This document shows, piece by piece, positions 1 through 64,000 of a stretch of 64,000 nucleotides of DNA. Below the pieces are notes generated by a model that had not been told where the DNA came from, did not search any database, and worked only from the letters and a program-made list of their open reading frames with translations. The position numbers and the translations under genes were made by a program. This DNA comes from an uncultured Lentisphaeria bacterium (GTDB taxonomy: Bacteria; Verrucomicrobiota; Lentisphaeria; Victivallales; UBA1829): positions 1 through 64,000 of the forward strand of contig CASDPB010000116.1 of the NCBI GenBank assembly GCA_949282305.1, written 5' to 3'. The number at the start of each line of letters is the position of its first letter. The stretch's first letter is position 1.

Positions 1-418
1 CCGTACTGGGGGAGGCTCCCGGCAGAGTCACATAATTGGAGGCGTCCAAAGGAGTCTTTGCAATAATGGAACGGAGAAAATCCGCAGTTCCGTCATTTCC
101 CGTCGCTCCGTAAAACTTGAAAGTGACGGGCAGATCGGAAAGTATCTGGGACGCATTGATCGCACCGACAATCGCCGGCCCTCCGAGATTCTCGGCATGG
201 GGAGCGCGCCCGCCGGTCAGCGCCCGTTTCAGTTCCGGATAACTTTTCCCGGTGAATGCCTCCAGAGCATCGGCAAACACCAGTTTTCCCGGAGCAAGTC
301 CGCCGTCCCCGTCTTTTTTTGAGGCACATGCGGTAAATGCGGGGGCTGTAAAATCAATGTCGGCATAGAGGATGTCGGCAAGGGAGCAGCCGGCAACGGA
401 AACTGTCGTTTTTTTCAT
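1..418 (-). CDS. PfkB-family carbohydrate/nucleoside kinase, partial (3' end beyond window)
   Basis: Open reading frame on the minus strand starting with ATG at 418 and running off the left edge without a stop (139 codons visible). The translation starts MKKTTVSVAGCSLADILYAD and contains NLGGPAIVGAINASQIL and FYGATGNDGTADFL. These are the N-terminal substrate-binding segments of ribokinase/adenosine-kinase-like PfkB enzymes, which phosphorylate sugars or nucleosides in the cytoplasm. The C-terminal GAGD anion-hole motif and catalytic Asp would lie outside the window, so the substrate cannot be assigned. The ribosome-binding site is weak (AGGTG about 5 bases upstream). It is divergent from lon. 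Confidence 0.75.
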   Translation of the reverse strand, partial: MKKTTVSVAGCSLADILYADIDFTAPAFTACASKKDGDGGLAPGKLVFADALEAFTGKSYPELKRALTGGRAPHAENLGGPAIVGAINASQILSDLPVTFKFYGATGNDGTADFLRSIIAKTPLDASNYVTLPGASPST

Positions 419-767
419 GAATCACCTGATTGTTTATGGTTTTCGGAGGTGTCCGGAAACACCGGCACGCTCCCTGGTTTTATTTGTAAAAGAGAAGCAT
501 ATCCGGCGGTCAAGGAACTTTTCTCCATAATCCATGTCTCTGTACCTGCCGCCGCCCCGAATCTCCTGTTTATCCGGATAAGATACATCGGTTGTAGAAT
601 TTTGTAAAGTAATATTTCATATAAAAGAGAGGGAGGATTTGAGTTTTCAGTAAAAAAATCGAAAAAAATACCGGATTCGGATTGCGAAACCGGCAAATAG
701 AGATTAAAGTCATTCTCCCCGGAGAAGACTTCCGTCTCCGGAAGAACAAATTATGGAGGAATTTTCT
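419..767. other. Intergenic region between the PfkB kinase and lon
   Basis: No convincing gene is seen here. The stretch must hold the divergent promoters for the PfkB gene and lon. It contains a perfect 7-bp inverted repeat with a 9-base spacer (719-725 CCGGAGA, 735-741 TCTCCGG) just before the lon ribosome-binding site. I could not settle on a promoter: the TTG-containing stretches around 590-620 have poor spacing to the AT-rich hexamers that follow. Confidence 0.5.
719..741 (+). promoter_or_regulatory. Inverted repeat in the lon leader
   Basis: CCGGAGA and TCTCCGG form a perfect 7-bp inverted repeat separated by 9 bases, ending 12 bases before the GGAGGA ribosome-binding site of lon. The N9 spacing is the same as in the heat-shock CIRCE operator (TTAGCACTC-N9-GAGTGCTAA), but the arm sequence is different, so no regulator can be named. 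It could act as a DNA operator or as an RNA hairpin near the start codon. Confidence 0.3.
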
Positions 768-3284
768 ATGAGTGACGAGAAAGATATTTTTGATGAAAAT
801 AAAAATGCCGGCGCCCCTGAGGCGGTCCATGCGGAAAGTGTGGAAAATACGGAACAGAATTCCGGCGACGGCATTGCCGAAGCAATTGTGCCGGCAATTT
901 CCCCGCCGGGCGTAATTGTATTCCCGTTCGCCCTGACTCCGCTTGTTCTGGACAACCCGGAAATGATAGCGCTGGTTGAAAAAGCCGTAACCGGTGAAGA
1001 CCGCCTGATTGCGATATTCCCGGAAATGCCGGATCCCGATGCACCCGCCGCCAATATTCAAGGCATGGGGCTGAAGGTAAAGGAGATGGAAATGGAGGGC
1101 AGAAAAGTTTCCACAGTCGGTGTTCTCTGCCGTATTGTGAAAGTCCTGAAATTTCCGGACGGCACCGTGCGCATGCTCCTGCGCGGACTCAACCGCGTGG
1201 AGTTCGTGGAACGCCTTTTCCTGAACAGCATCAGACTTGCGAAAGTGCGGAGGCTCACCACAGAACCGGACAACAGCATTGAAACGGCTGCAATGGTAAA
1301 GAACGCGGTCAAACAGTTTCAGGAGATCGTCTCCTTCTCTCCGAACTTTCCGGAGGAGCTCAAGATTGCGATCATCAACCTGACCGACAACGTCCGGATA
1401 GCCGATCTGATTGCCGACACGATCAACATCAGTTATCCTGAAAAACTTGCAGTGCTGACCTTCCCGACACTTCAGGAGCGGCTGCATCTTCTGACGATTC
1501 TGCTCAACCGCGAGGTGGAGGTTCTGCGTCTCGGCTCCGAAATTCAGTCTCAGGTTCACAACGCCATGAGCAAATCCCAGCGCGAGTTCTTTCTGCGCGA
1601 ACAGCTCAAGACGATCAAGGAGGAACTGGGCGAAGGCACGAAAAATCCCGACGTCGCCGCGATTCAGGAACGGATCGGCAAACTCAACCTGCCGGAGAAT
1701 GTCCTTGAGATCGTCAAAAAGGAGACCGAGCGCCTGGAGATGATCCCGCAGGCGGCGGCGGAATACAACATCGCCTATACCTATATCGACTGGCTCCTTT
1801 CCGTGCCGTGGAACCATTTCACGGAGGATCGTATCGACGTTGCCGAAGCGGGAAAAATCCTGGACCGCGATCACTACGGTCTGAAAGACGTGAAGGAAAG
1901 AATTCTTGAATTTCTCTCCGTGCTTCAGCTCAAGAAAGACCGGAAAGCCCCGATCATCTGCTTTGTCGGCCCTCCGGGCGTCGGGAAAACCTCTCTCGGA
2001 AAATCAATCGCGGAAGCCATGGGCAGAAAATTTGTCAGAATGTCGCTCGGCGGCGTACGGGACGAAGCGGAAATCCGCGGACACCGCAGGACTTACGTCG
2101 GCGCTTTGCCGGGGCGCATCATCCAGGGGATGAAAAAAGCCGGAAGCTCCAATCCGGTCTTCATGCTGGATGAGCTCGACAAACTCGGAAACGATTTCCG
2201 CGGCGATCCGGCTTCAGCGCTTCTCGAAGTGCTTGACCCGCAGCAGAACAACGCATTCAATGACCACTATCTCGAAGTCGACTACGATTTGAGTTCGGTC
2301 ATGTTCATTGCCACGGCAAATATCATGGATACGATCCCGGGACCGCTGCTCGACCGCATGGAGATCGTGCGTCTGCCGGGTTACACGGCTATGGAAAAAC
2401 GCCAGATTGCGAAACAGTTCCTGATTCCGCGCCAGATTGAGGAAAACGGACTGACGGACAGGCATCTGGACTTTACGATGGAGGCAGTTGACGAAATCAT
2501 CAACTACTATACGCGCGAAGCCGGAGTCCGGACGCTGGAACGGACCATCGGCGCGGTCTGCCGCAAACTCGCAAGGGAGATTGTGGAAGGCAAACATGCC
2601 GACGGTGAAACGATTGCCGTAACGGAACAGGAGGTCCGCCGTCTGCTCGGAGTGCGCAAATTCTCCATGGATGAAGCCATGCGCGAGCCTGAAATCGGGG
2701 TCGCCACCGGAATGGCATGGACCAGTGTGGGCGGAACAATTCTCCAGGTGGAAGCGGCTTCCATGCCGGGAAAAGGTGAACTGAAACTGACCGGTTCGCT
2801 GGGGGATGTCATGAAGGAAAGCGCTCTCGCCGCGTTTTCGCTCGTGAAAGGAAAGAGCGAAGAGCTGGGCATCGATCCGGTTCTCTTCACCAATCACGAC
2901 TTCCATATCCACGTGCCGGACGGAGCCACTCCGAAAGACGGACCGTCCGCCGGTGTCACGCTGACCACGGCGCTGGTGTCGCTTCTGACGAACACTCCGG
3001 TGCGGCCGGATATTGCCATGACAGGTGAAATCACCCTGCGCGGCAAGGTGACGGCAATCGGCGGCGTCAAGGAGAAAACGATCGGAGCGATGCGTTCGGG
3101 CATTCAGAACATCATTCTCCCGCTGGACAACAAAAAGGATGTGGACGACATTCCGGAGGAAGTCCGGGAAAAAGTCACGTTCCATTTCGTTTCCACTGTG
3201 CGCGAAGTGCTGGATCTCATGCTGAAAAAGAAAGCGGACTCCAGGAAAACAGGAAAAAGAAACGGGAAAAAGAAAGAACAATAA
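768..3284 (+). CDS. lon: ATP-dependent Lon protease
   Basis: An 838-residue serine protease of the LonA type that degrades misfolded and regulatory proteins in the cytoplasm. In order: N-terminal substrate-recognition domain (about 30-230), helical linker ([18 protein letters not shown]), AAA+ domain with Walker A GPPGVGKT at 401-408 and Walker [11 protein letters not shown], sensor/lid region, and a C-terminal peptidase domain. The catalytic dyad is Ser727 (KDGPSAGVT) and Lys770 (GGVKEK), 43 residues apart as in E. coli Lon. The ATG at 768 is preferred over the in-frame ATG at 753 because GGAGGA (756-761) lies 6 bases before it and would be coding if 753 were used. The C-terminus has a lysine-rich tail. 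A strong hairpin terminator follows. Confidence 0.97.
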
Positions 3285-3291
3285 TCAGGAT

Positions 3292-3335
3292 GCAGGGGAA
3301 TCCCGCAGAAACGGATTCTCCTGCTTCTTCATTTT
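3292..3335 (+). terminator. Intrinsic terminator after lon
   Basis: Twelve-base stem (GCAGGGGAATCC at 3292-3303 against GGATTCTCCTGC at 3313-3324, one G-U pair) with a 9-base loop, followed by the T-rich tail TTCTTCATTTT. It begins 7 bases after the lon stop codon. Confidence 0.75.
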
Positions 3336-3364
3336 ACAGAACTATATTTGGAAAGAGGTAAAAA

Positions 3365-4117
3365 ATGCTGCTTCGCCTATCTGTCATCGCCGTGATGTCG
3401 CTGCTGAGCGCGGGACTTTCCGCAGCCCAGACGGAGGCAAAGGATCTGACCGCGGAACAATTCATGTCGATCGTCCGGAATCCCCCGGGACGCGACTCCT
3501 GGGCAAAAATGGAGGGCTACGCAATGCACAGGCGCGAAGGGGCACGCACGGTCAAGGCGCCGATCCGCATGGGAACACTTTTCACGCCGGAGCGTACCAT
3601 TGCGCAGATCACGTTCAACAAGAATGAAGTCTACAACATCGGGCAGACCTACGGGGCGAATCCGCAGTCCACCATGGAAAGCAGCGGATTTGCCCCCGGC
3701 AAGGCGCAAATCGGGATCTACGGGATCAATCCCGAGGATCTCACCATGAATTTCATCTACTGGAAACTCAAAGTCGAAAATCCTGCCGCTTCCGTCCGCG
3801 GACAGGCTTGCCGCGTATTCACATTGATCGCCCCGAACGGCAAAGACGCAGTCATGGTTTCCATCAGCACCGATTACTTTTTCCCCCTGCGCGCGGCATG
3901 GTACAAGGTTGCCCCGGACGGCAGGAGCCTGGAAAGGAAACCGTTCCGCATTCTGGAAGTTTCCGGATTCCGGAAGGAAAAAGATTTCTGGCTGGTCAGC
4001 AAACTGAATCTCAACGGCGGGGACGGCAAATGGAACACGATCATCCGCTTTGAGGAAACATCCGCGGGATTGTCAAAAAACGGCATTCCGGAAGATGTTT
4101 TTCAAGTTTCCGGCTAA
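3365..4117 (+). CDS. LolA-like outer-membrane lipoprotein-sorting family protein
   Basis: A 250-residue exported protein. Residues 1-21 form a signal peptide (hydrophobic LSVIAVMSLLSAG, cleavage probably after SAA). The rest has the look of the LolA/LppX-like half-barrel family annotated as outer membrane lipoprotein-sorting protein: an early segment with E-G-Y, a repeated beta pattern, and a late KKxxFW-like stretch (RKEKDFWLVSKLNL) with a closing VFQVSG. Such proteins bind lipid or lipoprotein acyl chains in the periplasm. AGAGG stands 7 bases before the ATG. The family assignment rests on overall pattern only. It lies between lon and the protein kinase and is separated from both by a terminator or a promoter. 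Confidence 0.6.
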   Translation: MLLRLSVIAVMSLLSAGLSAAQTEAKDLTAEQFMSIVRNPPGRDSWAKMEGYAMHRREGARTVKAPIRMGTLFTPERTIAQITFNKNEVYNIGQTYGANPQSTMESSGFAPGKAQIGIYGINPEDLTMNFIYWKLKVENPAASVRGQACRVFTLIAPNGKDAVMVSISTDYFFPLRAAWYKVAPDGRSLERKPFRILEVSGFRKEKDFWLVSKLNLNGGDGKWNTIIRFEETSAGLSKNGIPEDVFQVSG

Positions 4118-4155
4118 AAAATGCGAAGTCACTGCAAGAAAAGAGCTAAAAAACT

Positions 4156-4183
4156 TTGACTTCATCGGAAAAAACTATATATT
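4156..4183 (+). promoter_or_regulatory. Candidate sigma-70 promoter for the Ser/Thr kinase operon
   Basis: TTGACT (4156-4161) and TATATT (4178-4183) are separated by 16 bases and lie about 70 bases before the kinase start. Five of six and five of six positions match the consensus. Confidence 0.5.
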
Positions 4184-4254
4184 TCCATGAACGGGAATTG
4201 ATATTTCTGTATCGGATCAATGAATTATGATATTTTATAAAAGGCGGAGTTAGA

Positions 4255-6801
4255 ATGCGGTTTCAGTGTCCATTTTGCCGGGGAATTGTATCGGTTGACA
4301 ATGCAGATATGGGAACGGATGTACAGTGCGGCCACTGCGGAGAACCTGTTACCGTCCCGGCTTCAAGAGTCGCGACAGGAGCCGTCATCGGTGATTTCAT
4401 CATTCTGCGGGAACTCGGCCGCGGCGGCATGGGAATCGTTTATCTGGCGCACCAGATCTCCCTGGACCGTCCGGCAGGACTGAAAATCCTTGCGGAAAAT
4501 TATGCGAACAACGCCGAATTCGTCGTCGGATTCATCAAAGAGGCACGTGCCGCCGCAAAGCTGAATCACCCCAATATCGTCCAGGCTTATGCCGTCGGCG
4601 AAGATGAAGGCATTTTCTATTTCGCAATGGAATATATCGACGGCGAGACCATGAAAAACGTGCTCAAGCGAGAGCAGGTCATCCCGATCGACCAGGCGAT
4701 TTCCATCATTCAGCAGATCAGCGAAGCACTGGATTACGCATGGAAGGAACAGAAACTGATCCACCGGGACATCAAGCCGGACAACATCATGCTCACATCC
4801 AGCGGACGGGCAAAACTGGCGGACCTCGGACTTGCCAAAGTCGCCGGAGAGATTGACGACAGCGAAGACGATGAAGTCATGGGCACGCCGCAATATATCA
4901 GCCCGGAACATCTGACGGGGGCTCCCATGGACAGCCGAAGCGACATCTACAGTCTCGGCGCCACGTTCTATCACTTCATCACCGGCCGTTTCCCGTATGA
5001 AGGCGCCACGGCTTCGGAAATTGCCCAGCAACACCTGTTCGGCACTCTGATTCCGCCGAACGAGGTCAACCCGGATATTCCGGAAACTCTTTCGCGCATT
5101 GTCATGAAAATGATGGCGAAAGATCCCGCGCTCCGTTATCAGGACGCCGCGGAACTTGCCGATGATCTGCGCCTGGTGCGCAGGGGGCAGAATCCGGTTT
5201 CCGCAACGGAAACCGGTGCACTGCGCGTCATCAACTCCAATATGAATCTGCAGGGACAGGGAATTGCATCGGCGGAAGGATCAGCCGAGCAGAAAGTCCC
5301 CTTCAAAATGCCGCAGTTGAAATTAAAATCCCAGAACGCGGCACCGCCGCCTCCGCCGGAACAGCAGTTCACTCAAACTGAAACCATCGCGGAAAACAAG
5401 AGCTTCACGGAAGCGGCCAATGAGGTTGCGGCACCCAAACTGCCGCCCAAACCTGTCTCTTTGAAAATGCCGGAAAAGCCCAAGCCCGTGGAACCGCCGA
5501 AGCCCGCCGCGCCTCCCGCGGAAGACGATGTGGCGGAAAAACTCAAAAAAGCTCAGGAGATGGCAAAAAAGGCGGCGGCGAAGAACAAGGGAAAAAAGAA
5601 CGCCAAAGGGAAATCGGGCGACGGAGAAAAGAAAAACGGCGCCGCAGTCGTCATCCTTCTGATCGTCGTGCTTCTCGGCGCCGGCGGCTTCTTCGGTTAT
5701 CAGTACCGGAAACAGGTCGCCGGTCTTTTCTATTCCGTCTACGACAAAACCATCGGGAAGATGGGCAGTCACCAGAGTCCTTACATGGCGGACATCACGC
5801 AGGTCTTGACACTGATCGGGCGCGACTCCTCCGATACGGAGGGAATTATCCGGAAAACGGAGGAGTTTCTAGCCAAGCATCCGGTTGCGGAAACGGAAGA
5901 GGAAAAGGCGAAACTTGCCGAGCTTCTCCAGATTTATATTCCGCTTGATGAGTCGCGTTTTGCCTCTGCCCGCGATTCCGCCCATCAGGCATATACGGAA
6001 AAAGTAACGGAAAGGGAACGCGCCCTTGCGGAAGCCGCGGAAGCGGAAAGAAAAAGAAAGGCAGAGGAAGCGGAACGCCGGCGCAAAGCCGAAGAAGCGA
6101 AACGCCTGGCGGAACAGAAACGTCAGCAGACACAGAAGGAAATTGCATCGTTCAAAAACAAATATGCGTGGCTGAGAACTGTCACGCAGCGCAGTGTCAT
6201 TGAGTTCGGCAGAAAGAACGACGAGGCAGGCATGCTCAAGATGTTTGAAAACAACGCAAAAGAGGTTCAGCTGACAAAAGAGAAAAATGCGGAGATACGC
6301 AAGATGGCAAACAGTTTTGTCTGGTGGTCCAATCAGCTCCGCAATTATATGCGCGGCGCATTTGAAATCAGAAATGCGCTTGAGAACGGCAATCCCGCAA
6401 TCGCCGGAATTCCGGTTGAAATCCGTTACAATCTGTGCAAGGCAAAATCCATCAGCGGCGGCGTGCTCACCGGAGTAACCACCGGCGGGAAGGAAATCAC
6501 GATTCCTGTCAAGGAGATGAACCCCGGCTCGCGCCCGTTCATGAATTTTGTGAAAAAAGTCGGGGAAAAACTCAATAAATCGGCGTCCGTGCCGTTCTAT
6601 TTCCTCTGGATCAGGGAATATAACGTTGCCCATGTCGTTGCCGACGAGGAAAGCAATACGGTAAGGAATCTGGTGTCATCCATCCTCAGCACCTATCTCG
6701 CCAGCGCATTGCGGCAGAAGAATATCGACCGGGAAGAGCTCGAAAATGAATTCGGCAGGCTGCCGGAATATAAAAAGCTGGCACCCAAAAAAGGAAAATG
6801 A
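4255..6801 (+). CDS. Membrane-anchored Ser/Thr protein kinase with N-terminal zinc ribbon
   Basis: An 848-residue Hanks-type kinase. Residues 5-28 form a zinc ribbon (CPFC at 5-8, CGHC at 25-28). The kinase domain covers about 45-305: glycine loop GRGGMG 55-60, ATP-binding Lys77, catalytic HRDIKPDN 160-167, DLG at 180-182 in place of the usual DFG, and activation-segment end GTPQYISPEHL. A Pro/Lys-rich linker (about 340-460) follows, then one transmembrane helix (about 466-484, AAVVILLIVVLLGAGGFFGY) and a periplasmic part with a charged coiled coil (about 575-630, many EAERKRKAEEAERR-like heptads) and an unassigned C-terminal domain. This PknB-like layout is frequent in PVC bacteria. A memo-type gene follows 44 bases later and a DUF4139 gene after that, so the three may be co-transcribed. 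Confidence 0.9.
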   Translation: MRFQCPFCRGIVSVDNADMGTDVQCGHCGEPVTVPASRVATGAVIGDFIILRELGRGGMGIVYLAHQISLDRPAGLKILAENYANNAEFVVGFIKEARAAAKLNHPNIVQAYAVGEDEGIFYFAMEYIDGETMKNVLKREQVIPIDQAISIIQQISEALDYAWKEQKLIHRDIKPDNIMLTSSGRAKLADLGLAKVAGEIDDSEDDEVMGTPQYISPEHLTGAPMDSRSDIYSLGATFYHFITGRFPYEGATASEIAQQHLFGTLIPPNEVNPDIPETLSRIVMKMMAKDPALRYQDAAELADDLRLVRRGQNPVSATETGALRVINSNMNLQGQGIASAEGSAEQKVPFKMPQLKLKSQNAAPPPPPEQQFTQTETIAENKSFTEAANEVAAPKLPPKPVSLKMPEKPKPVEPPKPAAPPAEDDVAEKLKKAQEMAKKAAAKNKGKKNAKGKSGDGEKKNGAAVVILLIVVLLGAGGFFGYQYRKQVAGLFYSVYDKTIGKMGSHQSPYMADITQVLTLIGRDSSDTEGIIRKTEEFLAKHPVAETEEEKAKLAELLQIYIPLDESRFASARDSAHQAYTEKVTERERALAEAAEAERKRKAEEAERRRKAEEAKRLAEQKRQQTQKEIASFKNKYAWLRTVTQRSVIEFGRKNDEAGMLKMFENNAKEVQLTKEKNAEIRKMANSFVWWSNQLRNYMRGAFEIRNALENGNPAIAGIPVEIRYNLCKAKSISGGVLTGVTTGGKEITIPVKEMNPGSRPFMNFVKKVGEKLNKSASVPFYFLWIREYNVAHVVADEESNTVRNLVSSILSTYLASALRQKNIDREELENEFGRLPEYKKLAPKKGK

Positions 6802-6845
6802 CACCGCCTGAAAGACGAATCATGGAACGTTAGGGGGTAATGACT

Positions 6846-8357
6846 ATGAATCCATTGTTTGCCGCCGCAGGAATCACGGTTACAGGCCCGCTGATGAGCG
6901 GAAAAATCCTTGAAAGCACGCTTGCCGGATCATGGTTTGATGCAAATCCGAAGGTTCTGCACCGGCAGATTGCCGAATGGGTGGAACATGCCGGAACCGG
7001 AAGCAGTAAATCCGGCAGAAAAACAATCGCATTGATACAGCCTCATGCCGGATATGCCTATTCGGGTTCTACTGCCGCCTATGGCGCCAAAGCGGTCATG
7101 AACGGCAAATACAAGCGCGTCATCATCCTCGGCCCGGCGCATCGCGTCTATCTGGAAAACCGCATCTGCATTCCTTCCGATGCGGACGGCATGGGCAGTC
7201 CGCTCGGCACTCTTGCATTTGACAGGGAAGCGCTCGAAAAACTCCGTTCCCTGCCGTTTCTTGCTGCCAGTGATAAAATTCTTGCGCAGGAACACAGCGT
7301 CCAGATTCAACTTCCGTTTCTGCAGTATGCGCTCGGAAACGCTTTCAAACTCGTGCCTGTGGTCGTCGGGCAGCTTGATGACACCCATGCGTCGGAAGCC
7401 GCGGCAGCTCTGAAAAAGATCACAGACGATTCAACGCTGATCGTCGTCAGCTCCGATTTCACACATTACGGCAGGAATTTCGACTACCTGCCATTCCATG
7501 CAAACATCGAGGCGAACCTGAAAAAACTGGATCTCGGAGCATTCGACAAGATCAAAACAAAGGATCCGCTTGAGTTTGCCGCCTATCTCCGCAAAACCGG
7601 CGCCACCATCTGCGGCGAGGGACCGATCCGCATTCTGCTGAACATGCTTCCCGGAAATGCCGACGTCGAACTGCTCCATTATACGACATCCTCTGCGGAA
7701 AGCAGGGATTTTTCCCATTGTGTAAGCTACGTCTCCGGAGCAGTCCGCGGACAATGGGAAGAAACTCCGCCGGAGAACGGCGCGGAAGATTTTCTTTCCT
7801 CTCAGGAAAAAAAGACTCTTCTTTCCATGGCGCGGCGTTCCATTGAATATGTATTTGAACACCGGAAAGCTCCCCGCAGCGATCTCTTCAAGGCAGAGGC
7901 AACGGACAACATGAAAAAGACTGCCGGATGCTTCGTCACGCTTAATCTGGGAAATGACCTGCGCGGCTGCATCGGTGAAATTGAACCGGTCCGCCCGCTG
8001 TATCAGGCAGTGACGGCGCGTGCCGTCGATTCGGCGTTCCGCGATCCGCGTTTCCCGCAGCTGTCGCCGGCGGAACTGGAACACGTCACGATTGAAATTT
8101 CCGCCCTGACCCCCTCGAAACCGGTGAAATCTTATCAGGACATCGTAATCGGGAAACACGGCATGACAATCACAAAGGAGGGACGTTCCGCCGTATTCCT
8201 TCCTCAAGTCGCACCGGAGCAGGGGTGGGATCTCGCAACGACATTGACCTATCTGTCACGGAAAGCCGGACTCGCTCCCGACGCCTGGAAATCGCCCGAT
8301 GCAGAATTCACCGTATTTGAAGCGGTTGTTTTCCGCGAAGAAAACAGCAGAAAATAA
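6846..8357 (+). CDS. Fused AmmeMemoRadiSam system protein B (MEMO1) and A (AMMECR1)
   Basis: A 503-residue two-domain protein. The N-terminal part (about 15-290) is a MEMO1-family domain related to class III extradiol dioxygenases, seen in QPHAGYAYSGSTAAYGAKAV, ILGPAHRVYLEN, QEHSVQIQLPFL and VSSDFTHYG; the conserved histidines are those expected to hold the metal. The C-terminal part (about 320-495) is an AMMECR1 domain with the invariant LRGCIG motif and DPRFPQLSPAEL. In many genomes these two proteins are separate and encoded with a radical SAM partner; their function is not settled. No radical SAM gene is in this window. The ATG at 6846 is chosen over 6840 because GGGGG is 8 bases before it. 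A short gap to the kinase gene suggests one operon. Confidence 0.88.
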   Translation: MNPLFAAAGITVTGPLMSGKILESTLAGSWFDANPKVLHRQIAEWVEHAGTGSSKSGRKTIALIQPHAGYAYSGSTAAYGAKAVMNGKYKRVIILGPAHRVYLENRICIPSDADGMGSPLGTLAFDREALEKLRSLPFLAASDKILAQEHSVQIQLPFLQYALGNAFKLVPVVVGQLDDTHASEAAAALKKITDDSTLIVVSSDFTHYGRNFDYLPFHANIEANLKKLDLGAFDKIKTKDPLEFAAYLRKTGATICGEGPIRILLNMLPGNADVELLHYTTSSAESRDFSHCVSYVSGAVRGQWEETPPENGAEDFLSSQEKKTLLSMARRSIEYVFEHRKAPRSDLFKAEATDNMKKTAGCFVTLNLGNDLRGCIGEIEPVRPLYQAVTARAVDSAFRDPRFPQLSPAELEHVTIEISALTPSKPVKSYQDIVIGKHGMTITKEGRSAVFLPQVAPEQGWDLATTLTYLSRKAGLAPDAWKSPDAEFTVFEAVVFREENSRK

Positions 8358-8400
8358 AAAACGGAATATTCCACAACTCAACACTCAGGAGGAGAGACAT

Positions 8401-10044
8401 ATGAGCATCAAATGGACTTTAGGATTTCTTTTTGCATGTATGACAGCTTTCGCCGCGGAGGAACAGGCAAAAACGGAAACGCCGACGGTTCCCGCTCCGA
8501 TCACAAAGCTGGCTTTGTTCAAGAACGGACTCGGAACCGTAATCCGCGAAGCAATCCCTGCGCCGGGGCCTTTTCTCATCAAGGACCCCATGACCCCGAT
8601 CCACGGCACATTGTGGTTCATACCGTCCGACGGACTGAGTATCAGAACCGTAAAGCATACCGTCCGGGAACCGAATTTACATCCGTTTCAGGATCTGACC
8701 GCATCCTACGAGGGACGCGCGGTTCAACTGACGCTCAGCAGCAGTTCAGGCGCTCCGACGGAAATCATCGGCAGAGTGATCCGTCCGTTTGCAGATAAAG
8801 CAAAAAAACAGCGGGATGCGGGCGATGCCCAGTCCCCGGAACGCTTCCTGACATTGAGCCTGAACAGCGGGGAAATCATTTCCATTGATACCGGACGGAT
8901 CATCAGCATTCGCGCCCTCAAAATCAATCAGAAGCTCGAAGTGGAAAAAGAGGCGCTCCTGATTACACCGAAAGCAAAAATCACGGGACCGCTTGCAGTC
9001 TGTTATCTGACAAAAGGAGCGGCATGGGCGCCATCCTACCGGCTGGAGCTCGGCAAAGACTCCAGAATGCGTCTCAGCATGTCCACCGTCATTATGAATG
9101 AACTTGAGGATCTGAACAACGTGGAAGTGAACCTGATTTCCGGTTATCCGAACATCAAGTTTGAAAACGTGACCAGCCCCATGGCATCCGACATGACAAT
9201 GGCGGAGTTTCTCGGGCAGCTCACAGGCGGCGGCAGTATGGCAAGTCCGATCCCGGAGAGAGTCATATCCTACAAGCTTTTCGCCTCTGATGTCGAAATG
9301 ACCGCCCCTGCTGCCGGCGCAACGCTTCCGTCAAGCGGAGAATCCGAAGATATTCACCACCGGAACATCGGCAAAATCAGCGTGAAAAAAGGAGAGCGCC
9401 TCTATCTGCCGCTGGAATCCGCGGAATCCACCTATGAACGAATCGTGGAATGGACGATCAATGACCGGCGCGACAACTGGGGACGCCCGATCAACTTCAG
9501 CAGTATGAAAGAATACAACGGGGAACTCTGGGACGCCGTCAGTTTCAGGAATCCCTTCAAATCACCGATCATCACGGCGCCGATTGAGATCACCGACGGG
9601 GGAAAATTCCTCGGACAGACTACCATCGGATGGACCAACCCGGAGCAGAAGAACATCCTCAGAATCACCAAGGCAATGACTGTTACCGGGCAGGTAACGG
9701 AAAATGAAATCGCAAAAACTTCTCTCAAAGAGGGAAAAGCATCTTCTTCTCTCGCGAAATCCGAACCCCGTGAAACTGTCCGAATCGGGAGCGACAATTA
9801 CTGGAAACAGGAGATCGAAGGTGTTCTTGCGTTGAAAAATTACAGGAAAACGAATGCCAAAGCCGTGATTAAACTGCAATTTTCCGGCGATCTGATCTCT
9901 GCCGAAGGCAACCCGTCAAAACAGCTTGTCCCGCAGGGGTACAACTCCGTCAATCCGCGTAACGAACTGACATGGGAAACAGTTGTGAAAGCGGACCAGG
10001 AATTGAAAATCCGTTACCGTTATTCTGTTCTTGTAAGATACTAA
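8401..10044 (+). CDS. Secreted DUF4139-family protein
   Basis: A 547-residue exported protein with a signal peptide (MSIKWTLGFLFACMTAFA). The body has the pattern of DUF4139 (MuiA-like) proteins: ITKLALFKNGLGTV near the N-terminus, VCYLTKGAAWAPSYRLELG in the middle, LEDLNNVEVNLISGYPN, and C-terminal beta-rich repeats ending in a short LKIRYRYSVLVRY strand. The family is widespread and its biochemical role is unknown. The ATG at 8401 is preceded by GGAGGAGAG at a good distance; an upstream in-frame ATG at 8299 would overlap the AMMECR1 gene and add a non-signal N-terminus, so it is rejected. It is last in the apparent kinase-memo-DUF4139 operon. Confidence 0.75.
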   Translation: MSIKWTLGFLFACMTAFAAEEQAKTETPTVPAPITKLALFKNGLGTVIREAIPAPGPFLIKDPMTPIHGTLWFIPSDGLSIRTVKHTVREPNLHPFQDLTASYEGRAVQLTLSSSSGAPTEIIGRVIRPFADKAKKQRDAGDAQSPERFLTLSLNSGEIISIDTGRIISIRALKINQKLEVEKEALLITPKAKITGPLAVCYLTKGAAWAPSYRLELGKDSRMRLSMSTVIMNELEDLNNVEVNLISGYPNIKFENVTSPMASDMTMAEFLGQLTGGGSMASPIPERVISYKLFASDVEMTAPAAGATLPSSGESEDIHHRNIGKISVKKGERLYLPLESAESTYERIVEWTINDRRDNWGRPINFSSMKEYNGELWDAVSFRNPFKSPIITAPIEITDGGKFLGQTTIGWTNPEQKNILRITKAMTVTGQVTENEIAKTSLKEGKASSSLAKSEPRETVRIGSDNYWKQEIEGVLALKNYRKTNAKAVIKLQFSGDLISAEGNPSKQLVPQGYNSVNPRNELTWETVVKADQELKIRYRYSVLVRY

Positions 10045-10053
10045 AGGTTGTGG

Positions 10054-10092
10054 GGGGATTCTCATACCTATACAAAGGGTGGTAGAATCCCC
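10054..10092 (+). terminator. Stem-loop between the DUF4139 gene and nrdJ
   Basis: GGGGATTCT (10054-10062) pairs with AGAATCCCC (10084-10092), nine perfect pairs with a 21-base loop that contains a further ACC/GGT pair. It starts 9 bases after the stop codon and is followed by ATTTTCCATTTG, a weak U tract. It is probably a terminator; a leader element for nrdJ is less likely. No cobalamin-riboswitch B12 box was found here. Confidence 0.45.
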
Positions 10093-10128
10093 ATTTTCCA
10101 TTTGTCAACCCCCAAAAGAGAATTTTTC

Positions 10129-10158
10129 TTGAAAAAAGTCTTTGAAAGTTTCTATTTT
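10129..10158 (+). promoter_or_regulatory. Candidate promoter for nrdJ
   Basis: TTGAAA (10129-10134), 18-base spacer, TATTTT (10153-10158), about 85 bases before the nrdJ start. No NrdR box was recognised in the gap. Confidence 0.3.
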
Positions 10159-10243
10159 CATCATTGATATTTCCCTGTTCCGTGCAATATTTCCATGTCT
10201 TTATTTCAATAAATTTCAATCTTAAAGCATAAGGGACTATACG

Positions 10244-12571
10244 ATGACTGCGGAGCAGGGAAAGTACGACATATCCTACGAGATATGGTCAAAAAAGTAT
10301 CGTTATCACGGCGGAGGAGATCTTCCCAAGGACAATACACCGGAAGATACGTTCAAACGGGTGGCACATGCAATCGCTGCAAATGAAGCCGATCCCGCGA
10401 AATGGGAAAAAGAATTCTACGGCATCATGTCCGGATACAAGTTTCTCCCCGGCGGGCGCATTATCGCAAACGCGGGCACGAAGCGCACCGAAGTGACAAT
10501 GTTCAACTGCTTCGTAATGAACAAGATCAACGACTCCATCGACGGTATTTTTGAAACAGTCAAGGAGTCCGCCCTCACCCAGAAACAGGGCGGCGGCGTC
10601 GGATTCGACTTTTCCACAATCCGTCCTTCCGGCTCTAACATCAAAGGCTGCGAGGCGAGCGCCTCCGGTCCTCTGAGCTTCATGCAGGTGCTGGACTCCA
10701 CCTGCCGCACCATCATGAGCGCGGGACAGCGCCGCGGCGCCCAGATGGGCGTCATGCGCTGCGACCACCCGGACATTGAAAACTTCATCACGGCAAAACG
10801 CAACAATGCCGCGCTCCAGATGTTCAACCTCTCCGTCGCCATCACGAACAAGTTCATCGAGGCTGTCAAAGCCGACGCTCCGTGGGATCTCATCTTCGAC
10901 GGCAAGGTCTACAAAACCGTCAAGGCACGCGATCTGTGGGAGCTCATCATGCACTCCACCTACGACTTCGCGGAACCCGGCTTCATCCTGATCGACCGCA
11001 TCAACAAGATGAACAATCTCTATTACTGCGAACAAATCTGTGCGACCAATCCCTGCGGCGAGCAGCCGCTTCCGCCTTACGGCGCATGTCTGCTCGGTTC
11101 CATCAATCTTTCAAAATTTGCGAAAAATCCCTTCACCTCTTCCGCCGAACTTGACAAGGAGGGAATTCGCCAGACCATCATGACGGCGGTCCGCATGCTG
11201 GACAATGTGATCGACCTCAGCAATTATCCGCTGGAACAGCAGGAAGCGGAGGCAAAGGCAAAACGCCGCATGGGAATCGGCATCACCGGACTCGCCGACC
11301 TGTTCATCCAGCTCGGCATCCGGTACGGTTCACCGGAATCCATCGCCATGGCTTCCGAAATCATGAAGACAATCACTTACGCCGCCTACCGTGCCAGTAT
11401 CGAGAATGCCAGGGAAAAGGGGGCGTTCCCGCTGCTCGACAAGGAAAAATACCTTGAGGGAGCGTTCATTTCCCAGCTTCCGCAGGACATCAAGGACGGC
11501 ATCCGCCAGTATGGAATCCGCAACTCGCATCTTACCTCGATTGCTCCGACCGGCACAATCAGTCTGTTCGCGGGCAACGTTTCCAGCGGACTCGAACCTG
11601 TTTTCGCATTCAAATATACAAGAAAAATCCGCAACGGCAAAGAAGGCGACACGACAGATGCCGAAGTCGTCGACTACGCATACAGCGAATACCGCAAGCT
11701 CCGCGGCGCCGAATTCGACCCGAAGAAACTCCCGTCTTATTTCGTCAGTTCCGCGGAAGTGACTCCCGAGGAGCATCTCAACATCCAGGCGGCGCTCCAG
11801 CAGTATGTCGACAGCTCGATCTCCAAGACAATCAACATCCCCTCGGACTATCCCTATGAGGCTTTCAAGGATATTTACATGAAAGCCTATGAAAAAGGAC
11901 TGAAAGGGTGCACGACGTTCCGTCCTTCCGAACACATTACGGGAGTTCTCGTCCGCGATGAAGACAGGAAAAAGAAGGAAGAGAAGAAAAAAGAGACTGT
12001 GGAGCATCCGGTCATTGTCCGTCCTCAGCCTCCGAAGCGTCCGCTTGAACTGGAAGGCACGACCTACAAAATCCGTACGCCGCTTGCCGCCGATGCGCTT
12101 TACGTCACAATCAACGATCTGATCGAGGAAGACGGACGCCGCCGTCCGTATGAAATCTTCATCAACACGAAAAATCTTCAGTATTTCAGCTGGATCGTTG
12201 CCATGACGCGCCTTATTTCGTCGGTATTCCGCCATGATCCCGCCCCGCGCTTCCTTGTGGAAGAACTCAAGAGCATTTACGACCCCAACGGCGGCTACTT
12301 CAGCGAGGGCACCTACATTCCGTCTCTTGCTGCCGACATCGGGCGCATCATTGAGAAACATCTTGAGAAACTCGGCATCATGCCTCATCATTATGAAAAG
12401 AAGACGGAAAAGAAAGCGGAGCCCGTGAAGGAGGAAATTCAGAAAGTCGCCGCTCCGACCGCCGATCAGTTCAACGGAATGCTGATCTGCCCGGTCTGCA
12501 ACGAGCGGAAACTCATCATGCAGGAGAACTGTGTCAAGTGCCTTGCGTGCGGTCACAGCAAATGCGGATGA
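10244..12571 (+). CDS. nrdJ: Adenosylcobalamin-dependent (class II) ribonucleoside-diphosphate reductase
   Basis: A 775-residue enzyme that reduces ribonucleotides to deoxyribonucleotides with a B12-generated thiyl radical. Residues visible: redox Cys89 (MFNCFVMNKI), GGGVGFDFSTIRPSGS 116-131, the radical site N269-P-C271-G-E273 (ATNPCGEQPLPPYGACLLGS), APTGTISLFAG for nucleotide contact, and KGCTTFRPSEHITGVL. A lysine/glutamate-rich linker (about 566-580) leads to a TSCPD-type domain (about 600-710). The end carries a zinc-finger-like CPVC...CVKCLACGHSKCG with the C-terminal cysteines that re-reduce the active site. B12 dependence means oxygen-independent deoxynucleotide synthesis. mraY follows after 22 bases. 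Confidence 0.95.
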   Translation: MTAEQGKYDISYEIWSKKYRYHGGGDLPKDNTPEDTFKRVAHAIAANEADPAKWEKEFYGIMSGYKFLPGGRIIANAGTKRTEVTMFNCFVMNKINDSIDGIFETVKESALTQKQGGGVGFDFSTIRPSGSNIKGCEASASGPLSFMQVLDSTCRTIMSAGQRRGAQMGVMRCDHPDIENFITAKRNNAALQMFNLSVAITNKFIEAVKADAPWDLIFDGKVYKTVKARDLWELIMHSTYDFAEPGFILIDRINKMNNLYYCEQICATNPCGEQPLPPYGACLLGSINLSKFAKNPFTSSAELDKEGIRQTIMTAVRMLDNVIDLSNYPLEQQEAEAKAKRRMGIGITGLADLFIQLGIRYGSPESIAMASEIMKTITYAAYRASIENAREKGAFPLLDKEKYLEGAFISQLPQDIKDGIRQYGIRNSHLTSIAPTGTISLFAGNVSSGLEPVFAFKYTRKIRNGKEGDTTDAEVVDYAYSEYRKLRGAEFDPKKLPSYFVSSAEVTPEEHLNIQAALQQYVDSSISKTINIPSDYPYEAFKDIYMKAYEKGLKGCTTFRPSEHITGVLVRDEDRKKKEEKKKETVEHPVIVRPQPPKRPLELEGTTYKIRTPLAADALYVTINDLIEEDGRRRPYEIFINTKNLQYFSWIVAMTRLISSVFRHDPAPRFLVEELKSIYDPNGGYFSEGTYIPSLAADIGRIIEKHLEKLGIMPHHYEKKTEKKAEPVKEEIQKVAAPTADQFNGMLICPVCNERKLIMQENCVKCLACGHSKCG

Positions 12572-12593
12572 GTTCCGGAAAGGATGACATCTG

Positions 12594-13778
12594 ATGCTTT
12601 ACCTGCTGGCAAATCTGCGCGAGTATTTCGGACCGTTGCGTCTGTTTGAATACGTGACTTTCCGTTCCGGCGGCGCGTTGATCACGTCGATGCTGCTCGT
12701 GATTTTTCTCGGGCCGTGGACCATCCGCCGCCTGAAAAAGTTCTGCGTGCCGAAATCCGCGCGGCTTGAAGGGCTCGTCGCCGAACAGTTCGTGGATCAC
12801 TCCAAGGATAAAACCCCCACCATGGGGGGACTGCTGATCATTTTTTCGATCGTGTTTTCCACAATCTTCTGGGGGGATCTCTCGAACCGGATGGTGCTTG
12901 TCTTCCTGCTGGTGCTGCTGCCTCTCACCGCACTCGGGTTCTACGACGATTACATCAAAGTCAAATATAAGCGGAGCGTTCGGGACGGCGTTTCCGGAAA
13001 GGTGAAACTGCTGGTTCAGTTTCTCGTGAGCTTCGTGGCTCTTTACATTATCTACAAGATGCCGGATACGATGACCACCAAGTTTCTGATCCCGTTTTTC
13101 AAGGATCCGATCTGCCTGAAACCGGCAGGCGACACCATCCAGTTCTGGCTTCCGCCCCAGCTGCTGCCGACTCCTCTGTTCACCTTCCCCGCCTCATGGG
13201 CCCTCCTTGCAGTCGGGCTGATTTTCATTGTGAACATTCTTTTTGTCGCCTTCTTCAGCAATGCGGTAAACCTCACGGACGGCAAAGACGGCCTGGCGGC
13301 GGGCTGCACGGTATTCTGCGTGCTCTCTTTCGCGGCGGTCGCCTACATGCACGGGCATGTGGTATTCGCAAAATATCTTTCCATTCCCTATATTCCGGAA
13401 CTGGGAGAAATCAGCGTATTCGCTTCGGCAATGGCGGGGGCGTGTATCGGCTTTCTGTGGTACAACTGCAAACCGGCGTCCGTGTTCATGGGGGATACGG
13501 GAAGCCTGCCCCTGGGCGGAAGCATCGGACTGATCGCAATCCTGATGGGACAGCAGTTTCTGCTGATCGTAACAGGTTTCGTCTTCCTGATGGAAGGGGT
13601 ATCCGTCATAATCCAGGTCGCCAGCCTCAGGCTGATCGGCAGACGCGTTTTTCTCTGCACTCCGATTCATCACCACTTTGAACAGAAAGGCTGGTCGGAA
13701 ACGCAGATCGTGATCCGTTTCTGGGTCATAGCCGGAATTTGCGCCCTGATCGGCCTTGCAACCTTGAAATTGCGCTGA
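12594..13778 (+). CDS. mraY: Phospho-N-acetylmuramoyl-pentapeptide transferase
   Basis: A 394-residue integral membrane enzyme that makes lipid I by moving phospho-MurNAc-pentapeptide to undecaprenyl phosphate. Signatures: DHSKDKTPTMGGLLII near residue 65, the Asp pair in GFYDDYIKVKYKRS, NAVNLTDGKDGLAAG, FMGDTGSLPLGG and HHHFEQKGWSETQIVIRFW near the end. About ten membrane segments are visible. It is somewhat longer than the usual 320-360 residues because of an extended loop around 150-185. It follows nrdJ by 22 bases, and no mur, fts or mra neighbour is present, so this gene is outside a dcw cluster. Confidence 0.95.
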   Translation: MLYLLANLREYFGPLRLFEYVTFRSGGALITSMLLVIFLGPWTIRRLKKFCVPKSARLEGLVAEQFVDHSKDKTPTMGGLLIIFSIVFSTIFWGDLSNRMVLVFLLVLLPLTALGFYDDYIKVKYKRSVRDGVSGKVKLLVQFLVSFVALYIIYKMPDTMTTKFLIPFFKDPICLKPAGDTIQFWLPPQLLPTPLFTFPASWALLAVGLIFIVNILFVAFFSNAVNLTDGKDGLAAGCTVFCVLSFAAVAYMHGHVVFAKYLSIPYIPELGEISVFASAMAGACIGFLWYNCKPASVFMGDTGSLPLGGSIGLIAILMGQQFLLIVTGFVFLMEGVSVIIQVASLRLIGRRVFLCTPIHHHFEQKGWSETQIVIRFWVIAGICALIGLATLKLR

Positions 13779-13896
13779 AAAATGAAAGAATAATTTTTTT
13801 GAGGCGTTTTTTTGCTTGCATTTTTCCAAAAAAGCGATAGTGTAATCTTCATTATTGGAAAACGGATGTTTTAATCTCTAATTAAGGAACAGTAAG

Positions 13897-14142
13897 ATGG
13901 ACGGAAAGAAAGAAATTTACGCAGACGGTATCGGCCAGATTCACTTTACAGGCGGAATGGTCCGTTATGATTTTGTCACTCTTCAGCCGAAAGAAGAGGG
14001 AATGCCTCCCGAATACCAGTCCAGTGTCCGTATTATCATGCCCACGCAGGGCTTTCTTGCTACATTCAACTCCATGCAGAAGCTGATTGACAAGCTCCTC
14101 GAAGGCGGTTTCATCAAGAAAAACGAAAACGCCCAAAAGTAA
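13897..14142 (+). CDS. Small protein of unknown function (81 aa)
   Basis: Starts MDGKKEIYADGIGQIHFTGG, with a good ribosome-binding site (AAGGAAC, 6 bases upstream) and its own terminator immediately after, so I take it as a real single gene. There is no signal peptide or membrane segment. The pattern, a short beta start followed by VRIIMPTQGFLATFNSMQKLIDKLLEGG, is reminiscent of DUF3467-type small proteins, but I cannot confirm membership. It lies between mraY and a TolC-like gene. Confidence 0.65.
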   Translation: MDGKKEIYADGIGQIHFTGGMVRYDFVTLQPKEEGMPPEYQSSVRIIMPTQGFLATFNSMQKLIDKLLEGGFIKKNENAQK

Positions 14143-14151
14143 GGACAGTGC

Positions 14152-14180
14152 ACCGGACGGAAATCCGCCGTCCGGTTTTT
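14152..14180 (+). terminator. Intrinsic terminator after the 81-aa gene
   Basis: ACCGGACGG (14152-14160) pairs perfectly with CCGTCCGGT (14168-14176) around a 7-base loop, followed by TTTTT. Strong canonical terminator. Confidence 0.9.
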
Positions 14181-14199
14181 CTGTCTTTGCAGAAGGTTC

Positions 14200-14236
14200 A
14201 AAATATGCCGCCGGCGAGTGGTCGGCAGTATATTTT
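14200..14236 (+). promoter_or_regulatory. Long imperfect hairpin upstream of the TolC-like gene
   Basis: AAAATATGCCG (14200-14210) can pair with CGGCAGTATATTTT (14223-14236), leaving a 3-base bulge and a 12-base loop. It sits 40 bases before the start codon, in the promoter/leader region. Function unknown; it could be an operator or an mRNA structure. Confidence 0.3.
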
Positions 14237-14276
14237 GAGTTTTCTGTAACTTATATTTAACAAACGGAGTAACCCT

Positions 14277-15773
14277 ATGCTGAAGACGTATTTTTCAGTG
14301 GTCATAGCACTTGGTTTCGTAACCATACTTACTGTCACCGGCTGCAAAAGTGAAGAAGATTTCCGTATCGAACGCGCCAATAATGCCAGACTGCACTTTG
14401 AAATGGCGCAGTTCAAGGAACTGCCGCAGGATGTTCACCTGACTCTTCCCGAATGTATCCGCCTGGCACTCGAAAACAATCTGGACGCCAAGGTCTACAA
14501 GCTGGAAGAAGCCGTTGCCCGGGAAATGCGGACCGCCGAAGTGCTGGGAATGCTGCCTGAAATCAATATCAACAACAACTTCACCGGACGTTCCAACACG
14601 CCGGCATCCAGCAGTAAAGCATACAAGAGCGGCGGCGCCACTTACGGAGCCAGCACAAGTTCCGACCGCAACATCAATGCCTTCAATATTGATTTTGCGC
14701 TGAGCATCATGGATTTCGGGCTTGCCTTCTTCAATTCACAGCAGGCACATGACCGTTATCTCATGCGTCAGCAGAGATCCGAGCGCGTTTCTCAGAATCT
14801 GACGCTTGATGTTGTCCGTGTCTACTTCCAGGTTGCCGCGGCACAGCGGGCAATGAATATCACACGCGGTCTTCTGAATACCTGCCGTGACCGCACCGAT
14901 TTGATCAAACGGCTCAGCGCCGCCAAGAAGATCACACCGTTCCGCGCATTCGACGAAACCAGCCGCTTCATCGAAATGGAAAGAAAGCTGACCGGTTACA
15001 TTCTCGACTACCAGAACGCCTGCATTGAACTTCGTTCTCTGCTCGGATACTATCCGACTGCCAACATCACGGTGGATGACTCCGTGCTTGCCAAAGTTCC
15101 GGAATTCAAATTCCCGGAAATGGAGGTCATGGAGCAGATCGCCCTGATGAAGAGACCGGAACTCTATGAAATTGACATGCAGAAACACATCAATGTGGTC
15201 GAATGCAGAAAAGTCCTGCTCTCCATGTTCCCGAGCGCAAGACTTTTTGCCGATTACAATAACAACAACAATTCGTATCTCTACAAGGAAAACTGGTGGG
15301 AACTCGGCATTCAGTCCGCATTCAATCTCCTCAAAATTCCGCAGAAAATCGGCGAATACATGAGTTATCAGGCACAGGTGGAGGCGGAACAGGTCCGCTC
15401 CTACGGACAAGCGATCACCGTTATGGCGCAGGTAAGAATTGCCCATGCAGACATCCTCGCCAACAAGGAAATTCTTGATACAAACACCCGGACCTTTGAA
15501 AACTACAATACCCATCTGACAAACTCGCTGAAAAATCAGCAGATCACCGGTGATCTTTCCCGTCTTGAGCTGGATCACATGCGCCTGATGACAGCGGAAA
15601 GCGACATCCAGCGCATCATGGCCCTCGGAAATTACTACGTTTCCTACTACCGTCTGCTAAACGCCATCGGCATTCGGAGCATGACGGACAGTGATGTGAA
15701 AGCTCTGACGGAAGAATTCAATGCCGCTCAGGGAGAGGCGAAAAAGGAAATCGCCAAAGCGGAACAGAAGTAA
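14277..15773 (+). CDS. TolC/OEP-family outer membrane efflux lipoprotein
   Basis: A 498-residue lipoprotein: lipobox TVTGC with Cys at about residue 23. It has the two-fold OEP repeat typical of TolC-like outer membrane channels: LTLPECIRLALENNLDAKVYKLE near residue 55, long helices through 150-250, a second half beginning near MEQIALMKRPELYEID, and QITGDLSRLELDHMRLMTAESDI. Such proteins form trimeric exit ducts for efflux pumps or type I secretion. No inner membrane pump or adaptor gene is adjacent, so the partner is unknown. A terminator follows. Confidence 0.85.
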   Translation: MLKTYFSVVIALGFVTILTVTGCKSEEDFRIERANNARLHFEMAQFKELPQDVHLTLPECIRLALENNLDAKVYKLEEAVAREMRTAEVLGMLPEININNNFTGRSNTPASSSKAYKSGGATYGASTSSDRNINAFNIDFALSIMDFGLAFFNSQQAHDRYLMRQQRSERVSQNLTLDVVRVYFQVAAAQRAMNITRGLLNTCRDRTDLIKRLSAAKKITPFRAFDETSRFIEMERKLTGYILDYQNACIELRSLLGYYPTANITVDDSVLAKVPEFKFPEMEVMEQIALMKRPELYEIDMQKHINVVECRKVLLSMFPSARLFADYNNNNNSYLYKENWWELGIQSAFNLLKIPQKIGEYMSYQAQVEAEQVRSYGQAITVMAQVRIAHADILANKEILDTNTRTFENYNTHLTNSLKNQQITGDLSRLELDHMRLMTAESDIQRIMALGNYYVSYYRLLNAIGIRSMTDSDVKALTEEFNAAQGEAKKEIAKAEQK

Positions 15774-15795
15774 GAAATTGCCGGAATTTATTTTC

Positions 15796-15826
15796 AGCCT
15801 GCGCAGAGCACTGTGCAGGCTTTTTT
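15796..15826 (+). terminator. Intrinsic terminator after the TolC-like gene
   Basis: AGCCTGCGCA (15796-15805) pairs with TGTGCAGGCT (15812-15821, one G-U) around a 6-base loop, followed by a run of six T. Confidence 0.85.
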
Positions 15827-15934
15827 ATTTCAGAAGAAGAACTCCGGGTTCAGACTGCAGCAAAAAGGAGTATAAGACTTGCAATCCTATACTCCGAAAT
15901 ACAGACCGCACTGCTGCGGCAGACAGCCGTGCCG

Positions 15935-16747
15935 TCACAAAAGATTTTCGGCGGCAAATTTGACCGCATTGTCGAAAATGACTTTGCCTTCCCCCCACTC
16001 GGGAAGTCTTCCCTCCAGTTTCTGAGACTGCCAGTCAGGGGCGTTGAACGGGGAAAGGAATGCCTCCGGATGCGGCATCAGACCGAAAATCCGTCCGGTG
16101 GAATCGCAGATTCCGGCAATATCGTTGATCGAGCCGTTCGGATTCTCCGGGAATCCCTTTGCTTTGGAACCGTCCGCAGAAACATAACGCAGCGCAACGA
16201 GATTTTCAGATTCGATACGTGCAATCACGTCCTCGTCCGCGACAAATTTGCCTTCTCCGTGGCGAACAGGCAGCCGGAAAGTTTTGATTCCTTTCGTAAA
16301 GACGCAGGGAGACTTTTCATTGGCGCCGAGTGTCACCCAGTCATCGCGGAAGACACCGGAATCGTTATGCGTCAGCGCCGCCTGCTGCTCGAAATATCTG
16401 CCGTCCAGAGCGGGGGCAAGACCAAGCCGGGTCAAGGTCTGAAACCCGTTGCAGATGCCGATCACGAGCTTTCCCGCTTTGACGAACGCCTTGATGTCTT
16501 CGCTGAGCCGGAATTTCAAACGGTTTGCAAAGACCGTCCCGGAACCGAGATGATCCCCGAAAGCAAATCCGCCGATAAACGCGAGAATGTGAAACTCATC
16601 CAGTTTTCTTTTCCCGTTGAGCAGATCGTTCAGATGAACCTGTTCAGCAGTCGCGCCTGCGGATTCAAATGCGGCGGCGGTCTCCTTTTCGCAGTTGAGC
16701 CCTACGCCGGTAATGATTAAAGCCTTAACATCAGAATACTTGCCCAT
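15935..16747 (-). CDS. purQ: Phosphoribosylformylglycinamidine synthase, glutaminase subunit
   Basis: A 270-residue class I glutamine amidotransferase of de novo purine synthesis, which passes ammonia to PurL for FGAM formation. The nucleophile is Cys99 in VIGICNGFQTL, and the His/Glu pair is in GLMPHPEAFLSP. IGGFAFGDHLGSG (58-70) is the oxyanion strand. The ATG at 16747 is chosen (GGAG 9 bases upstream); an in-frame start at 16816 would add a non-homologous hydrophobic stretch. No purL or purS gene is adjacent. Confidence 0.93.
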   Translation of the reverse strand: MGKYSDVKALIITGVGLNCEKETAAAFESAGATAEQVHLNDLLNGKRKLDEFHILAFIGGFAFGDHLGSGTVFANRLKFRLSEDIKAFVKAGKLVIGICNGFQTLTRLGLAPALDGRYFEQQAALTHNDSGVFRDDWVTLGANEKSPCVFTKGIKTFRLPVRHGEGKFVADEDVIARIESENLVALRYVSADGSKAKGFPENPNGSINDIAGICDSTGRIFGLMPHPEAFLSPFNAPDWQSQKLEGRLPEWGEGKVIFDNAVKFAAENLL

Positions 16748-16869
16748 AAAAATCTCCAGTTTGAATAGACGTAAGAATTTAACCTGAAAACGTCTAAAAA
16801 TCAAACCTGAAAACAAAAAAAGTCTTCTTTCCGTTTTCCATTGAGCCTGAAACGGCTGAAAAACACCAG

Positions 16870-19065
16870 CTATTTCTTTTCCCTGATGACTTTTACTTCA
16901 AGAGGCGCCAAAGAAATCTCCTTGCCGTTTCCGGAAACAACGCCTTTTTCTCTCGTGGCATTGACCAGAATTTCAAGTTTTTCTCCCTTCAAATTCCAGG
17001 AAGCGCCGAAAATCTCCTTTTCTCCGGTGGAAATCTCCGCAAAATCGCCATTGATGAAAAATTCTTCCAGACTGCGTATCTCCTTCACCAGTTTCAACAT
17101 TTCATCGCGCAATGCGGGATGCTTGTTCAGGTCGAATCTGGAATCCGTGTAAGTATAGAAGAAGATCCCCCGCACCCCTGCGGCAAGAGCCTGATAAGTC
17201 ATATTCCGGATTTCCTCCGGAGTCGGAGTCCGGAAGAAAGCATCTCCTTCATATCCAAAGGCCTGCGGAACGGCAAAAGGCAGATGTGAAGTTCCTTCCA
17301 GCATTTTCACCAGCTCACGCATATTGTAATAAACCATGGAGATCGGCGCTTTGGGCAGCGGATAGGGATCATGACCAACCAGATCGGCACATCGGAGATA
17401 TCCGTCCGTAAAACCGCTCCTTGTCATAATGACAACGGTGGAAAAGGAATCAAAATGTTTTTTCCGCAAATCCCTTCTCTTCTTCATTAAAACGGCTTTC
17501 GCCTCTCCCCGTGAATCCGGCTCATCCGAAACAGCATATCCGATCACAGCCGGATAATTTTTTTTCGGCGGCGGTCCTCCAAGCCGCACTTTTACGCCAC
17601 GCCGGGAAGCATAATTGATAAAAGTCTCAAAATCCGGATCTCCTTCGGGACGCCGCTGACTGAATAAAAGAATATCCTTCCCCGCCTTGCTTACAAAATC
17701 CACTGCAGAAAGCCGCGCCTCGTCAGAAGTCTTCCAGGTAATGTGATAAAAACCGAGAGGAAACACTTTCCTTCCGTCCAGCCGCAGAATATTGTCCATC
17801 CCCACACAGTTCAAAGGATTCCGCTTAAAAACAACAAGAGGAGCCTTGATCTCAAAAAGCTGTTTTCCGGAGTTCCGGCAACGCAGAACAGCCCTCAGAC
17901 AGTATTCTCCGGCATTCAGAAAACTCAGATCACAGTGATACAGATTTTCTCTGATCTTCTTCATTTTCACTTCCTGATCTCCGGCATACAGAACAACCTG
18001 ATATTTCTCTACATCACTGAAAACAGACGCGGTGGAAAATTCCACTGGAAACGTTCCGGCAATCAAAGGATAAACTTCATCACGCCACGGAAGAAATGTC
18101 ACGGGTACCTCAACCTCTTTGAACGATTTCAGGTGAATCTCATGATTCTGCATCCTCACCGTCAATGTAAAAAGCAGAGGTTTTGCTGAAGACACTTCAT
18201 AAGGAACGGAAAAGTCATACGTTCCGTTTCTCCCGGAATCTATTGTCTGCCCGCCCAGGATTTTTCCATCCTGCGACACAGTCCACGTGAAGGTGGCTTT
18301 TCTGTCACTGCCCGGCAGTGACAGTGTTGATTTCAAAACGTTTTTCCCATACGATCTTCCATATTCAAAGGTCTTCAGTTCCACTCCCATACGGTTCAAT
18401 TTGGAGGCGGCAAGGATATTTTCGATATACGCCCGGAAAGCAGCCTGTCTGCCGTTCCCGAAATCGAAATACGTCGTTGTAAAAATAAGCCCTTTCCCGA
18501 ATTTCCGGTAAAGCATCACGGGCATGCCATCCCCGCATTCTGCCATGCTGACCCATCCTTCCGGCTGAGTATGGTGCAGCCATAATGGCAGGTTGGCAAA
18601 AGTTTCCTCCAGCCGGTTCGGGAAAAAATTCACACTCAACGCGGGATCCCAGACACGCCGGGTAATCCGTTGTATGTCTTTGTCGGTGCAGCAGCGCCCA
18701 TAACGTACTTGAAAATCTTTTCCGAAATGGTGAATGACACGATGAAGTGCGCGCGGCGAGCAGGCAGTGACCAGCAGAAGTGTGCCGCCATTTTTCAAGT
18801 ATTCTTTCATCTCCGGAGCAACTGCTTCCCAGTCACAGGGCATCTTATCCCCGCTTCCTGTTCCATTGATGATGAGCTCAAAGTCTGAAAAGCGTTTTGC
18901 GCCGGCAGCGAGGTCCTTGCACAGAATACGCTCCACTGTCCAGTCTTTATTCGCTGCGATGATCTTATATTCCCGGTCATAGGTGCCTGTCACAATTGCA
19001 ATCCGATCCGCCGGCAGGACAAAAGGCAGAAGCAGCAAAACTGCAAGACTCAAAAAGTGTTTCAT
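16870..19065 (-). CDS. Secreted protein with amidotransferase-like N-terminus and glycosidase-like C-terminus
   Basis: A 731-residue exported protein (signal peptide 1-19, hydrophobic LAVLLLLPFVLPA). Residues about 20-230 look like a ThuA/class I GATase-like sandwich (MKEYLKNGGTLLLVTACSPR, LIFTTTYFDFGNGRQ). A beta-sandwich middle (about 240-420) follows, then a putative TIM barrel (about 425-680) with FPLGFYHITWKTSDE, AVIGYAVSDEPDS (an acidic pair where retaining hydrolases carry a catalytic acid) and AAGVRGIFFYTYTDSRFD. The end has a short beta domain. I cannot name a CAZy family. It is third in a cassette with a GntR/LacI-type regulator and a pseudopilin (17 bases after the pseudopilin gene), so a polysaccharide substrate is likely. 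Confidence 0.6.
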   Translation of the reverse strand: MKHFLSLAVLLLLPFVLPADRIAIVTGTYDREYKIIAANKDWTVERILCKDLAAGAKRFSDFELIINGTGSGDKMPCDWEAVAPEMKEYLKNGGTLLLVTACSPRALHRVIHHFGKDFQVRYGRCCTDKDIQRITRRVWDPALSVNFFPNRLEETFANLPLWLHHTQPEGWVSMAECGDGMPVMLYRKFGKGLIFTTTYFDFGNGRQAAFRAYIENILAASKLNRMGVELKTFEYGRSYGKNVLKSTLSLPGSDRKATFTWTVSQDGKILGGQTIDSGRNGTYDFSVPYEVSSAKPLLFTLTVRMQNHEIHLKSFKEVEVPVTFLPWRDEVYPLIAGTFPVEFSTASVFSDVEKYQVVLYAGDQEVKMKKIRENLYHCDLSFLNAGEYCLRAVLRCRNSGKQLFEIKAPLVVFKRNPLNCVGMDNILRLDGRKVFPLGFYHITWKTSDEARLSAVDFVSKAGKDILLFSQRRPEGDPDFETFINYASRRGVKVRLGGPPPKKNYPAVIGYAVSDEPDSRGEAKAVLMKKRRDLRKKHFDSFSTVVIMTRSGFTDGYLRCADLVGHDPYPLPKAPISMVYYNMRELVKMLEGTSHLPFAVPQAFGYEGDAFFRTPTPEEIRNMTYQALAAGVRGIFFYTYTDSRFDLNKHPALRDEMLKLVKEIRSLEEFFINGDFAEISTGEKEIFGASWNLKGEKLEILVNATREKGVVSGNGKEISLAPLEVKVIREKK

Positions 19066-19082
19066 GGAATATCTTCCTTCCT

Positions 19083-19790
19083 TTAATTGCTTTTTCCGTT
19101 AAAGGGATAAAACTCTCCCAGATAAAAGGTTTTTTCCGGAAAATTGATCGTCGTATGAATGTCTTTTTTCTGCAATGAGGCGGCATGTAAATCGAAAAAG
19201 AGAAAGTTGATGCTGAAATTGCTGTGCCGCATCTTGTGCTGTCCATTCATCCCGCAGTCTTTGGCGTCGCCGTACCAGCCGAGAACCGAAGGGCGTGTCA
19301 CGGTATCCATCCTGACATAAAAGCGGTTTCCGGAATCAAAGCTGCACACTTTATTCGTCTGGGCGCTGATATTGGTTCCGACCTGATAATCCGTATTGGG
19401 GTACCACGCACGAAATACGGATTTCTTTTCCGCAGGGCAGTGCATGATGCCCGACGGGGCTTTTTCAACATCGCTGCCGTCCCATTTCCACGCCAGATAA
19501 CCAAGAAGATAAGTCGCATGTCTTCCCTGTCCGAGCAGATAAAGCCAATTGTCGCTTGCGGTATAATAAGCAGATTGTTTGCGGAACCAGTTGCTTCCCG
19601 CACTCCATCCGGAAAAATCATTGCCATAGGAGGCAAAGCCATGCCCCACCTGTTTCAGATTATTCATACAGGAAACGGTATGACTTTTTTCTTTCGCCCT
19701 GTTCAATGCCGGCAGCAGCATTCCCGCAAGTATGCCAATAACCGCAATTACGATCAGGAGTTCTATCAATGTGAATCGCATCCTTTTCAT
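19083..19790 (-). CDS. Type II pseudopilin (prepilin N-terminal methylation protein)
   Basis: A 235-residue protein beginning [20 protein letters not shown], the class III prepilin signal: a short basic leader, cleavage before F6 and Glu at +5, then a long hydrophobic helix ending in [12 protein letters not shown]. The C-terminal part contains [20 protein letters not shown], matching the H-x9-DG-like box of Lentisphaerae/Planctomycetes pseudopilins, here with DL. Such proteins are inserted in the inner membrane and processed by prepilin peptidase. AGAGGTG lies 4 bases before the ATG; an upstream in-frame TTG lacks a site. It stands between a regulator gene (35-base gap) and a secreted hydrolase-like gene. 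Confidence 0.9.
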
Positions 19791-19825
19791 CAGACACCTC
19801 TTTCTTTTATTTTCACGCCGCATTG

Positions 19826-20920
19826 TCAATTCTCCCTTTTAATTTTCATGCAACTGCCGCGCTCTTCAATCACAGCCGGAAAGAAAAACGGCTTCACATC
19901 CATGTTTTTCCCTGATAACAGTGTCGCCATCATAATCTCCGCAGCCTTCTCCGCAATCTTCTTCAACGGCTGGAGAATCGTAGACAGACGGGGGTTGTAA
20001 AATTTATTACACTCAACGCCGAGAATGGAAATATCCTCCGGAATCCGCAAACCCGCTTCCATAGCTCCCTGCCATGCACCAAAAGCAAACATGGTGCTCA
20101 TTGTCAAAATCGCAGTGGGACAGTCCTTTGAATGGCTGAACTCCAGAACTCTCTCCCTTGCCGCCTCGTACCAGGAAGGGACTTTTTCCGTCATAATATA
20201 ATTTTTCCCGACATGCAGAGAAAAACGTTCGACGGCATTTCTGAAATCCCTGTTCCGCTGGCAGATCATGCTGTTGCCCTCCGGATCACAGGAAAAATAG
20301 GCTATTTTTTCATGTCCCAGCCCTACGAGATATTCCACGCCTCTGCCCATTATATCCGGCTCAATATCAATAACGGCACGACCCGCTTCCGAGAGAGACG
20401 GATGAGAAAGCCCGATGACGACAGTCGGCACGGTGTTGAACTCCGGTTTGCAGAGCGCCTCGTAAACGGAACCGGAAGGAGCAATTGCAATCAGTCCGTC
20501 ACAGGCGTGCTCATTCAATTTCTGCATCAGCGTTTCAACCGGAGTCTCTGCGCCGCGCAGCACGGTGAAGTCGCATTCATTAAGCTGGCTCAGAGCCGGC
20601 ATAAGTTCAGCAAGCACAATATCGCCGTATTCACCCACGGCAGGGATCTCCAGGATTGCAATACGATAATGACGGCGCGGCATGTTGTAAGTAACGAATG
20701 CACCGATGCCCCTGCGCTGGAGAATCAACTTCTGCTCTTCCAGAATCTGCAATCCTTTTCTAAGTGTAACCCGGCTTGTTCCGAATTGCGCGGCAAGCTG
20801 ATGTTCGCCGGGAAGCCGTTCCCCTTCCGGCAGTTCTCCGGAAAGAATCTGTTTTTTCAATATTTCCGCAATTTGAATATAAACAGGCATTGCGGAACTG
20901 CATTTTGCAATCTGGATCAT
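19826..20920 (-). CDS. GntR-HTH regulator with LacI-type sugar-binding domain (AraR-like)
   Basis: A 364-residue chimeric regulator. Residues about 10-80 form a GntR winged helix ([44 protein letters not shown]). About 90-355 is a periplasmic-binding-protein/LacI ligand domain ([65 protein letters not shown]). This domain order is that of B. subtilis AraR. The ATG at 20920 is used because GGAG lies 10 bases upstream; another ATG at 20929 is too close to it. The promoter overlaps a nested inverted repeat, suggesting autorepression relieved by a sugar, together with the downstream pseudopilin and hydrolase-like genes. Confidence 0.9.
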
Positions 20921-20933
20921 CCGAATCATTCTC

Positions 20934-20982
20934 CACTTGTAATCTCTTGTATATATTATAGACAAGTATTTACAAGTGTCAA
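20934..20982 (-). promoter_or_regulatory. Perfect-consensus promoter with nested operator
   Basis: On the minus strand TTGACA (20982-20977), 16-base spacer, TATAAT (20960-20955): both hexamers match sigma-70 consensus exactly. Overlaid on it are four half-sites: CTTGT at 20936-20940 and 20946-20950, ACAAG at 20962-20966 and 20972-20976. The outer pair extends to a perfect 9-bp inverted repeat (20934-20942 CACTTGTAA, 20970-20978 TTACAAGTG). Half-sites on each side are exactly 10 bp apart, one helical turn. The half-site resembles the TTGTA/TACAA arms of AraR operators. It lies just upstream of the regulator gene and probably controls the cassette. Confidence 0.75.
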
Positions 20983-21010
20983 GAGGGGAAACAATTTTTT
21001 TTTGAAAAAA

Positions 21011-21364
21011 CGGAGACGGCGGCGATAAGCCGGATTCTGTACCTCTTCCGAAGAAAAGGCGGCGACCATCTGTCTGTGCGACCAGAACCCGGGATTCAAA
21101 CGCCGCGAGCAACGGCTCATCCCCTATTTGGTCTTGCTCCGGGAGGGGCTTGCCTTGACGGAGGGAATTGCTTCCGCTCCCGGCGGGCTCTTACCCCGCC
21201 ATTTCACCCTTGCCGGATCTGCATCCGGCGGTATGCTTTCTGTTGCGCTTTCCTTTCCGGGGCATATCGTCCCCGGCATCCCTTGATACAAGGGACTCCC
21301 CGCTCTATGGAGTCCGGACTTTCCTCCAGTCCAAAGGACCGGCGGCCGCCTGCCGCCGTCTCCG
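21011..21364 (-). ncRNA. rnpB: RNase P RNA, bacterial type A
   Basis: Catalytic RNA that trims the 5' leader of tRNA precursors. On the minus strand it has the universally conserved GGAGGAAAGTCCGGACTCC (21327-21309) and the 3' partner ACAGAATCCGGCTTATC (21040-21024), which form the P4 core. AGAAAGCATACCGCC and GACCAAATAGGGG match other conserved segments. The ends are set by helix P1: 21364-21352 pairs with 21023-21011 in 13 perfect base pairs. The transcript is followed by six U, so P1 may serve as a terminator stem. Length about 354. It is upstream of, and in the same direction as, the AraR-like regulator gene, which has its own promoter. Confidence 0.93.
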
Positions 21365-21369
21365 GCATC

Positions 21370-21398
21370 AATATACGCCCTGATACGTTAAAATCCAG
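21370..21398 (-). promoter_or_regulatory. Candidate promoter for rnpB
   Basis: TATATT at 21375-21370 is 6 bases before the first base of P1, the distance expected between -10 and +1. A poor -35 (CTGGAT, 21398-21393) lies 17 bases further upstream. Confidence 0.4.
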
Positions 21399-21580
21399 CG
21401 GGAAAAGAGTTGTTTTTCGGCTTTTGTGCATTATCTTAACAACTTATCGCGGTCGGCAGGATTCCGGACAGCAGTTTTCTCCGGAATATGGAAACAGCAG
21501 AACGGAATGCAAGATTTTGCCTTTTCCTTTTGCCGGAATTCGTCCGCCGCATCCGGAACAGGGAAAGGAACAACGGCAGA

Positions 21581-22288
21581 ATGGATGACGACAAGATTTT
21601 TGAAACGATTGATTTTTCTCTTGAAATCGAACGCCTGAAAGACGGAAAGCTGATCGAAATTACACCATGCGTCGAAGTCACAACGGAAAAGCCCGCAACG
21701 CTGATCGCCTCTTTTCTGGTGGACGGCATGGAACTGATCGAATCCGCGCGCATCAGTCTCGCCAGAGGGCACAACCGGATTCCTCTGCGGGAAAAGGCAA
21801 GAATCGGAAATCCGAACCTCTGGAACGTTCATACGGGGGGAAAACCGTCGCTTTATGAAATGAGCCTGATTTTCCATAAGAACGGACAGCCGCACTACCG
21901 GATTACGAAAATCGCGGGGATCCGTTTCCCGGAATTGAAAGACAGGAAAAATTTTCTGCTCAACGGAAATCCCGTCACATTTCAGCGTTACGAATTCGAC
22001 CGGATTCCGGAGGAAAACGAGCTGGAAAAACTCTGCCGCGCCGAAGGATTCAACTTCACCATGCTGCACGATACGCAGGAGGCGCTGGAGGAAATCCTGA
22101 CCCTATGCGATCGTCTCGGCATTGCCGCAGCCGTCGAACTGAGCGGAAACAGCAGAATAACCGCCCTGGAACTGCATCCGTCGATCTGCCTGTTCCATGC
22201 GCGGAAAGAAAGTGCGGGACACCGCGCCTACCGCGACGCGGCATCGTCGGTTCCCTTCCTCCCGACGGAAGAACTTCCTGAACTGTAA
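21581..22288 (+). CDS. GH2-like beta-sandwich protein lacking a catalytic domain
   Basis: A 235-residue cytoplasmic protein with no signal peptide. NLWNVHTGGKPSLYEMSLIF and, after it, FLLNGNPVTFQRYEFDR have the order and spacing of the sandwich-to-barrel junction of family 2 glycoside hydrolases (compare LW-x-NP-x-LY and FLLNGKPV-x-RG). The sequence then gives only the first barrel elements (AEGFNFTMLHDTQEALEEILTLCDRLGI) and stops before the catalytic Glu residues, so it cannot be an active glycosidase of that family. The start is uncertain: ATG at 21581 has AGGA about 13 bases away, and an in-frame ATG at 21488 lies closer to rnpB. It converges with the exonuclease gene 3 bases away. Confidence 0.55.
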   Translation: MDDDKIFETIDFSLEIERLKDGKLIEITPCVEVTTEKPATLIASFLVDGMELIESARISLARGHNRIPLREKARIGNPNLWNVHTGGKPSLYEMSLIFHKNGQPHYRITKIAGIRFPELKDRKNFLLNGNPVTFQRYEFDRIPEENELEKLCRAEGFNFTMLHDTQEALEEILTLCDRLGIAAAVELSGNSRITALELHPSICLFHARKESAGHRAYRDAASSVPFLPTEELPEL

Positions 22289-22291
22289 CTC

Positions 22292-22843
22292 CTATTCCGC
22301 ACGGGAGTAAAGGGTTTTCATCGCCATGGAAAATGCCTCCATCGTGAGCTCGGCGTCATAACCGGCACGATGGGGACGCGCTTCATCGATCTCCTGTCCG
22401 AGTCCAAGCGCCTGGCGCAGAAACTGAAGACTGTAACTGGAAAGCCCGGGATAAGCCTTGCGAATCAGGACAATGCTGTCGTACGCGCCGGATTTCCACA
22501 GAGGCAGCCCGACACGCGCCAGACTCTCCTGCAGGAAACTGAGGTCGAATCTGGCATTGTGCGCAATGAGTTTGGAACCGCGGGCAAATTCAAGGAACTG
22601 ATACCCCGCCTCCGTAAACAGCGGGGCATTGGCAACCATATTGTCGTCAATGCCGTGAACCCGCGTCACCTGATAAGGAATCGGTATGGAGGGATTGACC
22701 AGAGTTTCAAAACGGGTCTGCACTCCGTCCCTGTCCACGCGCACCGCACCGATCTCCACGATCCGGTCGCGGACGGGGCTCATTCCGGTGGTCTCGACGT
22801 CAAACACCGTGAACGGCCCCATGGCATGCCATGCGGACGCCAT
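22292..22843 (-). CDS. DnaQ-like 3'-5' exonuclease (DEDDh)
   Basis: A 183-residue exonuclease of the PolIII epsilon/DnaQ fold. ExoI motif is D15-V-E17-T-T-G, ExoII is HNARFDLSFLQ, ExoIII is HRAGYDAELTMEAF with His then Asp, giving the DEDDh set. It may be the proofreading subunit of DNA polymerase III or a separate repair or RNA-processing nuclease; the size (about 180) fits the isolated epsilon catalytic domain. The start follows the galE stop by 2 bases (TAAGAATG), indicating co-transcription with galE. Confidence 0.85.
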   Translation of the reverse strand: MASAWHAMGPFTVFDVETTGMSPVRDRIVEIGAVRVDRDGVQTRFETLVNPSIPIPYQVTRVHGIDDNMVANAPLFTEAGYQFLEFARGSKLIAHNARFDLSFLQESLARVGLPLWKSGAYDSIVLIRKAYPGLSSYSLQFLRQALGLGQEIDEARPHRAGYDAELTMEAFSMAMKTLYSRAE

Positions 22844-22845
22844 TC

Positions 22846-23823
22846 TTATCTGTCTCCGTAACCGTCCGGGTGTTTCCGGAGCCAGTTCCAGACAGACTGG
22901 ATAATCGCTTCAGCATTCTCGAATTCCGGCTTCCACCCGAGTTCCTTTTTGGCGAGATCGGAGCAGGCGATCAGGCGCGGCGGATCCCCCGGACGGCGCG
23001 GAACGACATCCGCCGGAATCGGATGCCCGGTCACTTTGCGTGCCGTGTCAAGAATCTCTTTCACGCTCAATCCGGCGCCGGTTCCCAGGTTGTAGTGCCC
23101 GCTTCTCGGAGCATACAGCGCCTTTTCGTGCGCCTGCGCAAGATCAAGAATGTGAATATAGTCGCGGATGCAGGTTCCGTCCGGCGTATCGTAGTCATCG
23201 CCGAAAATCATGGCTTTCTCGCGTTTGCCCTGCGCAACCTGAAGCAGAATCGGGATCAGATGGGATTCCGGGTGGTGATCCTCGCCGAAGTTCTCGGTCG
23301 CACCGGCGGCATTGAAGTAACGGAGCGCCACATATTTCAGCCCGTAAATCCTGCTGTACCATTTCAACACCTTTTCAAAGCAGAGCTTGGACTCGCCGTA
23401 AGGATTGATCGGGAGCTGTTCCGCGGTTTCACTGATCGGGATTTCCCGGGGTTCGCCGAAAGTCGCGGCGGTGCTGGAAAACACAAACGCCTGAACCTTG
23501 CCTTCCACGGCAGCATCGGCAAGATTGATCGCGTTGGCAAGGTTGTTGCGGAAATATTTTCCGGGGTCTTTCATGGATTCCCCCACCAGAGAAAACGCCG
23601 CAAAGTGCATTACGGCGTCAAAACTGCCGTTCCTGAAGATTTCGATGAGCTTTTCCCGGTCGGCAAGATCGCCGCGGATGAACGTCGCGCGTTTGTCAAC
23701 CGCCTTCTCGTGACCGGTCACAAGAGAGTCGAATACAGTGACCTGATACCCTTTGTTAAGCATGTATTCCGTGCACGCGCTTCCGATGTATCCTGCGCCT
23801 CCGGCAATGAAAATGTTCTTCAC
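22846..23823 (-). CDS. galE: UDP-glucose 4-epimerase
   Basis: A 325-residue short-chain dehydrogenase/reductase that interconverts UDP-glucose and UDP-galactose, for the Leloir pathway and for LPS or polysaccharide precursors. NAD-binding GGAGYIGS stands at the N-terminus, the catalytic trio is Ser in FSSTAATFG, Tyr and Lys in NPYGESKLCFEK, and RYFNAAGA, GDDYDTPDGTCIRDYIH and PRRPGDPPRL are GalE signatures. The start is GTG at 23823, because AAGGAGG lies 6 bases upstream; an ATG at 23877 would add an unrelated N-terminus. Confidence 0.93.
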   Translation of the reverse strand: MKNIFIAGGAGYIGSACTEYMLNKGYQVTVFDSLVTGHEKAVDKRATFIRGDLADREKLIEIFRNGSFDAVMHFAAFSLVGESMKDPGKYFRNNLANAINLADAAVEGKVQAFVFSSTAATFGEPREIPISETAEQLPINPYGESKLCFEKVLKWYSRIYGLKYVALRYFNAAGATENFGEDHHPESHLIPILLQVAQGKREKAMIFGDDYDTPDGTCIRDYIHILDLAQAHEKALYAPRSGHYNLGTGAGLSVKEILDTARKVTGHPIPADVVPRRPGDPPRLIACSDLAKKELGWKPEFENAEAIIQSVWNWLRKHPDGYGDR

Positions 23824-23883
23824 GTTGTTCCTCCTTGTTTTTTGTGTCACTATAACGCTTATGGGTTCAAGATGCAATCCGAA

Positions 23884-24828
23884 TCACATCAGAAAATACA
23901 GAAAAACCGGAACCGTCACAATACACGCGATCGTTGAAAAAAAGACCGACTGTCCGGCAAAATCGGGGCAGCCTCCGTATTTGCGCACAATCAGCACCGA
24001 AGTGCAGGATGCGGGCATCAGGGAAACAATCAACGCCACACGGTAGACCAGCGGCTCCAGCGGCAGCAGCTTCAGCAGAAGAACAGTGAAAAAAGGAATG
24101 ATGACAAGGCGGACAGCCAGCGTATAAACGGCGTCGAATCTGTGAACCAGCATCCGGATTCCCGTCTTGTACATGGACGCGCCGATCAGCAGCAGGGACA
24201 GCGGGACGGCGAGCGCTCCGAGTTTCTCGAAAATATTCATCCCGAAAGCGGGCACCTGAATTCCGGAAAAAACAAAGATCAAAGCCAGGACAACGGCAGC
24301 CATATTCGTGGAGCAGAGATTGCGGAGCACACGCTTGAAATCGCGTCCGGCAAGCACTCCGACGCCGAAGGTCCAGAATCCGACGGTCGATCCGACGGTC
24401 AGCAGCATCAGCGCCGCGACCGCTTTCGTTCCGAACAGATTGCCGAGAACCACCAGCGGCAGGAAAATGTAGTTGTTCGCGATTGCCAGGTGAATGAAAG
24501 TGCTGTTCCTGCGCGGCGATTTGTCATGAAGCCCGTAAACCAGCAGGTAGCCGCAGAGCGCGCCGAACGCCATGATCCCGAGTCCGATCAGCGGAAGCTG
24601 CCAGATCATCCCGATGTCCTCCGCCGTAAAGTTCTTCACGACGCTGGAAAAGGTCAGGAACGGCAGCAGCATGTCAATGGAGAGTCTGCCGAGCTTGCCC
24701 AGGTCTTTGTCCTCGATCATCTTGAGATAATACGCCCATGCTCCGAACCCGAAAAAGATAAAGGTCTCAAGGATCGCGAGAATCACCTTCATCATCATAT
24801 CCATATCCATAACTGCAGTCTCTTCCAT
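23884..24828 (-). CDS. AEC-family (auxin efflux carrier-like) permease
   Basis: A 314-residue inner membrane protein with about ten hydrophobic segments, built as two five-helix halves. MLLPFLTFSSVVKNF, SLLLIGASMYKTG and the closing SLMPASCTSVLIVRKYGGCPDFAGQSVFFSTI are typical of AEC carriers, which move malate, other dicarboxylates or unknown organic anions. The substrate cannot be read from sequence. The start is ambiguous: ATG at 24828, or ATG at 24810 with GGAAGAG 9 bases upstream. Confidence 0.85.
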   Translation of the reverse strand: MEETAVMDMDMMMKVILAILETFIFFGFGAWAYYLKMIEDKDLGKLGRLSIDMLLPFLTFSSVVKNFTAEDIGMIWQLPLIGLGIMAFGALCGYLLVYGLHDKSPRRNSTFIHLAIANNYIFLPLVVLGNLFGTKAVAALMLLTVGSTVGFWTFGVGVLAGRDFKRVLRNLCSTNMAAVVLALIFVFSGIQVPAFGMNIFEKLGALAVPLSLLLIGASMYKTGIRMLVHRFDAVYTLAVRLVIIPFFTVLLLKLLPLEPLVYRVALIVSLMPASCTSVLIVRKYGGCPDFAGQSVFFSTIACIVTVPVFLYFLM

Positions 24829-24945
24829 AAAAATTGAAACCCATAATATACCGCATCTTTTTCATCATTCAATGAATGACGGATTGATTTCCGGGCAAAC
24901 CGTGCTAAAATTAAAAGGCATGAATCCGGAAAGTGAAGGACAGCA

Positions 24946-25692
24946 ATGAATCAGCACATGACAGATGACGATTCCATGAATCTCAGTAAATATTTGAGTT
25001 CCGCGGGTGTATGCTCGCGGCGCGGGGCGGCGGAACTGGTCGCCGCCGGAACCGTCGCCGTCAACGGAGTCACGGCGCAGAGCCCTGGACAGCGCGTAAC
25101 GCGGAAAGACCGTGTCACCCTCCGCGGCAAACCGGTGACTCCCGTCCGAGAATACGTCTATCTCATGCTTCACAAACCGCGCGGTTACGTCTGCACAATG
25201 GAAGACCCCCACGCGAAGAAGAAAGCGGTCGATCTGATTCCGCTTTCAAAAGAAATACGCATTGTCTCCGTCGGGCGTCTCGACAAGGACAGCGAGGGCT
25301 TGCTCCTCTTCTCCAACGACGGGGATTTCATCGCCCGGCTGACACATCCCCGTTATGAGGTGCGTAAAATCTACCAGGTCAGCGTCGAAGGCGAAATCGC
25401 CCCCGCTGCGCTCCATCGTCTGACAAGTGACGGCATCCGCGACCGCGGCGATCTCCTGAAGGCGGAGCGCATCCAACGCATCGCACCGGGAAAATATGAA
25501 TTCACGCTTCATGAAGGCAAAAACCGTGAAGTCCGCCGTATGCTGGAATACTGCGGCAAAGCGACACGCCGCCTGAAACGAGTCGCCGTCGGCGGACTTG
25601 AACTCGGCAGCCTCCCACCGGGCAGGTGGCGCCGCCTGACGCCACAGGAGGTCCGCCTCGCCTTCGGGGAAAAACCGGAGGGAATCAAGTGA
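24946..25692 (+). CDS. RsuA/RluB-family rRNA pseudouridine synthase
   Basis: A 248-residue enzyme with an N-terminal S4 RNA-binding domain (MNLSKYLSSAGVCSRRGAAE, GTVAVNG) and a pseudouridine synthase domain holding the catalytic Asp in VGRLDKDSEGLLLFSNDG. EGKNREVRRMLEYCG and VGGLELGSLPPG are RluB/RsuA/RluE-type signatures. It isomerises a uridine in ribosomal RNA; which one cannot be told. AAGGA precedes the ATG by 6 bases. The last codons overlap the terminator of the convergent gene. Confidence 0.9.
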   Translation: MNQHMTDDDSMNLSKYLSSAGVCSRRGAAELVAAGTVAVNGVTAQSPGQRVTRKDRVTLRGKPVTPVREYVYLMLHKPRGYVCTMEDPHAKKKAVDLIPLSKEIRIVSVGRLDKDSEGLLLFSNDGDFIARLTHPRYEVRKIYQVSVEGEIAPAALHRLTSDGIRDRGDLLKAERIQRIAPGKYEFTLHEGKNREVRRMLEYCGKATRRLKRVAVGGLELGSLPPGRWRRLTPQEVRLAFGEKPEGIK

Positions 25693-25702
25693 CTCCCTCC
25701 GG
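25670..25702 (-). terminator. Terminator of the minus-strand glycosidase-like gene, inside the 3' end of the pseudouridine synthase gene
   Basis: Minus-strand CCGGAGGGA (25702-25694) pairs with TCCCTCCGG (25683-25675) around a 10-base loop and is followed by TTTTT (25674-25670). On the plus strand the same hairpin lacks a T run, so it acts for the gene ending at 25714 and overlaps the last codons of the convergent gene. Confidence 0.8.
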
Positions 25703-25713
25703 CGCTTCGTCTG

Positions 25714-28700
25714 TCATTTGACCCCGATTAACACAAAATGGTTTCCCGGAATTAATGTATTCTGCAGATCGGATATTGTCATTGCCTTCCCGTTCCACAG
25801 ATCGTAATAAACGGAGACATTGGGAAGTGTATGCGTCAGCGCCAGTTTCCGGCTGTCTCTGCCGAGATTCCCGGCGACAATCAGATAACGGTACGGGCTT
25901 CCGGCGGGAAGTTCATACCAGCCGGCATAGACATCGGGAGAAGCAGAACTGACCGAGGAATCGAACCAGTAACCATGGAACTTCGCCCCCGCCAGCTTGA
26001 TCCGGTCCTTGATGATCCACCAGCGGTCAACTGTTTTCCTTTCAATGCTGTCGGGAGTGATTCCGACGTCATGCAGCAGACACGGAGTCATGGTGCGTAT
26101 CGCCCATTCCGGATTGGAGGCAAAATCACTCCGCCGGGATTTGAGATGCACGAAATTTCCAGCGGCACGTTCCGGCTGGGGCAGCAGAATCACGCTGACG
26201 CCGCGAATCACCGGATTCATCGTGGACTGCCAGGCTTCTCTGGAAATGTCTTCGCAATAGAAATAATCCGGATTCCTGCCGAACCCGCCGTGGAATTCCT
26301 CGCCGGGCCAGACATGATCCGAAAAATTATGCACGAATGGAACAATATCCGCGGCAGGAACATGATTGACCAGCGTTTTGCCGTATTTGCGGATCAGCTT
26401 GTATTCCCGCATCATGAACTCGCGCTGTCCCAGCATGGTGGACGTCCGGTATTTCTGACCGAAGGCATCCACTCCGCCGCAGCCGTGGCGGACATTCTCG
26501 CAGACCTTGCTGTGCGGGCAGTCGTTGTAAATGCCTCCCAGCAGAGGATTGATCCTGAAAAGCCGTTCCAAATTATAAAGATGGGCATCGGTAATTCCGG
26601 TCTGTCCGCAGCAGGAGTAAATGGTCTGCGGCACACCATCCTCCTTATATCCCCAGATCGTCGTCGGAAGCGTGACCCAGTCATTGAAGAAGTAGTCATA
26701 TTCCGCTTCATTGGTCCCTACGTGAAACGGCATTACGTAATTGATGAGCCGGTAAGGAATGTGCGATTTGGTTTTCCAGCCGTTGTTTTCCAGCGCGGCG
26801 CTTTCCCTGACATATTTCCGGTAGCGTTCCATCCAGCGCGGTTTATGGCTGCTTGGCGTCAACCAGCGCTGATCCGTCTGATAATCGGCGAAAGCATGGT
26901 CGCCGCCGCCACCGAACTGCAGATTCTGCATCGTCGGCACCCGGTACCCTCCGTAATTATGGTCGCGCCAGCCTTTGATCGGAGAACGCGAGGGCGTCCC
27001 CTGGAACACCATGGTGTACCACAACCGGGTCTTGACCTCCACCGGACGGGAAATGATTTTCGCTGTCACGGACACTTCCTCCGCATCGCGGATGAGGATG
27101 ACATTTTTTTCTCCGGGATGGTTCGCCCAGTTCGCATTGGACTTCGGATGCCATGCCAGTCCCTTTTCCAAGCCGCTTGTCCACAGCAGATTATTACAGA
27201 CATTTTGCACAGGGTTGAACTCGCGTTCAATGCGGTCGTTTTTCCAGATATCCAGCCCGTCATTGTAGTTCTGCTTGAACACATAGCGGGAATATTCGGC
27301 AGGGATTTTCCAGCTCAGCGTCAAAGCGGAAAGCTGTTCCGGAATCCGGACGGGAGTCATATCCCAGTCAACCAGATACATGCCATCAAACCAGAGCTGC
27401 CCTTTCCATGTAAAAGTAAAGTCGCATACCGCACCTTTGCCGGAGAGTTCGATATAATCAGGATATTGTTCCCCGACCTTGAAATCCGTCCATGCCACTT
27501 TCACACCGTCGGCAGTCAGCACAGGCGGGACGATCAGCATATCACTGCCGCGCGAAACAATCTGCACCGGGAACGGTCCGCTGTCAAAACGATATTCACG
27601 GTCCAGCACCCGGAATGTCCGGTCATTCACCTTGACCACCGGCGTCCACGGCAGCGGGACGGTATGGTCAACGGAAACCTTCACCTCATAAGGAGTCATA
27701 TCCGGAACCCGGAAGCGGATACGGTTGACCAGACTGTCCGAGCCGTCCAACTTCGCTTCAATCCAGTAATTCCCTTCCGTCAAACCGTCCGGCAGCGGCA
27801 AAAATACGCTGAATACGTTCTGACGGGCGGTGAAAGACTGCGTGCTGTACACTTTATCCTGCTTTTCAGACAACAGCCGAACGACTCCGGGCATGCCCTG
27901 CTCCTGAATCCTTTTCAAAAGTTCTGCACCCGCATTGTTGGCATCCACAGAAACCGCGATACGCTTTTCCTGCGGACGGCAGTCGAATTGAAGTTCCAAC
28001 GGATAATTGACATAATAATAAGTCTCATACTGATAAAGAGAACGGCCCGAAGCATCTACGGCGGAAACAGCCAGACGCTGGCGCCCGACCGGCAGAGAAA
28101 CCTGCCACGGCATATCAGCCGGTTCCCCGTTATAGTCGGTCCTGCTGCCGTTCTCCAATTCATAAAATGCCTTGAATTTTACAGCGTTTGAAGAACGTTC
28201 CGCAGCCAGGTCCATCTGGCCGAGCGGCAGATTCCCCAGACTGCGGATACCGGCAAAAACCGGATCATCCCGGAACAGAATCTTCCCGAAAGATTTTGGA
28301 GAATCGTAATATCCCTCCGGTACAGCCCAGGCAAATGAACCCAGTTCGTCAAGATAACTGGAAATATAGAAATTCCCGGTCCAGTCGTCATTTCCGTTGA
28401 AACCGCCGATGTCCGCAAGCGGCAGTTCAAATTCCGCACTCCAGAAATCCCTGCCGCGAAATGCCGCCGCTTTTGCTCCGGCATTCCATGCGGACTGCCC
28501 GTTTTTCTGGTCGAAAATTACACCGTTGGAATTGATAATGAACTGGTATTTAACTTTCCGGGCAGGCGAATACAGAAAAAATTCAAATGAGTCATCCTCC
28601 CACAAATTGCCGTCACGGACAGTATGTGCAAACCGTTTGGACGGCACATCGCAGAAAAATGCGACATAAAGATTTTTCCCGTCATGTTTCAGGCGCGCCG

Positions 28701-29655
28701 CACCGTTGATTTTCTGTTTTCTGTTGATACTGACTCCGGTCATTTCACGCACAGGAACGGCGGCGGCATCCGACCACTCCGCAGGATTGATTTTCCCGTC
28801 CAGCGTCACCTCTCCGGTTGCTTTCGGCACACTGACGACCTGCTGCAAACGTTCAGAACCGAACTTGGATGTAAAGTATTTAAGATATTCATCATTGATC
28901 TCTTTCGCACTCAATGGACGATTGTATATCCGCAGATTGTCATACGCGGTACGGTGATTCTTATCAGCCCCGTCGGATTTCTTCCCGAGACTCATCCAGC
29001 CCCATCCGGCGGGTTCCGGAAATGTCATCGCTGTATCAAATTTAAGCTCCGGATTACGCCATTCCACCGTTTTCGGCAGGACGCCATCCACATACAGCTT
29101 CATTCCGTTGCGATCCCAGACCGCATCCAGTTTGTGCCATTGGTTGTTTCCCCAGTCTTTTTCATCGATCAGCACTGCGGCGGTAAATGTTTTTTTCGTT
29201 CCCGGAGCCTTCTGATTTTCCAGATAAAAAAACAGATGATTGCTCCAGAGATACTTCTGAATATAAATTGTAAAATCCTTCTGACCGGCTCCGAAAAATA
29301 CTTCAATGAATTTATTGTCCGTTTTCCAGTTCAACGGCGCAACCCACAGCGATACCGTTCCCTGACGGGGATCCAGATTGTCTTTCATATTATACTGGCA
29401 TTCCTCAGTACGATCCATGGCCAAGGCATTGCCTTTGCCCGCCACTCCTTCCCACATGCGAAGCTGCAGCCCGGGATTGGCGAATGTCGTACTTTTTGGA
29501 TCCCCTTTTGCATAATCGGCGGTAACCGAATAACCGTCAAACGTCACTTCGAACAGCAGAGCAGGATCACGGGCAGGTTCCGAGGCAAAGACACCTGTCC
29601 ATGCAATTACAGCCCATAACAGGGAAACAACATACTTTTTACCATATAGCGTCAT
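25714..29655 (-). CDS. Large secreted LamG/CBM9/DUF6067-like glycosidase
   Basis: A 1313-residue exported multidomain protein. Signal peptide about 1-25 (VVSLLWAVIAWTGVFA). A LamG/concanavalin-like domain (about 30-265; GTVSLWVAPLNWKTDNKFIE, WHKLDAVWDRNGMKLYVDG, YDNLRIYNRPLSAKEIN) is followed by a CBM9-like domain (about 275-455; GEVTLDGKINPAEWSDA, WEDDSFEFFLYSP), beta-sandwich segments (about 460-660), and a large C-terminal part (about 670-1313) that looks like DUF6067 glycoside-hydrolase-like proteins (LEKGLAWHPKSNANWANHPG, GYWFDSSV). The substrate is unknown, presumably a host or plant glycan. Its ATG overlaps the stop of the upstream LamG gene (ATGA), so the two are translationally coupled. 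A terminator follows. Confidence 0.7.
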   Translation of the reverse strand: MTLYGKKYVVSLLWAVIAWTGVFASEPARDPALLFEVTFDGYSVTADYAKGDPKSTTFANPGLQLRMWEGVAGKGNALAMDRTEECQYNMKDNLDPRQGTVSLWVAPLNWKTDNKFIEVFFGAGQKDFTIYIQKYLWSNHLFFYLENQKAPGTKKTFTAAVLIDEKDWGNNQWHKLDAVWDRNGMKLYVDGVLPKTVEWRNPELKFDTAMTFPEPAGWGWMSLGKKSDGADKNHRTAYDNLRIYNRPLSAKEINDEYLKYFTSKFGSERLQQVVSVPKATGEVTLDGKINPAEWSDAAAVPVREMTGVSINRKQKINGAARLKHDGKNLYVAFFCDVPSKRFAHTVRDGNLWEDDSFEFFLYSPARKVKYQFIINSNGVIFDQKNGQSAWNAGAKAAAFRGRDFWSAEFELPLADIGGFNGNDDWTGNFYISSYLDELGSFAWAVPEGYYDSPKSFGKILFRDDPVFAGIRSLGNLPLGQMDLAAERSSNAVKFKAFYELENGSRTDYNGEPADMPWQVSLPVGRQRLAVSAVDASGRSLYQYETYYYVNYPLELQFDCRPQEKRIAVSVDANNAGAELLKRIQEQGMPGVVRLLSEKQDKVYSTQSFTARQNVFSVFLPLPDGLTEGNYWIEAKLDGSDSLVNRIRFRVPDMTPYEVKVSVDHTVPLPWTPVVKVNDRTFRVLDREYRFDSGPFPVQIVSRGSDMLIVPPVLTADGVKVAWTDFKVGEQYPDYIELSGKGAVCDFTFTWKGQLWFDGMYLVDWDMTPVRIPEQLSALTLSWKIPAEYSRYVFKQNYNDGLDIWKNDRIEREFNPVQNVCNNLLWTSGLEKGLAWHPKSNANWANHPGEKNVILIRDAEEVSVTAKIISRPVEVKTRLWYTMVFQGTPSRSPIKGWRDHNYGGYRVPTMQNLQFGGGGDHAFADYQTDQRWLTPSSHKPRWMERYRKYVRESAALENNGWKTKSHIPYRLINYVMPFHVGTNEAEYDYFFNDWVTLPTTIWGYKEDGVPQTIYSCCGQTGITDAHLYNLERLFRINPLLGGIYNDCPHSKVCENVRHGCGGVDAFGQKYRTSTMLGQREFMMREYKLIRKYGKTLVNHVPAADIVPFVHNFSDHVWPGEEFHGGFGRNPDYFYCEDISREAWQSTMNPVIRGVSVILLPQPERAAGNFVHLKSRRSDFASNPEWAIRTMTPCLLHDVGITPDSIERKTVDRWWIIKDRIKLAGAKFHGYWFDSSVSSASPDVYAGWYELPAGSPYRYLIVAGNLGRDSRKLALTHTLPNVSVYYDLWNGKAMTISDLQNTLIPGNHFVLIGVK

Positions 29656-30434
29656 TTTGCATTCATCTCCTTTTGGTAATTGGCGTTGATCTCCTCTGCG
29701 CTTAACGGGCGCCCGTAAATCCGCACATTGTCAAATGCCGTACGGCTGATTTTATTCTGTTCATCGCTTTTCTTCGCGATACTGATCCAGCCCCACGCGG
29801 CTGCGGGAAATTCCATCGGCGCATCGAACTTTACTTCCGGCTTGCGCCATTCCACCGCTTTCGGCAGGACACCGTCCACATACAATTTTATGCCATTGGC
29901 ATCCCATACCGCGTCCAGCTTGTGCCACTTGCCTTCCGGCCAGTCCTCTTCATCAATCAGCACCACAGCGGAATACGCCTTTTTCTGTCCGGGAGCCATC
30001 TGGTTCTGATAATAAAACATCAGGTGATTACTCCAGAGATACTTTTGAACATACATGCTGAAGTCTTTTTGCCCGGCTCCGAAAAATACTTCAATGAACT
30101 CATTGCCCGTTTTCCAGTTCAACGGCGCAACCCACATGGAAACAGTTCCCTGTTTCATGTCAAGATTATCTTTCATGTTATAAAGACAATCCACAGTCCG
30201 GTCAATCGACAGAGCGGTTCCTTTTTTTCCGACGCCTCCCATCGCGCGGTTCGCCGCTTTCAGTCCGGCATTTGGAATTGTGAAACATTTGGGATCGCCT
30301 TTCGCAAAATCGGCAGTCAGCGTATCCTTCTCAAAGGTCGCTTCAAAAAGCAGCGAGGGATCCCTTGAGGTCTCCGAAGCAATCGCTCCGATACCGAGAA
30401 ACAGAGTAGTGGCAACGGCAAAACAAATCTTCAT
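29652..30434 (-). CDS. Secreted LamG-domain protein, paralogue of the next gene's N-terminus
   Basis: A 260-residue exported protein: signal peptide about 1-20 (ICFAVATTLFLGIGAIASE) then a single LamG/concanavalin-like lectin domain. It is very close in sequence to the first 265 residues of the following 1313-residue protein (shared YNMKDNLD, APLNWKTGNEFIEVFFGAGQ versus APLNWKTDNKFIEVFFGAGQ, RPLSAEEIN versus RPLSAKEIN), a local tandem duplication. GGAG lies 9 bases before the ATG at 30434; a longer in-frame start would run into the upstream pseudopilin gene. Likely a glycan-binding partner of the larger protein. Confidence 0.85.
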   Translation of the reverse strand: MKICFAVATTLFLGIGAIASETSRDPSLLFEATFEKDTLTADFAKGDPKCFTIPNAGLKAANRAMGGVGKKGTALSIDRTVDCLYNMKDNLDMKQGTVSMWVAPLNWKTGNEFIEVFFGAGQKDFSMYVQKYLWSNHLMFYYQNQMAPGQKKAYSAVVLIDEEDWPEGKWHKLDAVWDANGIKLYVDGVLPKAVEWRKPEVKFDAPMEFPAAAWGWISIAKKSDEQNKISRTAFDNVRIYGRPLSAEEINANYQKEMNAK

Positions 30435-30450
30435 TTTTCGTCTCCTTGAT

Positions 30451-31182
30451 TTATTTATATAATTTATCATCAGTGGAATATGCAATTGGAAGAATCGTCT
30501 GAAATCTTGCCGAGGCAACATGTCCGTCCAGATAAAGGATATTGGTGTTCCAGTTATGTCTGTCATAACCAACGGAAAGATATTGCGGAGTAAGGTCGGT
30601 CCGGATATGATAAATATTGGGGAAACGCTGGTTGCCCTCCTTCCCATAAAGCACTCCACCGATACTGTAAGGCATGACAACACCATCCGTCAGTACTCCG
30701 CACCTTGAGCTCTCTCTGAAAAGACTCAGCTTATTGGGCTTAATCAAGCCTGCGTCTCCATCTGCATATTTACCCAATAGAGAACCGTTGACAGTATAAT
30801 TTCCAAGCCATGCGACAATTCCCGTCCCCTTGTCTCCCCAGCATTCCTTTCTGGACGGACAGTACCAGGGATACTTTCTCTGATTTTCCTTGTTTGCCGC
30901 AGTTGTCACTGCAACCCCATAATGATGCATGGTCAGTTGAATCTGGAAAGTATGGGCCTGACCATCCAGCAGAAAGTTGGAAATCGGGAGATAATCCTGA
31001 AAATCGGAAGTATATTCGGAAAGCATCAGACCGATACTTTTCTGCTGGCTGAGGCATTTGATTGAAATTGCGGTTTGTTTCGCCTTGTTCAAAGCCGGAA
31101 GCAGCATTCCCGCCAGGATCGCAATGACAGCGATTACGACAAGCAGTTCCATCAGTGTAAAACAATCTCTTTTACCGCTCAC
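30451..31182 (-). CDS. Type II pseudopilin, second cassette
   Basis: A 243-residue protein with prepilin signal VSGKRDCFTLMELLVVIAVI (basic leader, cleavage before F8, Glu at +5) and the helix end MLLPALNKAKQTA. The C-terminal half contains DRHNWNTNILYLDGHVASAR, the H-x-x-x-N-x-x-x-LYLDGH box typical of these Lentisphaerae/Planctomycetes pseudopilins. The start is GTG at 31182 (GGAG 8 bases upstream) and overlaps the regulator stop by GTGA, so translation is coupled to the regulator. Confidence 0.92.
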   Translation of the reverse strand: MSGKRDCFTLMELLVVIAVIAILAGMLLPALNKAKQTAISIKCLSQQKSIGLMLSEYTSDFQDYLPISNFLLDGQAHTFQIQLTMHHYGVAVTTAANKENQRKYPWYCPSRKECWGDKGTGIVAWLGNYTVNGSLLGKYADGDAGLIKPNKLSLFRESSRCGVLTDGVVMPYSIGGVLYGKEGNQRFPNIYHIRTDLTPQYLSVGYDRHNWNTNILYLDGHVASARFQTILPIAYSTDDKLYK

Positions 31183-32369
31183 AGTAGCTTCTCCTGTGTT
31201 ACCGTATTTTTCATTGTGGATTTTCCGACAATCAGCGGGGCGAGACGTTTTTCCTGCTTCAAATCCGAAACAGAGACTCCGCCGCAAACCAGACGGCAGG
31301 CGTCGCGGACGACATCCATGGCAAGTTCAAACATCGGAACTCTGACATGCGTCAAAGAGGGAATCAATCCCTGAAATGTCATGCCCGAGGCAATGGCGGC
31401 AACCTTGAGTTCCGTCCCGATCTGAATCCCCAGTTCGGAACAGGCCTCATAAAGATTCATCACAAAATAAGTCTGATTGCAGAAAATGAAATCGGGAACA
31501 TGAAGTTTCAAGGCGTTCCTGAGCGCAAGATCCGGGTTCTCGCCTGAACAGAACTCGAACTGCAGTTCATCCGGAGTCTCCAGCCCGTACCGCCGGCAGT
31601 ATTGCAGGAAAAGCCGCGCTCTGTCGCGGAAATTCCGTTTCTCCTCCATTTCGCTTTTTGGATTCCTGACATCGGTCAGGTCAAAATAAGAAACCGTTCC
31701 GATCTTTCTGCAGCCGCATTCCGCCGCATGTCCTGCAAGCGTTTCCACGGCATGTCTCCGGTCGTAATTGGCTTCAATCAGTCCGGTACCTGCCGGAACA
31801 TCATCGGAAAACTGAAAGACCGGTTTTTCCCGCGCCAGTTCCAGCTGAAGCTCGGAAAGCTGTTTCCCGGCAAAAACGACGGCGTCATACTTCCGGAGTT
31901 TTTTCACCTGGCTCAGCATCCGCAGAACTTCCATATCCTTGTCCACATAGATGAAATCCGTCTGCGCTCCGTATTTTTCTCCTCCGTACAGCAGTCCCCG
32001 GTAGATTTCGGAGTTCAGCGCCCAGCCTTCGGGATCCAGGATCTCACGGGAAATCGCGGCTTCGGGGAAAACAAAGGCGATCTTCGCAGTCTTCCTCTCC
32101 TTTGCGAACTGGTCATTCACGAAAATGCCGCTTGCCGGAACCGATACGACGAAGCCGTCCGACTCCAGCTGCTTCAAGGCGCGCTGAACCGTCAGGCTGC
32201 TCACCTTGAATTCCGCGGAAATCTTCCGCACGCTGTCGATCTTGCGTCCGGGCGCATAATAAGCCGTTTCAATCCGCCGCTGAAGAATCCGCTTCAACTG
32301 CAGCGGCAACGCCACGGGACTCTCTTTGTCCAAAACCTCAGGCATGATTCCCTTTTCTGTATCATTCAT
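31179..32369 (-). CDS. GntR-HTH regulator with LacI-type sugar-binding domain, second cassette
   Basis: A 396-residue regulator with the same architecture as the one at 19826-20920. A GntR helix-turn-helix occupies about 20-90 (LKRILQRRIETAYYAPGRKI, ISAEFKVSSLTVQRALKQL, SGIFVNDQ), followed by a periplasmic-binding-like domain (AKIAFVFPEAAISREILDPEG, KYDAVVFAGKQLSELQLELA, GCRKIGTVSYFDLTD, ELKVAAIASGMTFQGL). It probably senses a sugar and represses or activates its own cassette: pseudopilin, two LamG proteins. Its stop overlaps the pseudopilin start by 4 bases. The promoter is perfect consensus. Confidence 0.9.
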   Translation of the reverse strand: MNDTEKGIMPEVLDKESPVALPLQLKRILQRRIETAYYAPGRKIDSVRKISAEFKVSSLTVQRALKQLESDGFVVSVPASGIFVNDQFAKERKTAKIAFVFPEAAISREILDPEGWALNSEIYRGLLYGGEKYGAQTDFIYVDKDMEVLRMLSQVKKLRKYDAVVFAGKQLSELQLELAREKPVFQFSDDVPAGTGLIEANYDRRHAVETLAGHAAECGCRKIGTVSYFDLTDVRNPKSEMEEKRNFRDRARLFLQYCRRYGLETPDELQFEFCSGENPDLALRNALKLHVPDFIFCNQTYFVMNLYEACSELGIQIGTELKVAAIASGMTFQGLIPSLTHVRVPMFELAMDVVRDACRLVCGGVSVSDLKQEKRLAPLIVGKSTMKNTVTQEKLL

Positions 32370-32378
32370 CTGTCTTAT

Positions 32379-32427
32379 ACTGTATCACCACAGTTATATA
32401 TTATAAGCATTTTTCAAACTTTGTCAA
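32379..32427 (-). promoter_or_regulatory. Perfect-consensus promoter and downstream inverted repeat for the second cassette
   Basis: Minus strand TTGACA (32427-32422), 16-base spacer, TATAAT (32405-32400), then an inverted repeat ACTGT-N6-ACAGT (32379-32394) between the -10 box and the start codon at 32369. The layout parallels the first cassette but the half-site is different, which fits two regulators with separate specificities. Confidence 0.7.
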
Positions 32428-32501
32428 GGGGGAAAATGGCAGGAAAAAGAACTTTTTCTCTGTCAGCCCGATGGTCCGCCGGATTTTTCTGCCGGAAACG
32501 C

Positions 32502-33290
32502 TCAGATCCGTTCCCTGCGGATCGGAAGCCAGCGAATGATCTGCTGGATTTTCTGGTCCCAATATCCCCATTCATGGGCGCCGGGACCTTCGTCATACGT
32601 AAAATCAATCTTGAGATTTTCCAGATGCCGCCGGAATTTCTGATTCTCCTCATAAAGAAAATCCGAAGTTCCGCAGGTCATGAAAAGTTTCGGCAGAACG
32701 ATACCGTTTTTCACGCAGAGTTCCGCTTGAGCGTACAAGTCATTGATCGACCCCGGCACAGCCATTGAGTCGCCGAAAATATTGCGGAATTCGGCAGCTC
32801 TTTCCGGAATGTGGCTGAGAAGCTGAAGCGGGGAAAGCGCACCGGAAAGGCTCGCCGCCGCCGCGAACTTCTGCGGACAGTTGAACGCCAGTTTGAATGC
32901 GCCGAAACCGCCCATGGAAAGGCCTGCCACGAAGGTGTCCTCCCGTTTTTCGGACAGCTTGAAGAAAGAGTGCATAAGCCGCGGCAGCTCTTCGCTGATA
33001 TAAGTCCAGTATTTCAATCCGCACGCCATGTCGGTATAATAACTGCGGTGGGCATTGGGCATAACGAGAGCAAGCCCGTACTGCGTCGCATAACGTTCCA
33101 CGGAAGTCCGCCGAATCCAGATTGAATGATCGTCGGACATGCCGTGCAGCAGATAAAGCACGGGGCATCCGCCCTCGCCCGCCACCCCTTTCAGCCCGAT
33201 CTGCCCTGTTGTCTTCTGCGGCAGAACCACATTGACGCTGGAAACCATTCCCAGCGATTCCGAAAAAAGACTGCACTCGAAAAATGCCAT
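32502..33290 (-). CDS. Esterase of the EstA/tributyrin-esterase family
   Basis: A 262-residue alpha/beta hydrolase with the nucleophile Ser in AGLSMGGFGAFKLA, an Asp in TCGTSDFLYEENQ and the catalytic His in GAHEWGYWDQKIQ. YLLHGMSDDHSIWIRRTSVE carries the oxyanion element. There is no signal peptide. Enzymes of this family (EstA, acetyl- or feruloyl-type esterases) remove acyl groups from sugars or other small esters, in keeping with the neighbouring glycan genes. GGGAG stands about 9 bases before the ATG. It has its own transcription unit downstream of nothing on this strand; tolB is divergent. Confidence 0.85.
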   Translation of the reverse strand: MAFFECSLFSESLGMVSSVNVVLPQKTTGQIGLKGVAGEGGCPVLYLLHGMSDDHSIWIRRTSVERYATQYGLALVMPNAHRSYYTDMACGLKYWTYISEELPRLMHSFFKLSEKREDTFVAGLSMGGFGAFKLAFNCPQKFAAAASLSGALSPLQLLSHIPERAAEFRNIFGDSMAVPGSINDLYAQAELCVKNGIVLPKLFMTCGTSDFLYEENQKFRRHLENLKIDFTYDEGPGAHEWGYWDQKIQQIIRWLPIRRERI

Positions 33291-33386
33291 TTGAATATTC
33301 TCCCTGCTTGGTTGATTCCTTTGCTATGGAACATATAATATTCCCCTGGAACGGAAATTTTACAAATGATTTTTTCATTTATCCGC

Positions 33387-33414
33387 TTGCCCTTATCGAA
33401 AAGAGTAGTAACTT
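33387..33414 (+). promoter_or_regulatory. Candidate promoter for tolB
   Basis: TTGCCC (33387-33392), 16-base spacer, TAACTT (33409-33414), about 40 bases before the tolB start. Confidence 0.35.
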
Positions 33415-33454
33415 ATCCCCTGAATCAACAACGGACACAAAATCAGGAGTATGA

Positions 33455-34648
33455 ATGTCTATGCGTCGTTTCATCGCTGTCTTATTGGTGCTGGCGGTAT
33501 TTCCGCTGGCGGCTCAGGTCACAGTCACAGGAGAAGGGAAAAAAGGCAATCCGACCCTCCGGATTCAGAATATCACAGGCAATGAACAAATCGCCGGAAA
33601 AATTGCATCCGACTTTCGCTACTGCGGCTGGTTCGACGTGGTTCGGAACGGCGCAAGTGATTACGTCATAACGGGGAACGCGGGAGACAACACGGCGACG
33701 CTCACTGTCGCCAACGGCGCCGGAACTCCGATGTACACCGTCACAGCAAGAGGCAAGGATGCGGCAAAGACCGCACATGCCGCGGTGGATGCCGTTCTGA
33801 AAAAAGAGTTCAACATTCCCGGAATCTGCCGCACCATGATCGTTTTCGCGGCGGAAGTCGGAAAAAACAAGAAGGAAATCTATGTCTGCGACTTCGACGG
33901 TTCCAACATCATCAAGCTCACGAACAACAACACGCTTTCGATTGAACCTTCCTGGCATCCGAACGGACGCGCCATCATCTACAATCAGTTCCTCATCTCC
34001 TCCACCCCGCTGGTGGAATATGATCTGCTCAACTACCGCAGCCGCGCACTGGTCCAGCAGAACGGTCTGAACTCCGGGCGCATCTCCCCCGACGGCAAAA
34101 AAATCGCATTCGTAGTTTCCGTCGGCAACCAGATGGATCTTTATGTGCGCAATGTGGAGGGGGGCAATCTCAAGCGCCTGACCAACGACCGTGCCGTGGA
34201 GGCAAGCCCCGCATGGTCGCCCGATTCCAGCCGGATCTGCTATGTCTCCAATGCGAACGGGCGCCCGCGCCTCTACATCATCAACGCCGGCGGCGGAACT
34301 CCGAAACGGATTCCCGGCGTGCTCGGCAGTGAATCCGTTTCACCGGCATGGTCGAAAGACAACAAACTTGCCTACTCCGCCCGTCTCGGTGCATATACGC
34401 TCAAGGTACTGGATCTTTCCACTGTCATGGATTGCGAAGGACCCAGGAACGAGAGCGCCATTATCGCGGACTCCTCCATGCCTGTTGTGGAAGGGGAAAG
34501 CCCCTCATGGGCGCCGGACAACCGTCATGTCGTGCTTTCCAACAAAGGCGTCATTTACATTGTCGATACGCGCACGAACAAAAAACGCGTGCTGGTTTCC
34601 GGCAAATCCAAATGCAACGGTGCGGACTGGTCGCCGATCCTTTACTGA
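33455..34648 (+). CDS. tolB: TolB, periplasmic protein of the Tol-Pal system
   Basis: A 397-residue exported protein: signal peptide 1-20 (IAVLLVLAVFPLAA), an N-terminal domain (about 25-135; GWFDVVRNGASDYVITGN) and a six-bladed WD40-like propeller with the repeated signatures YVCDFDGSNIIKLTNN, ISPDGKKIAFVVS, YVRNVEGGNLKRLTND, AWSPDSSRICYVSN and PSWAPDNRHVVLSN. TolB links Pal to the envelope during constriction. AGGAG is 5 bases before the ATG at 33455. tolQ, tolR, tolA and pal are not in the neighbourhood. folC follows after 19 bases. Confidence 0.93.
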   Translation: MSMRRFIAVLLVLAVFPLAAQVTVTGEGKKGNPTLRIQNITGNEQIAGKIASDFRYCGWFDVVRNGASDYVITGNAGDNTATLTVANGAGTPMYTVTARGKDAAKTAHAAVDAVLKKEFNIPGICRTMIVFAAEVGKNKKEIYVCDFDGSNIIKLTNNNTLSIEPSWHPNGRAIIYNQFLISSTPLVEYDLLNYRSRALVQQNGLNSGRISPDGKKIAFVVSVGNQMDLYVRNVEGGNLKRLTNDRAVEASPAWSPDSSRICYVSNANGRPRLYIINAGGGTPKRIPGVLGSESVSPAWSKDNKLAYSARLGAYTLKVLDLSTVMDCEGPRNESAIIADSSMPVVEGESPSWAPDNRHVVLSNKGVIYIVDTRTNKKRVLVSGKSKCNGADWSPILY

Positions 34649-34667
34649 ACTGAGGCATACAGAAAAT

Positions 34668-35951
34668 ATGTGGAACATTCAAGAGGCGCTGAACTGGCTC
34701 GCCGGACTGGAGTTTTTCGGCGTCAAATTAGGGTTGGACCAGACACGGGAACTTTTCCGGCGCATTGGTTCGCCGGACCGGAAACTCCGCTTCATTCATA
34801 TTGCCGGCAGCAACGGCAAAGGTTCGACCGGCGCCTTTCTCGAATCCGCGCTCCGGAATGCCGGTTTCCGCACAGGGTTTTACTCTTCCCCGCATCTTGT
34901 CGACGTCAATGAGCGTTTCATAATCAACGGCGTTCCCGTCGATGACATCCGCCTCGCGGAAGCGCTGGACAAGATCCGTTCCGCGGCGGACGCCATGAGG
35001 AATGAAAACGGAATGCGCGTCACTTATTTTGAAGCGACAACTGCCGCCGCGGCGCTGCTTTTTGCCCAGGCGGAAGCGGATTTCGCCGTATGGGAAACCG
35101 GAATGGGGGGACGTCTGGACGCAACTTCCATAGTTGCACCTGTCGCCACGGTCATCACGACAATTTCGATGGAGCACAAGGAATATCTCGGCGACACGCT
35201 GGGAAAAATTGCATTCGAGAAAGCCGGGATCATCAAACCGGGCGTTCCGCTTTTTCTCGGACGCTCCATCCCGCAGGAGGCATATACTGTAATCGCGGCG
35301 CACGCAAAGGAACTCAAAGCACCCGTCATCCAGCCGCCCGAAGCGCCGGAAAATGCCGGGCTGATCCTCGAAAACGAAATTCCATATCAGACATTCGACG
35401 GCAGAAAAACCCGTTTGCTTGGCAGACATCAGCGGAACAATCTGCTCCTTGCCGAATGCGCCCTCAGGTATCTTGCGGAGCAGTTCCACTTTGATTTTGC
35501 AGAAGCCGCCCGGGGATTCGCCAATGCGCAGTGGCCAGCGCGTTTTCAGGTGTTCCCCGGAGAAAACACCGTATTCGACGGCGCCCACAATCCGGAATGC
35601 GCAGAGGTTCTTGCGGCAACCCTGAAAGAGGTTTATCCCGGCGAGAAATTCGATTTCATCTACGGAACCTTTGCGGATAAAGACTGCATGGTCTTCCTGA
35701 AAACTTTAGCTCCGCTCGCCGCATCATTCACTTTTACGACGGTAAATTCGACACGTCCAAGCCGCACTCCGTCGGAACTGACGGCTCTGGTTCATGCTTT
35801 CGCGCCGGAAATTTTCTGCGGAGACGCCGATCTGAAAACAGCACTGGAAATGAAAGTCCCGCATCGGAAAGTGCTTTGCGGTTCACTTCATCTCTGCGGT
35901 GAGGCGCTTGCACTGCGCAGACGGAAACAATACATTTCAACGCGTTACTGA
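34668..35951 (+). CDS. folC: Bifunctional folylpolyglutamate/dihydrofolate synthase
   Basis: A 427-residue Mur-ligase-fold enzyme adding glutamate to dihydropteroate and to folates. Signatures: P-loop AGSNGKGSTGAFLESALRNA near residue 45, YSSPHLVDVNERFIINGVPV, WETGMGGRLDATSIV, ITTISMEHKEYLGDTLGKIA, LGRHQRNNLLLAECAL and FDGAHNPECAEVLAATLKE. The ATG at 34668 follows tolB by 19 bases; a much longer in-frame reading frame upstream lies inside tolB and is rejected. No strong ribosome-binding site is visible (GAGG 11 bases before). Confidence 0.92.
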   Translation: MWNIQEALNWLAGLEFFGVKLGLDQTRELFRRIGSPDRKLRFIHIAGSNGKGSTGAFLESALRNAGFRTGFYSSPHLVDVNERFIINGVPVDDIRLAEALDKIRSAADAMRNENGMRVTYFEATTAAAALLFAQAEADFAVWETGMGGRLDATSIVAPVATVITTISMEHKEYLGDTLGKIAFEKAGIIKPGVPLFLGRSIPQEAYTVIAAHAKELKAPVIQPPEAPENAGLILENEIPYQTFDGRKTRLLGRHQRNNLLLAECALRYLAEQFHFDFAEAARGFANAQWPARFQVFPGENTVFDGAHNPECAEVLAATLKEVYPGEKFDFIYGTFADKDCMVFLKTLAPLAASFTFTTVNSTRPSRTPSELTALVHAFAPEIFCGDADLKTALEMKVPHRKVLCGSLHLCGEALALRRRKQYISTRY

Positions 35952-36003
35952 GACAGTCCCGCATGTCCGGCATGGAGAGACATTCATCCGTCTCCTTAAA
36001 AAG

Positions 36004-37374
36004 TCACCGGATGAACAGCAGGTAGCCGAGAAGGAGAGCCGCCATGAAATAGGAAAATATGCCCGCTTCCCGCCATCTGCCGGTAAAAAGTTTAATCAGG
36101 GGATAGGAAATCAATCCCATCGCTATGCCGTCTGCAATGCTGTAGCAGAAAACAATTCCCGTCAAAATGACGAAAGAAGGCACCGCTTCGCTGTAGTCAT
36201 CCCAGTTAATCAGCCTGACACTGCGCATCATCATGAGTCCGACAATCACCAATGCCGGAGCCAGAACCTGCGGATAACCGGAAATGGCAAAGATCAGCGG
36301 TCCGAAAAACATGGCAATGACAAAGCAGACGCCCGCCGTGACGGCGGAGATGCCGGTTTTTGCACCGGCTTCGATTCCCGCCGCACTTTCAACGTATGCC
36401 GTCACAGTGCTCTGTCCCAGCAGTGCTCCGGTCAAAGTCGCGGTGGCATCCGCACCAAACGCCCTGCCCGCGTCCGGCAGTTCGCCTTCCTTCGTGAGAA
36501 AACCTCCCTGTGCGGCGGTTCCGATCAAGGTGCCGAGCGTGTCGAAAACATCCATCATCGTGAAAATGATAATGAGCGGCAGAAGCGCGGAGAAATGTGT
36601 CCATAAAGCGGCAAGGTCGAACTGCAGGAAAACCGGCGCCGGAGACGGCGGCAGGGAACACACCCCGGTAAACTGCAGCTTTCCGAAAACCAGCGCCACA
36701 AGAACACTGGTGCAAATCCCCAGCAGAATCGCCCCCTTTATGCGCAGGACATGGTATGCGGCAATGGCAAGCAGACCCGTGAAAAACACCAGGGAATCCA
36801 CATTGCAAAGGTTCCGGTTCAATCCCGGATGAGCAGAATCACCCATTACAATAATCCCGCCCTTTTCAAGCCCGATCAATGCGATGAACAAGCCAATGCC
36901 TCCGGCAATTGCATATTTCAGATTCATGCTGATCGCCTTTGCGATCATATTGCGGATATTCATAAAGGAAATGACAAAGAAAATCAATCCGGAACAGAAG
37001 ATCACGGCAAGCCCGAGTTGCCAGACCCGAGGATCATTCAAAGGAAGTTGCAGCTGTTTTGCACAGAGAGGAAGCAGAGTCAGCACGAAAAGCACATTCG
37101 CCCCCATTCCGGGGGCCAGGGCGACCGGATATTTCGCGATCATGCCCATAAAAAACGATCCAAGAGCGGAAGCAATGCAGCACGAGGTGAAAAGCGCCTT
37201 CTGATCCATACCGGTCGGCTGCCCGAAAAATGCTCCTGAAAGCATCATCGGCTGCAAAAAGATGATGTAACTCATTGTCAGAAAGGTCGTCACTCCGCCG
37301 ATCAGCTCAAAATTCCATTTCGCGTTCCGTTCTTTGAACTCAAAATACCGTTCTGTCTTTTCAAGAAAATTCAT
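36004..37374 (-). CDS. NCS2-family purine permease (AzgA/GhxP type)
   Basis: A 456-residue membrane protein with about 14 hydrophobic segments. The start FELIGGVTTFLTMSYIIFLQ, the ALAPGMGANVLF segment and TGLLGQST-like LTGALLGQSTVTAYVESAAGIEAGAKTG (split here) belong to the AzgA subgroup of nucleobase-proton symporters for adenine, guanine or hypoxanthine. GGGGAAG lies about 7 bases before the ATG. It converges with folC. No purine riboswitch is seen upstream. Confidence 0.9.
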   Translation of the reverse strand: MNFLEKTERYFEFKERNAKWNFELIGGVTTFLTMSYIIFLQPMMLSGAFFGQPTGMDQKALFTSCCIASALGSFFMGMIAKYPVALAPGMGANVLFVLTLLPLCAKQLQLPLNDPRVWQLGLAVIFCSGLIFFVISFMNIRNMIAKAISMNLKYAIAGGIGLFIALIGLEKGGIIVMGDSAHPGLNRNLCNVDSLVFFTGLLAIAAYHVLRIKGAILLGICTSVLVALVFGKLQFTGVCSLPPSPAPVFLQFDLAALWTHFSALLPLIIIFTMMDVFDTLGTLIGTAAQGGFLTKEGELPDAGRAFGADATATLTGALLGQSTVTAYVESAAGIEAGAKTGISAVTAGVCFVIAMFFGPLIFAISGYPQVLAPALVIVGLMMMRSVRLINWDDYSEAVPSFVILTGIVFCYSIADGIAMGLISYPLIKLFTGRWREAGIFSYFMAALLLGYLLFIR

Positions 37375-37408
37375 CGGATTCTTCCCCTTGCCTTAGTGGT
37401 TGAAGCAT

Positions 37409-37437
37409 AATCTAATACATTTGCAATGTTTTATCAA
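37409..37437 (-). promoter_or_regulatory. Candidate promoter for the purine permease
   Basis: Minus strand TTGATA (37437-37432), 17-base spacer, TAGATT (37414-37409), about 35 bases before the start codon. Confidence 0.4.
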
Positions 37438-37550
37438 ACGAAATGCGGCAATATGAACCGAATAAGAAGCCGGACAATATCGCAGGCGGCATCTGCATTC
37501 AAATGCCGGCAGCGGAAACAAAGCTGTTGAAGAAAAATAGGGTTTCCGGC

Positions 37551-37578
37551 TTGACAACGGAGTAAAAACCATTATCTT
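37551..37578 (+). promoter_or_regulatory. Candidate promoter for the RAM-domain gene
   Basis: TTGACA (37551-37556), 16-base spacer, TATCTT (37573-37578), 30 bases before the ATG at 37608. Confidence 0.5.
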
Positions 37579-37607
37579 GTTAAAAACGGGCAACATGGGA
37601 GGCAGAT

Positions 37608-37892
37608 ATGGTAACTGCAATTATTCTTGTCAAAGCAAAACGGGACCTGATTATGGAAATCACGGAGGAACTCCTGAAGATAGACGGAATTGCGGAGGTT
37701 CACTCCATTGCCGGGGAATATGATCTGGCAGTGATTGCAAGAGTCGGAGACAATCAGGAGCTTTCGCTGATTCTCGCAGACAAAATGTGCCATCAGATGA
37801 GAGGAATCACGCATACAAAGACTCTGATCTCACTCGGGGCGCATTACAACTTCGATGAAAAAAAAGTTTTCAAAAAGGCAAAAAACAAGTAA
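37608..37892 (+). CDS. Stand-alone Lrp/AsnC ligand-binding (RAM) domain protein
   Basis: A 94-residue protein consisting only of a RAM/AsnC_trans_reg domain: MVTAIILVKAKRDLIMEITE, LLKIDGIAEVHSIAGEYDLAVIARV, then the dimerisation strand. There is no DNA-binding helix-turn-helix, so it cannot bind DNA alone. Small RAM proteins of this kind form ring oligomers, bind amino acids or interact with full-length Lrp proteins. GGGAGG lies 5 bases before the ATG. An SGNH hydrolase gene follows after 27 bases. Confidence 0.88.
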   Translation: MVTAIILVKAKRDLIMEITEELLKIDGIAEVHSIAGEYDLAVIARVGDNQELSLILADKMCHQMRGITHTKTLISLGAHYNFDEKKVFKKAKNK

Positions 37893-37919
37893 CTTCCCAT
37901 CCATGGAGGAGGCAGTCTC

Positions 37920-39071
37920 ATGAACAGGACTCTTTTGGCGGTAACGTTTCTTTTTTCCGCAGTGACGCTCTGCGCGGATCCCCTGAAACTTCAGCTCCCG
38001 GAAAAAATTTACGCGGTTCCCGGAATCGAAACCAATATCTATTTCGACAATATCGTATTGACTCCGAATTCCGATTTCTATGTTTTCGACGTCGACTGCC
38101 GGAAAGGACGCAACGACCAGAAACGGTGGCGTTTCGTTCCTGCGGACAAAGACGTGGGGGAGTATGACTGGAGTGTAAAAGTCATGGACGGAAGCGGCAC
38201 TCTTGCCGAAGGAAAAACGAAACTGATCGTTTCGCCCGCCAATGCGGGCAGAGGCAGAAGAATCTCGATTCTCATCGTCGGAGACAGCCTTACCAATGCA
38301 ACGGTCTATCCCGCACGCCTGTTTGAGCTGACGCAGGGAGAAAAAAATCCGAGACTGACAATGATCGGCTCCAACGGTCCGAACAGAAAACCGCAGAAAA
38401 ACGGCGTCGCACATGAAGGCTGGGGCGGCTGGACATGGAAGACGTTCCTAACAAAAACAGCGCCTCATGCAAAGAAGAATCCGAAACCGTGGGATGTGCC
38501 GAGCCGTTTCCTTGCAGTCAGGGACGGCAAGGCAAAACTTGATTTTCAGGCATACCTCGATCAGTACAATGACGGCAAGGCGCCTGATTTCATCACGGTT
38601 CAGCTCGGAGTCAACGACATTTTCGGGGCAAAAGACGAAAATGTGGATCAGAAGATCAAGGACATTCTCCAATCAGCCGATACTCTCCTTGCCGAATTCC
38701 GCCGGGTCGCGCCCAACGCAAAAATCGGAATCGGTCTGGTGACGCCCTCCGCCCGTTCCCAGGATGCGTTCGGGTCAAACTACAACTGCGGGCAGACCCG
38801 CTGGCAGTACCGGAAGAATCAGCACAGTCTGAACGAAGCATATCTGAAAAAATTCACGAACCACCCGGATAAGAACATTTCCGTCATTCCGACAAATGTC
38901 AATCTGGACTGTGAAAACAATTTCCCGGTGGTCTCCGAACCGGTCAGCAATGGAAACGCCGCAAAGATCACGCGCCAGAGCAATGGAGTTCATCCCTCTT
39001 CCGCAGGATACCGCCAGATCGGCGACACATTCTACTGCTGGCTGAAATACCAGCTGAACAAGGCAAAGTAA
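37920..39071 (+). CDS. Secreted SGNH/GDSL-family hydrolase
   Basis: A 383-residue exported protein: signal peptide 1-19 (LLAVTFLFSAVTLCA), a beta domain (about 20-110) and an SGNH esterase domain (about 115-380). Block I is ISILIVGDSLTNATVYP with nucleophile Ser, block III is TVQLGVNDIFGAKDE with the oxyanion Asn, and block V is SNGVHPSSAGYRQIGD with the Asp/His pair position. EGWGGWTWKTF supplies the block II Gly. It probably deacetylates a polysaccharide. GGAGG is about 10 bases before the ATG. The stop overlaps the next start (TAATG). Confidence 0.85.
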   Translation: MNRTLLAVTFLFSAVTLCADPLKLQLPEKIYAVPGIETNIYFDNIVLTPNSDFYVFDVDCRKGRNDQKRWRFVPADKDVGEYDWSVKVMDGSGTLAEGKTKLIVSPANAGRGRRISILIVGDSLTNATVYPARLFELTQGEKNPRLTMIGSNGPNRKPQKNGVAHEGWGGWTWKTFLTKTAPHAKKNPKPWDVPSRFLAVRDGKAKLDFQAYLDQYNDGKAPDFITVQLGVNDIFGAKDENVDQKIKDILQSADTLLAEFRRVAPNAKIGIGLVTPSARSQDAFGSNYNCGQTRWQYRKNQHSLNEAYLKKFTNHPDKNISVIPTNVNLDCENNFPVVSEPVSNGNAAKITRQSNGVHPSSAGYRQIGDTFYCWLKYQLNKAK

Positions 39072-40426
39072 TGATATTCCGATCCTCCGCAGGACTGTTC
39101 CGCTCTTGCCGCAGGATTCTGTGCGCGGGACTGTCTGCCGCGCTTTTCTGCGCATTTGCGGAGGAGGAGCACCCGCGCGAGATGATCCGCATTGATGTGA
39201 CCTCCCTCCCAGCCGCAGCGGAAAGCATCTCCGGAATCGGCAATGCGATCGCGCCGGGCTTCGCGGATTCCGTGGTCATGCTCACCGTCATTTTCAGCAT
39301 GACTCCTCCCGCGCTGCTGATGGATGTCACGAAACCTTTCTCCATTCTCTTCTATGAAAACCGGAACGCACCCGCCGTATGTTTTGTTGCATACGCGCGC
39401 CCCAATGTCCGGATTTTTGAAAAATCAGACCTGAAAACGGGTTCTCTGAAAATGGAGGCGGAACCCTTTCAGAAAGATCATATCCTCATCAAAACACTGA
39501 ATCTTCCGGGGATTCATCCTTCGCTGTTTCTCCCCGCCGAAACCTCCGCCGCCGTATTGCAAATCGAGGCGAATCCCCGACTTCTGAAACAGCAGTTCAA
39601 TTTAAAGTCCCTGGCTTCAGAAAAGGCAAAAAAAATCCCGGCGGCAATGGATGACTTCATTGAGTCCTTTCAGCGGTTGAACCTGACCGTCTGTATGCCT
39701 TCACAGAACCGGCTCATGCTGGAACTGGACGGGCGGCTCTCCCCCGGCAGCAGCCTCGGAAAATACCTGGCGGCTCCTCCTCCCCTCCCGTCTGTTTCCT
39801 CTTTTGAAAACGCGGAGGAGCTTTTCATTCTGAACATTCCCGCAGATCGTCCTTTCCGGGAATATCTCCTGCGGATTCTGCCCGGGTTTTCAACCGGTCT
39901 GGAACGGGAAGAACATTTGCGCAGAAGTCTTGTCAACGCCTCCAGCGGAATGATTGCCGTCAGCGTCTCTTTCCGCAACTCCCCGGACGCGACTGCCGGA
40001 GAAAGGCGTCTGGTGAAAGCGGTGTTCGGACTTGAGCGCAGTTCCATTCCGGATGTGAAAAAATCTCTGGACGCTTTTCCCGAAACCCCGTTCGGCGGTC
40101 TCAGGCTGATCGCCAGGGAAAAGACGCCGGAAGGGGAAAATCTTCTGTTCAGCCGTGTAGAAGATCAGTCCATTGCCTTTTTTTACTGCGGAATGGTTCA
40201 GGCGGAATTGCAGACACTCATGAAAGAAAGGAAAATCATGCTGAAACGGAATGCTCCCTTTGTGCTTCATGACCTGAAATCGGGAAGCACACCCGTCACG
40301 CTGGAATGCCAGGGGGAACACGTGCTGCTGAAAATTGACGCAGACAGGGAATTCTTCCGCCAGTTTCCGCCGCTGATCGACAGACCGATTCAACAGCTGA
40401 TGATGAAACGCGGGAATACGTTATAG
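39071..40426 (+). CDS. Exported protein of unknown function (451 aa)
   Basis: Begins MIFRSSAGLFRSCRRILCAG and has a signal-like hydrophobic stretch (ILCAGLSAALFCAFA) with likely cleavage near residue 30. The rest is a mixed alpha/beta sequence with no motif I recognise. It shows alternating patterns such as FSILFYENRNAPAVCFVAYA and EELFILNIPADRPFREYLL, suggesting two repeats of one domain. Its start overlaps the SGNH hydrolase stop by one base (TAATG), so the two are probably co-translated and act together outside the inner membrane. The last 6 bases overlap the convergent pseudopilin gene. Confidence 0.65.
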   Translation: MIFRSSAGLFRSCRRILCAGLSAALFCAFAEEEHPREMIRIDVTSLPAAAESISGIGNAIAPGFADSVVMLTVIFSMTPPALLMDVTKPFSILFYENRNAPAVCFVAYARPNVRIFEKSDLKTGSLKMEAEPFQKDHILIKTLNLPGIHPSLFLPAETSAAVLQIEANPRLLKQQFNLKSLASEKAKKIPAAMDDFIESFQRLNLTVCMPSQNRLMLELDGRLSPGSSLGKYLAAPPPLPSVSSFENAEELFILNIPADRPFREYLLRILPGFSTGLEREEHLRRSLVNASSGMIAVSVSFRNSPDATAGERRLVKAVFGLERSSIPDVKKSLDAFPETPFGGLRLIAREKTPEGENLLFSRVEDQSIAFFYCGMVQAELQTLMKERKIMLKRNAPFVLHDLKSGSTPVTLECQGEHVLLKIDADREFFRQFPPLIDRPIQQLMMKRGNTL

Positions 40427-41158
40427 TTTCAAGGAATCATCGCGGAATTCAATTTTGCAGGTCAGCGGATTGACAATGAGAGTCTTTGCCATTGTATATC
40501 TGTCAGAACCTTCGGTAAACACATTCGTCGCCTGAATGTTGTCTTTACTGACAGGAACACCTTCCATAAGCCGGAACCGGAGAGCCTTGGACAGTTCAAT
40601 TCCAGCAAGCTGCCCGTTCGGCTTGAAAATAATTGCCCGGACAACGTCTTTTTTGACACTGTCATCCTCCGTGGAAATCGATTTTATTTTTCCCAGAGGA
40701 ACTTCTGCCACAACATATTCTGTCGGCAAATCTTCTTCCGATTCAGAAGAAGAACCGGATGCCGGGGTAATCAGACAAAAATCTTCCTCCTCCTTGTTAA
40801 TCACGATTCCTTTGTCCATCAGCTTCCAGTCCTCGCCATCTATCCATGAATCAAAAACCCACTTGTCATCTTCATTTTTATAGATGATGCACGGACGGTA
40901 ACATCTGAAATAAAAATCTGTTTTCCCGGTATTTTCCAAATCGTCTCCCGTCGGGAACACCAGCGCGACGTAACAGTTATTCGTAACGGCGTAAGAACGG
41001 GTGGCTTTGATCTTGGCGGCAAGTTCACGGGTGGTGGATGTCATGGCTCCGCCTTTCATCATGGCGGTGAATGCGGGCGTCGCAATTCCCAGAATGACAG
41101 CGGCAATCGCCACGACGACCAGGAGTTCCACTAAGGTGTAACGATGAATTTTTCTCAT
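40421..41158 (-). CDS. GspH/FimT-like type II pseudopilin
   Basis: A 245-residue pseudopilin with signal MRKIHRYTLVELLVVVAIAA (cleavage before Y7, Glu at +5) and a hydrophobic helix ending in ATPAFTAMMKG. The segment TSTTRELAAKIKATRSYAVTNNCYVALVF is the minor-pseudopilin GspH/FimT pattern, different from the other three pseudopilins in this window. It holds a Ser/Glu-rich stretch (SGSSSESEEDLPTEY). It may be a minor component of a type II secretion or type IV pilus machine. Its promoter overlaps a 20-bp palindrome. The gene follows the ABC importer genes on the same strand. Confidence 0.88.
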   Translation of the reverse strand: MRKIHRYTLVELLVVVAIAAVILGIATPAFTAMMKGGAMTSTTRELAAKIKATRSYAVTNNCYVALVFPTGDDLENTGKTDFYFRCYRPCIIYKNEDDKWVFDSWIDGEDWKLMDKGIVINKEEEDFCLITPASGSSSESEEDLPTEYVVAEVPLGKIKSISTEDDSVKKDVVRAIIFKPNGQLAGIELSKALRFRLMEGVPVSKDNIQATNVFTEGSDRYTMAKTLIVNPLTCKIEFRDDSLKL

Positions 41159-41196
41159 AACTTTCCCTCATCGGTTATCCGAAAACAAACGAATAC

Positions 41197-41242
41197 TGTT
41201 CAGATTTTTCTGAACAATACTATTGCGAATGCCCTTTGTCAA
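41197..41242 (-). promoter_or_regulatory. Promoter with palindromic operator for the GspH-like pseudopilin
   Basis: Minus strand TTGACA (41242-41237), 17-base spacer, TATTGT (41219-41214). A perfect inverted repeat TGTTCAGA-N4-TCTGAACA (41197-41216) overlaps the -10 box and the start of transcription. A palindrome there suggests binding of a dimeric repressor; the factor is not identifiable. Confidence 0.6.
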
Positions 41243-41421
41243 GCTCCGAAAGAAAAAAAGCAGTTTCTCCGCGTCAGGCAGACCCGTCAAAATCCGGGAA
41301 AACTGAAACGCGGAGAGAGCAGATCCAATTTCATCCGCCCTGTCCCATGCCGCAGTTCCGCTGGAATATGCCGGGATTGACGCAGACCCATCGAATCTGC
41401 GTCAGCCCCCTGAACCGCACA

Positions 41422-43746
41422 TCATTTCTCCGTCGGGACAACAATCCCTTTGATGATGATGTTCTGGCAGAAGATGAAGACCAGCAGAGTCGGCACCGCC
41501 GCAATGATCAGAGCGGCAAATCCCACCGCCTGGCTGGAACGGATCTGAAGCTGATACAGATGCACCATCATCGTCCACATGGACTTATCCTGGCACAGCA
41601 GGAAAGCCATCATGAAGTTGCCGTATGCCAGCGTAAACGTATTCAGCGCCAGCACCGAAAGAATCGGCGTGGAAAGCCCCATCGCAATATGCCAGAAAAC
41701 CGTCCATTCGCTTGCGCCGTCAATCGCCGCAGACTCGAACAGCTCCTTCGGCAGACTGTCGAAAAATCCTTTCAGCAGGAAGATCATATAGCCGTTCGCC
41801 ATCGTCGGCAGGATCAGCGCCCAGAAAGTATTCAGCAGATTCAGGTCTTTAATCAGGAGGAACTGCGGAATGCCGAGCACCATCGGCGGAAATGCCATCG
41901 GAAGCATCAGGAACAGCAGAATCTTATATGCCGGAGCCATCTTGTAGCGGGACAGCGCATAGGCGCACAGCGGATTCACGATCAGCGCCGCAAGCACTGC
42001 AAGCGCACAGTAGATAATCGTATTTTTCGCCGCATTGCCGTTGGTGATGATCGTATCCACCACCATCACATAGTTCCGCTTCAGGTATTCCTTCACCAGA
42101 TCCCATTTATGATCGAGAACGGAGAACCACTCGTATTCCTTGGAAGGCGGTGAGATCCTGTCCCAGCCCGTATAAACCGTTCCCCATGCCCGGTTGAGCG
42201 CGGCAATGTCCTTATACTTGTTCTGCAGGAACTTGCACCACAGCGGCTGCATTTTCCCGACATTCGCCACAACGCGGATCTTGCCGTTTTCCGGATTCGT
42301 CACGAATTCCCGGTAATGATCCTTCACGCTCATGGTAATGTCGGGGGAAACGGGGTATCTGGAATAAAACGGAATTTCAAGTTTGTTCCGGATGCCGCTC
42401 TTGTAATCAAAGGACATTTTGTCATAATCCACCGTTTTATCCACTTTCCGGTATTTGTTTTCGATGAAGTTTCTGTAATCCGCAATCGCGGTGCGGACAA
42501 GGCCGATTTCCTCGGGTCCCATCGTATTGACGAATTCAGTCCAGTCCTTCGCCAGCGCGATGTTCTCCTGCGGATACTCCTCCGGGAGAGGAACGGCGTC
42601 CATTGACTTATACCCCATGTCATAGACATCATTCAGGCGCGCAATCGTGCCGTATTTCCTTTTCAGCCAGTCGCGGTATTCGCCGGCAAGGGTTTCAACC
42701 CTGATATATTCCGGGGGAAGAACCAGCGAAATGAACTCGTTCCAGTCGGTTTTGATCTGCCCGCCCGCAGGCTCCCGAAGCGGAAGCCTCACCTCGTCGA
42801 ATGTCTTGGCGTTGTATTCATGCAGGGCGTTGACCTCTTTGATGTCCTTGTATTTCTCTCTCAGAAATTCTGTCCAGAGAGGCGCGGCGGCGGGATCCAG
42901 GCGCAGGAAAGAACAGTTCACATCCTCACGGACGTACTTGCTCCAGAGTTTCGCAAACTTCTCATTTCCCTTCGGATAAGTTCTCGGAAGCGGAATGTCC
43001 TGCCATGAGTTGTAATTTGTCCCGAGTTTCCTGTTAAGTTCGGGAAGTTCGCGCGCCACGTTTTTCCGCAGACTTTCCACAAAAAAGCCGTCAAGATCCA
43101 CCCAGTAGGTGTGCAGACCGCTGATCTGAGTATTCTTGAATTCAAGGATCTCTTTGAGAATGCCCTTGCTGTAGTCCGTTGAAATTTTGCGCGTATGGAA
43201 CAGTTCCACGGGAAGCGCCACGGTTTCCCATGAAGTATAATCGGTTCCGCAGGCTTCGTTCAGTTTTTTGATTCCCTCCTCCCCTTCGCCATATTTCTTG
43301 GCGAGCCATGTGCGGTACTCCCTGAGCACCAGGGGATAAACACCTGTTTCATTCGCCATGCCGATTCCGCGCCAGTAATGCGGTTTCCGCTCCTTCATCT
43401 CCCCCAGGAACGCCTTGTAATCGTCAAATCTCACCCGCGACGGATTTTCCGGTTTCTTCACATTGTTCACGGCTCCGACGGGTTCCCGGAACGCATTGAA
43501 AAACAGGATGTTCTGCGCATTGAACTTTGTCGCCAGATGTTTCTGGAACAGAAGTTCATCGTTGTAAATGAATTCGGGAAGCAGCGAAAACTTGGAAAAA
43601 TCCACATCGCTTTTGAAGGATCCCGAAACCATCAGGAGAAGCGGATAAACCATCGTGACCGCTCCGAGCAGGAGCAGCACATGAATCGAAATATTCAGAA
43701 TTCTGATCTTCAGACTCTTTTTCTCAACTTTACCTATGATAGCCAT
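41422..43746 (-). CDS. MalG-type ABC sugar permease with ~500-residue repeat insertion in the first periplasmic loop
   Basis: A 774-residue inner membrane protein. TM1 is at about 19-41 (NISIHVLLLLGAVTMVYPLL), as in MalG, and the permease resumes at about 571 with five further segments to 765. The coupling EAA loop is ELFESAAIDGASEWTVFWHI (668-687). Between TM1 and TM2 (about 45-560, periplasmic) lie six degenerate repeats with the pattern W-x2-FL-x2-KY-x2-I-x2-LN-x3-GT-x-Y-x-SW-x2-I-x-LP, at about 140-178, 226-254, 290-322, 353-388, 422-459 and 502-533. Ordinary MalG proteins are near 280 residues. The repeat resembles a segment of GH42-type beta-galactosidases. The gene starts 1 base after the SBP-MalF gene stop. 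No ATPase gene is adjacent. Confidence 0.9.
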   Translation of the reverse strand: MAIIGKVEKKSLKIRILNISIHVLLLLGAVTMVYPLLLMVSGSFKSDVDFSKFSLLPEFIYNDELLFQKHLATKFNAQNILFFNAFREPVGAVNNVKKPENPSRVRFDDYKAFLGEMKERKPHYWRGIGMANETGVYPLVLREYRTWLAKKYGEGEEGIKKLNEACGTDYTSWETVALPVELFHTRKISTDYSKGILKEILEFKNTQISGLHTYWVDLDGFFVESLRKNVARELPELNRKLGTNYNSWQDIPLPRTYPKGNEKFAKLWSKYVREDVNCSFLRLDPAAAPLWTEFLREKYKDIKEVNALHEYNAKTFDEVRLPLREPAGGQIKTDWNEFISLVLPPEYIRVETLAGEYRDWLKRKYGTIARLNDVYDMGYKSMDAVPLPEEYPQENIALAKDWTEFVNTMGPEEIGLVRTAIADYRNFIENKYRKVDKTVDYDKMSFDYKSGIRNKLEIPFYSRYPVSPDITMSVKDHYREFVTNPENGKIRVVANVGKMQPLWCKFLQNKYKDIAALNRAWGTVYTGWDRISPPSKEYEWFSVLDHKWDLVKEYLKRNYVMVVDTIITNGNAAKNTIIYCALAVLAALIVNPLCAYALSRYKMAPAYKILLFLMLPMAFPPMVLGIPQFLLIKDLNLLNTFWALILPTMANGYMIFLLKGFFDSLPKELFESAAIDGASEWTVFWHIAMGLSTPILSVLALNTFTLAYGNFMMAFLLCQDKSMWTMMVHLYQLQIRSSQAVGFAALIIAAVPTLLVFIFCQNIIIKGIVVPTEK

Positions 43747-43747
43747 G

Positions 43748-46327
43748 TTATTTCCCCGTTGTCTTGAATTCCATTTTGGAAAGTCTCTTGAGATTGTAAA
43801 TGGTGAACATCAGCGTCATCATGCCCAGCACCCACGCCATCGAAATGGCGCTCCCAAACTGAAGATTCGTATAGGCTTCCTTGAAGATATGCAGCTCGGC
43901 AACCTCCGTGTTCGCACGTCCGAACGTCATGATAAGGATCATTCCTCCGGACTGCGCGGATGCGATGAACGCACCGACAAAGTTGATGATGATCAGTGCC
44001 TTCAGCGTCGGAAACGTCACATGCCAGATCTTCTGGAAGAAATTGGCGCCGTCGATTTCCGCCGCCTCATAGGTTTCATCCGGCACACCTTTCAGCGCCG
44101 CCAGATAGATCAGGCAGCCCGGCCCCGCTCCCGCCCAGATGGTCGGAATCACGCACGCCAGCATCGCCCACTTCGCGTCATTCAGCCAGTCCTGCGGCGT
44201 AAACTCCAATCCGAACAGCCCCGCAAGATTGCTTAACGTCTGATTCAGAATACCGGAGGAGCCCGCCTGATAAAAGAGTTTCCACATGAAGATCACGACC
44301 AGACCGCTCATGACTGCCGGAAGGTAATACAGAGTTCTGTAAACGATTTTTCCGTGGGAAACCTCCTGGAGCAGAATCGCAAGAACAATCGGCGCAAGAA
44401 AACCCAGCGTCAAGGTGAACATCATGTAACGGAACGTGTTCCAGATCGCGGACCACCATTCGTCGCTGAACAGGACTCCGGCAAGGTTGTCAAACCCGAC
44501 CCACCGGCTGTCGCCGACAACGCGGTAATCCTGGAAAAACAGCTGGGAACCCGTTATCATGGGATAATAAGTCCACAGCAGAATGCTGACCAGCGCGGGA
44601 AGCATAATCAGATAACCCAGCCAGTTCCGTTTGAAGTCCCAGCCCCGCTTCTTGCCCGAATAAGAATCCTTCGGAGAAAATACCTTCCAGATGTTATAAA
44701 TCACAAAGCAGAAAACACATACGATGATAATGGCGACAATGACCGCCACCGTCGTGCGTTTCTGCTGCTCCTGCGGCTCAATGTAGCCGATCATCCGGGC
44801 GTTGGTTCTGTTTTCAGCTTTTTTCAGGATCTCCTGAAGCATGTCAATACGCTTTTCCTTCGCCTCGGGGGAATCGCCTTCCGGCAGTTTCCCGTCGCGG
44901 AAAAGCTGCATTGCCTCGTCGATCGGCTGCGTCAGATAAATGTATACCATCTGACAGTTGCGGCCGTAGGGTTCCGGCTTCCCGTTTTCAAGCGCCTGGT
45001 TGAACGCCTGTTCCCATGACGGCGGAAAATACTTCAGGTATTCCGTGTAACCGAACTCCCGCAGATAAGTCGGGCTGAGAGAACGCCCCTGCCCGAGATT
45101 GACCATGGTTTCCGCATAGATTTTACGCGCTCTCCTGGAGTTCATGAAACTGATATATTTCCATGCCGCGTCGCGGATCTTCTCGGCGGGGACAAATTTC
45201 CCCTCCGAATTGTTTCTGCCGGCAATGCCCGCAAAAATGCCATTCAAAGTGGCATTGATCTCCGTCGCGCCCTTTCCGGACGGTCCCGCGGGAAACGGAG
45301 CGATTCCGACAAGGGCGGGATCCACCTCTCCGCCCATCCGGTCGTCACCGAGATACTGCGAATACATCCCCAGTTTTCCCGCCTGCTGCGCCAGCTTGAC
45401 TGAACGTTCATCCGAGTTCAAGGTGGAATATCCATGCTGAACCGTCCCGTCCGAATCCTGCCAGCGTTCCGTCGCAAGGCGCATATAAAAGTCCAGGGCA
45501 ATCGCGGCTTCCCGCGTGCCGAATGAGGCCTTCCACTCTCCTGTCTCCTTGTCCTGTGTCACCGCGTCCGCGCCGGCACTCCAGAGATAGGACATGAAAT
45601 CCCAGGCAGAGGATGCGCCGCTCGCCATGCTGATGCCATATTTGTCACGGGCGGGATCGGCGATTCTGCGGGCGTATTCAATGAGCTCATCCCAGTTCTT
45701 CGGCGGCTTTTCGGGGTCAAGTCCCGCATCCTGAAAGATGTCCTTCCGCCAGAACAGCGCACGCACCAGAATCTTATTTCCCATTGCCCAGACATGCTTT
45801 CCGGCGGCGAGTCCCCCGACGGCAGGACCTTCACGGAACACGATCGGGCGGATCGCAGGAGGCAGTGTGCTCAGAAAATTGTCAATCCCTTTGAACTCCG
45901 GATCGTTTTCAATATATTTGTCGAGCGGCCAGAGAAAATTCTGCTGGATGTAGGTGTCCGACATACGGAAATTGACGTTGATCACATCAGGAGCCGCACC
46001 GCCGGCAATCGCCAGCATCAGACGGGATTCCGCACCGATGTTCTGGATTTCGATTCCGCTGAACGGCGAAAGCTCAATCTCCGGATGCAGCCTGCGGAAC
46101 TCACGAAGAATTTCCAGCTGCACTTTAACTTTGGTGTCCGTCGATTTCGGATCGGGAAGCTGCATCACCCTCAAGGGAATTTTCAGCACCTCGCCCTGAG
46201 CCTGAGGTTTCGCTTCCGATGTTTCCTTCTTTTTATCGTCGGCATTAAGGTCCGGGATGAACAGCAGGGACAGCAGTACAGCAACCCCCGCCGACAGCAA
46301 TGTTGTAAAAAAGAGTCCGCGTTTCAT
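43748..46327 (-). CDS. Solute-binding protein fused to MalF-type ABC permease
   Basis: An 859-residue fusion. An N-terminal membrane anchor or signal (7-25) is followed by a family 1 extracellular solute-binding domain (about 48-500; FRRLHPEIELSPFSGIEIQ, GGAAPDVINVNF, GKHVWAMGNKILVRALFWRK, PPKNWDELIEYARRIAD, LNGIFAGIAGRNN). A transmembrane helix (526-548) leads to a MalF-like permease (565-859) with the EAA loop ETYEAAEIDGANFFQKIWHV (751-770). Binding protein and permease are normally separate polypeptides, so this importer carries its receptor tethered. It pairs with the MalG-type gene next in the operon; a shared MsmX/MalK-type ATPase must be encoded elsewhere. The probable cargo is an oligosaccharide released by the neighbouring GH123-like enzyme. 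Confidence 0.92.
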   Translation of the reverse strand: MKRGLFFTTLLSAGVAVLLSLLFIPDLNADDKKKETSEAKPQAQGEVLKIPLRVMQLPDPKSTDTKVKVQLEILREFRRLHPEIELSPFSGIEIQNIGAESRLMLAIAGGAAPDVINVNFRMSDTYIQQNFLWPLDKYIENDPEFKGIDNFLSTLPPAIRPIVFREGPAVGGLAAGKHVWAMGNKILVRALFWRKDIFQDAGLDPEKPPKNWDELIEYARRIADPARDKYGISMASGASSAWDFMSYLWSAGADAVTQDKETGEWKASFGTREAAIALDFYMRLATERWQDSDGTVQHGYSTLNSDERSVKLAQQAGKLGMYSQYLGDDRMGGEVDPALVGIAPFPAGPSGKGATEINATLNGIFAGIAGRNNSEGKFVPAEKIRDAAWKYISFMNSRRARKIYAETMVNLGQGRSLSPTYLREFGYTEYLKYFPPSWEQAFNQALENGKPEPYGRNCQMVYIYLTQPIDEAMQLFRDGKLPEGDSPEAKEKRIDMLQEILKKAENRTNARMIGYIEPQEQQKRTTVAVIVAIIIVCVFCFVIYNIWKVFSPKDSYSGKKRGWDFKRNWLGYLIMLPALVSILLWTYYPMITGSQLFFQDYRVVGDSRWVGFDNLAGVLFSDEWWSAIWNTFRYMMFTLTLGFLAPIVLAILLQEVSHGKIVYRTLYYLPAVMSGLVVIFMWKLFYQAGSSGILNQTLSNLAGLFGLEFTPQDWLNDAKWAMLACVIPTIWAGAGPGCLIYLAALKGVPDETYEAAEIDGANFFQKIWHVTFPTLKALIIINFVGAFIASAQSGGMILIMTFGRANTEVAELHIFKEAYTNLQFGSAISMAWVLGMMTLMFTIYNLKRLSKMEFKTTGK

Positions 46328-46653
46328 TTTTACTGCCAGTCTCTATGAAGAACATAGAGCATCGCGCCTCCGTACTGTTGCCCGCTGCAACTTTTCCGGA
46401 AGCAGGTTTGATCATTTTTTTACGACAGGAGTAGCCAGCTCCTCACCCATCGATCGTGCGAAAATACACAACCTTAGTTGTAAAATAACGCGGCTCCGAA
46501 ATTTTGCAAGCAATTTTTCTGCCGCACGGACACTAAAAACAAGGAAAATCAGAAAAAACAAAGTTCTATCACCGCTCTGCTGCCCATGCGGAAAGAAAAT
46601 TTGCCTCAAAGCCGTTCCCCTGCCGGATACAGCAGATACTGTCTTGCGGAATT
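46328..46653. other. Intergenic region upstream of the ABC importer
   Basis: No gene is seen in these 326 bases. The stretch carries a promoter candidate for the importer and the 3' flank of the GH123-like gene. I see no convincing terminator for that gene, so read-through into the importer is possible. Confidence 0.5.
46468..46509 (-). promoter_or_regulatory. Candidate promoter and small inverted repeat for the ABC importer operon
   Basis: Minus strand TTGCAA (46509-46504), 16-base spacer, TATTTT (46487-46482), then ACAAC-N4-GTTGT (46468-46481) just downstream of and touching the -10 box. The start codon is 140 bases further on. Confidence 0.35.
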
Positions 46654-48303
46654 TCAACCGCAGATACGGCGGTTGATACGGTCGCGGAGGTTCAGGAGCC
46701 ATTCCGCTTCGCGCGGATAGGAGTTGATTGTAATCGGATACTCCACACCCTCCTGAATCATTTTGAGCGTTTCCCCGCGACCGATCTTTTCCTCCAGCAG
46801 ACGCAAGGCGCGCAGATCCTGCAATCCCTCTGCAAATACTTCGTAATGAAGGGAATCCACAGGCTCATCCTTTCCAGGGTAGACCATGAAGGCTCCGCCG
46901 CCGCAGAAGGCGCGCCCGGCGTCCACCACCTGATAGGGGTCAATGTGCCAGTTCAGAGAGTGCTGCGTAAACCAGAAATTGTATCCCCAGTTCAGGAACC
47001 CGTCGAGATTGTACAGATAAAGCAAAACTCCAAGCACGCGGTTTCGCACGGAAGGCATTCCGAACTGACGGTTCGGCACTCTATCCTCCCAGTTTCCGCA
47101 GTAGTAGACCCAGCGCTGTTCCAAAGTCTCGTTCAGGAAGTCCTTCAGATGCGTTGTTGTGGGAATCGGCCGCCTGATCAGTCCTCTGCGGAAGAATTCC
47201 ACGCTGGAGAGGGCGTCAATCACGGGATAGTTTCCGATCAGCCCGCCCAGAAGCCCTGAGGCATATTCATACGAGTCCGCAACATCAGGTGTCGGCTCAT
47301 CCGAGACATGGAAAAAGGTATTGTCCTCGTTGAGTCCTTTTTTCTTGAAAAATGGAATCAGGACTGCCGTCAGCTGCGTCAGGAATTCCCTGTATGCGGG
47401 AGAATCCGCCGCAACATGCCAGCCGAAACGTTTCCGTTCGACGCCGTTCTCCTTTACGATGATCTTCGGAGTTGCCTTCGCCCCCCATTGCGTAAAGGCA
47501 TGCGACATTTCAAAATATCTGAACCCTGCCCGTTTCGCGGTGTCAATCCAGCGTTCCAGAAGCGAAAAATCAAACCGGTATTTTCCGTCTTCGCATGTGA
47601 TGTCCAGAAGCTGTGCCGTGGGACGTTCATAGCCGACAGCGGTATCCAGCGGAACGCTCCAAAGCGGTGTGAGGATGACATTGTTCCCATGCTGAATCAT
47701 GTTCACAAAGTATTTTTCCAGGAGCTCCCAGTGTTTTTCACTCCAGCAGGGCACATTGTAGTATGCCTGAATGCAGTCCGCATAAAACCAGTTGACGGAC
47801 AGCAGCTTCTGTTTCGGAAGACTGAATGGCAGTATCCTTACCTTGATGGAAGTCTTATAGTTCAATTCCGGCTGAGGCCAGAGCGGTGTTTCCGGCATTG
47901 AAATGGAAAAACGGATCTCATATTCGCCCGGTTTCATGTTTTCCGGAATGCGGACTGTACACCATACCGCATGCCAGTTTTCGCGAGTCAGACGGATGCG
48001 GTTTTTTTCCAGAGGAAGAAGCGGATCGGGAAAAAGTCCTGCTTCGTGCGTGATGACGAACGGATCCTGCGGCATTGCCGGCATCAGGCAGGGCACCAGT
48101 CCGACTTCCCGCATGGACATCAGTTCCGCAATTTCAGATTCCACATGAAATTCTATGATATAATTTCCGTCGCTTCTGCAGGCAAGCTGAAAAGCAATGG
48201 TTTCTCCTCCGGCGCCGCTGACCTGATCTATTTTTTCCGCAGATAAGTCCGGCCGGCAGAAGACTTTCTCCAGCGAATTCACGAACCGTGTCGTAAAGAA
48301 CAT
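46654..48303 (-). CDS. GH123/DUF4091-family glycoside hydrolase
   Basis: A 549-residue protein without a signal peptide. An N-terminal beta-sandwich (about 15-165; WHAVWCTVRIPENMKPGEYE) precedes a TIM barrel (about 170-500) with LLSVNWFYADCIQAYY, HVSDEPTPDVADSYEYA (the Asp-Glu pair that is the catalytic position of GH123 beta-N-acetylgalactosaminidases), LNWGYNFWFTQHSLN, and a DUF4091-like end SLHYEVFAEGLQDLRALRLLE. Substrate-assisted hydrolysis of N-acetyl-hexosaminides is the family's known chemistry; the true substrate here is not known. The ATG at 48303 has GGAG 9 bases upstream; a longer in-frame start gives a basic stretch that is not homologous. It is the first gene of the ABC importer region. 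Confidence 0.8.
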   Translation of the reverse strand: MFFTTRFVNSLEKVFCRPDLSAEKIDQVSGAGGETIAFQLACRSDGNYIIEFHVESEIAELMSMREVGLVPCLMPAMPQDPFVITHEAGLFPDPLLPLEKNRIRLTRENWHAVWCTVRIPENMKPGEYEIRFSISMPETPLWPQPELNYKTSIKVRILPFSLPKQKLLSVNWFYADCIQAYYNVPCWSEKHWELLEKYFVNMIQHGNNVILTPLWSVPLDTAVGYERPTAQLLDITCEDGKYRFDFSLLERWIDTAKRAGFRYFEMSHAFTQWGAKATPKIIVKENGVERKRFGWHVAADSPAYREFLTQLTAVLIPFFKKKGLNEDNTFFHVSDEPTPDVADSYEYASGLLGGLIGNYPVIDALSSVEFFRRGLIRRPIPTTTHLKDFLNETLEQRWVYYCGNWEDRVPNRQFGMPSVRNRVLGVLLYLYNLDGFLNWGYNFWFTQHSLNWHIDPYQVVDAGRAFCGGGAFMVYPGKDEPVDSLHYEVFAEGLQDLRALRLLEEKIGRGETLKMIQEGVEYPITINSYPREAEWLLNLRDRINRRICG

Positions 48304-48784
48304 AGGATTTCTCCGTCTTTGGTGTTTCCGTTTCCTGCGCTTTGATATATTATAATATGAAAAAAGAATCAAAACAAGAGAATATTTCAGTCATAAAACG
48401 GGAAATTATAACATTTTTGATGCAAAAAACAATAATAATGATGTTTTTGCTTCCGCTCAAAGTCAGAAGGAAGAGAAACCGGAAGGAAATCAGGATCGGG
48501 AAGGTGGGAAAAATCGGAAGAAACAAAAACAATATCAGCATTCATTCATGGAAATCGGATTTCATCGCGACAGAAAGAAGGGGCTCCCTTGTTTTTAAGG
48601 AAAATGACAATTCTCTTTTTGCAAAGTAGAATGAAAGCAACCGCTATTTATTCGTAAAAAGACGGGAAAAGGGCTGGATTTGAAGAACAGGAGAAAGTAT
48701 ATTGTCAGGCAGCCCGTAAACAGATGTTTTTCTCCGCATAACAGACAAATTGCCGAAATTTGAAAATTCAAAGAGAAAAGTGCA
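48304..48784. other. AT-rich intergenic stretch upstream of the GH123-like gene
   Basis: It holds the GH123 promoter and otherwise no convincing gene. A possible 95-codon frame on the plus strand (48342-48629) has very basic, low-complexity content and overlaps the promoter, so it is not called. A 14-bp inverted repeat, TTTGAA-AA-TTCAAA (48759-48772), lies just before the small membrane protein gene. Confidence 0.5.
48349..48377 (-). promoter_or_regulatory. Promoter for the GH123-like gene
   Basis: Minus strand TTGTTT (48377-48372), 17-base spacer, TATAAT (48354-48349), 45 bases before the start codon. The -10 box is perfect. Confidence 0.6.
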
Positions 48785-49219
48785 ATGAAAAGATTTATCA
48801 TTAATTATGCACAGTTGTGCCGGCAGCAGGATTCCAGCATCTGCAAGATTGCAAAACTCCTGTTTTTTGTCATTCTCCTGAAAATACAATTTTCTTATGC
48901 TGTGTTTGATATAAATCAAGACTTATGTATACAAGGGTATCCTCGCCCATGTTTTTATCTTATAACTATGCTGCTTTCTTTCATTCCATATTGCTTTATA
49001 CAGCAAAAATATAATAATATATACAGTTTATTCATTACAATTTACTTATATTCATGCTTCTATGCCGGAATCATAACTTTTGCTGTTTTCCTGGCAGGAT
49101 TTGTTTCTGATTTTTTAATTCCTCTTTACATTATCATCACAAATCCCAATATAATAAATCTATTTATCGCATCCGGATTCCTGTTTTATCTGATGAAAAA
49201 GAAAAATACTGTATCATGA
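48785..49219 (+). CDS. Possible small membrane protein, AT-rich, unknown
   Basis: A 144-residue frame with about four hydrophobic segments (KLLFFVILLKIQFSYAVF, LITMLLSFIPYCFI, LFITIYLYSCFYAGIITFAV, INLFIASGFLFYLM). Its base composition is far richer in A/T than the neighbours. There is a weak site (AGAGAAAAG before the ATG). It could be a recently acquired gene, or a chance frame in AT-rich DNA; no family is recognised. Confidence 0.35.
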   Translation: MKRFIINYAQLCRQQDSSICKIAKLLFFVILLKIQFSYAVFDINQDLCIQGYPRPCFYLITMLLSFIPYCFIQQKYNNIYSLFITIYLYSCFYAGIITFAVFLAGFVSDFLIPLYIIITNPNIINLFIASGFLFYLMKKKNTVS

Positions 49220-49431
49220 TTTCAAACAGCCAAATCGGGGAAAGGAAAAACAGCCATTTCAAATGGTTTCAAAGAACATCTCCGGACTCCGGAAACCGCT
49301 TGTCAGACAGAAAAGACGAATCGGGCGTATGAATCATTGCTTCAACCCGCCGCAAGTATTATCAGTTTTGGAAAATCAGGCATTGTTCAAGGATACATCT
49401 CGGACAGGAGAACATACCGCAGAAACGATAT

Positions 49432-50100
49432 TCAGACTGTGAACTGAGAATCTTTCGGATCCAGTTTTTCAAAAATCGAGAGGTATGCGGCATAGGCTTT
49501 TTCATAACGCTCTATTTCCGACTTTGTCAAAAGTTTGCGGGTTTGCGCCTGGGAAGCAAGAATTGTAGGCTCCGCGTCATCCAGCATACCGATCAAAAGA
49601 TTGTAAATGCCAATCTCGCTGTTGGAAAACGTTCCGTCGGAAATCTTGAAATTGCTGATGACTTTATTTCCGAAAAAACCCGCGATTCCGTCTTCCGACT
49701 GGTCAATATAATATTGGTAGTCCGCCAAATCGCATAATGTCCCCAGAAGATTTCTGACAAGCGTCATGAATTTGATCATCTCCTGATGCTCAAGCGGACG
49801 CCGCTCGTTGCGACCCGCACGGCAGATTTTCTCCGCTTTCTCCAAAGAAATGCCGATCAGGGCTTCCGCGAGGGAATAAATGCCTCTTCTTTCTTCGTCG
49901 GTATGGGAAAACAGATTGACTTTCAAAAGTTTCAGAGCACAGCAGTACGCCGCGTCCCTCTGCGCCATCTCCGGAGGAAAATTCATAAAGGCCAGGGAGT
50001 CCGACTTTCTGGAAGCGCCGAACTCAAATGGAGAGGTCATCCGCAGAAAACTGCGCTTGACTTTGTCGATCATTCCCGATTTATTTTTCCGATATTTCAT
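49432..50100 (-). CDS. Unknown cytoplasmic protein (222 aa)
   Basis: A 222-residue mostly helical, charged protein: MKYRKNKSGMIDKVKRSFLR at the start, then RRGIYSLAEALIGISLEKAEKI and QTRKLLTKSEIERYEKAYAA. It has no signal peptide, membrane segment or motif that I recognise. The base composition and codon use are like the neighbours, and GGAAAC lies near the ATG, so it is probably a real gene. It stands upstream of nothing obvious and 79 bases downstream of gmhB. Confidence 0.6.
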   Translation of the reverse strand: MKYRKNKSGMIDKVKRSFLRMTSPFEFGASRKSDSLAFMNFPPEMAQRDAAYCCALKLLKVNLFSHTDEERRGIYSLAEALIGISLEKAEKICRAGRNERRPLEHQEMIKFMTLVRNLLGTLCDLADYQYYIDQSEDGIAGFFGNKVISNFKISDGTFSNSEIGIYNLLIGMLDDAEPTILASQAQTRKLLTKSEIERYEKAYAAYLSIFEKLDPKDSQFTV

Positions 50101-50179
50101 CTGTTTCCAAAACTTTCTTCTGCCGTTATCAATTTACTCCGGAATTACGGAAAAGCAAAAAAAATAATGGAAATTTCAT

Positions 50180-50740
50180 TCAGATCATGCGCAAAAGACG
50201 TTTCGCCGCATCCAGAATATCCTCTTCCACCAGCGTATTTTCAAGCCCCGGTTTGCCTTGTTCTTCCGTACCGTGACCGGTCAGGACGAGAACCGCCTTC
50301 CGGCACTTTGCGTTTTCCGCAGCCTGAATATCCGAAATTTTGTCGCCTATCATAAAAGACTGCGTCAAATCAATGTCAAAATCATTCGCCGCATGAAAAA
50401 ACATGCCGGGCTTCGGTTTCCGGCAGTCACAGGCACAAGTCAGTTCCGGAACAATTCCCTTCTCATGATGCATACAATAATACCAGCCGTCGATTTTCGC
50501 GCCTTCCCCCGCAAGCAGTTCACCAATGCGTTTTTCCACTGCGGCAAGCTGCTGTTCCGTAAAATATCCTCTGGCAATCCCCGACTGATTGGATACGACA
50601 ATGACCAGATACCCTGCTTCGTGCATCAAATTGACTGCGGCGGCAGCCCCCGGACAAAGCACAACCTGGTCAGGATCCGCAAGATAATGCCCGTCTTCAA
50701 TAATCACACCGTCTCTGTCAACAAAGAATGCTTTTTTCAT
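50180..50740 (-). CDS. gmhB: D-glycero-beta-D-manno-heptose-1,7-bisphosphate 7-phosphatase
   Basis: A 186-residue HAD-superfamily phosphatase of LPS inner-core heptose synthesis. The nucleophile motif is FFVDRDGVI (Asp8 and Asp10). VVSNQSGIARGYFTEQQ is the GmhB signature, and the zinc-binding cluster is CMHHEKG with LTCACDCRKPKPGM. MIGDKISDIQAAENAKC supplies the metal-binding Asp residues. The ATG at 50740 follows AAGGGT; a longer in-frame start would run into an unrelated region. gmhA is 6 kb away at 56934, and no hldE was seen. Confidence 0.92.
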   Translation of the reverse strand: MKKAFFVDRDGVIIEDGHYLADPDQVVLCPGAAAAVNLMHEAGYLVIVVSNQSGIARGYFTEQQLAAVEKRIGELLAGEGAKIDGWYYCMHHEKGIVPELTCACDCRKPKPGMFFHAANDFDIDLTQSFMIGDKISDIQAAENAKCRKAVLVLTGHGTEEQGKPGLENTLVEEDILDAAKRLLRMI

Positions 50741-50797
50741 TTTTACCCTTTCAAAACGTGAATGACTTAGAAAAATACACCGAAATTTGAAAAATGG

Positions 50798-50839
50798 AAC
50801 CGGAAAAACAAGATTTTTCTGCGATTTCTCCGGTTTTTT
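50798..50839 (+). terminator. Possible hairpin with T run between gmhB and larB
   Basis: AACCGGA (50798-50804) pairs with TCCGGTT (50829-50835) around a 24-base loop that can form its own A5/T5 stem; TTTTTT follows. Lying in a divergent gap just upstream of the larB promoter, it may be an operator-like structure rather than a terminator. Confidence 0.3.
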
Positions 50840-50843
50840 CATA

Positions 50844-50871
50844 TTGATTTGAACATCTGCCACGCTAAATT
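50844..50871 (+). promoter_or_regulatory. Candidate promoter for larB
   Basis: TTGATT (50844-50849), 16-base spacer, TAAATT (50866-50871), 24 bases before the ATG. Confidence 0.35.
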
Positions 50872-50894
50872 ATGGAAAACAGGAGAAATTATCA

Positions 50895-51566
50895 ATGGAT
50901 CAAAACGATATTTCAAATTACGCGGAACTGGATTTCGACCGTTCCGGGCGCTGCGGTTTTCCCGAATTCATTTACGGCGCAGGAAAAACGGCGGAGCAGA
51001 TCACCGGAATCATGCGGAAACTGGAACAGTCCGAAGTCCCTGTACTCGCTACGAGAGTTTCCGGGGAAAGCGCCGCAGCCGTATGCAGGGAAATCCCGGA
51101 GGCGGAATATGACGAACTTGCGCGGACTTTGTGCATCCGCCGTTTCATCCGGCCGCACCGGGGACATGTTGCCGTGATCTGTGCCGGAACTTCCGATCTG
51201 CCTGTGGCAGGAGAAGCTGTCGTCACACTGGAAATCTGCGGATATTCCTGTGAACTGATTCCTGATTGCGGGGTCGCCGGCATTACACGTCTTCTCTCAA
51301 AAGTGGAACGGCTGCGGAAAGCGGACGTCGTGATTGCCGTTGCCGGTATGGAGGGAGCGCTTCCAAGTGTCGCCGCCGGACTTGTCCCCTCTCCTGTGAT
51401 CGCAGTCCCGACCAGTGTCGGTTACGGCGCCTCGTTTCAGGGACTGACCGCGCTTCTTGCAATGCTGAACAGTTGCGCAAGCGGCGTAACGGTCGTCAAT
51501 ATCGACAACGGCTTCGGAGCCGCCTGCGCCGCCGTCCGCATTCTGAACCGGGCGCAGAACCTCTGA
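50895..51566 (+). CDS. larB: LarB, nickel-pincer cofactor carboxylase/hydrolase
   Basis: A 223-residue PurE-related protein that carboxylates nicotinic acid adenine dinucleotide in the first step of nickel-pincer nucleotide synthesis. LDFDRSGRCGFPEFIYGAGK is the LarB N-terminal motif, followed by AVICAGTSDLPVAGEAVVTLE, DCGVAGITRLL, VVIAVAGMEGALPSVAAGL and VPTSVGYGASFQGLTALLAMLNSCASGV (split here). It is slightly shorter at the N-terminus than most. larC, larE and larA are not in this window, so the cofactor pathway and any racemase target must be elsewhere. Confidence 0.92.
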   Translation: MDQNDISNYAELDFDRSGRCGFPEFIYGAGKTAEQITGIMRKLEQSEVPVLATRVSGESAAAVCREIPEAEYDELARTLCIRRFIRPHRGHVAVICAGTSDLPVAGEAVVTLEICGYSCELIPDCGVAGITRLLSKVERLRKADVVIAVAGMEGALPSVAAGLVPSPVIAVPTSVGYGASFQGLTALLAMLNSCASGVTVVNIDNGFGAACAAVRILNRAQNL

Positions 51567-51831
51567 CACAGTTTCAGCCCAGGCAACGTGTTCTGAATTG
51601 AAAAAATTTCACGCCATCCGGCAAAAGGACAGCCGGACAGCCGAACCGATAACAAAAGTCCGAAGTATATGACAGCAGACGGTTGAACTGCTGCGATTCA
51701 ACAGCATAAATCGACCGTCATTGAAATGCGGGCAGTCATCGGCTCAGAAAATATTCACGCATACTTTCAAAATACTACCCGGAAGTATAAGACCTTGAAA
51801 TCGACGAAACAAACCGTCAAATTTTCGTCAT

Positions 51832-53181
51832 TTACATAAATTTTTCAATATCAGATACTTTTGCATTTTTATCTATTCCCGTCATTTTATTTATAATTGA
51901 CGGATGCGCGCTTCTGCCGAAACGGATGTAGAAATCATTTCTGACAGCTTTGTTTCCGCCGAAAGTTTCTTTTGACCAGTCACTCAGAAAACCGAGACCG
52001 AATTTTGAAAGTATGGTATGGGCATTTAGAATGGCGGCTCCATCCACAAAAGTTTTCAGATGCCTGGCAAGGGCAGGTTCCGAAAACGTGTCCACCAGTT
52101 TCTGACCGGCGGCGTTCATCTCCGTTCCGCAGAAAACCGGCATATCACGTTTCAGACAGCTTGCAATGATTCTGTCCATGTTTGCCACTTTTGCGGCTTT
52201 CACGGCAGGATCGGCAAAATTCCAGTTGCGGTCGGGTATCAGATTGAACATTGCCGCACCGTAGGATTCATGAAGATCAAGCAGCGCATCAGGGTCCGCC
52301 TCTCCGTCGGAATCTCCGTTCAGCCATGCAACACTCGGAATGGCTCCCGACTTAATTGTAAACTGGTTCATGGATTCAAGTGACGGAAAAGATGACGGAT
52401 CGGGCTTCACATAACCGGGACCACCGGATTTCATCATTCTGGAACGGATCACACCCTGCAATTTGACGGAATCCTGAATCAGTTTCATTGCTTCTTCCTC
52501 CGTCATTCCAAGTTTTGACGCCCAGAATCCCGCCAATTTGACGGGAGTATTGAAAAGTTTTGACGCCTTTTCTGCGTATGCCATGCAGACATGACGTTCC
52601 GTCGCATTTCCTCCGGGAGTCAAAGTCAAAACATCTTTCTCAAAATCAAGTTCCAGCGGAGAAAGTGCCGGATTCACCTTTTCCACAATTCCGCGGGTTC
52701 TCGCATTGGCAGCGGCTTTCATGGCATCCAGATACTTCCGCTGTTCCGCGGGAATTCCGGACGTCGTGAATCCCACTCCGAGATGATATGCAATTCCGGG
52801 TTCTCCCGGGGAATTGATTACCTTGTCCAGCATTTCCTTGACGACAACACGGGATTCCACACCGCAGGAAGCACGGAGATCAAGTTCCCGGGCGGCGGAA
52901 AGAAATTCATCCACTCCGTCAAGCACATCAAAATCAATCAGACCGACCGAAAACAGACGTTCCGCCTTTGCCCAGCATGCCACATGGGTCGGAGAATATC
53001 CATAGCCGTTAAATGAAAAAAAGGTATGACAATGCATATTGTTGTCATTTTTTTCACAGACAGAGGATTCTCCCGCAGTGACAAATGCCTTTTTAAATTC
53101 CTCCAGAGCATTTTTTCTTTCAGCAGAATTAAAACTGTCCAGTCTGCAGCTTAAATCATCCAGTATCTTTTTTGCGTTCAT
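51832..53181 (-). CDS. PHP-domain-like protein with degenerate metal site
   Basis: A 449-residue cytoplasmic protein. The segment NNMHCHTFFSFNGYGYSP matches the HxH start of the PHP phosphoesterase family, and GLIDFDVLDGVDEFLSAARE lies where PHP proteins read DHDT; here the His is Phe, so one metal ligand is missing. DLRASCGVESRVV corresponds to the GVE position. The remainder (about 150-449) is an unassigned helical region ending in VSDIEKFM. The chemistry is uncertain and may be lost. GGGAGTG lies about 5 bases before the ATG at 53181; an upstream frame start at 53253 lies inside thiI and is rejected. Confidence 0.65.
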   Translation of the reverse strand: MNAKKILDDLSCRLDSFNSAERKNALEEFKKAFVTAGESSVCEKNDNNMHCHTFFSFNGYGYSPTHVACWAKAERLFSVGLIDFDVLDGVDEFLSAARELDLRASCGVESRVVVKEMLDKVINSPGEPGIAYHLGVGFTTSGIPAEQRKYLDAMKAAANARTRGIVEKVNPALSPLELDFEKDVLTLTPGGNATERHVCMAYAEKASKLFNTPVKLAGFWASKLGMTEEEAMKLIQDSVKLQGVIRSRMMKSGGPGYVKPDPSSFPSLESMNQFTIKSGAIPSVAWLNGDSDGEADPDALLDLHESYGAAMFNLIPDRNWNFADPAVKAAKVANMDRIIASCLKRDMPVFCGTEMNAAGQKLVDTFSEPALARHLKTFVDGAAILNAHTILSKFGLGFLSDWSKETFGGNKAVRNDFYIRFGRSAHPSIINKMTGIDKNAKVSDIEKFM

Positions 53182-53230
53182 GGAACACTCCCTTTTGTTT
53201 TGAACATTAAAATGTTGATTGAACAATATA

Positions 53231-54442
53231 TTAAAGGTCTTCGTATTTTTCAATCGAACGGAACGCTTTTTCCAATTCTTCTTCCAGATTCGGAATTTTT
53301 TTCTCCTCCTCTTCCACCAGGTAGAATTTTGCGGCTACCGCGGGGGAGGGCGGCGCAAATACAGTGCAGCTGTCCGGAAACGCCTCGATGGAAATATGAT
53401 AAGTTCCTATTTTTTCGGCACGCTCGATGGATTCCAGCTTGTCAAGTCCTGCCAGCGGGCGCAGAATCAGCATACGCGTAGCGTCGTTGATGATTGACAG
53501 ATTTACAATAGTCTGGCTGGCAACCTGACCGACGGACTCTCCGGTGACGATTGCATTCAATTTCTGAAACCGGCAGATTTTTTCTGCAATCCGCATCATC
53601 TGTCGACGGTAAAGAATCGTCCGGTAACGCGGATTGCAGTTGTCGCGGATCAGCTTCTGGAGTTCTGAAATATTGCAGGAATAGAGACGTCCCTTTTTCT
53701 GATACCGGTTCAGGACGGAAGCAAGACGCTTCACCTTATCCACAGACTCCATGGGCGTATAGGGGAAGCTGTGAAATGTCAGAAAATCCACATGACAGCC
53801 GCGTTTCATAGTCATGTGACACGCCACAGGAGAATCAATTCCGCCGGAAAGAAGCGCCAGAACATGAGAATTTGTGCCCACCGGCAGTCCGCCGGGTCCT
53901 TTGAAAGTTTCATAATAAACAAGTGCAATCCTGTCTCTGACCTCAACACCGATTGAAATTTCAGGATGATCCAGATTCACTTTAATTTTTTCTCCGAAAA
54001 TTTCCTGAAGTCGCGTGGCGGCTTCGATCTCAATCTCTCTGGAACGCAGCGGAAAAGTTTTGTCACTGCGCCTTGCACGGGTTCTGAACTGGACGACGTC
54101 GCATGTTTTCAGTTTTTCCTCAAAGATTCCCCTTGCACTTTCGCCGATGACATTTAAAATCCGGTTGATGTCAGGTTCGCACTCGATCACCGGAGAAAAA
54201 GATTCCAGTCCGAAACTTCTTGAGAGCACATTTTTCATCTTTTCCATTTCTTCGGAAGAAAAGATGCCGTTCTTCAGTTTTCTGATGAAAATACGCCCGC
54301 GGATGCGCTGAAAAACCAGTCCTTCCATCCCCTCATATTCACATAAAGTCCGCATGTTCGCAACAAGTTTATTCTCGAACATCGAACGGTTATGTCCTTT
54401 CGTCGCTATCTCATGATAACGGCATGCAATGCTTTTATACAT
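53231..54442 (-). CDS. thiI: tRNA 4-thiouridine sulfurtransferase
   Basis: A 403-residue enzyme that thiolates uridine-8 in tRNA and can supply sulfur for thiazole. An N-terminal ferredoxin-like/THUMP part (about 1-170; GLVFQRIRGRIFIRKL, RSREIEIEAATRLQEIFGEKI) precedes a PP-loop ATP pyrophosphatase domain with SGGIDS at 199-204. CRFQKLNAIVTGESVGQVASQT and NLSIINDATRMLILRPLAG (one after the other) complete the ThiI pattern. There is no rhodanese domain, so a separate sulfur donor is needed, as in Gram-positive ThiI. It follows recF by 23 bases. Confidence 0.93.
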   Translation of the reverse strand: MYKSIACRYHEIATKGHNRSMFENKLVANMRTLCEYEGMEGLVFQRIRGRIFIRKLKNGIFSSEEMEKMKNVLSRSFGLESFSPVIECEPDINRILNVIGESARGIFEEKLKTCDVVQFRTRARRSDKTFPLRSREIEIEAATRLQEIFGEKIKVNLDHPEISIGVEVRDRIALVYYETFKGPGGLPVGTNSHVLALLSGGIDSPVACHMTMKRGCHVDFLTFHSFPYTPMESVDKVKRLASVLNRYQKKGRLYSCNISELQKLIRDNCNPRYRTILYRRQMMRIAEKICRFQKLNAIVTGESVGQVASQTIVNLSIINDATRMLILRPLAGLDKLESIERAEKIGTYHISIEAFPDSCTVFAPPSPAVAAKFYLVEEEEKKIPNLEEELEKAFRSIEKYEDL

Positions 54443-54465
54443 ATCAAATACCCCTTTGAAAATAG

Positions 54466-55539
54466 TTATAAGACTGTTCCGTTTTCCACTTGAAATATCT
54501 GCGATTCACGGAAAAACTCGTCATCCGGCAATTCCGTAAACGCATGAAAAATCTGCCCTGCCAACGCAATTTTTGAAAGAAATGAAAACTTTGCTTTCGC
54601 ATCCAGATCACCCGTTGCATCATCCACCAGAACCACCGTGTCATTATCGTTCGGAAAGTTCATTTTGACAATCTCCAGTTCCGCCAGCTTCAGGCAAAGC
54701 GACGCCATGCGGCATTGTCCGCGCGAACCGTAGAAACGCAACGGTTTTCCGTCCACAATGAAATCAAAGTCATCCAAATGCGGGCCGAATGCGGTAAATC
54801 CCTTCTGCACTTCCCTGGAAAAGTCAGTTTCCAGCTTCTTCATGAAAGATTCCTTGTCCTCCGTCTCTTTCACATAACGCATTCTGATCTTGAAATCGGC
54901 AAGCTCCGGACGGATTTCCGCTAAAATGTTTTTCATTCCATCAGAAAGAAGCCGACTGTATTTCAGCCTCAATTGTATGATTTTCTCTCCTGAAGAAGCA
55001 AGCAGGGAGTTGTAGGAAAACAGAATATCCCTGTTCAGGTTTTTGTTTTTCAAAATAAAGTTGCGGGATTTCAAAGCGGAGGAATAATGCTGAAGTGCAG
55101 TAAAATATTCACGGTCCAGCATACAGATGAACATATCGAAAAAACGCCGCCGCAACTGGGACGGACCATTGATGATGAACGGATCATCGGGCAGAAAAGC
55201 AATTGTCTTGATACGTCCCGTAAAATCGCTTGCTCTGGAGACAGGCATGCCGTCTATTCTGAGGCTGCGGACACTTCCCGCTTCCAGTTCGAGTCTGGTG
55301 TTCCATTTCTCATTGCGTTTGAGACTGATTCCAAGACGAAAGGACTGACAGCCGATTTTTTTGATTTCCCTGGTCTGGGACGTCCGGAAGGAGCGCAGAT
55401 TCGCAAGAAAGAAAATTGATTCCAGAAGGCTCGTTTTCCCCTGCCCGTTTGCACCCGTGAATATGACAGACTTTGACTGAAAAGACAAGGAAGCCCCGGA
55501 AAAATTCCGGAAATTTTCAAGTTTCAGTTCATTCAGCAT
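54466..55539 (-). CDS. recF: RecF, DNA repair ATPase
   Basis: A 357-residue SMC-like ATPase acting with RecO and RecR to load RecA at single-strand gaps. Walker A FTGANGQGKTSLLE near residue 32, signature FYGSRGQCRMASLCLKLAE and Walker B-like VVLVDDATGDLDAKAKFS. LKLENFRNFSGASLSF is the RecF start. The ATG at 55539 is taken; an in-frame TTG at 55551 with GGGGGA closer upstream is an alternative. It follows dnaN by 68 bases, the classic dnaN-recF order. Confidence 0.93.
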   Translation of the reverse strand: MLNELKLENFRNFSGASLSFQSKSVIFTGANGQGKTSLLESIFFLANLRSFRTSQTREIKKIGCQSFRLGISLKRNEKWNTRLELEAGSVRSLRIDGMPVSRASDFTGRIKTIAFLPDDPFIINGPSQLRRRFFDMFICMLDREYFTALQHYSSALKSRNFILKNKNLNRDILFSYNSLLASSGEKIIQLRLKYSRLLSDGMKNILAEIRPELADFKIRMRYVKETEDKESFMKKLETDFSREVQKGFTAFGPHLDDFDFIVDGKPLRFYGSRGQCRMASLCLKLAELEIVKMNFPNDNDTVVLVDDATGDLDAKAKFSFLSKIALAGQIFHAFTELPDDEFFRESQIFQVENGTVL

Positions 55540-55607
55540 ATCATAATACAAAATATCCCCCGGATGTTCTCCGGGGGGCAGATTTCGTCAAAGAACCGGC
55601 AGATCCG

Positions 55608-56705
55608 TTATTTGTTTCTCATCGGCATGATCACATACAGGAAACCATCGCCGCTTTCAATCGCAATCGGGCTGAATGCGTCATTGATCTTGACGTTGAC
55701 ATTGTCCACGCCGATGTGTTTGAACGGATCGGAAAGGAACTGCGGATTGAAGGAAAGAGACATGTCCTCGCCCTCATATTCAATCGCGATATGCTCCTTA
55801 CCTTCGCCGATGTTGCTGTTCGCTTCAAACATCAGCTTATTGGCGGTAAACGTGATTTTCACGTAGGAAGAGGAAGCGTCGAACAGCGGAATGCTTACGA
55901 TTTCCAGAGCATCAATGAAGTCCGAGCAGGGGACGGAAATCTTCTTGGCAAAGGAAGCCGGAATCACCTGTTTGTAATTCGGATAGTTGCCGTCGATCAG
56001 TTTGGAATAGATCATTGTGGAATCGACTTTGAAGACAGCCTGTTTTTCTCCGATCTCAATGACAACATCGCCGTCCTTCTCAAGGATCCGCTTGATTTCG
56101 TTTGCCGCTTTCAAGGTGACGATGATGTCGCCGTCGGAACCGACAGGAGCCTCATCCAGAAGTTTTTCCACCAGTGCAAGACGTTTGCCGTCCGTTGCGA
56201 CAGCGGTCAGATTCCCCTCTCTGATGGAGAAGAAAATTCCCTGGAGAACCTTTCTGGAATCATCCAGACTGACCGCATAGGAGATGCGGTCGATAATGCG
56301 CGCAAGGTCTCCCTGTTTGATTTTGATGGTTCTCTGAGCCGTGAAATCAACCGGAACCGGGAAATCATCAGGGGTGAGTCCGAGAATCATGAAATCCGCC
56401 GTTCCGCAGCTGATCTTGGTATGATGGTTTTCATTGGTGTCAAAACTGACGGTGTCGCCTTTGAATTTCGAGACAAGCCCGAGAAGACGTTTTGCGGGAA
56501 GGGTTGTCTTTCCGCTTTTTTCCACTTCCGCCTCAATGGAAGTCGTAATTCTGAGTTCCAGATCGGTTGTCGTAAAGGTGAGTCTGTTGTTTTCCGCTTC
56601 CATCATGACGTTTGCAAGAACAGGGAGTGTGGTTCTGCTTCCGATGATGTTGCAGACTTTCTGAAGCGCCTTCAGTAGAAGTTCTCTTTTCACGTTGATT
56701 TTCAT
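55608..56705 (-). CDS. dnaN: DNA polymerase III beta subunit (sliding clamp)
   Basis: A 365-residue clamp with three repeated domains, a ring dimer that tethers DNA polymerase. MKINVKRELLLKALQKVCNI is the start, RTTLPVLANVMMEA and LTFTTTDLELRITT belong to domain 1, RKVLQGIFFSIREGNLTAVATDGKRLALVE to domain 2 (split here), and VFKVDSTMIYSKLIDGNYPNY to the end of domain 2. The C-terminus YVIMPMRNK is of the usual type. GAGGAAC is about 5 bases before the ATG. dnaN leads a dnaN-recF-thiI cluster that runs away from the candidate origin; dnaA is not in this window. Confidence 0.96.
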   Translation of the reverse strand: MKINVKRELLLKALQKVCNIIGSRTTLPVLANVMMEAENNRLTFTTTDLELRITTSIEAEVEKSGKTTLPAKRLLGLVSKFKGDTVSFDTNENHHTKISCGTADFMILGLTPDDFPVPVDFTAQRTIKIKQGDLARIIDRISYAVSLDDSRKVLQGIFFSIREGNLTAVATDGKRLALVEKLLDEAPVGSDGDIIVTLKAANEIKRILEKDGDVVIEIGEKQAVFKVDSTMIYSKLIDGNYPNYKQVIPASFAKKISVPCSDFIDALEIVSIPLFDASSSYVKITFTANKLMFEANSNIGEGKEHIAIEYEGEDMSLSFNPQFLSDPFKHIGVDNVNVKINDAFSPIAIESGDGFLYVIMPMRNK

Positions 56706-56757
56706 TGTTGTTCCTCGACTTTGCTGTATGTTGATTATTTATCTATGTATCTTTTCT

Positions 56758-56785
56758 GTCATATCATTACTATTATAGCTGTCAA
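56758..56785 (-). promoter_or_regulatory. Candidate promoter for dnaN
   Basis: Minus strand TTGACA (56785-56780), 16-base spacer, TATGAC (56763-56758). A TATAAT hexamer overlaps the spacer and could be used with TTGTAA further upstream, at a short spacing. Confidence 0.35.
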
Positions 56786-56934
56786 TAGTGTTTACAAGTC
56801 CGGAAATCAGACTCGAATAAAATATTTTCCAACTTGTTGAGAAAATGTTTTGAATTTGTTGAGAAGTGGTGTTCTATTTACATAACCAAAGTTCTCAATA
56901 ATTGCTCAACCAACTTTCAACAAGGTTATCAACA
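56786..56934. other. Candidate replication origin (oriC) with DnaA-box-like repeats
   Basis: The AT-rich gap between divergent dnaN and gmhA holds a run of related sites: TTGTTGAGAA at 56834-56843 and 56856-56865 (22 bp apart), then, in the opposite orientation, TTCTCAATAA (56892-56901), CTTTCAACAA (56914-56923) and TTATCAACA (56926-56934), the last one base from the DnaA box TTATCCACA. Genes diverge from the gap, and the plus strand changes from C-rich on the left to G-rich on the right in the lines I counted. dnaN at one edge is typical of origins. No dnaA gene is beside it, so the call is tentative. Confidence 0.45.
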
Positions 56935-57581
56935 TGGTTACTGACAACATAACAGCAAGATACATCAAAGAGCTTCTGAAGAGGTATCCGGATCTGGAAG
57001 AAGCATCCGAAAAACTCATCATAGCATATTCTATACTAAAAAATTGTTTTTTCAATGACAGAATTCTTTTTGTTTGCGGAAATGGTGGCAGTGCGGCTGA
57101 CTCCGAGCATATCGTCGGAGAGTTGATGAAAGGTTTCAAAATGAAACGCCCCGTCAAGGAAGCTGTTCGGTCAGATTTTATAAAACACTTTGGAAATGAA
57201 GAACTTGCAAATAAACTTCAGATGGGGTTGCGCACTGTTTCACTTCTGTCCCATCCTGCACTTGCATCTGCGTATGTTAATGATGTTGACCCGCTTATGA
57301 CTTATGCGCAGCAGCTTTTCGTGATGGGTCGTGAAGGAGATGCGCTGATCGGACTGAGCACTTCCGGCAACGCGAAAAACATTTACTACGCTTTTCAGGT
57401 GGCGAAAGTGAAAAAAATCAGAACGATTCTCTTTACCGGAGAGAATCACGGGATTTGCGAAGAACTTGCGAATTGCGTCGTCAAGGCGCCTTCCTGTGAA
57501 ACTTACGTGATCCAGGAATACCATCTGCCGCTTTATCATTGTCTTTGTCTGATGCTGGAGGAAACGTTTTATGGAAACTGA
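56934..57581 (+). CDS. gmhA: Sedoheptulose 7-phosphate isomerase (SIS domain)
   Basis: A 215-residue SIS-fold isomerase that makes D-glycero-D-manno-heptose 7-phosphate, the first step of LPS heptose synthesis. LFVCGNGGSAADSEHIVGEL is the GmhA signature, ALIGLSTSGNAKNIYYAFQVA the second SIS strand, and PSCETYVIQEYHLPLYHCLC the C-terminal catalytic segment. It is somewhat longer than E. coli GmhA (insertion around 65-95) and may act on a related sugar phosphate. AAGG lies 8 bases before the ATG. Its end overlaps uppS by 11 bases. Confidence 0.85.
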   Translation: MVTDNITARYIKELLKRYPDLEEASEKLIIAYSILKNCFFNDRILFVCGNGGSAADSEHIVGELMKGFKMKRPVKEAVRSDFIKHFGNEELANKLQMGLRTVSLLSHPALASAYVNDVDPLMTYAQQLFVMGREGDALIGLSTSGNAKNIYYAFQVAKVKKIRTILFTGENHGICEELANCVVKAPSCETYVIQEYHLPLYHCLCLMLEETFYGN

Positions 57582-58284
57582 AAAGAGAATCCCGCGGCAT
57601 ATCGCGATTATCATGGATGGCAACGGGCGCTGGGCGGAACGTCATGGACTGGAACGTGTCGAAGGACATCGCATGGGGGCTGTGGCGGTCAAGACGCTGA
57701 TTGAAAACCTTGCGGATACCGGTGTGGAATATGTAACGCTGTATGCGTTCAGCACGGAAAACTGGAAGCGTTCCAAAGAAGAAGTGGATGCCCTGATGGA
57801 GCTTCTCTGTGAATTTATCGATGCGAATCTTTCCGTTATGATTGAAAAGGGGCTGCGTCTGATGGTGACAGGCCGCATGCAGGGGCTTCCGGAGAAGTCT
57901 CAGGAACATTTAAGGCTGGCGATAGAAAAGACGGCTTCCAATACGAAGGGCACTTTGATTCTCGCTCTGAATTACGGGGGACGTGCCGAGATTGCCGACA
58001 CTGCGAAAAGAATAGCGCAGGATGTAATGAATGGAAAATTAAGTATTGAAAATATCAATGAAAAAACTTTTTCCGAGCGGATGTATCTGCCGGAAGTTCC
58101 CGACCCGGATCTGCTGATCCGGACCAGCGGAGAACTGCGGTTGAGCAATTTTCTGCTTTGGGAGCTTTCCTATTCGGAAATTTATGTGACGGATACCCTG
58201 TGGCCGGATTTCGATATGGAGGAGCTTCGGAAGGCGATTTCCGCATACGGCAGAAGAAACAGAAGATTCGGAGGAAGAAAATAA
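57571..58284 (+). CDS. uppS: Isoprenyl (undecaprenyl) diphosphate synthase
   Basis: A 237-residue cis-prenyltransferase that makes the C55 lipid carrier for peptidoglycan and LPS. HIAIIMDGNGRWAERHGLER with the catalytic Asp, GHRMGAVAVKTLIE, VTLYAFSTENWKRSKEEVD, ILALNYGGRAEIADTAKRIA and PDPDLLIRTSGELRLSNFLL are all UppS signatures. It overlaps the gmhA end, and its stop overlaps the cdsA start (TAATG), so gmhA-uppS-cdsA is a tightly coupled operon. Confidence 0.96.
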   Translation: METEKRIPRHIAIIMDGNGRWAERHGLERVEGHRMGAVAVKTLIENLADTGVEYVTLYAFSTENWKRSKEEVDALMELLCEFIDANLSVMIEKGLRLMVTGRMQGLPEKSQEHLRLAIEKTASNTKGTLILALNYGGRAEIADTAKRIAQDVMNGKLSIENINEKTFSERMYLPEVPDPDLLIRTSGELRLSNFLLWELSYSEIYVTDTLWPDFDMEELRKAISAYGRRNRRFGGRK

Positions 58285-59198
58285 TGTTTATCCCCAGATT
58301 GTGCAGCACAGTTGTCCTGCTTTCTTTATTCGGCGTATCTATTTTTGTGAATGATGGCATCGGCTGGATCTTATTTTCTATTATGGCGCTGTTTCTTTCC
58401 TTCTTCGTTACGAAGGAATTCTGCGCTCTGATCGGAAATATCGGCATGGAAACTTACAGCCTCGGAGTCTGCATTGCAAATACATTGATTGTGTTTATGG
58501 AACTGGCTCTGTTTGCTTCTGAAGTTGGTTATTTTTCAGATTCAAGAATGCTGTTCATTATCTTCATTATCTTCATGGGCGGAATCATACTGCTGCCGGT
58601 GCTGATCTGGCTGCTGATTCTTTCAGTCAGGAATTCTGAAGTAAAATTGAAGAAAGTTTTCAACACTGTCGGAATTTTCTTTATTACTGCTCCTTCCATC
58701 TGCATGCTCATCTGCATCTACTACATAGGAGCCGATCTTCTCTGCTCCAGCTGGAATGTGGTATTCCTGTTCTTTATTCTTGCCACGAAAATCGGTGATA
58801 TAGGTGCATATGTGACCGGAACATTGTCCAATAAGATTCTGAAAGGCGGAAACCATAAGATGATACCGTCGATCAGCCCGGGAAAATCATATGAAGGTGC
58901 TGTCGGGGGACTGCTGTTTACTGTTTTATTGTGTCTTGCTTTTCATTACTGGATTCCGTTTATCACAACTCCCCTTTATGCGATTGCCGCAGGGATCCTG
59001 TTCTTTTTCTTCGGGATGGCGGGCGATCTTGCGGAGTCCGCAGTCAAACGCGCATGCAAGATCAAAGATTCGGGAAATACGATTCCCGGTATCGGGGGAG
59101 TGTTTGACCTGGTAGACAGTCCGATGATGACCGCAGGGATTTTTCTGTTTCTCATAATGATTCAGACGTTTTTCGGTCTTGCATTTTTCAATTTATGA
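58284..59198 (+). CDS. cdsA: Phosphatidate cytidylyltransferase
   Basis: A 304-residue inner membrane enzyme that makes CDP-diacylglycerol for phospholipids. About eight hydrophobic segments are seen; the C-terminal signature is GDLAESAVKRACKIKDSGNT followed by IPGIGGVFDLVDSPM, with the conserved Asp pair. GGNHKMIPSISPGKSYEGAVGG is the middle motif. The start is the ATG at 58284 (GGAGG upstream); a longer frame start at 58158 lies inside uppS and is rejected. Confidence 0.94.
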   Translation: MFIPRLCSTVVLLSLFGVSIFVNDGIGWILFSIMALFLSFFVTKEFCALIGNIGMETYSLGVCIANTLIVFMELALFASEVGYFSDSRMLFIIFIIFMGGIILLPVLIWLLILSVRNSEVKLKKVFNTVGIFFITAPSICMLICIYYIGADLLCSSWNVVFLFFILATKIGDIGAYVTGTLSNKILKGGNHKMIPSISPGKSYEGAVGGLLFTVLLCLAFHYWIPFITTPLYAIAAGILFFFFGMAGDLAESAVKRACKIKDSGNTIPGIGGVFDLVDSPMMTAGIFLFLIMIQTFFGLAFFNL

Positions 59199-59241
59199 GG
59201 CATATTTATAATCCTTTAACGTATCAAAACGGAGAATACAA

Positions 59242-59742
59242 ATGAACAGAAATGAAATGAGAAGAAACATTCTCAGGCTTCTCGGCGAGGATGGACGTCT
59301 TACAGCGAAGGATATCTCCGAAAGAATTGATGTTCCGGCAAAAGAGGTCCAGGCGGAAATCAGAAGACTGGAAGCGGAAAATGTGATCATCGGTTATCGA
59401 GCCGTGTTCGACGACTCGGAACTGCCTGAAAGTGCCGTAAAGGCTATCATAGAAGTTAAGATCCGTCCGGAGCGTGAGGGCGGATTTGATAAAATCGCGC
59501 GTAGACTCAGTAAGTTTTCACAGGTTTCCGCTCTTTATCTGATGTCAGGCGGAAATTTCGATCTTCAGCTGGAGATCAAGGGTGAAAGTCTGAATGACGT
59601 GGCACAGTTTGTTGCGAGCAGACTTGCCACAATCGACGGTGTGCTTTCCACATCGACTCATTTTCTGTTGAAAAAGTATAAAGAATCAGGCAAGCTGATG
59701 CAGGAGGAAGAAGACCATGAACGGCTCAAGATCACGCCATAA
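59242..59742 (+). CDS. Lrp/AsnC-family transcriptional regulator
   Basis: A 166-residue regulator: N-terminal winged helix (about 1-55; MRRNILRLLGEDGRLTAKDI, SERIDVPAKEVQAEIRRLE, VIIGYRAVFD) and a RAM effector domain (about 65-145; AIIEVKIRPE, VSALYLMSGGNFDLQLEIKG). It probably binds an amino acid. The last 26 bases overlap the aminotransferase gene, so they are translated together; this regulator probably controls that enzyme. Confidence 0.92.
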   Translation: MNRNEMRRNILRLLGEDGRLTAKDISERIDVPAKEVQAEIRRLEAENVIIGYRAVFDDSELPESAVKAIIEVKIRPEREGGFDKIARRLSKFSQVSALYLMSGGNFDLQLEIKGESLNDVAQFVASRLATIDGVLSTSTHFLLKKYKESGKLMQEEEDHERLKITP

Positions 59743-60943
59743 CAGCAAAGTTGAAAAAAATAAGAAAAAATCCTTGATTGCTCCACATATCGCCGTGTTG
59801 CCGAAAAGCGGAATACGCGATTTTTTTGAACTCGTCAATTCCATGGACGACGTTATTTCACTGGGAATCGGAGAACCGGATTTCGTGACTCCGTGGAATA
59901 TCCGGGAAAGTGCGATTTATTCGCTGGAAAGCGGAAAAACGCATTATACGTCGAACCTCGGACTGTTTTCCCTGCGCAAAGCGATCTGCAGCTATATGTC
60001 CAGCGACTACGATCTGGATTACGATCCGGTTCATGAATGTATTGTGACGGTCGGAGTCAGCGAAGCGCTTGATCTCGTAATTCGTGCCATTACAAGTCCG
60101 GGCGACGAGATTATCTACCATGAGCCATGCTATGTTTCCTACGGGCCTGAGATTCGTATGGCGCACGGTGTCCCGGTTGCGGTCAAGACGTATGAAAAAA
60201 ATGATTTTGCCCTGGATCCGGACGATCTTGAGAAGGCGATTACGCCGAAAACAAAAGCGATTCTGCTGAATTTTCCGTGTAACCCGACCGGCGCCACGCT
60301 TACCTATGAACAGACTGAACAGATTGCGAAGATAGCAGTGCGTCACAACCTGATTGTGCTTGCCGATCATATTTATACGGAATTGACATACGGGGAAATG
60401 ACGCCCTCGATTGCCACGTTCCTGGGAATGAAGGAGCGCACAGTGTTTCTGCACGGTTTTTCAAAGGCGTTTGCAATGACCGGATTCCGTCTCGGCTATG
60501 CCTGCGGTCCCGCGGAAATTATTGATGCGATGATGAAGATTCATCAGTATTCCATGCTTTGCGCCTCGATTACAGCGCAGGAAGCGGCTCTGGAAGCCTT
60601 GAGAAGCGGTAAAAAGGACATGCTTGCAATGAAAGCGGATTACCGCGACCGCCGCAACGTGATTGTAAAACGTCTGAACGAAATGGGTTTGAAATGTTTC
60701 CTGCCCGAAGGAGCTTTTTACATATTCCCGAACATCACTTCAAGCGGACTGTCCTCCAAAGATTTTGCAACACAGCTTCTGATGAAGAAAAAGGTGGCTG
60801 TGGTTCCCGGAACTGCATTCGGAGAGTGCGGAGAGGGATTTGTGCGCTGCTCCTACGCGACTTCCATGGACGGAATCAAGGAGGCAATGGATAAAATCGC
60901 GGAATTTCTGAAAGAACTGAAAGCCGGAAAGAAAAAGAAATAA
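59717..60943 (+). CDS. PLP-dependent class I/II aminotransferase
   Basis: A 408-residue fold-type I aminotransferase of the aspartate aminotransferase/PatA type. ISLGIGEPDFVTPWNIRESA, HYTSNLGLFSLRKAI, NFPCNPTGATLTYEQTEQ, VLADHIYTELTYG and the PLP Lys in HGFSKAFAMTGFRLGYACG. The C-terminus ends in a lysine-rich tail. The amino acid substrate cannot be read; pairing with an Lrp regulator is known for aromatic, alanine or branched-chain aminotransferases. The start overlaps the regulator by 26 bases; the first 20 residues are basic and lie outside the core fold. Confidence 0.9.
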   Translation: MNGSRSRHNSKVEKNKKKSLIAPHIAVLPKSGIRDFFELVNSMDDVISLGIGEPDFVTPWNIRESAIYSLESGKTHYTSNLGLFSLRKAICSYMSSDYDLDYDPVHECIVTVGVSEALDLVIRAITSPGDEIIYHEPCYVSYGPEIRMAHGVPVAVKTYEKNDFALDPDDLEKAITPKTKAILLNFPCNPTGATLTYEQTEQIAKIAVRHNLIVLADHIYTELTYGEMTPSIATFLGMKERTVFLHGFSKAFAMTGFRLGYACGPAEIIDAMMKIHQYSMLCASITAQEAALEALRSGKKDMLAMKADYRDRRNVIVKRLNEMGLKCFLPEGAFYIFPNITSSGLSSKDFATQLLMKKKVAVVPGTAFGECGEGFVRCSYATSMDGIKEAMDKIAEFLKELKAGKKKK

Positions 60944-61043
60944 CAAAAGTAATTTCAGGTGTCTCCGGTAAAAAAGAGAAACTTTGAACATTTCAAATGG
61001 TCGAAGATGCCGGAGACACGAAAACGGCAAGGGGGAAATCAAA

Positions 61044-62621
61044 ATGGGAATCATTCAGAAAGCATCTGTTTTTTTGTATCTGGCGGTTTTATTTTGCCTG
61101 AACCTTTCGGGCATGACGCCGGAAGACGCATTCAAATGGTCGTATGAGATGAATGAGTCTGAATTTGCTGTCGCGGTTTCCGTGGAAGAAGGTTTTCACC
61201 TGTATGAAAATACAACGAAAGTGATCCTTCTTTCCAATGGAGCGGAATTGAAGCCGGTCAGGAAGCCTGCGAGCATCCCTTATGAAGACAAGGTATTCGG
61301 AAAAAATGATGTCTACCGCGGCAAATCCGATTTTCAATGGGTTTTTGCGATTGACGGACGGAAATTTCCTCTTGAGCTTAAACTTGCGTGGCAGGGATGT
61401 TCCGAAGCGACAAAGGATTCCGAGCCTGTCTGCTTTTTCCCGGAAAGCAGGGAATATGTATTTTCAAAACTTGAGCCGACCGGAAGTCCGGTTCTCCTGC
61501 TGAAAGAAAAAAATCCGGAAATTGCGCGGGAAGCGACGGATTCCAATACGGAACTCCCGGATTTTGAAATTGTCCGCACTGAATCCGGTTATATGGCGAG
61601 CGATGTGTTTCTGCCTTTTCTCAGGGGCGAGAAAAGCGACATGTTCCTGAACTTTGCCGATAAGAGTTTCCTGCTGATTCTGATTCTGACGTTCATCGGC
61701 GGAATTGCCTTGAATCTGACGCCGTGTGTGCTTCCGATGATTCCGATCAATCTTGCGATCATCGGTGCGGACGCCGGAAAGGAACATCGCCTTGCAAGCA
61801 TGTCCAGAGGACTGGTTTACGGTCTGGGGATTGCGCTTGCCTATGGAGCTTTGGGCTTGTTCGTCGTGTTGACGGGGTCGAGTTTCGGTGCCATTGATTC
61901 CACGTGGTGGTTCAATGCCATTGTGGCGGTGATTTTTGTATTGCTGGGACTCTCTTTGTTTGATGTTTTCATGATTGATTTTTCACGTTACGGCTCCGGC
62001 TTCAAGATGCCGTCCGGCGCAAAAATCGCCGGTATTTTCGTCATGGGAGTCATTGCGGCGCTTCTTGCCGGCGCCTGCGTGGCGCCGGTGGTGGTTGCGG
62101 CATTGCTTCAGGCGTCGAAAATGTATAATTCCGGTGAACATATCGGTTTGATTCTTCCGTTTGTGCTAGGCATTGGGATGGGTCTTCCGTGGCCGGTTGC
62201 GGCGGCGGGTTTTTCAATCATGCCGAAACCGGGGATCTGGATGAAATATGTGAAATATGCGTTCGGCATTGTAATCATCATCGTCGGACTCTACTACGCC
62301 TATACCGGTATCGTGATTTACACTTCTCTCGCGGAGAGCCATAAAAATGTCGAAAAGAGCATGGATTCTCTGATCGGCGCATTGAGGGAATCCGCGAAAA
62401 CGGAACGTCCCGTCTTTATTGATTTCCGTGCGGAGTGGTGTAAAAACTGCAAGGCGATGGAACAGACGACATTCAAGGATCCGGCGGTTCAGAATGAACT
62501 CAAGAATTTTATCTTTGTCGAGTTCGACGCCACGGATATGACGAATGCGGATATTAAAAAAGTCCTGAAGAAATTTGATGTTTCCGGTCTGCCGACTTAC
62601 GTGATAGCCAGAGGGAAATGA
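61044..62621 (+). CDS. dsbD: Thiol:disulfide interchange protein DsbD
   Basis: A 525-residue membrane protein that carries electrons from cytoplasmic thioredoxin to the periplasm. A signal-like start (1-22) precedes the alpha domain with ELKLAWQGCSEATKDSEPVC (redox cysteines), eight-helix membrane domain (about 200-430) with NLTPCVLPMIPINLAIIGAD and LLAGACVAPVVVAALLQ, and a C-terminal thioredoxin domain with VFIDFRAEWCKNCKAMEQTT (CxxC). It may serve cytochrome c maturation or periplasmic isomerases. The ATG at 61044 has GGGGG about 8 bases before. Confidence 0.92.
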   Translation: MGIIQKASVFLYLAVLFCLNLSGMTPEDAFKWSYEMNESEFAVAVSVEEGFHLYENTTKVILLSNGAELKPVRKPASIPYEDKVFGKNDVYRGKSDFQWVFAIDGRKFPLELKLAWQGCSEATKDSEPVCFFPESREYVFSKLEPTGSPVLLLKEKNPEIAREATDSNTELPDFEIVRTESGYMASDVFLPFLRGEKSDMFLNFADKSFLLILILTFIGGIALNLTPCVLPMIPINLAIIGADAGKEHRLASMSRGLVYGLGIALAYGALGLFVVLTGSSFGAIDSTWWFNAIVAVIFVLLGLSLFDVFMIDFSRYGSGFKMPSGAKIAGIFVMGVIAALLAGACVAPVVVAALLQASKMYNSGEHIGLILPFVLGIGMGLPWPVAAAGFSIMPKPGIWMKYVKYAFGIVIIIVGLYYAYTGIVIYTSLAESHKNVEKSMDSLIGALRESAKTERPVFIDFRAEWCKNCKAMEQTTFKDPAVQNELKNFIFVEFDATDMTNADIKKVLKKFDVSGLPTYVIARGK

Positions 62622-62667
62622 TGTTCTGAGACGATCTGCCGATCTGTTTTTTCAGAATAAGAGAGAA

Positions 62668-63552
62668 CTACCGGAACAGTCTGCGGAAACGGTGCGGAGT
62701 GATGTCATAACGTTTTCTGAACTGCATTCCGAAATAATTGCTGTCATAGAATCCGCATTTTGCGGAAATGTCCGTCAGGGGCAGGGAGGTGGTCCGAAGC
62801 AGTTCCTCCGCTTTTGCGAGACGGAGGTTCAGCAGATAATCCATCGGAGAGAAGCCGGTCGCCTGTTTGAAATGCCGGAAAAAAGTTGCCTCGGACATAT
62901 TTGCCATGCGGGCGAGCGAAGCTCTGTTCAGCGCTTTGTTGTAATTTGCCTGCATGAAATTGATGATCCGCGCCATTTGCAGAAGTTCGTTGTTTTTCTC
63001 CTCATTGGGCTTAATGCAGAAACGGCAGATCATGACAAAAAGTTCTGCGAGAAGGGAACGCGCCAGCAGCTTGTAACCGCTTCTTCGTGATCTAATTTCG
63101 TCGTGAAGCCGTTCGACGAGAGCCTGCACGAATGCAAGCTGTCCCTTATCCAGATTGAGATGCCGTTTGAAGTGATTGCTTTCACGGGAATTCGGTTCAA
63201 GATGAAAAAAGAGATGATAACCGGGCAGGTTTTCAATTTCCCGGAAATCGAAACAGAGTTCCTCGGCTTTCCAGAGAATGTTGTATACCACCAGATGATG
63301 CTGATTTGAAAACCCGTGGACATGTCCCGGATGAAGCAGAAAAATGTCTCCCTGTTTCAGTTGATATTCCCCGGATGGAGTTTCGTAGCTTCCGGTTCCG
63401 GCAACCACCAGCAGAAGCTCGAAAAAATCATGAGAATGCGGTGCCGCTGTCGCCTGTACATCCTGCACCATTTTCACGGTCAGGGGAAAGTCTCTGATTT
63501 CTTCAAAGTTTTCCCATTTGAAAATCCATTCCGGCTGCAACTGTTTTATCAT
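62668..63552 (-). CDS. AraC-family transcriptional regulator
   Basis: A 294-residue activator: a cupin ligand domain (about 25-150; HSHDFFELLLVVAGTGSYET, QGDIFLLHPGHVHGF) and a C-terminal double helix-turn-helix (about 185-290; NRASLARMANMSEATFFRHF, GFSPMDYLLNLRLAKAEELL, LTDISAKCGFYDSNYFGMQF). It probably senses a sugar. It is divergent from a pseudopilin gene that starts 135 bases away, the third regulator-plus-pseudopilin pair of the window. Confidence 0.92.
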   Translation of the reverse strand: MIKQLQPEWIFKWENFEEIRDFPLTVKMVQDVQATAAPHSHDFFELLLVVAGTGSYETPSGEYQLKQGDIFLLHPGHVHGFSNQHHLVVYNILWKAEELCFDFREIENLPGYHLFFHLEPNSRESNHFKRHLNLDKGQLAFVQALVERLHDEIRSRRSGYKLLARSLLAELFVMICRFCIKPNEEKNNELLQMARIINFMQANYNKALNRASLARMANMSEATFFRHFKQATGFSPMDYLLNLRLAKAEELLRTTSLPLTDISAKCGFYDSNYFGMQFRKRYDITPHRFRRLFR

Positions 63553-63581
63553 TCTCCATGCCTTTTTCTAAATATGATCGG

Positions 63582-63610
63582 AAAATAATGTTTTTTGAAT
63601 GAAAAGTCAA
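63582..63610 (-). promoter_or_regulatory. Promoter for the AraC regulator
   Basis: Minus strand TTGACT (63610-63605), 17-base spacer, TATTTT (63587-63582), 30 bases before the start codon. Confidence 0.5.
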
Positions 63611-63628
63611 GGTTTTATTTCAAAAATC

Positions 63629-63645
63629 TGATAAAATATATATCA
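63629..63645 (+). promoter_or_regulatory. Small inverted repeat in the divergent promoter region
   Basis: TGATA-N7-TATCA (63629-63645) lies between the AraC promoter and the pseudopilin start, about where the pseudopilin promoter should be. It may be an activator site or a chance AT-rich repeat. Confidence 0.3.
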
Positions 63646-63687
63646 AAATCATTGAATTCCTAAAAATAAAACAGGAGAATAGCCAAA

Positions 63688-64000
63688 ATGAAAGGTCTCA
63701 CAATCCCACATCGGCAGAATCGAAGAGACAAAGGAAACTATTTTACTCTTATTGAGTTACTCATCGTAATTGCAATCATAGCGATCTTGGCTGCAATGTT
63801 GCTGCCTGCATTATCTCAAGCCAGGGAAAGAGCACGGACAACCAGTTGTCTCAGCAATCTTAAGCAAATAGTGTTCGGCATGACTTCATATGCAGGAGAT
63901 TACAATGAAATTATAGTAGGAAATCTAAATGGAAATAATGATGTTCTTGGTGGCTGGGGACCAGGAGTTGCTCTTAATCAAGTTAACAGTAATTGGTGTC
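63688..64000 (+). CDS. Type II pseudopilin, third cassette, partial
   Basis: Open from ATG at 63688 to the window edge (104 codons visible, no stop). The prepilin signal is in [20 protein letters not shown] (cleavage before F19, Glu at +5), followed by [20 protein letters not shown] and [20 protein letters not shown], as in DUF1559-like pseudopilins. AGGAG is 10 bases before the ATG. It is divergent from the AraC regulator, in line with the regulator-pseudopilin pairing seen twice before. Confidence 0.9.

Follow-up and report, generated by a model that had tools for sequence, protein, structure and literature searches.

The window, a 64,000-nucleotide stretch of DNA, encodes on its minus strand a MalG-type ABC permease of 774 amino acids (P0001; 41422..43746), delineated by its open reading frame, Pfam matches, and an AlphaFold2 (AF2) model, that carries an array of GH42-like repeats. 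Pfam assigns residues 607-766 of P0001 to BPD_transp_1 (3e-15; 56.9 bits, above the cut-off of 26.4) and finds Glyco_hydro_42 (PF02449) in three separate stretches (1.8e-20), the best of which, residues 351-445, corresponds to positions 148-251 of the 376-position profile. The first transmembrane helix (TM1; residues 12-44, 43615..43713, minus strand) is seen in the hydropathy profile and as an AF2 helix at 12-44, which leads into the periplasm ahead of the array, and TM2 was placed at residues ~571-600 by hydropathy and the AF2 model. Therefore, about 510 residues lie in between, in agreement with the insertion of about 500 residues described in an initial annotation of this DNA, and this loop alone exceeds the total length of the plain MalG proteins encoded by these genomes (276-314 amino acids). 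The permease core (TM2-TM6; residues 547-768, 41443..42108, minus strand), delimited by the PF00528 match at 607-766 and by Foldseek, includes an EAA-type coupling region at ~671-696 and adopts the MalG fold, with 4xtc_N (AlgM2) and 2r6g_G (MalG) matched at a Foldseek probability of 1.00 and a TMt of 0.63. With its N-terminus and EAA-type region (671-696) on the cytoplasmic side and the expected helix parity, P0001 is predicted with high confidence to hold the array on the periplasmic side.

The gene directly upstream (43748..46327, minus strand), whose stop codon and the MalG start are one base apart (junction AAATAACATGG), encodes an 859-amino-acid protein in which a solute-binding protein (SBP) is fused to a MalF-type permease (SBP_bac_1 at 102-400, 1.8e-23; BPD_transp_1 at 648-840, 5.8e-11). 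Its SBP domain (residues ~45-510, 44798..46195, minus strand) was assigned from SBP_bac_1 and has sugar-binding SBPs as its PDB relatives; an extra transmembrane helix (residues 525-543, 44699..44755, minus strand; hydropathy 3.18) joins it to a MalF-type core (residues ~560-859, 43751..44650, minus strand) in which no long P2 loop separates TM3 from TM4, as judged from hydropathy and the match to AlgM1. The permease core places the system among the CUT1 ABC importers, and the partner gene places it among importers with a tethered SBP. The MalF part is closest to AlgM1 (1.5e-26) of the AlgM1-AlgM2 alginate importer of Sphingomonas A1 (PDB 4tqu, 4xtc), and AlgM2 and E. coli MalG (2r6g), which share the same CUT1 permease architecture, are the closest folds to the MalG core. 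In both AlgM1-AlgM2 and MalF-MalG, however, the SBP is a separate protein, whereas it is fused to MalF in the window, and the MalG and AlgM2 chains (280-296 residues) lack a large first periplasmic loop where the window MalG has one of ~510 residues.

Beyond this gene pair, the genes vary between loci. We found no gene for a MalK-type ATPase at the locus, its own genome has 36 ABC_tran matches, and OB_MalK neighbors occur next to a few relatives. Downstream of the permease lies a prepilin-like gene (40421..41158, minus strand; weak N_methyl/GspH Pfam matches), which is kept directly downstream in L035-L039 and may be an operon member in close relatives only. The nearest enzyme in the window is a GH123-family protein (46654..48372, minus strand; PF13320, 6e-92) encoded upstream of the SBP-MalF gene; we considered it as a component of the system and rejected it, as it is not conserved beside relatives. 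Some transporter loci, mainly in Cloacimonadota, are followed by genes for a GH38 alpha-mannosidase and for GH20, GH20-GH130, or GH130 proteins (L114, at 11622-17082; L052, L058, L060, and L102), which hints at N-glycan-type substrates and a possible N-glycan utilization cluster in those loci. The GH20-GH130 fusion ORF is unusual in itself.

Repeat units and their origin

The inserted loop is repetitive in sequence. When P0001 was compared with itself, the best off-diagonal ungapped BLOSUM score was 76, whereas 200 shuffles reached 52 at most, and the ten best diagonals summed to 566, against a shuffle maximum of 320 (200 shuffles); the self-matches fall at offsets of 67, 134, 212, 280, and 355, which gives a period of ~70 residues. 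A unit HMM trained on L049-L114 only, and thus outside the close relatives of the window permease, matched P0001 at residues 141-206, 222-285, 290-351, 356-408, 423-484, and 503-535. Five of these copies scored 33-56 bits and the copy at 423-484 scored 8.5 bits, compared to 5.2 bits for the best of 500 shuffles. All six places where the initial annotation had listed copies were therefore recovered, and the self-similarity that it had put forward for checking lies far above that of the shuffles. Its repeat of about 35 residues, on the other hand, covers only part of the unit, since the actual period is ~66-80 residues (family consensus LRAFRKFLKAKYGGDIAALNRAYGTDYASWDEIPLPERVPEGGTALLEDWEEFVREWLNPLWLRLDPV), with units mostly 65-80 residues apart among relatives.

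Structure prediction adds a seventh unit to the six. The AF2 model of P0001 (63 homologues) has a mean pLDDT of 90 and a pTM of 0.83, with most of the insertion at pLDDT 90-97, and the insertion modeled alone (21 homologues) reaches a pLDDT of 92.5 and a pTM of 0.88. Both models contain seven units with a common succession of two helices, a short turn, a third helix, and a short strand. The additional unit, U0 (residues 63-138, 43333..43560; AF2 bounds 63-128; all units are on the minus strand), is degenerate, with helices at 63-74, 79-86, and 104-120 and a strand at 126-128, and in L065, L094, and L108 the corresponding position is scored as a unit. It is followed by U1 (residues 139-217, 43096..43332; AF2 bounds 139-215), U2 (residues 218-284, 42895..43095; AF2 bounds 218-283), and U3 (residues 285-352, 42691..42894; AF2 bounds 285-350), with leave-out HMM scores of 36.7, 46.3, and 46.9 bits, respectively. 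U4 (residues 353-417, 42496..42690; AF2 bounds 353-416; 56.3 bits) and U5 (residues 418-495, 42262..42495; AF2 bounds 418-493) are both missing in relatives with five units; U5 is degenerate (8.5 bits) and keeps the same order of secondary structure in the AF2 model. The last unit, U6 (residues 496-546, 42109..42261; AF2 bounds 496-545; 33.5 bits), has the clearest motif and no terminal strand, and its helices (496-511, 514-521, 535-545, and 547-568) lead into TM2. Positions of the insertion that are conserved in the family, such as N163, N238, N306, N518, F113, F203, W268, D334, and L361, nearly all belong to the repeat core.

The resemblance to GH42 noted earlier extends well beyond this permease, as 59 of the 63 aligned family permeases match PF02449. 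Searched against the PDB as a single sequence, the insertion gave only chance-level matches to sigma factors, and a unit profile was therefore needed; it retrieved GH42 beta-galactosidases first (5dfa at 6.5e-10; 1kwg residues 158-216), followed by GH50, GH167, GH35, and GH14 enzymes, which also carry a segment homologous to the window repeat. The segment does occur in glycosidases, as had been asked of it, but once per enzyme: the window's own genome encodes ten PF02449 proteins, each with a single unit, and the array is found in this permease only. The two contexts differ further in that GH42 enzymes hold their single copy inside a TIM barrel and follow the GT motif with five additional residues (FWSQR, within AFWSQRY of 1KWG), whereas the permease has a tandem array with neither the barrel nor these residues. 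The FWSQR stretch of 1KWG includes a sugar-contacting tryptophan, and E141 and E312 are its catalytic glutamates; the unit profile aligns solely to residues 158-216 of 1KWG and does not cover these glutamates. A complete catalytic TIM barrel was not found in P0001, where PF02449 coverage at best spans profile positions 148-251 of 376 and the insertion has no whole-fold match, and the trimerization domain PF08532, present in four of the PF02449 enzymes of the same genome, is absent. Judged by these alignments, the repeats can be shown to be homologous to a helical segment of GH42-type glycosidases and not to their catalytic barrel, and the window permease is not a GH42 enzyme. Hence, PF02449 matches in these phyla call for caution, as they can be transporters rather than beta-galactosidases. 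The array represents a new repeat fold, built from an enzyme segment that was duplicated in tandem.

Relatives and the tethered binding protein

A scan of bacterial and archaeal genomes recovered at least 427 relatives of the window permease, and the best 80 of these were examined for lineage. They come from Lentisphaerota, Kiritimatiellota, Verrucomicrobiota, Planctomycetota, Armatimonadota, Cloacimonadota, and Delongbacteria, with a homologue of the five-unit class in Victivallis vadensis DSM 14823 (L077, Lentisphaerota), so that the architecture, rather than being confined to Lentisphaerota permeases, spans at least six phyla among the relatives. In the phylum to which the window belongs, the insertion profile was matched at 1e-20 by 104 of the 388 genomes sampled, a few of the entries being partial. 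Relatives have 5, 7, or 8 units, and their insertions fall into length classes of about 360-380, 400-420, 470-520, and 581-587 residues; in all 29 of 29 short relatives, the alignment gap lies at P0001 residues ~366-510, which corresponds to U4 and U5. In a tree built from the membrane part only of inserted and plain permeases, the inserted ones separate from the plain ones on long branches (support 92), the seven-unit class forms one group of 32 (support 98), a nested five-unit group is found in Cloacimonadota, and eight-unit members are found in Lentisphaerota. Together, the unit-number classes on the tree and the gaps at U4 and U5 therefore indicate gain and loss of whole units.

The partner gene accompanies the array almost without exception. 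Eleven of the 80 loci are ended by a contig edge, and among the 69 that could be tested, an SBP-MalF fusion lies directly upstream of the arrayed MalG in 65 (66 of 69 if TAG is read as sense in L041, where the fusion would also be directly upstream). Two others, L088 and L104, look like frameshifted SBP-MalF fusions, and L074, which has no fusion, is the one exception. Six further permeases of 492-702 amino acids (L217-L222, from G059, G128, G107, G073, G114, and G075) have shorter or strongly diverged arrays and do not adjoin the fused SBP-MalF gene, which lies elsewhere in the genome; these MalG proteins still have a long insertion with one to four recognizable units. The lengths of SBP-MalF and MalG are not correlated (rho -0.23, p 0.07). 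Across 65 gene pairs, however, insertion distances track SBP distances, with a partial r of 0.44 after removal of the MalF and TMD distances (permutation maximum 0.14), compared to 0.14 for MalF and 0.16 for TMD. With rate-matched columns, the partial r was 0.35 for the SBP versus 0.18 and 0.17 for MalF and TMD, and with equal column numbers, the excess shrank to a modest one (0.32 versus 0.24 and 0.20), the SBP being largest in 87% of draws. This co-evolution lends weak support to a link between the arm and the SBP, and it could also arise if both domains adapted to the same glycan.

Possible roles of the arm

The earlier suggestion that the array holds the tethered binding domain gains from the near-constant SBP-MalF partnership and the weak co-evolution, while the holding itself is something that we infer. 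We favor, with a confidence that falls just short of even, the reading that the array is a non-catalytic periplasmic scaffold that would guide the MalF-tethered SBP, or hold the SBP's glycan, in an oligosaccharide importer. According to this proposal, the locus encodes a CUT1-type (maltose/alginate-like) ABC oligosaccharide importer with its SBP tethered to MalF, and the first periplasmic loop of MalG forms a rigid, non-catalytic superhelix of seven repeats from a GH42-like helical segment, anchored at both ends by TM1 and TM2. The repeats, their homology to the GH42 segment, and the pairing with SBP-MalF are established by the data, and the fold and the periplasmic side of the array are predicted with high confidence. 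As an extracytoplasmic scaffold, this arm may dock, corral, or orient the tethered SBP above the translocation path, and it probably also lines the route of long glycan chains. Its role would be comparable to the help that the MalF P2 domain, which contacts maltose-binding protein in E. coli, gives to that protein. Both P2 and the arm are large periplasmic domains in a loop of a maltose-type permease, but P2 lies between TM3 and TM4 of MalF and is unrelated in sequence, whereas the arm lies between TM1 and TM2 of MalG. Against a scaffold role, most CUT1 importers function without such an arm.

A serious if rather unlikely rival is that the array is a multivalent, lectin-like arm that binds glycans and captures long chains or feeds them to the tethered SBP. 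The descent of the units from part of GH42-, GH50-, GH35-, GH14-, and GH167-type glycosidases would suit such an arm, as would the N-glycan-type enzymes (GH20-GH130 fusions and GH38 alpha-mannosidases) that adjoin some copies, the joint divergence of the insertion and the SBP, and a sister system whose unrelated insertion resembles a carbohydrate-binding beta-sandwich by eye. However, the repeats lack the five-residue insertion of GH42 (FWSQR in 1KWG), and we found no conserved aromatic pattern outside the repeat core, to which almost all conserved positions belong. The fast evolution of the insertion is as compatible with a ligand-facing domain as with a scaffold: pairwise identity within unit-number classes is 25-37% for the units and 67-71% for the membrane part. 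We consider it quite unlikely that the arm instead crosses part of the periplasm to an envelope partner (an outer-membrane porin, peptidoglycan, or a pseudopilus), the number of units determining how long it is. Although length does vary by whole units (5, 7, or 8) and the prepilin-like gene lies directly downstream in close relatives, neighbors vary and no envelope gene is conserved with the pair across phyla. Moreover, the variable units sit mid-chain in an arm anchored at both ends, so extra units would widen the loop rather than lengthen a free tip.

The two remaining explanations fare poorly against the fold prediction. That the insertion is a decayed GH42 glycosidase domain within a permease is suggested by the Pfam label Glyco_hydro_42, but the insertion consists of tandem copies of one segment without a TIM barrel, a Foldseek search with the insertion alone gave no PDB match at E<0.001 and no whole-fold match, and in place of decay, a single architecture is retained over several phyla. 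The sensible Foldseek matches are local, over ~100 residues, to enzymes of the GH50, GH14, GH35, and GH167 kinds and to a GH42-like transferase. We rejected this explanation, which we regard as very improbable, on the Foldseek result and the fold prediction. A disordered, functionless loop of random sequence would be in line with conservation below that of the TMD; it is extremely improbable given the predicted regular units, an insertion pLDDT mostly of 90-97, and repeat-core residues retained across phyla, and is refuted as far as prediction can do so.

Tethering of a binding domain to a membrane subunit is known from GlnPQ and OpuA, which belong to different transporter families, and the abstracts on these importers (PMC8025302, PMC11065425) describe no repeat arm on the partner permease. 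Likewise, we found nothing in open-access text that describes permeases with GH42 domains, MalG insertions, or such Lentisphaerota ABC systems, and judged from that literature, no previous description of the repeat architecture of the MalG arm was found. In databases, arrayed permeases go under no other label than "permease" or "GH42". Although Type I ABC importers belong to textbook knowledge, several poorly studied phyla of polysaccharide degraders harbor a lineage whose periplasmic architecture is different, and the arm makes the guidance of tethered SBPs and the import of long glycans testable.

The window's own genome also encodes a second fused SBP-MalF protein of 924 amino acids followed by a 584-amino-acid MalG (G000:C36:193725-198247; L199, 526-5048). 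This MalG has an insertion of ~310 residues in the same TM1-TM2 loop, unrelated in sequence to the array and without a Pfam match, that by eye looks like a carbohydrate-binding type of beta-sandwich. Further members of this class, from elsewhere in the phylum, are L211, L212, and L213; genomes G078, G070, and G104 carry it, and a G070 system without the fusion has a plain 281-amino-acid MalG (L214). SBP tethering and enlargement of the MalG loop thus coincide in two unrelated ways, which suggests that the first periplasmic MalG loop is a general slot for accessory domains. A bolder version, which we find doubtful, is that sugar importers with an SBP fused to MalF always fill this loop with a large accessory domain, chiefly the GH42-derived superhelix, and that superhelix and tethered SBP would form a permanent extracytoplasmic cage in which long glycans are captured and threaded. 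Such substrate delivery is not known from ABC importers.

In-frame TAG codons in a related genome

One relative, L041 (CASERY010000104.1, genome G001, from the same family as the window), has three in-frame TAGs in SBP-MalF and three in MalG, with four more in two other ORFs of the locus. Elsewhere in G001, 3 of 37 ABC_tran domains have one in-frame TAG each and no other stop, and an RF2-like gene has one in-frame TAG in addition to a single TGA, as its frameshift site would lead one to expect. RF1 was matched at full score in G000 and G008, just below the cut-off in G002, and not in G001, a MAG that is 78% complete; among the 46 tRNA matches in this same 78% complete MAG, none was a CUA tRNA. 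From its reading frames, TAG looks like a sense codon throughout G001. The text of a 2021 screen (PMC8629427) does not mention Lentisphaerota, and reassignment of TAG in a bacterium would, if true, be notable.
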